From a virus, in IMG/VR virus record IMGVR_UViG_3300021335_000106, positions 1 to 21,937 of that record: 21,937 bases of DNA. The stretch is one strand, 5' to 3'. Positions 1 to 21,937 of this stretch are shown here, one piece after another (the stretch's first letter is position 1; every line of letters starts with the position of its first letter). The notes beneath the pieces are model-generated. The model ran no database searches, was not told where the DNA came from, and saw nothing but the letters and a program-made list of their open reading frames with translations. The position numbers and the translations under genes are program-made.

Positions 1-483
1 ACACCATTTGCAGAACGTATCTATGAAAAACATAGGAGTGGAACATACTATGAGATTGACGCTGACGGAAACAAGGTAACAAGAGTTGTCGGACAGAACT
101 ATCATATTATTGCTGGTAGTAACTTTGTTAATATCAAGGGTGATGTAAACCTTACGATTGATTCAAACTGCAAGACTTATATCAAAGGCGATTGGCATAT
201 TCAAGTTGACGGTAACAAGACGGAAGTTGTAAAAAAGAATGTTACGGAAACATATGGAACAGAGAATGGAACTCATTCACATACTATAAGTGTTACAGGT
301 AAAAGAGCAGAGACAGTAACCAATACTGTTACGGAAACATATAAAGACGCAAAGACGGAAGAAGTCACTGGACTTGTTTCCGAAACATATAAAGCAAATC
401 AAACAACAAACATAACAGGTACACTAGACTTGGATGCATCTACGGAAGTAGACATTGATGCTGGTGTAATCAATCTAAACTAA
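1..483 (+). CDS. gp5: Baseplate hub spike protein gp5, C-terminal beta-helix (5' end outside window)
   Basis: The open frame enters from the left edge and runs 160 codons to a TAA at 481-483. It reads like the C-terminal part of a T4-like gp5, whose trimeric intertwined beta-helix forms the needle that pierces the host outer membrane. What is seen is a run of short beta-strand repeats rich in V, T, G, N and D (for example IAGSNFVNIKGDVNLTID, then IKGDWHIQVDGNK), and three copies of a V-T/S-E-T-Y motif (bases 241-255, 328-342, 376-390). It ends in an alternating D/A/I stretch, LDLDAS-TEVDIDAG. The lysozyme and OB-fold domains of T4 gp5 would lie upstream, so their presence is unknown. The stop overlaps the start of the PAAR gene (TAATG), fitting spike and tip being made together. 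Confidence is good for spike beta-helix and a little lower for the exact T4 gene equivalence. Confidence 0.85.
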   Translation, partial: TPFAERIYEKHRSGTYYEIDADGNKVTRVVGQNYHIIAGSNFVNIKGDVNLTIDSNCKTYIKGDWHIQVDGNKTEVVKKNVTETYGTENGTHSHTISVTGKRAETVTNTVTETYKDAKTEEVTGLVSETYKANQTTNITGTLDLDASTEVDIDAGVINLN

Positions 484-872
484 TGCCCGGCGTAGTAAGA
501 ATAGGGGATGCACACGTTGGCCACGCAAGTCCTACACCTAGTCCATTTCATCAAACCACATACGCAAGTGGTTCTGGTAATGTTTTTGTAAACAGTAAGG
601 GTGCAGTAAGAATTGGCGACACTACTAGTTGCGGCGATCCAGCTGTCGGTTCTAGTCCAAATGTATTTGTAAACGGAATACTAGTTCATCGTTTAGGTGA
701 CGCAACTGGCGGACATGGTTCATGGGTGCCTAATGCTTCTGCATCATCATCATCAAATGTATTTGCAAATGGTGGTAGTGGAGGCGGAACACCAGCAGAC
801 CCATCAAAAGCAATTGCACAGAACGGTTCTTGTGTTCAGTATGATTGGAACAATGGAGTCTGTCTAGACTAA
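483..872 (+). CDS. PAAR-repeat spike tip protein
   Basis: This 129-residue protein is built from three similar units, each with R/L-(I/L)-G-D followed later by N-V-F-(V/A)-N: residues 6-38, 43-64 and 70-96. That is the PAAR layout, in which three repeats fold into a small metal-stabilised cone capping the gp5 or VgrG spike (T4 gp5.4 in phages). Candidate metal ligands are H11, H14, H23, C50, H69 and H78; known PAAR proteins use three His and one Cys. After a Gly/Ser linker (residues about 86-104) there is a short tail ending in SCVQYDWNNGVCLD with two cysteines (C117, C127) that is not part of the cone. The start is fixed by the TAATG overlap with gp5. The sharpened tip presumably leads the spike through the host envelope. 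The function of the tail is not evident. Confidence 0.9.
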   Translation: MPGVVRIGDAHVGHASPTPSPFHQTTYASGSGNVFVNSKGAVRIGDTTSCGDPAVGSSPNVFVNGILVHRLGDATGGHGSWVPNASASSSSNVFANGGSGGGTPADPSKAIAQNGSCVQYDWNNGVCLD

Positions 873-884
873 GGAGATAAAGTA

Positions 885-1280
885 ATGCACGAGTATAAAT
901 GTAGAATGGTGAGAGTGGTTGATGGTGACACAGTAGATGTTGACATTGACTTAGGGTTCGGTGTATGGATGCTCAAACAAAGAATTCGTATGTATGGTAT
1001 CGACACACCAGAATCCAGAACAAGAGATTTAGAAGAGAAGAAGTACGGATTGGCTGCAAAAGACTTTCTTATGAAGTGGACTAACGCAGGCGGACTTGTT
1101 CTCAAAACACACAAGGATGGTAAAGGTAAGTTCGGTAGGATACTTGGTGAGTTGTGGTATGGTGAAGTCAACATCAATAATAAAATGATTGAAGAACATC
1201 ATGCAGTAAAATATATGGGGCAGTCCAAAGAAGATATTGCTGAAGAGCATATCAAGAATAGAGCTTTCATTAATCTATAA
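885..1280 (+). CDS. Staphylococcal-nuclease-fold (thermonuclease family) endonuclease
   Basis: This 131-residue protein has the full SNase signature. V-V-D-G-D-T at residues 11-16 supplies D15. R-I-R-M-Y-G-I-D-T-P-E at 33-43 supplies R35, D40 and E43, matching R35/D40/E43 of Staphylococcus nuclease. G-K-F-G-R-I-L-G at 81-88 supplies R85, matching R87. All catalytic residues are therefore present, and a calcium-dependent phosphodiesterase acting on DNA or RNA is expected. Length matches a single catalytic domain. No signal peptide or membrane segment is seen. The start has a strong Shine-Dalgarno (AAGGAG, 871-876) overlapping the stop of the PAAR gene, so it is co-expressed with the spike. Its role is not shown by sequence: host nucleic acid degradation late in infection, or a virion-carried nuclease, are both possible. 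It is not a usual T4 baseplate component. Confidence 0.88.
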   Translation: MHEYKCRMVRVVDGDTVDVDIDLGFGVWMLKQRIRMYGIDTPESRTRDLEEKKYGLAAKDFLMKWTNAGGLVLKTHKDGKGKFGRILGELWYGEVNINNKMIEEHHAVKYMGQSKEDIAEEHIKNRAFINL

Positions 1281-1287
1281 GTTTCGT

Positions 1288-1295
1288 TATAAATA
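1288..1295 (+). promoter_or_regulatory. T4-type late promoter box upstream of gp25
   Basis: An exact TATAAATA octamer lies in the 31-base gap before gp25. In T4-like phages this is the -10 element read by RNA polymerase with the late sigma factor gp55. The predicted start would fall near 1301, right at the Shine-Dalgarno AGGAG (1301-1305), leaving a leader of only about 11 bases before the ATG at 1312. Assignment rests on exact match and intergenic position. Confidence 0.6.
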
Positions 1296-1311
1296 CAAAT
1301 AGGAGAAATAT

Positions 1312-1752
1312 ATGACTGCCAATCCAACAGCATTTCGTGATGCAGAGAGAACGAATACCTCTGATAGAAATGCACAAGTATTTAAAGATATTAATTTGTC
1401 GCTTGCAAGACATCCAATCACTGGTGACATTGCAACGCTTTCTAATGTTGAGGCAGTAAAACGTAGTGTTCGTAATTTAGTTAACACCAATTTCTATGAG
1501 CGTCCTTTTCATCCAGAGATAGGATCTAATGTTCGTTCAGTTTTATTTGAACCAGTATCACCAATCGTTGCAACAGTTTTGGAAAGACACGTTAGAGATG
1601 TTATTGCAAACTTTGAACCAAGAGCAGAACTAGTCGATGTTATTGTTTCAGACAATTCTGATGCAAATGAATATAGGGTACAGATTAAATTTTTTGTAGT
1701 GAACTCTTCGGACATTGCAGACATGAACATATTTTTAGAGAGATTAAGATAA
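1312..1752 (+). CDS. gp25: Baseplate wedge subunit gp25 (GPW/gp25 family)
   Basis: The 146-residue product (T4 gp25 is 132) fits the gp25/GPW family, which anchors the sheath-proximal end of each baseplate wedge and is conserved in contractile injection systems. The diagnostic pattern is present: D-I-N-L-S-L-A-R-H-P-I-T-G-D-I at about 26-40, followed by V-K-R-S-V-R-N-L-(V)-x-T-(N)-F-Y-E-R-P-F-H-P-E-I-G-S at 49-71, where the ER-PFxPxxGS segment is the most conserved part. The C-terminus carries the expected beta-alpha end (YRVQIKFFVVNSSD). The start follows AGGAG by seven bases. Only one base separates its stop from the gp6 ATG, and gp25 followed by gp6 is a normal order in marine T4-like phages. 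Confidence 0.93.
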   Translation: MTANPTAFRDAERTNTSDRNAQVFKDINLSLARHPITGDIATLSNVEAVKRSVRNLVNTNFYERPFHPEIGSNVRSVLFEPVSPIVATVLERHVRDVIANFEPRAELVDVIVSDNSDANEYRVQIKFFVVNSSDIADMNIFLERLR

Positions 1753-1753
1753 G

Positions 1754-3652
1754 ATGGCAGAGTCAAAATTACAAGTCACCGAATTAGATTTCGATGATAT
1801 AAAAAATAATCTAAAGACATATCTCAAGGGGCAGACAGAATTTTCTGATTATAACTTTGAAGGTTCAGGGTTGTCTGTTCTGATTGACACCTTAGCATAT
1901 AATACACATTACCTTGGTATGAATGCAAATATGCTTTCAAACGAAATGTTTCTTGACACTGCAACACTTCGTTCATCTGTAGTATCTCATGCAAAGAAAC
2001 TAAACTATACTCCACGTTCTGCCAGAGCTGCAGAAGCATTCGTCAACGTCCAAGTTAATAATAGTAATCTTTCTTCAGTAACAATAGATAAGGGTACAAA
2101 GTTTACAACTACAATAAACAATAACACATATGGTTTTGTTGTGAATGAATCAAGGACTGTTCAACCAACGAATGGTATTCTTAAATTTGAAAACCTACCT
2201 ATCTATGAAGGAACATTGGTTAGTGCAAAGTATACCGTTGACTTTAATAATCCAGAAAAGAAATACACTATTACAAGCGACAGAGCAGATACCACAACTC
2301 TTACTGTTACTGTCCAGAACTCTTCATCTGATACAACTACAAATGTTTATAATCTTGCAAAAGATATCTCAACGGTAAAGGCTACTGACCAAGTTTATTT
2401 TTTACAAGAAAATGAAGATGGTAGATTTGAAGTTTACTTTGGTGACAATGTTATTGGTAAGAAACTTATTAACGGAAACATTGTAATTCTAGAATACATT
2501 GTAACTAACAAAACAGAAGCAAATGGTGCAACTACATTCAGTGGTACAGCAATTGGTGGTGTGTCTGACATTACTATAGAAACCATGCAGGCTGCGTCTG
2601 GTGGAGCAGAACCAGAAACTATTGAATCAATTAAGTACTATGCTCCTCTTAATTATTCTGCACAGAGAAGAGCAGTAACCACATCCGACTATAAATCTAT
2701 TCTACCAGAGATATATCCAAATGTCAAGTCTGTTCAAGTGTGGGGGGGTGAAGATAATGATCCACCAATTTATGGACAAGTGTATATTGCAATCAGTCCA
2801 TTGTCTGGAGCAAAACTAACTCAGGCCCAGAAAGAATTTATCGTAAACGGATTGAAACCATTTAACGTAGCATCTGTTCGCCCACAGATTATTGACCCTG
2901 AGACAATTAATGTTATTGTAGATACAAACTTTAGATACAATGCTCTTGCAACAACAAAGACTGCATCTGATTTGCAGACAGAAGTTAATACGACAATAAC
3001 AAATTATTCTACAAACAACCTTGAGAAGTTTGATACTATGTTTAGATATTCTGAGTTGTCACGTTTGATTGATACCACAGATGAATCTATTCTTTCAAAC
3101 ATCACTACTGTTCGTATGTACAAATCTTTAACACCACAACTCAATACTTTAACACAGTATACAACAAAGTTTTACAATCAATTTTTTAATCCACACGCTG
3201 GCCATGGTTCGGTTTTATCTACTACTGGTTTTAAAATTTCTGGTTCAACTGCTGAACAGTTTTTGGATGATGACGGTAGGGGCAATGTTAGAATCTTTAA
3301 AGTTGAATCTAACCAAAAGGTTTATGCAAACGCAGCAGTGGGAACAATTGATTATACACAGGGAACTATAGTTCTTAATAATCTCACGATTACATCTGCA
3401 ACGAACACTGATGGGTCTATTCACATGATTGTTATTCCAGAGTCAAACGATGTTCTCCCTGTAAGAAATCAACTCTTGCAAATAGACATATCCAAAGGAA
3501 GCGTTAGTGCAACATCTGACAATTCTGGTCAGGGTGCATCAACTAGTTCATATTCTCCTGTTGGTGGGGGAACTGTGACAGACACTACAACAACAAGCAG
3601 TAGTTCTTCATCAAGTTCAAGTTCAAGTTCATCAAGTTCAAGTTCTTACTAA
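1754..3652 (+). CDS. gp6: Baseplate wedge subunit gp6 (baseplate J-like)
   Basis: The 632-residue product (T4 gp6 is 660) forms the backbone ring of the baseplate wedge together with gp7 and gp25. The N-terminus is highly typical of gp6: residues about 10-45 include L-D-F-D-D-I-K-x-N-L-K-x-Y-L and Y-N-F-E-G-S-G-L-S-V-L-I-D, followed by L-A-Y-N-T-H-Y-L-G-M-N-A-N-M and a segment on sorting out J-like architecture (LNYTPRSARAA). The middle has the GTKF and FEVYFGDNVIGKKL motifs seen in baseplate J-like proteins. Residues from about 300 contain the Y-x-A-P-x-x-Y-x-A-Q-x-R-A-V-T-x-x-D-Y segment shared by the family. The last ~30 residues are an odd Gly-Thr then poly-Ser tail ending SSY. The start lies one base after the gp25 stop. 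Confidence 0.92.
   Translation: MAESKLQVTELDFDDIKNNLKTYLKGQTEFSDYNFEGSGLSVLIDTLAYNTHYLGMNANMLSNEMFLDTATLRSSVVSHAKKLNYTPRSARAAEAFVNVQVNNSNLSSVTIDKGTKFTTTINNNTYGFVVNESRTVQPTNGILKFENLPIYEGTLVSAKYTVDFNNPEKKYTITSDRADTTTLTVTVQNSSSDTTTNVYNLAKDISTVKATDQVYFLQENEDGRFEVYFGDNVIGKKLINGNIVILEYIVTNKTEANGATTFSGTAIGGVSDITIETMQAASGGAEPETIESIKYYAPLNYSAQRRAVTTSDYKSILPEIYPNVKSVQVWGGEDNDPPIYGQVYIAISPLSGAKLTQAQKEFIVNGLKPFNVASVRPQIIDPETINVIVDTNFRYNALATTKTASDLQTEVNTTITNYSTNNLEKFDTMFRYSELSRLIDTTDESILSNITTVRMYKSLTPQLNTLTQYTTKFYNQFFNPHAGHGSVLSTTGFKISGSTAEQFLDDDGRGNVRIFKVESNQKVYANAAVGTIDYTQGTIVLNNLTITSATNTDGSIHMIVIPESNDVLPVRNQLLQIDISKGSVSATSDNSGQGASTSSYSPVGGGTVTDTTTTSSSSSSSSSSSSSSSSSY
3596..3646 (+). repeat. Poly-serine codon repeat at the gp6 3' end
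   Basis: Seventeen consecutive serine codons precede the final Tyr and stop. They mix AGT, TCA and TCT, giving a short microsatellite based on TCAAGT. Because both Ser codon families alternate, the hexamer can slip in frame by two residues, so length may vary among relatives. Confidence 0.9.
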
Positions 3653-3667
3653 GATAGGTAATTAAGT

Positions 3668-6600
3668 ATGGCTGGTAATAACCCATCTTTTAAAAATAAA
3701 GTATCCCCTCTTATTGATGGTCAACTTCCTAACTTTGTTAAGGAAGACCATCCACTATTCATAAGTCTTTTAAAACATTACTATGAGTTCATGGAAGGGG
3801 CACAACTATCTCTTGGTGGATTTAATGATTATATTATTCAAGAAACAAACTCTGTTAATTATATTCTAGATCAGAACGGAGAGAACATTGTTCTTGAAAC
3901 ATCTGTAGCAAAGTTTGTTACAGGGGAAACCATTGTTGGTGATACTTCAAAGAGTAGTGCAAAGATTATTGTAGATGATTATGATGCTAGTAAAAAGATT
4001 TATATTACATCACAACAAAGATTTAATTTTGGTGAAAAGGTTACTGGCCAAACTTCTGGTGCAAGTGCAGTAGTCACTGATTACAAAGCAAACCCCATAC
4101 AAAACATTCAACAACTTCTTGCATATGCAGATGTTGATAATACCGTATACAAGTTTCTTGATAAGTTTAAAGAATCAATTCTTCGCTCTATACCAGAGAC
4201 AGTTGCAGAAGGCATAGATCAAAGAAATCTTATCAAGAATATTAAAGATTTGTATGAGGCAAAAGGAACTGAAGATGGTCATAGATTATTCTTTAGAATT
4301 CTTTTTGATGAAGAATCTGAATTCTTATATCCAAGGGAGAGTATGCTCAGAACATCTGACGGTCAATGGTCAGATGATTTTGTTATGAGAGTTCTTGAAA
4401 TTGGAACATCTGACTTCGGTGAACTTATTGGACAAACGATTACTGGACAGACATCTGGTGCAACAGCCATCGTATCATCTCTTGTTAAGTTTAAGAGTGG
4501 AACAACACTTGTCACAGAACTCAATCTAGATCAAACTACTATTAATGGAACATTTGTAATCGGTGAGATTATAAAGGGTATATCGACAGTGCTTGATTTG
4601 GAGATTAGTGCAACTCTATCTGGTATTGTTGGTGAAGTAACTATTACTGATGGGCCCATGAGTATGGGTTATGGTATTAAGGGTGGACAATATTACGAGG
4701 TTGGTGATACAGTTACATTTGAGAAACTAGGAACAATTGGTGTTCGTGGCCAGGTTAGTAGAATTGGCGCTGGTAGTATTGATGAGATATACATTGCCAA
4801 TCGTGGTACTGGTTATAATGAAGGTGATGCAATTGTTTTCGATAATGCAAACACAAATGGTGTTGGCGCCGCAGCCAAACTTGCAGTTGTTGGTGGTTCA
4901 TTACTCTTAGAACCGTTTACTGCTCCAGATAGTGTGGTTCAGAATTGTACTGACGTACATGACTTGATTGTAGACCATGCAAGTCAGATTGACTTAGAAG
5001 ATGCAAGCATAACAACCAAGTATCTACAACTTGAAGATGGTTCTGGTTCAATAGTACAGGAAGATGGAACACTAGTAACAACAAGTCATCGCTCTCAATT
5101 GTTAATTGTAGAAGAACCTGACTCTGAGGATATTAGTTATCAGGGCGAAGCACTTATACTTGAAGATGGGAATCAACTTCTTAGAGAAGAGACTAACGAA
5201 TTTAGTATCGGTATGGAACAAGATACTGATGGTGTGACTAAACTTCTCCTTGAGAATGGGGATGATATTATTATTGAGAGACAAACCTTTACAGACTTGG
5301 GTGTTGCAACTGAGGCTGGGCAAATTACAAAAGTCACAATAATTGATGACGGTAATGGATATACATCTCGCCCATCAATCAGTGTTACAAGGTCGGTTGC
5401 AGATCCTTCAGCGACTAATGCAGAGTTGGTTGCAATATCTAACAGTGGAGTGGGTAGTGTAAAAGATGTTTCTATAACAAACTATGGTTTGGAATACACT
5501 GGAGCTCCAAAGGTTACATTCAATAAAAAGATTGTTATTGCAAATCCAACAGGTAACTATACTGTCGGTGATACTCTTACCTCATTCACTGGAACAGTTG
5601 TTGATTGGAATTCAGATACTAACCTTCTTGAATTAGAAACAGTTGTAGAAGATTTTGTCGTTGGCGATATCATTACTTCAGTTGGTGGTGTTAGTGGAAC
5701 AGTTGTACAGGAACTAGGAGCGTTTGGTTCTACAACTCTAGAACCAGTTGTTCGTTCTGATGGAACATTCATAACTGATAGAGGCAAGGTATCAGAAGCC
5801 ACAATGAGAGTTCAAGACTCTCTATATTATCAAGACTACTCTTACGTTGTTCGTATTGGCCAATCTATTAATCAGTGGAGAGAGAGTATTAGAAACTCTG
5901 TGCATCCTGCTGGTTGGAACGTCTTTGGTGAAGTTTCTTTTGCAACAAGTCTCGCACAGGCACAAGCAAACTCACTAAGAATTCAAGTACCTACTGCTGG
6001 TGGTGTCCAAGACTTTACTGCTGATACCGAAACATTTACACCAGAACTTGCATCTACTCTTACAAACCTTTTCACTTCTATATTCGGCAGAAGATTGGGT
6101 ACAACAACAGACGGAACAACTGTCGTATCTGCACCATTAAAAGGATACTCTGACATATCAGATGTTCCAAGTGGTAGAGAAGTAACATTGACATCAACCG
6201 TTTCTGTAACAATAGGAACAGGAAATAATATTGGGAAACAACAAACTGTCTTAGGCCCAACACTTGATTTGTTACCTAAGTATGCGTTTGCAGTTCCCCC
6301 TGTAATGGATGACGGAGAGATACCAAACTACCCTGGCATCTATCGTAATCCAAGAGGTGGTGTAAATAGTGGTGCGTATTTTACTATTGACCAGTTTGGA
6401 CAGTATCCAATTAATCATGTATCATCAAGGGTTGGTGCATTGGATAGTTTTGATGATACTACTCAAACATTTGATTCAACTAATACATCATTTGATGAAA
6501 ATGATATTGTTATTCCGCCAATCGCATTTAAGACTAGGATTAATGTTCCACCACCTGGCGAAATAAAAGTAACTCGTGGAACACTTATCAATGCATTTGA

Positions 6601-6820
6601 TCAAAACTTTATTACATTTGATAATGCTAACAATACATATGATGAAAGTGGAACTCAGGGAACTTATGGAATACACAATGCATCATTTGATAATAGTGGA
6701 ACTCAGGGAACTTTTGACTCAGGAACACTAACTTTTGATATGGCTCCACCTCAGAAATCATTTGATGATACTTTAATTTCATTTGATTCAAATACAAATA
6801 CACTTGACGAAACCTTATAA
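3668..6820 (+). CDS. gp7: Baseplate wedge protein gp7 homologue with extra beta modules and FD-repeat tail
   Basis: This 1050-residue protein lies where T4 has gp7 (1032 residues), the wedge protein bridging gp6 to the periphery. Residues about 149-235 resemble the C-terminal part of T4 gp7 as remembered: a helical R-N-L-I-K-N-I-K-D-L-Y-E-A-K-G-T-E-D segment, then F-F-R-I-L-F-D-E-E-S-E, and later G-Q-T-I-T-G-Q. Residues about 725-758 match the gp7 'SY(Y)V...I...W...I..(F/S)VHP(A/V)G' segment. T4's long N-terminal propeller is absent. Extra material includes four LEDG-like motifs (about 61-79, 451-467, 494-508, 524-538), two G-x-G-Y beta modules (near 379 and 561), and a tail of about twelve (S/T)FD motifs from 927 to the end. 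The Shine-Dalgarno is weak (TAGGTAA, 3656 region). gp7 identity is likely but rests on partial similarity. Confidence 0.8.
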   Translation: MAGNNPSFKNKVSPLIDGQLPNFVKEDHPLFISLLKHYYEFMEGAQLSLGGFNDYIIQETNSVNYILDQNGENIVLETSVAKFVTGETIVGDTSKSSAKIIVDDYDASKKIYITSQQRFNFGEKVTGQTSGASAVVTDYKANPIQNIQQLLAYADVDNTVYKFLDKFKESILRSIPETVAEGIDQRNLIKNIKDLYEAKGTEDGHRLFFRILFDEESEFLYPRESMLRTSDGQWSDDFVMRVLEIGTSDFGELIGQTITGQTSGATAIVSSLVKFKSGTTLVTELNLDQTTINGTFVIGEIIKGISTVLDLEISATLSGIVGEVTITDGPMSMGYGIKGGQYYEVGDTVTFEKLGTIGVRGQVSRIGAGSIDEIYIANRGTGYNEGDAIVFDNANTNGVGAAAKLAVVGGSLLLEPFTAPDSVVQNCTDVHDLIVDHASQIDLEDASITTKYLQLEDGSGSIVQEDGTLVTTSHRSQLLIVEEPDSEDISYQGEALILEDGNQLLREETNEFSIGMEQDTDGVTKLLLENGDDIIIERQTFTDLGVATEAGQITKVTIIDDGNGYTSRPSISVTRSVADPSATNAELVAISNSGVGSVKDVSITNYGLEYTGAPKVTFNKKIVIANPTGNYTVGDTLTSFTGTVVDWNSDTNLLELETVVEDFVVGDIITSVGGVSGTVVQELGAFGSTTLEPVVRSDGTFITDRGKVSEATMRVQDSLYYQDYSYVVRIGQSINQWRESIRNSVHPAGWNVFGEVSFATSLAQAQANSLRIQVPTAGGVQDFTADTETFTPELASTLTNLFTSIFGRRLGTTTDGTTVVSAPLKGYSDISDVPSGREVTLTSTVSVTIGTGNNIGKQQTVLGPTLDLLPKYAFAVPPVMDDGEIPNYPGIYRNPRGGVNSGAYFTIDQFGQYPINHVSSRVGALDSFDDTTQTFDSTNTSFDENDIVIPPIAFKTRINVPPPGEIKVTRGTLINAFDQNFITFDNANNTYDESGTQGTYGIHNASFDNSGTQGTFDSGTLTFDMAPPQKSFDDTLISFDSNTNTLDETL
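6446..6817 (+). repeat. Degenerate FD repeats in the gp7 homologue tail
   Basis: The last ~124 codons carry about a dozen short units with Phe/Tyr/Leu-Asp (SFDD, TFDS, SFDE, AFDQ, TFDN, TYDE, SFDN, TFDS, TFDM, SFDD, SFDS, TLDE), commonly six to eight residues apart in clusters. Within it a 19-base sequence is perfectly repeated at 6647-6665 and 6695-6713, an in-frame shift of 48 bases that encodes SGTQGT twice. This points to growth by internal duplication. Confidence 0.8.
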
Positions 6821-6823
6821 ATA
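6816..6823 (+). promoter_or_regulatory. T4-type late promoter box upstream of the fibre cassette
   Basis: An exact TATAAATA overlaps the stop codon of the gp7 homologue (TAA 6818-6820). It lies 31 bases before the next ATG (6855), which has its own AGGAG at 6843-6847. The expected transcription start would be near 6829. It would give the inserted cassette between gp7 and gp8 its own late transcript. Confidence 0.6.
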
Positions 6824-6854
6824 ACATTAGAATATATCTACTAGGAGATAACAA

Positions 6855-7700
6855 ATGGCAAAAGCAGCAATCGGCGTAGGCACATCTGCAAACGATGGTA
6901 CAGGAGATGACCTTCGTTCTGGTGCAATTAAAATTAACGCCAACTTTGACGAAATCTATACTGAATTGGGTAACGGTACTACATTGTCTAGTGCGTCCTC
7001 AACTCAAACACTTACAAATAAAACTTTAACTGCACCCACTATTAATGGAGCAGTCGGTGGAACTACAACTTCCATGACAATCACTGCACTTACTACTGAA
7101 GGTATTGCAAATGCAACTGACGAGCTAGAAATTACCGCTGCAAACCAAGTAGTTGAGATTCAAGGTGGTGGTTCAAACTCTGGTGCAATCACTCTTAACT
7201 GTGAACAAAATACTCATGGTCAAAAGATTATCGCAGCATCACATAGTGCATTGAATGGTAATAGTGGCAACCCTGCTACTTTGACACTTCCAAGTACTGG
7301 TGTAGCAAGTCAAGAGTTGGTTTCCACAGGTGCGACACAGACACTTACTAATAAGACACTGACTGCACCTACTATTACTGGTGCCGGAACAATCGCTGGT
7401 GTATTCACTGGTAATATTACTGGTAACGTAACTGGTAACGTAACAGGTAATATTACTGGTAACGTAACTGGTAATGTGACAGGAAACCTTGATGGTATTA
7501 TTGGAAGCAACACTCCTGCCGCTGGTTCGTTTACCACTGCAAGCACAAGTGTGCATTTTCAAGCAGCAGTTCATGCAGATACAACTGCAAGAGATGCCGC
7601 AATTACATCTCCCGCCGCTGGTATGGTTGCATACTTAACTGCAACAAATAAACTACAAGTATATACTGGAAGCGCTTGGGAAACAATTACTTCATCGTAA
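6855..7700 (+). CDS. Repeat-rich tail-fibre-like structural protein
   Basis: The 281-residue protein has no catalytic motif and looks like a trimeric fibre or its adaptor. The N-terminus (residues 7-39), with V-G-T-S-A-N-D-G-T-G-D-D-L-R-S-G and then I-N-A-N-F-D-E-I-Y, is a motif recurrent in marine phage fibre proteins. The segment TQTLTNKTLTAPTI occurs twice (50-63 and 161-174). Residues 185-212 are seven tandem four-residue TGN(I/V/L) units, a likely beta-helix. The C-terminus (about 243-281) matches another recurrent fibre ending: A-R-D-A-A-I, then S-P-A-A-G-M-V-A-Y, then L-Q-V-Y-T-G-S-A-W-E. It starts after AGGAG and is the first gene inserted between gp7 and gp8. Partner and receptor are unknown. 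Confidence 0.75.
   Translation: MAKAAIGVGTSANDGTGDDLRSGAIKINANFDEIYTELGNGTTLSSASSTQTLTNKTLTAPTINGAVGGTTTSMTITALTTEGIANATDELEITAANQVVEIQGGGSNSGAITLNCEQNTHGQKIIAASHSALNGNSGNPATLTLPSTGVASQELVSTGATQTLTNKTLTAPTITGAGTIAGVFTGNITGNVTGNVTGNITGNVTGNVTGNLDGIIGSNTPAAGSFTTASTSVHFQAAVHADTTARDAAITSPAAGMVAYLTATNKLQVYTGSAWETITSS
7407..7490 (+). repeat. Seven tandem 12-base units encoding TGN(I/V/L)
   Basis: Seven in-frame 12-base units of form AC(T/A)GG(T/A)AAYNTN lie back to back. The last residue of each unit runs I, V, V, I, V, V, L. The two I-V-V triplets are also near identical at base level, so a 36-base unit probably duplicated. The repeat lies inside the fibre-like gene at residues 185-212. Confidence 0.92.
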
Positions 7701-7712
7701 GGATAGATAACA

Positions 7713-9083
7713 ATGGCAATTGATAAGATTATAGACAGAGCGGCAACCATATCTGTTTCATCAACAGATGTTTCTGATGATTCAAACACATCTACTGGTG
7801 CTCTGGATATTCCAGTTGGAACTACGGCACAACGGCCTGGTTCACCTACAGAGGGTAATATTAGATATAATACAGACTTGGAAACTACAGAAATTTATGC
7901 CGAGGGTGCTTGGGGTAGGGTATCACCATTGACACCAGCTATCAGTAGTATTACTGGAAACATTTATAACACTAGTGCTGGAAACTTAACTCTCTTAGGA
8001 TCAAATTTTTTATCTACAAATTTAGTTGTTTCATTTACACCTTCTGGTGGTTCTGCATCTACAGTTACAGTAACACCTAATAGTGATATTTCAGCGACAG
8101 TTGCTGTTCCTTCTGCAATCTATGGACAGAGTGCTGGAACTGTTATATCAATATCAGTTACGAATAACGATAGTAGAACATCTGCCGCAACGAACAAAAC
8201 GGTGCTTTCTCCTCCTACTGGTGGAACTGTTACTACCAGTGGAAATTTTAGAATCCATACATTTAATTCTTCTGCCAACTTTGTTGTTCCTTCTAGTGTA
8301 ACACTTGCAGACGTAGAATATCTCGTTATCGCCGGCGGTGGTTCTGGTGGTGACTATGGAGGCGGTGGTGGAGCAGGTGGGTATCGCTCATCTGTTGTTG
8401 GTGAAAACTCTGGTGGTGGCGCTTCGGCGGAATCTAGAATAACTATGGCGCCTGCAACATATGTTTGTACGATTGGTGCCGGTGGTGCCGCTGATACTAC
8501 TAACGGTACTTATGATGCTGGAAACAGCGGTGATAATTCTTCTATCATTGGTGGTTCTGTTAGTATTACCAGTGTTGCTGGTGGAAAGGCCGGACACTAT
8601 AATAACGTAAGCGGTAGCGCTGGAGGCTCAGGTGGTGGGGCTGGTATCGCTGAAAATACTGGAAATGGTATCGGTGGCGCTGGAACAAGTGGACAAGGAT
8701 ACGCTGGTGGTGCCAATACTGCTGGAAGAGGTGGTTCTGGTACTTACCCAGGCGGCGCAGGCGGTGGTGGAGCAGGTGCCGTAGGTTCTAACGGTTCTGC
8801 AAAAGGTGCTGCTGGACAACCAGGCGGTGCTGGTGTTGCATCCTCAATAACAGGTTCATCTATTACTCGTGCCGGTGGCGGTGGAGGAGCTTCTGGTTCT
8901 AGTGGCATTGGTGGAGCTGGTGGTGCCGGCGGCGGTGGAACAGCAGAAGGTTATGGTGGCGCAGACAAAAACGGTGGAACAAACACTGGCAGCGGCGGTG
9001 GTGCTGATACTGGAACAACAAATAGTACTGTTGCTGGAAATGGCGGCAGTGGCGTTGTCATTATTAAATATCAATTACCGTAG
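7713..9083 (+). CDS. Glycine-rich tail adhesin-like protein, copy 1
   Basis: This 456-residue protein has three parts. Residues 36-70 carry the fibre motif T-T-A-Q-R-P-G-S-P-T-E-G-N-I-R-Y-N and an (E)-x-Y-x-x-G-x-W ending. Residues about 76-165 look like an Ig/IPT-type beta-sandwich (ISSITGN start, VTVTP, AVPSAIYGQSAG). Residues about 170-456 are a glycine-rich domain opening with G-G-T-V-T-T-S-G-N-F-R-I-H-T-F and V-E-Y-L-V-I-A-G-G-G, then long Gly tracts broken by Ala, Ser and Asn, closing on SGVVIIKYQLP. Such Gly tracts form polyglycine-II bundles in the gp38-type adhesins of T-even phages and in marine phage tail proteins, so receptor binding is plausible. It is paralogous to the gene at 19483, which has identical length. 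Start supported by TAAGGA at 7698-7703. Confidence 0.8.
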   Translation: MAIDKIIDRAATISVSSTDVSDDSNTSTGALDIPVGTTAQRPGSPTEGNIRYNTDLETTEIYAEGAWGRVSPLTPAISSITGNIYNTSAGNLTLLGSNFLSTNLVVSFTPSGGSASTVTVTPNSDISATVAVPSAIYGQSAGTVISISVTNNDSRTSAATNKTVLSPPTGGTVTTSGNFRIHTFNSSANFVVPSSVTLADVEYLVIAGGGSGGDYGGGGGAGGYRSSVVGENSGGGASAESRITMAPATYVCTIGAGGAADTTNGTYDAGNSGDNSSIIGGSVSITSVAGGKAGHYNNVSGSAGGSGGGAGIAENTGNGIGGAGTSGQGYAGGANTAGRGGSGTYPGGAGGGGAGAVGSNGSAKGAAGQPGGAGVASSITGSSITRAGGGGGASGSSGIGGAGGAGGGGTAEGYGGADKNGGTNTGSGGGADTGTTNSTVAGNGGSGVVIIKYQLP

Positions 9084-9098
9084 GGAGAATAATATAAG

Positions 9099-9449
9099 AT
9101 GGCACATTTTGCAAAAGTAAATAACGGTATTGTAGAAAAGGTTATTGTAGCAGAACAAGATTATATTGACAATCTTGTTGATGATAGCCCAGGCGAATGG
9201 ATTCAAACATCATACAATACACATGGTGGAGTTCACTCTGAAGGTGGAACTCCTTTAAGAAAAAATTATGCCGCAGTTGGATTTGTTTATGATAAAGATA
9301 GAGATGCTTTTTATTCACCCAAACCATATGCATCATGGACATTAGATGACGATACCTGTATGTGGTCTGCACCTGTTGATAGACCAGATGATGATATTCT
9401 CTATGAGTGGGATGAAGAAAACAGAAACTGGGTTGAACCAACCGAATAA
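9099..9449 (+). CDS. Conserved 116-residue phage protein, copy 1
   Basis: Function not known. It belongs to a small family I recognise from marine T4-like phages, marked by a M-A-H-F-A-K start, V-I-V-A-E at 15-19, a P-G-E-W-I-Q-T-S-Y-N-T block at 31-41, R-K-N-Y-A-A-V-G-F-V-Y-D at 54-65, and a Trp-rich C-terminus (S-W-T-L, then C-M-W-S-A-P-V, then W-D-E, then W-V-E). There is no signal peptide or membrane segment. A second copy of equal length lies at 20866, likewise right after a glycine-rich 456-residue gene; more than half of positions agree by eye. This pairing suggests a helper or chaperone for the glycine-rich protein or a co-assembling tip subunit, an inference only. Its Shine-Dalgarno AGGGAG (9082-9087) overlaps the upstream stop. 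Confidence 0.82.
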   Translation: MAHFAKVNNGIVEKVIVAEQDYIDNLVDDSPGEWIQTSYNTHGGVHSEGGTPLRKNYAAVGFVYDKDRDAFYSPKPYASWTLDDDTCMWSAPVDRPDDDILYEWDEENRNWVEPTE

Positions 9450-9452
9450 ATA
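9445..9452 (+). promoter_or_regulatory. Near-consensus late promoter box before gp8
   Basis: AATAAATA (one mismatch to TATAAATA) overlaps the stop of the 116-residue gene and lies 18 bases before the gp8 start. The surrounding 15-base sequence caaccgaataaataa (9439-9453) is repeated exactly after the second copy of the gene (21206-21220). It is a candidate only, since half of it is coding. Confidence 0.35.
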
Positions 9453-9470
9453 AGATTATAGGAAAAAACA

Positions 9471-10988
9471 ATGGCAGCGATAATTACAGAAAAATTTAGA
9501 CAACACAATGCAGACCAGTTCTTTGAGTCATTCACTGAGGCTGCGGCAAATAATTATTATTTGTTTATTGGTAAGACTTCACCGTTTACCTCTGGAACAA
9601 CTGGTGGTTCGGATACAACTCCCCCAACACCAGTAGACACAATTACACTTGATAGTTATAAGTGGGATTCAATGATTGCTGCCAAAAGAATTGGAACTAC
9701 TGATGTTACTTATGTAATACCAAGAAGAAATTATGTAGAAGGAACAACTTATGATATGTACGAACATAACATTAGTTCTTCTAACACCGCCACCTCTGGT
9801 GCAACAAATCTTTTTGACTCGACACACTACTTTGTCACTGATGAGTTTAAAGTTTATAAAGTTCTAGACAATAATGGTGGAACTGCAATTCAGGCTGGTG
9901 CGAGCGGGCCAACGTCAACTGCGTCAGACCCATTCTTTTCTGGTGGATACTATCTTCAGTATATGTACACACTTTCAACTTCACAAATTCAAAAGTTTGT
10001 TACGACAGATTTCATTCCAGTTCTTTCAGACACAACTGTTGTAAGTGATGTTCAAACAAACTCTGGTGACACTGCACCATTTAATGGCGCTCCAGTTAAA
10101 GTAATACAAGTAACTGGTGGTTCTGGTTATACAAATGGAACTTACTATGCTCCTATTCGTGGAGATGGTACTGGTGGTGTTGTAAAGATTCATGTATCTG
10201 GTGGAGAAATCCAAAAGTTTGGAAACACCGTCAACAACTCACAGATTGAAAATGCTGGTGTTGGTTACACATACGGTATAGTAGATTTAACAAATGATAT
10301 CTTTACTACATATTCTAGTAGTACGCTATCAGGTGCATCTTCACTTGGTTCAGGAAGTAATGGTGTGATAACCCCAATAATTTCACCAAGAGTTGGACAT
10401 GGATATGATCCAATTGGAGAACTTGGTGGACACTATATTATGTTGAATGCAAAACTAGAACAAGCCGAAGGTGACGATTTTGCCGTAGGAAATGACTTTA
10501 GAGAAGTAGGACTACTAGTTGATCCTAGTTCATTTGGTAGTGCAAATCCATATAGTGGTACAACTGCAAGGCAAACATACGCCGTTGCATTCTCTTCTTC
10601 ATCTGCAACATTTGAACCTGATGAAAGAATTACACAAGCAACAACTGGTGCAGTAGGTAGAGTTGTTGAATATGATGCAACAAGAAAAATACTTTACTAC
10701 CTACAAGAAAGATTTGAAACATACGGCGTAAATGCAAACGGTGATTATGTTGCGTTTTCTGGAACAGGTGATATCGTTGGTGCGACATCTAGTTCTACTG
10801 GTGTTCCAGCCCAACCAAGTGGTGGAAGTATAACTCTCGCCGGTGGTAATTCAATAACATTTAATAGTGGATATGCAAATCCAGAATTACAACCAGACAG
10901 TGGTAATATTATCTATGTAGAAAACAGACGGCCTATTTCTCGTGCGTCTGACCAAACAGAAGATATTAAAGTTGTCGTAGAATTCTAA
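9471..10988 (+). CDS. gp8: Baseplate wedge subunit gp8
   Basis: The ends match T4 gp8 (334 residues), a wedge protein bound by gp7 and gp10. The N-terminus has a K-F-R-x-x-x-x-x-x-F segment and Y-L-F-I-G-K-T-S-P-F (residues about 9-40). V-I-P-R-R-N-Y follows at about 83, corresponding to VIPRR in T4, then Y-Y-L-Q-Y-M-Y-T-L at 161-169 and the C-terminus G-N-I-I-Y-V-E-N-R-R-P-I ending in D-Q-T-E-D-I-K-V-V-V-E-F, very close to the T4 ending. At 505 residues it is much longer than T4's. Added parts include a G-x-G-Y beta module (about 209-275) of the kind also seen in the gp7 homologue, and a V-G-R-V-V-E-Y segment near 398. Its ATG follows TAGGAA. T4 places gp8 directly after gp7; here three genes intervene. 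Confidence 0.9.
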   Translation: MAAIITEKFRQHNADQFFESFTEAAANNYYLFIGKTSPFTSGTTGGSDTTPPTPVDTITLDSYKWDSMIAAKRIGTTDVTYVIPRRNYVEGTTYDMYEHNISSSNTATSGATNLFDSTHYFVTDEFKVYKVLDNNGGTAIQAGASGPTSTASDPFFSGGYYLQYMYTLSTSQIQKFVTTDFIPVLSDTTVVSDVQTNSGDTAPFNGAPVKVIQVTGGSGYTNGTYYAPIRGDGTGGVVKIHVSGGEIQKFGNTVNNSQIENAGVGYTYGIVDLTNDIFTTYSSSTLSGASSLGSGSNGVITPIISPRVGHGYDPIGELGGHYIMLNAKLEQAEGDDFAVGNDFREVGLLVDPSSFGSANPYSGTTARQTYAVAFSSSSATFEPDERITQATTGAVGRVVEYDATRKILYYLQERFETYGVNANGDYVAFSGTGDIVGATSSSTGVPAQPSGGSITLAGGNSITFNSGYANPELQPDSGNIIYVENRRPISRASDQTEDIKVVVEF

Positions 10989-11009
10989 TTTGAGATAAGG
11001 TGTATATAA

Positions 11010-14000
11010 ATGGCTGAAACGCTAACAAACTTCAACGTCACTCCATATAATGACGATTACGCAACTACGAAAAATTTTCATCGTGTTATGTTTCGTCCAA
11101 GTTTCGCTGTGCAAGCAAGAGAGCTTACACAGTTGCAAACTATTCTACAGGAGCAGATTAATAAACTAGGTTCACATATTTTTGAACAGGGTTCTATGGT
11201 AATCCCTGGCGATATCAATGTTGATATGTTCTATGACTATATCCAGTTAGAGTCAACATTTAATGCGGCGACAGTAGAAACATACAGAACTGAATTTCAA
11301 GATAAGATAATTGAATCCACAACATCTGGATTGAAGGCAAGAGTTATTACAACGATTGCAGCGACTGATACTGACCCTCTTACTCTTTATATCAAGTATG
11401 AGAACACTGGTACTGATGGTGTTACTAAGACATTTGGTGTTGGTGAAACAATTATATCTACCAATGCAAATAATACTACGACTACAAACTTCAAACTTAC
11501 AACAAATCAAACTACAGAGCGTTCTGCACAAATTGGTTCTTCTTCCACATCTACTGGAATAGGTTCGGCCGTTCTGGTTCATGCAGGCGTTTACTTTGTA
11601 AACGGTTTCTTTGTAGAAAATACAGAACAAATTATTATACTTGACAAATATTCAAATCGTCCATCGTATCGTGTTGGATGGCAAATTGGAGAAACATTCG
11701 TAACACCAGAAGATGATTCCTCTCTTCTTGACAATGCACAAGGTTCATCAAATGTTAATGCTCCTGGCGCCCACAGATTTAAAATTTCTCTTACTCTTGT
11801 TAAGAAAACTCTAACTGCAACTGATGACACAGACTTCATTGAACTTGCTCGTCTTGACAGGGGTAGTATTCAAAAGTTTGTTAAGTATTCTGATTACTCA
11901 CAACTAGAACACACACTTGCTCGTAGAACATTTGATGAAAGTGGTAACTATGAGGTTCGTCCTTTCAAACTTGAAAAGAGAGAGCATCTTAACGATGGAA
12001 CAAACAGAGGTGTGTTCCTTTCAGCTGGTGGCGGTTTAGAATCTAAAGTTGCATTCTCAATCGAACCAGGCAAGGCATATGTCGAGGGTTATGAATTAGA
12101 GACAATGGGTTCACAGATTGTTCCTGTAGATAAACCAAGAACATTTGACAGAGAGGTTGATAGACCAATTCAAACTCCTGTTGGTAACTTTCAACTTGTA
12201 GAAAATGTAATTAATATTCCGAATATCAATGCATTTGAAGAAGTTGCATTGTATGATGACTTGGGTGGACAGCCCGGCGGTGGTACTCAAGTAGGTACTG
12301 CAAGAGTTCGTGCATTCTCTTTGCATGATGGTGATTACACTTCGACTGCGGCAACCGTAAAATTTAAACTTGGCCTGTTCGATATTAATATGAATACAGG
12401 TAAAGATTATGACAGGGATGTAAAATCTTTTGATGGTGCAAACTTTCTTGCAGATGTCAGTCCTACACAATCAACACTCTTTGGTACAGCCTCAGTGGCT
12501 GGTTCTGGTTCTGGAACACAAGCAATTACTGGTGTAGGAACTCTATTTAATACTGAATTAAAAACTGGTGATTACATCTTTATAAATGGAACAAGACTTG
12601 GGCCGATTACTGTTACAGATAATTTGACAGCAAGTGTTACATATACTGGTGCTGCAATCGCTGGTGGACAAATAAAAAGATTTAATGCAAAGATTGAAGA
12701 AGCAGATAATAAGTCTCTTGTCTTTGACTCAAACTTTTTCAGACTTAGAAAAGTTAGAGGTGACTCTACTTCAAATCCAGATAACGAACAATCTACGTCA
12801 TATACTTTAAGAAGGCAGTTCACACCAGTGCAAGTTTCTGGTGCCGGTGTTGCCCAGTTCAGTGTGACAGATAACGAATCTTTTGCATCTGGTTCTAACT
12901 TACAAAACTTTACTCTTGTTATTACTGCAAGTTCTAATGCGGCTACTGTAGGTAGAGTTCTTCCAATTAGGACTAGCGATATTACTGTCTCAGGTGGTGG
13001 ACTGACTGTTAGTTTTGCAAACCTTACTAGTCTTTCGTCACCAGCCGCTTCTGGTGACTCTGTTGCTCTGATAGCATCTGTTGATGTAAGTTCAACTGCG
13101 GCGACAGAAAAAACTAAAACTCTTATTGAAAATCATACTACAGAAATTACAACTCAGGCAGCGGCGGCATTAACAAATGTTACGTTGGGTAAGGCCGATG
13201 GATTTAAACTTCTTTCTGTAAAGATGGCAACGGCGTTTGGTTCTTATAGCACAACAAATCAAATTGATATTACAGATAGATATACTTTTGATACTGGTAT
13301 GAGAGATGCATTTTATGGACTTGCATCAATTAGACTGAAACCAGGCCAACCTGTTCCTACAGGTTCTATTCGTGTGGCATTTGATTTCTTCACACATGGT
13401 GCCGGTGATTACTTCTCAGTAGATTCGTATACTGGACAAGTTACTTATGAAAACATTCCAACATATATTTCAAAGGATAATGGTTCATCACTAGAACTAC
13501 GAGATTGTTTTGACTTCAGGCCTCGTGTAGATGATAGTGGAACATTCTCTGGTGCAACTGCATCCATAACAGAACTTCCATTTGTTGGTACAAATGTTTC
13601 TGCTGACTTCTCATTCTTCTTAGGAAGAAAAGATTTGATTTTCATGGATAGACTTGGAAAGTTTAATGTAATAACAGGTGTTCCTTCACTTACTCCTACA
13701 ACTCCACAGTCTCCTGAGACTGGCATGGTTCTTTTTGAAACAACCATGTCTCCATATGTTATTGGACTAGATGAAATCAATATTAGAAAACTAGATAATC
13801 GTAGATATACGATGAGAGACATTGGTAAACTTGACAAAAGAATTACCAATCTAGAATATTATACTTCACTCAATCTTCTAGAGAAAGAAGCCGCATCACT
13901 TGTATTGAAAGATAGTGATGGAAATGATAGACTTAAAAATGGTTTCATAGTAGATAACTTTACAGGACACGCAATCGGTGATTACGAAAGTGCAGACTAT

Positions 14001-17000
14001 AAAGTTGCTGTCGATTTCCAAAAACGTGTTGCTCGTCCAATGGCATTCTCTGATAATGCCACTATGATTGAAACTCTTTCCACTGCGTCTGCAAGAGCTT
14101 CTTCTGGTTATAGAAAACATGAAGATGGTATCATAACACTTCCTTATACAGAAACTACATATATTCAAAATCCATATGCAACGGATAGTTTTGATGTAAA
14201 CCCATACAAGGTTGCACCATTTACTGGTGAGATGATACTTGTTCCATATTCAGATGATTGGCAAGATGTGACTCGCAGGCCTGACGTTGTTGTAGATGAT
14301 GACAATAACTTTGATGTTATAAATCGTCTTGCAGAAGAGATGGGTGTAACTGGTACAGTTTGGAACTCATGGCAGAACTCTTGGTTCGGTGAGAGACAGT
14401 GGACAGGAACACAAAGTTCATCTAGCACACAAAGAATCAATACTGGTGGTGGTATTGCAACTATAAGAACAACGACAACAAGAAGAACAGGTACACAACA
14501 AGTAGGACAAACTCGTTCTGGTATTGAAACCTCTATTCAATCTTCAGTTGATTCACATAATATGGGTGATAGAATTGTTGGTATTAACATGATACCATTC
14601 ATGCGTTCACGCCCTGTTAGTGTTGTGGTTGCAAATATGCGCCCCAATACAAAAATGTTTGCATACTTTGATAATGAAAATGTAACAGACTTCTTCCGTC
14701 CAGACGATGTATTCACAGTGACTTCTGGTTCAAGAGCAAATTTTGATTTTAATAATACAGAACTTCCTGGCCCAGAAAGTTCTACTGATGCCGCAAGACA
14801 ATTTAACGGTGAAGCAGTACAGGCATTTGGGTTCGGTGATATTATTAAAAACCAAACACATACTGCAACTGCTGTATCAGGTGTTGTAAAGAACAGTGAT
14901 ACTGTTGCAACAATTACTCTTGCAAGTGTATCTGGTATTGCAGTAGGACACCATGTACAGTTTAGTAGTATTGGTGGTTCAACAAGATTAAACTTTAGAA
15001 CATCTAGAAACAATAACTATGTCGTAACTGGTGTAAGTGGAAGTACAATAACTATTCAAGAACTTGATGGTAGTGCATTAGGTACTATTAGTTCATACAC
15101 ATCTGGTGGTTCTTGTCAGAGACTTCAGGCCTCTGCCCATGTTACTTCTCAGAATGCAACTGCAACTGCAACAGAACTTCCTGTAGATATTAGAGTAAGT
15201 AATGTACAAAATGGATTTGCAATAAGTGACAACCTTTCTGGTTCTGTTCCAAGAACAACTGACGGTGGTACAAACCTTTGTCAAATTACAACTATTAACG
15301 GTTCAACATCAACTACAACCGTTCCCCCTATGAAGGTAGATACTAGCGATATTATCACAGATAATGCTGGTAAAATTACTGGTGTGTTTACAATTCCTAA
15401 CAGCGATTCTTTAAGATTTAGAACTGGTGAAAGAGTTCTAAGACTTATTGATAATATCAATAATAACCCAGAGATTGGGCTACACTCATCAAAGGCTGAA
15501 AAGATTTATTCTGCAACAGGTATTGCAGAAGAAAGAGAACAGACTATTCTTAACGTAAGAAGAGCAGAGTTTGTTCGTGATAGAGTACAAGATAGTCGTG
15601 TTATCTCTCGTGATGTTCGTGGTGCGGCATCTTCAAGATCTCAACAAATTGCATTCCAACAATTGAGTCGAGGCGATGGTGGTGATGGCGGCGATGGTGG
15701 TGGCAACGGTGGTGGTAGCGGACACGATCCACTAGGACAGACATTTATTTCAGAAGGTGTCAACGGTGCATTTGTAACTTCAATTGACTTATTCTTCTCA
15801 GCTCGTGGAACACGCCCAGTATATGTACAACTTGTAAACGCAGTTGATGGACACCCATCACTCAAAATTATTGCACAAAAAATTCTAGATGCAAAGGATG
15901 TAAACGTATCAGATGATGCGTCTGTACCAACTAGATTTACATTCCCTTCTCCTGTATATTTAACTGACGATGTTGAATATGCATTTGTTATTAAAGTTGA
16001 TGAGCCAGGATGTAGAGTATTCTTCTCAGAAGTTGGACAAACTAATCTAACTGATAATCGTGTTGTCTCTGCCAATCCATTAACAGGAACATTGTTCTTA
16101 TCACAGAATGGACAGGCCTGGACACCACACCAATATAGAGATGTCAAGTTTAATCTTAATCGTGCAGATTTCCAAACTACTGCAACTGGAAATCCAGTGT
16201 TTGTAAACACTGCTCTTCCAAAGAGAGAACTGAAAGCAAACCCATTCCAGTGTGCAACTGGAACAAATAAAGTTCGTGTACATCACATGAATCATGGATT
16301 TACAGACGCAGATAAAGTTACCTTCAGTGGTGTTGAAGATGGGTTCTATGGAGCAAACTCAACAACTCAAGGTATAGATTCTGATGCGCTGAATAAACAA
16401 CACAGCGTTTCTGAAGTTACAATTGATAGTTATGTAATTACTCTTGACAATGCTGATATTACAGGAAGCAATTCAGTTCTTGGTAATGACTTCTTCGGTG
16501 GAAGTGGTGTTAAGGCAACTATGAATTTGTCTGGTGATATTATTCAACCTTCAATTTCACAATTAAGTTTCCCTGATACATCTCTCGTATATCGTTATAC
16601 TGGAATGTCTAGCGGTTACTCTAAACAGTCTGTTAGAACTGTTCAAGAAAATGATAACTATTATCCACCACTAAGAAATATTATTGCATCTGAAGAAAAT
16701 GCAGTAGTTAAACTAACAGGTGGTAGAGCAAATAATATTATCAGTGGTACGTCTGCAAAACTAGAAGCGATTATGACAACAAAGAATTCTTATCTGTCAC
16801 CAGTTATTGATACAGAAAGAGTTTCACTGTGTATGACTTCTAATAGAATTTCAAACTACACAAGAACAACAAAGAACGTGACAGAGATTGACGATAGAGC
16901 TCTGCCTGTATCCACAGGTGTTTCATTTAGTGGTAGTACAATATCTGCAACTGCAAGTGGAACGATTAGGGATGATATTCAGACTTTGGATATTGGTAAA

Positions 17001-17522
17001 GAAATAACTATAACTGGAAGTAGTAATAACAATAGAACATTTACTATTACTAGTGTTGCAGCTGATGGCGCTAGTTTTACTGTGTCACCTTCAACTACTT
17101 CGGAGAGTGCTGGCCAGTCTGTTATAATTACTCAACATGAAAACTATCTTGACGGCATCGCTCCAGAGGGAACTTCAAACGAAGCAAACTATCTTACAAA
17201 GAGGTTTACTCTTGCAAACCCAGCGACTGCACTAAAGATTTTATATGAAGCCAATCGTCCAGAACCATCAATCTTACAAATATATTATAAGATTGCTGAA
17301 GAGGGTGATAATAGAAACTTTGACGATATTCCATATGTATTATCAAATACTGACGTAACTGATAATCCAGATGAAAATAGAGAATTGTACAGAGAAAGAG
17401 AACATACCATTTCTGGATTAAATGCATTCTCTACTGCGGCAGTGAAGTTTGAGTTTAAGTCTACCTCTACAGTAGAAGTTCCAAAAATTAGAAACCTTAG
17501 AGTATTGGCACTTGCACTATGA
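11010..17522 (+). CDS. Giant DUF4815-type virion structural protein
   Basis: At 2170 residues this is the largest gene. The N-terminus (T-L-x-N-F-N-V-T-P-Y-N-D-D-Y, then N-F-H-R-V-M-F-R-P and F-A-V-Q-A-R-E-L-T-Q-L-Q-T) is the hallmark of the DUF4815 family of phage baseplate or tail structural proteins; the family's biochemical role is unknown. Farther on are Y-F-S-V-D-S-Y-T-G and L-R-D-C-F-D-F-R-P-R-V-D near 810-840, and F-M-R-S-R-P at about 1196. Small beta modules are inserted near residues 508, 1299, 1753 (V-R-V-H-H-M-N-H-G-F) and 1972. A G/D/N-rich linker containing RGD (about 1553-1572) precedes a D-P-L-G-Q-T-F domain that looks like a jelly-roll. The last residues are a typical V-P-K-I-R-N-L-R-V-L-A-L-A. 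The TATAAATG at the start codon is probably chance. It overlaps the next gene (ATGA). Confidence 0.85.
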   Translation: MAETLTNFNVTPYNDDYATTKNFHRVMFRPSFAVQARELTQLQTILQEQINKLGSHIFEQGSMVIPGDINVDMFYDYIQLESTFNAATVETYRTEFQDKIIESTTSGLKARVITTIAATDTDPLTLYIKYENTGTDGVTKTFGVGETIISTNANNTTTTNFKLTTNQTTERSAQIGSSSTSTGIGSAVLVHAGVYFVNGFFVENTEQIIILDKYSNRPSYRVGWQIGETFVTPEDDSSLLDNAQGSSNVNAPGAHRFKISLTLVKKTLTATDDTDFIELARLDRGSIQKFVKYSDYSQLEHTLARRTFDESGNYEVRPFKLEKREHLNDGTNRGVFLSAGGGLESKVAFSIEPGKAYVEGYELETMGSQIVPVDKPRTFDREVDRPIQTPVGNFQLVENVINIPNINAFEEVALYDDLGGQPGGGTQVGTARVRAFSLHDGDYTSTAATVKFKLGLFDINMNTGKDYDRDVKSFDGANFLADVSPTQSTLFGTASVAGSGSGTQAITGVGTLFNTELKTGDYIFINGTRLGPITVTDNLTASVTYTGAAIAGGQIKRFNAKIEEADNKSLVFDSNFFRLRKVRGDSTSNPDNEQSTSYTLRRQFTPVQVSGAGVAQFSVTDNESFASGSNLQNFTLVITASSNAATVGRVLPIRTSDITVSGGGLTVSFANLTSLSSPAASGDSVALIASVDVSSTAATEKTKTLIENHTTEITTQAAAALTNVTLGKADGFKLLSVKMATAFGSYSTTNQIDITDRYTFDTGMRDAFYGLASIRLKPGQPVPTGSIRVAFDFFTHGAGDYFSVDSYTGQVTYENIPTYISKDNGSSLELRDCFDFRPRVDDSGTFSGATASITELPFVGTNVSADFSFFLGRKDLIFMDRLGKFNVITGVPSLTPTTPQSPETGMVLFETTMSPYVIGLDEINIRKLDNRRYTMRDIGKLDKRITNLEYYTSLNLLEKEAASLVLKDSDGNDRLKNGFIVDNFTGHAIGDYESADYKVAVDFQKRVARPMAFSDNATMIETLSTASARASSGYRKHEDGIITLPYTETTYIQNPYATDSFDVNPYKVAPFTGEMILVPYSDDWQDVTRRPDVVVDDDNNFDVINRLAEEMGVTGTVWNSWQNSWFGERQWTGTQSSSSTQRINTGGGIATIRTTTTRRTGTQQVGQTRSGIETSIQSSVDSHNMGDRIVGINMIPFMRSRPVSVVVANMRPNTKMFAYFDNENVTDFFRPDDVFTVTSGSRANFDFNNTELPGPESSTDAARQFNGEAVQAFGFGDIIKNQTHTATAVSGVVKNSDTVATITLASVSGIAVGHHVQFSSIGGSTRLNFRTSRNNNYVVTGVSGSTITIQELDGSALGTISSYTSGGSCQRLQASAHVTSQNATATATELPVDIRVSNVQNGFAISDNLSGSVPRTTDGGTNLCQITTINGSTSTTTVPPMKVDTSDIITDNAGKITGVFTIPNSDSLRFRTGERVLRLIDNINNNPEIGLHSSKAEKIYSATGIAEEREQTILNVRRAEFVRDRVQDSRVISRDVRGAASSRSQQIAFQQLSRGDGGDGGDGGGNGGGSGHDPLGQTFISEGVNGAFVTSIDLFFSARGTRPVYVQLVNAVDGHPSLKIIAQKILDAKDVNVSDDASVPTRFTFPSPVYLTDDVEYAFVIKVDEPGCRVFFSEVGQTNLTDNRVVSANPLTGTLFLSQNGQAWTPHQYRDVKFNLNRADFQTTATGNPVFVNTALPKRELKANPFQCATGTNKVRVHHMNHGFTDADKVTFSGVEDGFYGANSTTQGIDSDALNKQHSVSEVTIDSYVITLDNADITGSNSVLGNDFFGGSGVKATMNLSGDIIQPSISQLSFPDTSLVYRYTGMSSGYSKQSVRTVQENDNYYPPLRNIIASEENAVVKLTGGRANNIISGTSAKLEAIMTTKNSYLSPVIDTERVSLCMTSNRISNYTRTTKNVTEIDDRALPVSTGVSFSGSTISATASGTIRDDIQTLDIGKEITITGSSNNNRTFTITSVAADGASFTVSPSTTSESAGQSVIITQHENYLDGIAPEGTSNEANYLTKRFTLANPATALKILYEANRPEPSILQIYYKIAEEGDNRNFDDIPYVLSNTDVTDNPDENRELYREREHTISGLNAFSTAAVKFEFKSTSTVEVPKIRNLRVLALAL

Positions 17523-17743
17523 CGCATATTAAAGTAGAAGGACACAGTGAATATGTAAGAGAAGAAAAGTCTCATGCAATAATTAATACTGATACGTCAA
17601 ATTATACTAGTTATATGAAGATGATGGAAAATAAAAAGAAACAAAAGGATCAATTGAGAGATGCAGTTAGAGAGATAAATACTTTAAAGTGTGAAATGCA
17701 CGAAATCAAATCTCTATTGATGCAACTAATGGATAGGAAATAA
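17519..17743 (+). CDS. Small coiled-coil protein, translationally coupled
   Basis: A 74-residue protein of unknown function, of a type recognised in marine T4-like phages: a conserved N-terminus (T-H-I-K-V-E-G-H then Y-V-R-E-E and A-I-I-N-T-D-T) followed by a heptad-like helix from about residue 36 to the end, rich in K, E, M and L (KKKQKDQLRDAVREINTL, then a second helix EIKSLLMQLM). A coiled coil is likely. Its start overlaps the DUF4815 stop (ATGA) and its own stop overlaps the next ATG (TAATG), so all three genes are coupled, fitting a stoichiometric partner or assembly helper. No recognisable Shine-Dalgarno of its own was needed to assign the start. Function is inferred only from position. 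Confidence 0.8.
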   Translation: MTHIKVEGHSEYVREEKSHAIINTDTSNYTSYMKMMENKKKQKDQLRDAVREINTLKCEMHEIKSLLMQLMDRK

Positions 17744-18276
17744 TGGCAGACCGTAACGCACCAGCTACCTTTACATTTGAAGAGTGGAGAGTAGAATTTA
17801 ATGAACTCGCAGTTGATGTCGGTGACATCAGCAATCTACCCTCTTCTATTAATGGGCAAGCAGTAACAGATGTTATTGAAGCAATTAAAGAATTAGAATC
17901 AGGACTCAGTTCAGTTCTCTTTCCTACAGTAATTGACTTTGATGATTCTACAGGTGCGGCCAGTGAAAGAATCAAATTTGGACTCCATGACGATTTGCAA
18001 ATATACCATGATAGTAATCACTCACAAGTTATTCATAATGGAACTGGCAATCTAAAGGTTGATAGTAACAGTAGAACTGAAGTTGATGCAGTATCAGGTG
18101 TTGACATTCAGTTTAATGGGGTAACAAAACTTACATCATTAAATACTGGTGTAGGTATTGATGGTGCATTTACAGATTCAAGTGGAACAATGACTGGCAC
18201 ATTACAATTTCCTATTATTGGTGGTAAGATAGCCACTGAAGGTTTTGGTATTGCTCTTGCTGTTGCATTAGGGTAA
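17743..18276 (+). CDS. Short fibre-like structural protein
   Basis: The 177-residue product starts with T-F-T-F-E-E-W-R-V-E-F-N-E-L-A (residues 9-23), a recurrent fibre N-terminus in marine phages. Residues 78-105 hold the characteristic (F/D)-G-x-x-D-D-L-Q-I-Y-H-D-S-N-H-S-x-V-I-H-N-G-T-G-N-L-K motif, seen repeatedly in tail-fibre and structural proteins of T4-like marine phages. Beta-rich repeats continue to a hydrophobic C-terminus ending G-I-A-L-A-V-A-L-G. The same A-L-A-(V/I)-A-L-G ending is found in the gene at 21247. There is no enzyme motif. The start is set by a TAATG overlap with the coiled-coil gene. Attachment to the DUF4815 protein is a reasonable guess. Confidence 0.75.
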   Translation: MADRNAPATFTFEEWRVEFNELAVDVGDISNLPSSINGQAVTDVIEAIKELESGLSSVLFPTVIDFDDSTGAASERIKFGLHDDLQIYHDSNHSQVIHNGTGNLKVDSNSRTEVDAVSGVDIQFNGVTKLTSLNTGVGIDGAFTDSSGTMTGTLQFPIIGGKIATEGFGIALAVALG

Positions 18277-18280
18277 TCAT

Positions 18281-18288
18281 TATAAATA
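18281..18288 (+). promoter_or_regulatory. T4-type late promoter box for the distal cassette
   Basis: An exact TATAAATA sits five bases after the stop at 18276, in the longest gap of this region (36 bases). The expected transcript start is near 18294, ahead of AAAGGAAG and the ATG at 18313. It would start transcription of the distal accessory block. Confidence 0.62.
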
Positions 18289-18312
18289 GATTAAACAAAG
18301 GAAGATAAAAGA

Positions 18313-18660
18313 ATGGCAAACAATTTTAAGAATGCATTTGCAACGAGTATATCCACAAACAGTGGTTCTCCTACAGATGTATATACTGCTAATGATGGTT
18401 CATCTGCCGTTAATTCAATTCTTATCGAACTTGATATTGCAAACACAGGAACTTCTGCTGTTCAAGTAACAGTTCTTGTAAGAGACAGTAGTGCCAGTGC
18501 ATCTTATCACATTATTAAAAATGCACCTATCCCTGTGGGCTCAGCGCTTAAAGTTGTATCAGGCCAGAAGGTTGTGTTAAACGGCAATGACAAAATTCAA
18601 GTTTATGCCTCTGCGGCAACTGTGGATGTGGTTGCATCAATTCTACAAGATGTTACATAA
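18313..18660 (+). CDS. Conserved 115-residue beta-rich phage protein, copy 1
   Basis: Function unknown. The protein (residues M-A-N-N-F-K-N-A-F at the start; S-I-L-I-E-L-D-I-A-N and V-T-V-L-V-R-D-S in the middle; I-I-K-N-A-P-I-P-V-G-S-A-L-K-V-V then G-N-D-K-I-Q-V-Y near the end) reads as an all-beta sandwich and is recognised as a family in marine T4-like phages near tail-fibre genes. The A-P-I-P-V-G-S segment looks like a conserved turn. The Shine-Dalgarno is AAAGGAAG (18297-18304). A paralogue begins at 21894 with the near-same first residues (M-A-N-T-F-K-N-A-A). Role as a small virion or baseplate decorating protein is inferred. Confidence 0.75.
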   Translation: MANNFKNAFATSISTNSGSPTDVYTANDGSSAVNSILIELDIANTGTSAVQVTVLVRDSSASASYHIIKNAPIPVGSALKVVSGQKVVLNGNDKIQVYASAATVDVVASILQDVT

Positions 18661-18670
18661 GGGGTAGATA

Positions 18671-19483
18671 ATGTCTGATTCATATATGGGTATCAATACA
18701 CCAAACAGGGTATCTGCTGCATTTCAGAAAGAGGATTTTGCTGGCTCTGACTTGGGTAATATTACTGTCGGTAGTGTGACACACACAAACGCATATGCGT
18801 TAGATACAGATGTTGATGGTTCAAATGCTGAAAACCTTTATGTAGTTGTAGACAACGTGGTTCAAGAACCAGATGTAGCATTTACAATTCACGAGAATGC
18901 AAACAGTCAACCAAGAATTATTAAGTTCGCTGGTTCTCTCTCTGCGGCCGCTTCTATCTATGTAGTTCATAGAGGTATCGGTTCTATGACAATGAAACCG
19001 CCAACAGGTTCAGTTGGTGCAGATGAACTTGCACCCAATCTAAAGTCATTTACTACAGATGTATTTACTGGTGATGGTTCTGCAACAACATTCACTTTAA
19101 CAGAGACACCACCAAACGCAAACTCAGTTTTGGTTTTCGTTGATGGTATCTTACAGAAGTCATCAACCAACTATTCTATCTCAGGTACAACTCTAACATT
19201 TACTTCTGCCCCAGACGCAAGTGCTGAGATTGAAGCAAAACACATGGGTATTCGTGGAGTGGTTCGCAGAAGCACAGACTACCAGTATGATGCATTTACT
19301 GGTGATGGTTCTGCAACAACATTCACTTTAAGTAATAACGGAGCAACAACAAACAGTGCGTTTGTATTTTACAATGGTGTAGCACTCAAGCCTTCTACTG
19401 ATTATGCTATAAGTGGCACGACTTTAACAACAACATTCGCACCACAGAATGCTTCAGAAATAATGGTGAGGTATCAAATCTAA
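18671..19483 (+). CDS. Modular beta-repeat fibre-like protein, three modules
   Basis: The 270-residue product contains three copies of a module of about 77 residues with the pattern F-T-G-D-G-S-A-T-T-F-T-L, hydrophobic strand, V-F-V-D-G-I-L-Q, N-Y-(S/A)-I-S-G-T-T-L-T, then A-P-x-x-A-S-(A)-E-I. Copies two and three start at residues 132 and 209. The first (about 30-105) is diverged (L-Y-V-V-V-D-N-V-V-Q-E-P). Such modules are common in phage fibres and often bind or orient the tip. The N-terminus (S-Y-M-G-I-N-T-P) is of a type shared with the gene at 21247. Its stop overlaps the next ATG (TAATG), so it is coupled to the glycine-rich gene. A role in mounting that adhesin is inferred. Confidence 0.78.
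   Translation: MSDSYMGINTPNRVSAAFQKEDFAGSDLGNITVGSVTHTNAYALDTDVDGSNAENLYVVVDNVVQEPDVAFTIHENANSQPRIIKFAGSLSAAASIYVVHRGIGSMTMKPPTGSVGADELAPNLKSFTTDVFTGDGSATTFTLTETPPNANSVLVFVDGILQKSSTNYSISGTTLTFTSAPDASAEIEAKHMGIRGVVRRSTDYQYDAFTGDGSATTFTLSNNGATTNSAFVFYNGVALKPSTDYAISGTTLTTTFAPQNASEIMVRYQI
19063..19100 (+). repeat. 38-base direct repeat, first copy
   Basis: A perfect 38-base sequence, beginning atttactggtgatggttc, encoding F-T-G-D-G-S-A-T-T-F-T-L. It recurs without change at 19294-19331, exactly 231 bases (77 codons) later. Confidence 0.95.
19294..19331 (+). repeat. 38-base direct repeat, second copy
   Basis: Identical to 19063-19100, one module further on in the same gene. The identity of the DNA, although the rest of the module has diverged, suggests recent duplication or gene conversion between modules. 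Confidence 0.95.
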
Positions 19484-20853
19484 TGGCAAGTAAATCAAAA
19501 TCAGTTGCAGAATCACAAATTTATGATGTAAACTCAACGTCCACTGGTGCATTCGATATGCCCTCTGGTACAACTGCACAACGGCCAGGTTCACCTAATA
19601 GTGGACAAACTAGATTTAATAGTACTTCTGGTTCATTAGAATTTTACGATGGTACTGAATGGATATCAACAAACCTAATTCCAACAATAACTTCTATTAC
19701 TGGAAACATTAATGATGGATATTCATCAAACCTAGTTTTTGCAATAACAAACAACACTGATAATGTTGATGTTGTGTTCTCAGAAGGTGGTTCGGCAATC
19801 ACAACTATAGTTGGACAAGCAGTATCTTCTGGTTCATTAACAGTCGCTGTTCCTGCTGCAGTTTATGGACAAACTGCTGGTGATACAATTTCAATATCAA
19901 TTAAAAATCAAGATGGAACACCTAGTTCAAATACTATAACTAAAACTGTTCTAGCCGCACCAGCTGGTGGTACAATTACCACAAGTGGTAACTATAGAAT
20001 TCATACATTTACATCATCAGGAACTCTTTCAACAAGCGCTTATTCTATTTCAAATGCAGAATATCTTGTAATCGCTGGCGGTGGTGGTGGCGCCAGTGAC
20101 CTTTCTGGTGGTGGCGGTGCAGGCGGCTATCGTTCTTCAGTTGTAGGACAAAGTTCTGGCGGTGGCGGTTCTGCCGAGGCAAGAATCACTCTGGCACAGG
20201 GAAACCACACTGTGACAGTTGGCGCCGGTGGCGCTGGTGGAACTGCAGGCACAAGAAATAGCGCAACGACAGCAGGAACTACTGGAAATGACTCTGTTTT
20301 TGGTTCAATAACATCACTCGGCGGTGGCGGTGGAGGAGTTTACGGCGCTCTAAACTCTCCATATCGAGATGGTAAAGCCGGCGGTTCAGGTGGCGGCGGC
20401 GGTGCTGGCGATGCAGGCGATCCTGGCGCAGGCGGCGCTGGTACTGCTAACCAAGGTTATGTTGGCGGCCCAGGTTCTGAAGGTAATCCATATGTCGGCG
20501 GTGGCGGTGGTGGTGCCGGTGTAGCTGGTGCTGCCGGATCAGCTCCTCTTGGTGGCCCAGGCGGTAATGGTGTATCATCAAATATAACAGGTTCGGCCGT
20601 AACTCGAGCTGGTGGCGGTGGTGGTGCTTGCTACAATTCCCTTACTGGAACACCTACTGGTGGTGTCGGTGGATCTGGTGGTGGTGGCCGAGGCGGTGCA
20701 GGCCTTGGTAATGGTGCATTGAATGTTGGCGTTGATGGAGTTGTTAATACTGGTTCTGGTGGAGGCGGTAGTTCTTGGAACAGCCAACCAGTCGCTGGTG
20801 CTGATGGTGGTTCAGGTATTGTCATTGTAAGATATGACATGACGGCTAATTAG
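19483..20853 (+). CDS. Glycine-rich tail adhesin-like protein, copy 2
   Basis: The 456-residue protein is a diverged paralogue of the gene at 7713: it shares T-T-A-Q-R-P-G-S-P at 30-38, the Ig/IPT-type region (about 66-156), G-G-T-I-T-T-S-G-N-Y-R-I-H-T-F at 162-176, A-E-Y-L-V-I-A-G-G-G and G-G-G-G-A-G-G-Y-R-S-S-V-V-G. The glycine-rich region (about 199-445) differs in insertions and Gly tract spacing, and carries a lone cysteine in A-G-G-G-G-G-A-C-Y. The end G-S-G-I-V-I-V-R-Y replaces V-V-I-I-K-Y. Polyglycine-II packing is likely. Two similar but different adhesin-like proteins in one phage could bind different receptors, an inference. It is coupled by TAATG to the upstream modular gene. Confidence 0.8.
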   Translation: MASKSKSVAESQIYDVNSTSTGAFDMPSGTTAQRPGSPNSGQTRFNSTSGSLEFYDGTEWISTNLIPTITSITGNINDGYSSNLVFAITNNTDNVDVVFSEGGSAITTIVGQAVSSGSLTVAVPAAVYGQTAGDTISISIKNQDGTPSSNTITKTVLAAPAGGTITTSGNYRIHTFTSSGTLSTSAYSISNAEYLVIAGGGGGASDLSGGGGAGGYRSSVVGQSSGGGGSAEARITLAQGNHTVTVGAGGAGGTAGTRNSATTAGTTGNDSVFGSITSLGGGGGGVYGALNSPYRDGKAGGSGGGGGAGDAGDPGAGGAGTANQGYVGGPGSEGNPYVGGGGGGAGVAGAAGSAPLGGPGGNGVSSNITGSAVTRAGGGGGACYNSLTGTPTGGVGGSGGGGRGGAGLGNGALNVGVDGVVNTGSGGGGSSWNSQPVAGADGGSGIVIVRYDMTAN

Positions 20854-20865
20854 GAGATTATGTAA

Positions 20866-21216
20866 ATGTCACATTACGCAAAAGTAGAAAAAGGTAAAGT
20901 AATTAAGGTTATAGTTGCCGAAGAAGAGTTTTTTGAAACATTTGTAGATAACACGCCAGGCGAGTGGATTCAAACAAGTTATAATACAAAGGCAGGCGAA
21001 CATACTGGTGGGGGAACACCTTTAAGAAAAAATTATGCTGGGATAGGTTGGAACTATGATGGAGTGGGGTTCTTTCCACCACAACCCTTTGATAGTTGGA
21101 TACTAAATGATACAACATACTTATGGGAGCCTCCTGTAGATTATCCATCAGATTATGATGGGATGAATTATACTTGGAATGAAACAAACAGAAGATGGGT
21201 TGAGGCAACCGAATAA
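20866..21216 (+). CDS. Conserved 116-residue phage protein, copy 2
   Basis: Paralogue of the gene at 9099, with the same length and order of blocks: V-I-V-A-E at 15-19, P-G-E-W-I-Q-T-S-Y-N-T at 31-41, G-G-G-T-P-L-R-K-N-Y-A-G-I-G near 48-61, F-P-P-Q-P-F-D-S-W, Y-x-W-E-P-P-V, Y-x-W-N-E-T-N-R-R-W-V-E. A 20-base stretch is identical between copies (9252-9271 and 21019-21038). As in the first copy it lies directly after a glycine-rich 456-residue gene, starting 13 bases after its stop (Shine-Dalgarno AGGAG at 20853-20857). Function unknown; a chaperone or partner for the glycine-rich protein is the simplest reading of the repeated pairing. Confidence 0.82.
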   Translation: MSHYAKVEKGKVIKVIVAEEEFFETFVDNTPGEWIQTSYNTKAGEHTGGGTPLRKNYAGIGWNYDGVGFFPPQPFDSWILNDTTYLWEPPVDYPSDYDGMNYTWNETNRRWVEATE

Positions 21217-21219
21217 ATA
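21212..21219 (+). promoter_or_regulatory. Near-consensus late promoter box after 116-residue copy 2
   Basis: AATAAATA overlaps the stop codon and lies 28 bases before the ATG at 21247, in the same place as the box at 9445 after copy 1. One mismatch to the late consensus makes it a weak candidate. Confidence 0.35.
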
Positions 21220-21246
21220 ATAATGAAAAACAAAGGTAGAAACTAA

Positions 21247-21879
21247 ATGGCATATATAGGAGCAGCACCAACCTATGGTGTATTTGATAGACAAGTATTG
21301 GCAGGTGATGGTACAACCACATCTTTCAATCTTGATCATATGGCCGTACCAACATCTTTGTTGGTCGTATTAGATGGTATTGTACAAGAACCAGAATATT
21401 CGTATTCAACTAGTCTTGTTTCTGGACAACCAAAGATTACATTTTCACAGGCTCCAGATGCTGCCGGTAGAATCTCTATTGTCTATCTTGGTAATGAAGT
21501 TCTAACAGCAACTCCTGCTACTTCAGAAACTTTTATTGATGAGTTTAATGGTGATGGTTCTGATACTACGTTTACGTTGACAAGAACTCCTGCTGCAAAC
21601 ACTGCCGGAAACTTTGCTGTATTTGTAGATAATGTGTATCAAAGATATGGTTCTGCATATGCATACACAGTTGTTGGTGATGTATTAACATTTACATCTG
21701 CTCCACCAGCTGGAACAAATAATATTCAATGTATTCAGTTGAATGGGGTGAACACACTAAATAGTGTTGCAGATGGATCAATATTAACTGCTAAGATTGC
21801 AGACGGTAATGTTACCAAAGCAAAACTAAACTTTGATCCAGAAGATGACGCAACGGCACTGGCAATTGCTTTAGGATAA
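21247..21879 (+). CDS. Modular beta-repeat fibre-like protein, two modules
   Basis: The 210-residue product is related to the gene at 18671. Module one (about 17-82) has A-G-D-G-T-T-T-S-F-N-L then L-V-V-L-D-G-I-V-Q-E-P and I-T-F-S-Q-A-P-D-A-A-G-R-I; module two (about 98-165) has F-N-G-D-G-S-D-T-T-F-T-L, V-F-V-D-N-V-Y-Q, and L-T-F-T-S-A-P-P. Then follows V-A-D-G-S-I-L-T-A-K-I-A-D-G-N-V-T-K-A-K-L (174-194), a recurring fibre motif, and an ending A-T-A-L-A-I-A-L-G like that of the gene at 17743. The product is presumably a tail-fibre or adaptor subunit. No Shine-Dalgarno of the AGGAG type is clear (AAAGGTAG at 21233-21240 is the closest). Confidence 0.75.
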   Translation: MAYIGAAPTYGVFDRQVLAGDGTTTSFNLDHMAVPTSLLVVLDGIVQEPEYSYSTSLVSGQPKITFSQAPDAAGRISIVYLGNEVLTATPATSETFIDEFNGDGSDTTFTLTRTPAANTAGNFAVFVDNVYQRYGSAYAYTVVGDVLTFTSAPPAGTNNIQCIQLNGVNTLNSVADGSILTAKIADGNVTKAKLNFDPEDDATALAIALG

Positions 21880-21893
21880 TATAGGAAAAAAAC

Positions 21894-21937
21894 ATGGCGA
21901 ACACATTTAAGAATGCTGCATTGGCAAACGTAAGTAA
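21894..21937 (+). CDS. Start of a second 115-residue-family protein (3' end outside window)
   Basis: Only 14 codons are inside the window: M-A-N-T-F-K-N-A-A-L-A-N-V-S. They match the first residues of the gene at 18313 (M-A-N-N-F-K-N-A-F). The ATG follows TAGGAAAAAA, almost the same leader as that before gp8 (9459-9470). It is therefore probably a paralogue, but the rest is not visible. Confidence 0.72.
   Translation, partial: MANTFKNAALANVS

Follow-up and report, generated by a model that had tools for sequence, protein, structure and literature searches.

The window analyzed here is the whole 21,937 nt of IMG/VR record IMGVR_UViG_3300021335_000106, from a virus with T4-like tail genes, and all of the genes discussed below are on its plus strand. 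Two places in it, which we call slots A and B, each hold a gene for a glycine-rich adhesin followed by a gene for a 116-amino-acid protein (the 116 protein), a candidate fibre chaperone or cap. Slot A lies upstream of gp8: its left flank is a gp10-like baseplate gene (6855..7700; PF07880, E 8.2e-07; phrog_677, 4.3e-15), its filling is an adhesin gene (7713..9083; phrog_2295) and a 116 gene (9099..9449; phrog_7759, 7.4e-31), and its right flank is the gp8 baseplate wedge gene (9471..10988; PF09215, 1.2e-15; phrog_438, 4.4e-123). A gene for a 2170-amino-acid DUF4815 protein (11010..17522; PF16075, 1.2e-54) lies between the slots. Slot B is bounded on the left by g18671 (18671..19483; phrog_18673, 1.3e-15; PF13799), a putative tail fibre gene whose Melnitz counterpart is annotated as a putative tail fiber protein, and on the right by g21247 (21247..21879), a conserved gene with no Pfam match that follows slot B in Melnitz and in many contigs; its filling is an adhesin gene (19483..20853) and a 116 gene (20866..21216; phrog_7759, 2.4e-28). 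The 116 genes begin 15 nt (slot A) and 12 nt (slot B) past their glycine-rich genes, and both adhesins score above the curated cut-off of Gly_rich_2 (PF21722; 36.2 bits in slot A and 42.8 in slot B, against 24.3). An earlier note on this DNA had reported such a set twice, and all four open reading frames are indeed present (456/456 and 116/116 amino acids).

In protein alignments the two adhesins are 46% identical over 463 columns (E 5e-50) and the two 116 proteins 55% identical (E 9e-47), while DNA identity between the sets is 60% for the glycine-rich genes and 67.5% for the 116 genes. The equal adhesin lengths are a coincidence, because the alignment takes 37 gap columns. The note had asked whether the adhesins align only through low-complexity residues; the likeness goes beyond these, since the first 170 residues alone give 103 bits (44% identity), and for the C-terminal part the score is 61.6 bits where 100 shuffles reach 20.8 bits at most.

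AlphaFold2 models, made of each protein singly, show the predicted fold of the slot B adhesin (mean pLDDT 87.3). Its residues 64–159 (19672..19959) are modelled as an IPT/TIG Ig-like domain resembling that of EBF1 (3mqi_C; Z 9.9, rmsd 2.3, 86 residues aligned), and its residues 169–456 (19987..20850) as a TNF-like domain that leads into a glycine-rich lattice; in the slot A copy this order is read from sequence only. The latter region matches cyanophage Pam3 tail fibre gp24 (7ypx_A; Z 15.0, rmsd 3.0, 188 residues aligned, 29% identity) and, best among the structural matches listed, chain Qb of 9d93 (Z 15.5), a tail-tip protein of mycobacteriophage Bxb1. Sequence searches of the PDB with the glycine-rich protein, its C-terminal part or its profile gave no phage match, and a tblastn search of phages with the glycine-rich domain gave none either, presumably on account of the low-complexity filter. 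Salmonella phage S16 gp38, one of the T-even polyglycine-II adhesins, also has a glycine-rich receptor-binding tip; it is a separate tip protein mounted on gp37, unlike the arrangement here (cited in PMC9608196, available in part). Its absence from the 50 structural matches listed carries no weight either way.

The model of the slot A 116 protein (mean pLDDT 93.9) has a single short helix, at residues 20–25. Its residues 1–73 match Pam3 gp25 (7ypx_a) weakly, with Z 5.3 over 52 residues and rmsd 2.2, and this was the sole chain with Z of at least 2 among the 30 aligned; Foldseek gives the same pair a probability of 0.91, but an E value of 0.31 and a TMq of 0.40. The match suggests a fold like that of the Pam3 chaperone, although a Z of 5.3 may reflect no more than a common arrangement. 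With a Pfam threshold of E 1, no chaperone family was hit by any of the 56 family members, no convincing match was found in Pfam or NCBIfam (56 members each) or in PADLOC (two proteins), and PDB sequence searches with one 116 protein and with the family profile gave no phage match.

The 116 genes keep close company with glycine-rich genes, a pairing that the earlier note had predicted from these two cases and that proves to be conserved; the situation that the note named as refuting it, with most 116 genes located apart from glycine-rich ones, is rejected. Among 50 unique metagenomic cases (loci L004, L052 and L140 share one contig and were counted once), the 116 gene is immediately downstream of a glycine-rich gene in 37, with intervening sequence in the other 13, and all 50 are within 4.2 kb; only 3 of 356 control open reading frames directly adjoin one. 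At L169 an open glycine-rich reading frame accompanies the 116 gene. The named phages, which infect several hosts (16 of 39 records, the two Melnitz records being treated separately), show 12/16 adjacent and 16/16 within 3 kb; the four with intervening sequence are P-RSM4, S-CAM8, MS29 and DSL-LC04, where the genes are 0.9–2.8 kb apart. In this set the glycine-rich frame of phiPsal1 is our own ORF call (its record annotates other small genes there) and that of Greip is cut by the start of the record. A table of 113 slots, some of whose slot A adhesins are 5'-truncated at contig ends, was reduced to 86 by removing adhesins at least 90% identical over 80% of their length; 116 genes accompany 21 of the 23 glycine-rich fillings (the exceptions are L153 and L185) and 0 of the 63 others (Fisher 4e-18). 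Gene 183 of Melnitz-3 likewise has a Gly_rich_2 domain with no 116 gene adjoining. The non-glycine-rich fillings of slot B can have small genes of their own: an LTIADAD-like protein, recognized by a motif pattern written for this analysis, follows the adhesin in 12/36 of them and in 0/12 glycine-rich ones. Over the 42 of 55 pairs with a unique 116 protein and an adhesin fragment of at least 220 amino acids, distances within the two families are uncorrelated overall (Mantel r 0.02, p 0.38), as they are in the T4-like subset (r 0.01, p 0.47, n=23), and the nearest neighbours agree in 13/42.

The adhesin and 116 genes move together. Of 58 slot B relatives, 46 lose identity to the window 17–33 nt into the adhesin gene (34 of them at 19500) and 26 regain it no more than 14 nt from the 116 stop codon, both borders being sharp in only 22; the relatives were not deduplicated, and the slot is empty in 7 of them. 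At slot A, flank identity to three loci (L049, L050 and L051) continues to 7731 and then ends. In Melnitz-2, a cultured phage of Methylophilales, both sets occur at the same places, along with a third. This phage is nearly isogenic with Melnitz-3 (flanks 99.8% and 100% identical), and at one locus Melnitz-2 has a glycine-rich gene and a 116 gene where Melnitz-3 has neither; at a second locus the situation is reversed. In a tree of 27 slot-assigned proteins, from which near-copies and fragments were removed by hand, the slot B adhesin of the window groups with L003 and with L004, a slot A gene from a different phage (100/98), none of the three genomes represented by more than one copy has two of them as sisters, and slot labels are unclustered (12 changes, as compared with a shuffled mean of 11.7). 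The Melnitz loci, the tree and the identity borders thus bear out the suggestion that the unit is exchanged between phages and between slots. The two sets are fillings of separate slots, drawn from one shared pool. A recent duplication within the genome, retained for gene dosage and without any exchange among phages, would account for the repeated gene order and equal lengths, but it is scarcely credible with copies only 55% and 46% identical and with such a tree, and we reject it.

Tfa-type tail fibre chaperones such as Pam3 gp25 and Mu Tfa are needed for a soluble, trimeric fibre. Their genes adjoin the fibre genes that they serve, as most of the 116 genes do, and since both chains of a single solved complex find a match in our cassette, we think that each set is probably a cassette that is exchanged as one, encoding a receptor-binding fibre and an assembly chaperone or cap dedicated to it. 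That complex, 7YPX, joins Pam3 gp24 to its intermolecular chaperone gp25, which touches gp24 mainly through its N-terminal domain (PMC9608196, in the part available); this is the β-sandwich that the 116 model weakly resembles, and the TNF-like plus glycine-rich region is the part shared with gp24. At the sequence level the proteins of the cassette match no phage chain in the PDB; at the N-terminus gp24 has a helical dock, where our adhesins have a short motif and the IPT/TIG domain, and the C-terminal helical trimerisation domain of gp25 is absent from the 116 model, so that the partner would be a minimal fibre chaperone. By analogy with Pam3, the 116 protein would bind the glycine-rich protein and assist its assembly, and the glycine-rich protein would be the putative receptor-binding protein. 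The first gene would then encode a fibre or adhesin that has, at its N-terminus, a short motif tending to remain with the slot, next an IPT/TIG domain, and last a TNF-like and glycine-rich domain whose loops would touch the receptor. The two genes are exchanged as one unit among related phages at two or more slots (a third in Melnitz), and the C-terminal domain type and the partner therefore change jointly.

The 116 protein might instead be built into the virion permanently at the tip of the fibre, as a cap or lectin that joins in receptor binding and is not an assembly chaperone. Its conservation spans the whole protein, including a Trp-rich C-terminal half that lies outside the gp25 match, and some fibre chaperones, including Mu Tfa, are reported to remain attached (PMC10579305, available in part). 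We consider this role unlikely, as the sole structural neighbour from the PDB search is a chaperone that mass spectrometry did not detect in Pam3 virions (PMC9608196, again in the part available) and conservation is higher in the partner than at non-glycine positions within the glycine-rich region. The mean majority frequencies are 0.61–0.67 for the partner (56 of 61 unique sequences, L009, one truncated and three longer ones of 153–170 amino acids being omitted by hand) and 0.46 for the latter (18 hand-picked sequences), in agreement with the earlier view that the partner is conserved while the glycine-rich part varies. It is very improbable that the 116 gene just hitchhikes in the variable host-recognition region as an accessory, functionally unlinked to the adhesin; the gaps in the four named phages and the lack of a global distance correlation would fit such a gene, but its absence from all non-glycine-rich fillings of the same slots, its adjacency in phages of several hosts and the matches to both chains of one complex argue against it.

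The window's slot A adhesin begins MAIDKI (7713..7730) and its slot B adhesin MASKSK (19483..19500), each motif ending about where flank identity breaks. Among unique N-termini MAID begins 8/28 in slot A and 0/60 in slot B, and the motif MxSxSKxxAE is found in 53/60 of slot B; these may be docking tags. We tentatively extend this, at somewhat less than even chances, to a scheme in which these phages have two or three adhesin sockets that are independent of one another. Every filling would be an interchangeable cassette of three parts: a short N-terminal address peptide related to the slot (MAID... for some of the slot A genes and MxSxSKxxAE for most of those in slot B), a receptor-binding body that is swapped freely, and a small partner, the family of which is dictated by the body. 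The partner would be of the 116 family for glycine-rich bodies, LTIADAD-like where the body ends in AEL or the like, and PF16778 for others. If so, host range would be set combinatorially from a pool that phages have in common. The pairing also suggests a guide for annotation, in which the small gene behind an adhesin indicates the C-terminal type of that adhesin.

A literature search conducted mostly outside subscription papers found no earlier description of the glycine-rich/116 pair or of the 116 family. The fibre-and-chaperone reading gives phrog_7759, widespread and of unknown function, a likely role. It also breaks up some of the variable tail region of T4-like phages into separate units of two genes whose borders can be seen, and their swapping shows concretely how a change of host could come about in such viruses. 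Since the cultured Melnitz isolates already differ in units of this kind, a change of host range can be tested. The two sets might hold two receptor specificities, as the earlier note proposed, but all four Melnitz variants, one with nine genes of altered length in the region, were reported not to differ in host range on three OM43 strains (PMC9004378, available in part). In Alteromonas phage A5/V22 a fibre and its cognate chaperone are likewise a module common to unrelated phages; the chaperones there have 195 and 240 amino acids, the fibre architecture differs, and the available part of PMC10579305 makes no mention of several slots fed by a common pool. The host recognition cluster of pelagimyophages is a variable island between VrlC and gp14 (no gp14 was identified within our window), and it and its cyanomyophage equivalent are, like the region studied here, hypervariable, furnished with tail fibres and inside the structural region; the available text of PMC7029224 describes no cassettes of two genes, partners or N-terminal motifs for it. 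An extra plastic region in the baseplate module of some cyanomyophages, reported in the same text, may correspond to slot A.

The 21,937 bases are a complete virus record with T4-like baseplate genes (Pfam and PHROG matches); its gp6-like baseplate protein (1754–3652) has a long serine run at its end. Two sites in the tail-gene region, here called slots A and B, each hold a gene of 456 codons for a glycine-rich putative adhesin and a small partner gene of 116 codons. Slot A, between the gp10-like gene and gp8, contains the first set (7713–9083 and 9099–9449, the small gene starting 15 nt after its neighbour), and slot B, between the genes that start at 18671 and 21247, contains the second (19483–20853 and 20866–21216, 12 nt apart). 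The earlier note's claim that this pair is present twice is thus correct, including the lengths, and the two 116-residue proteins, said to be alike at about half or more of their positions, are 55% identical in pairwise alignment. The glycine-rich proteins are 46% identical to each other, and both match Pfam Gly_rich_2 above the cut-off. The worry that they align only through low-complexity residues proved unfounded: residues 1–170 alone align with 44% identity (103 bits), and the C-terminal part reaches 61.6 bits where none of 100 shuffles exceeds 20.8, which rules out composition alone as the source of the similarity. PHROG assigns the glycine-rich proteins to phrog_2295 and the 116 proteins to phrog_7759, both of unknown function.

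The pairing of glycine-rich and 116 genes is general. Loci on viral contigs (numbered with an L, as are those of named phage genomes) were pooled from three scans, one that used the 116 protein as query (42 loci) and two that started from flank genes (best 80 loci each); several of our counts rest on our own ORF calls in unannotated contigs. Unique 116 genes preceded by 1.5 kb or more of sequence number 50; of these, 37 have a glycine-rich gene directly upstream (within 250 nt) and all have one within 4.2 kb, compared with 3 of 356 control ORFs (90–160 aa, same loci) that adjoin one (Fisher 7e-38). The family therefore does not usually sit away from glycine-rich genes, a possibility the earlier note had raised, and the linked pairs it proposed to seek in other phages are found in named genomes as well: in 12 of the 16 examined (among 39 records found) a glycine-rich ORF lies immediately 5' of the 116 gene. 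Phages of Roseobacter, Pelagibacter, Pontimonas, Prochlorococcus and Synechococcus are among these 16, as are both Autographiviridae and Kyanoviridae. The glycine-rich ORF is 0.9–2.8 kb upstream in the other four, with a 2OG-Fe(II) oxygenase gene intervening in all three that are annotated. Such oxygenase genes occur between or shortly 3' of the two genes in DSL-LC04, HTVC023P, P-RSM4, S-RSM4, S-SM1 and S-CAM8 (L214, L215, L216, L218, L219 and L220, respectively), and P-RSM4 and S-SM1 additionally carry leprecan-like oxygenase genes. A DUF7483 gene separates the pair in one contig group (L005, L010 and L027 scanned), where the order is a protein of about 900–1500 aa with glycine-rich domains, a protein of about 325–365 aa ending in KYANAR, and the 116 gene; contigs L013, L015 and L021, which share the YANAR ending, have this order too. 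L026 and L028 have three such pairs in tandem (about 430–455 aa plus 122–126 aa); in L026 the contig end truncates the first of the glycine-rich genes.

Among the relatives the slot flanks are constant and the filling changes, in scans that select for phages having these flanks. In 86 deduplicated slots a 116 gene adjoins 21 of the 23 glycine-rich fillings (it is absent in two) and 0 of the 63 others (Fisher 4e-18). In slot B a different protein of about 57–76 aa, of a class defined by an LTIADAD-like motif pattern that we wrote, follows 12 of 36 non-glycine-rich adhesins and 0 of 12 glycine-rich ones. Since in these slots the 116 gene is found only with glycine-rich fillings and the LTIADAD-like protein only with others, the adhesin's C-terminal domain type goes with the type of partner. 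Six of the 12 adhesins that precede LTIADAD-like proteins end in AEL and the others in SEL, AEI or AEF. This second cassette type, whose small protein carries the LTIADAD-like motif at its end, occupies slot B of L139, L141, L149, L157, L162 and others, and is also present at L045:15038-16243; the one such protein scanned had no Pfam match above cut-off. A third type of partner in the same region, the PF16778 phage tail assembly chaperone, follows other adhesins (L045:17089-17397, L208:9481-9870). Genes like those at 18313–18660, 18671–19483 and 21247–21879 recur further downstream at about 30–50% identity in L045 and many contigs, which suggests that the socket module itself was duplicated within the variable region.

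The borders of exchange are often sharp. In a set of 58 relatives that was not deduplicated, DNA identity at the left of slot B stops exactly 17 nt into the adhesin ORF for 34 relatives and 17–33 nt into it for 46. At the right it returns no more than 14 nt from the stop codon of the 116 gene for 26, and 22 show both sharp borders. Other left ends lie about 103 nt inside the adhesin (five relatives) or near the empty slot's start codon (seven), and other right ends fall within the 116 gene, which is conserved, or as far as about 320 nt past it. In slot A, identity to L049–L051 breaks 18 nt inside the adhesin; for L048 and L054 the main identity stops 191 nt before it, L054 having an extra 108-nt piece of identity that reaches 7727 and, at the right, identity that returns 5 nt before the 116 stop. 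From these positions, the replaced stretch is often just the adhesin and 116 genes.

Between Melnitz-2 and Melnitz-3, cultured Methylophilales phages of OM43 hosts with the same host strain in their records, the sequence to one side of a replaced stretch is 99.8% identical and that to the other side 100%. At genes 175/176 Melnitz-2 has a glycine-rich gene and a 116 gene, and Melnitz-3 has a nearly identical N-terminus followed by a non-glycine-rich body and an unrelated 85-aa gene; at 181/182 Melnitz-2 has a non-glycine-rich gene plus 74 aa, and Melnitz-3 a glycine-rich gene plus a 115-aa member of the 116 family. The swapping of adhesin and partner sets envisaged in the earlier note is thus visible both in fillings that change between flanks and in these loci, which differ by a whole two-gene unit. 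One exception to the pairing is Melnitz-3 gene 183, which has a glycine-rich domain (missing in Melnitz-2) and no adjoining 116 gene. According to PMC9004378, an isolate named Melnitz-4, probably the Melnitz record compared here, has nine genes in this region whose lengths are altered, and the Melnitz phages have identical host ranges on three strains.

The adhesin N-termini are related to the slot. In slot B, 53 of 60 unique N-termini have an MxSxSKxxAE-like start irrespective of the body and none begins with MAID; in slot A, 8 of 28 begin with MAID (four glycine-rich, four not), seven (L058–L067) are slot-B-like, and 13 have neither motif. L067 has its slot-B-like N-terminus in slot A and an empty slot B. 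Melnitz-2 gene 163 (slot A) starts MAIDKI, and its alignment with the slot B adhesin of L169 begins at residue 22 (72.5% over 211 columns, rising to 84% across 117 residues deeper in the protein); the first 45 residues alone find no match. The simplest reading is that an adhesin consists of a short slot-related address and an interchangeable body, and the N-terminal motif may dock it in its slot.

A recent internal duplication could also have given two sets, and the tree of 27 slot-assigned 116 proteins makes this very unlikely. Much of that tree is poorly resolved: 4 of its 24 inner branches have strong support, and the bootstrap had not converged. Slot labels are unclustered (12 changes against a shuffled mean of 11.7, with 149 of 200 shuffles giving no more than 12), and no copies from one genome are sisters in the three multi-copy genomes (the window, the L004/L140 contig and Melnitz-2). 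A clade with support 100/98 unites the window's slot B protein with that of L003, also from slot B, and that of L004, from slot A; the window's slot A protein lies elsewhere. The L004/L140 contig, whose gp8 and DUF4815 proteins are 87% and 90% identical to those of the window, has in slot A a pair similar to the one in slot B of the window (88% identity for the 116 proteins, 68% for the glycine-rich ones), while its own slot B pair is only about 50% and 44% identical to that window pair. Distances of 116 and glycine-rich proteins show no overall correlation (Mantel r 0.02, p 0.38). In the T4-like subset (23), all six pairs with 116 identity of at least 0.75 have C-terminal identity of at least 0.41 and other pairs mostly 0.1–0.4, columns with Gly, Ser or Ala in both being excluded.

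The available texts describe a hypervariable host recognition cluster, with another plastic region that lies within the baseplate module in some cyanomyophages (PMC7029224), fibre-chaperone modules common to unrelated Alteromonas phages (PMC10579305), and the glycine-rich fibre of cyanophage Pam3 with its chaperone (PMC9608196). Our literature search found no account of the 116 family as a glycine-rich fibre partner, of a two-gene exchange unit that occurs in separate slots, of a partner type that goes with the body type, or of slot-related N-terminal motifs.

AlphaFold2, given 56 sequences, predicts for the slot A 116 protein a beta-hairpin, a single helix at 20–25 and additional short strands, at a mean pLDDT of 93.9. 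Foldseek against 350,542 PDB chains gave 13 matches, of which one is credible, 7ypx_a (prob 0.91, E 0.31), whose 162 residues are the length of the Pam3 chaperone gp25; on structural re-alignment it alone of 30 chains reaches Z of at least 2 (Z 5.3, model 1–73 to chain 3–56). Matches in a predicted viral protein library (E at most 0.001) are uncharacterised or unnamed phage proteins. The slot B glycine-rich model (18 sequences, mean pLDDT 87.3) has an IPT/TIG domain at 64–159 (Z 9.9), and its residues 169–456 match both the Pam3 fibre gp24, at Z 15.0, and a tail-tip protein of Bxb1, at Z 15.5. Because one model matches gp25 and the other gp24, they point to the pair corresponding to both chains of a single complex. 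Taken alone, the match of the 116 protein to gp25 is weak, and gp25 has a helical trimerisation domain that is missing from the 116 protein, so we describe the family as putatively working like a fibre chaperone and do not class it as a Tfa-type chaperone.
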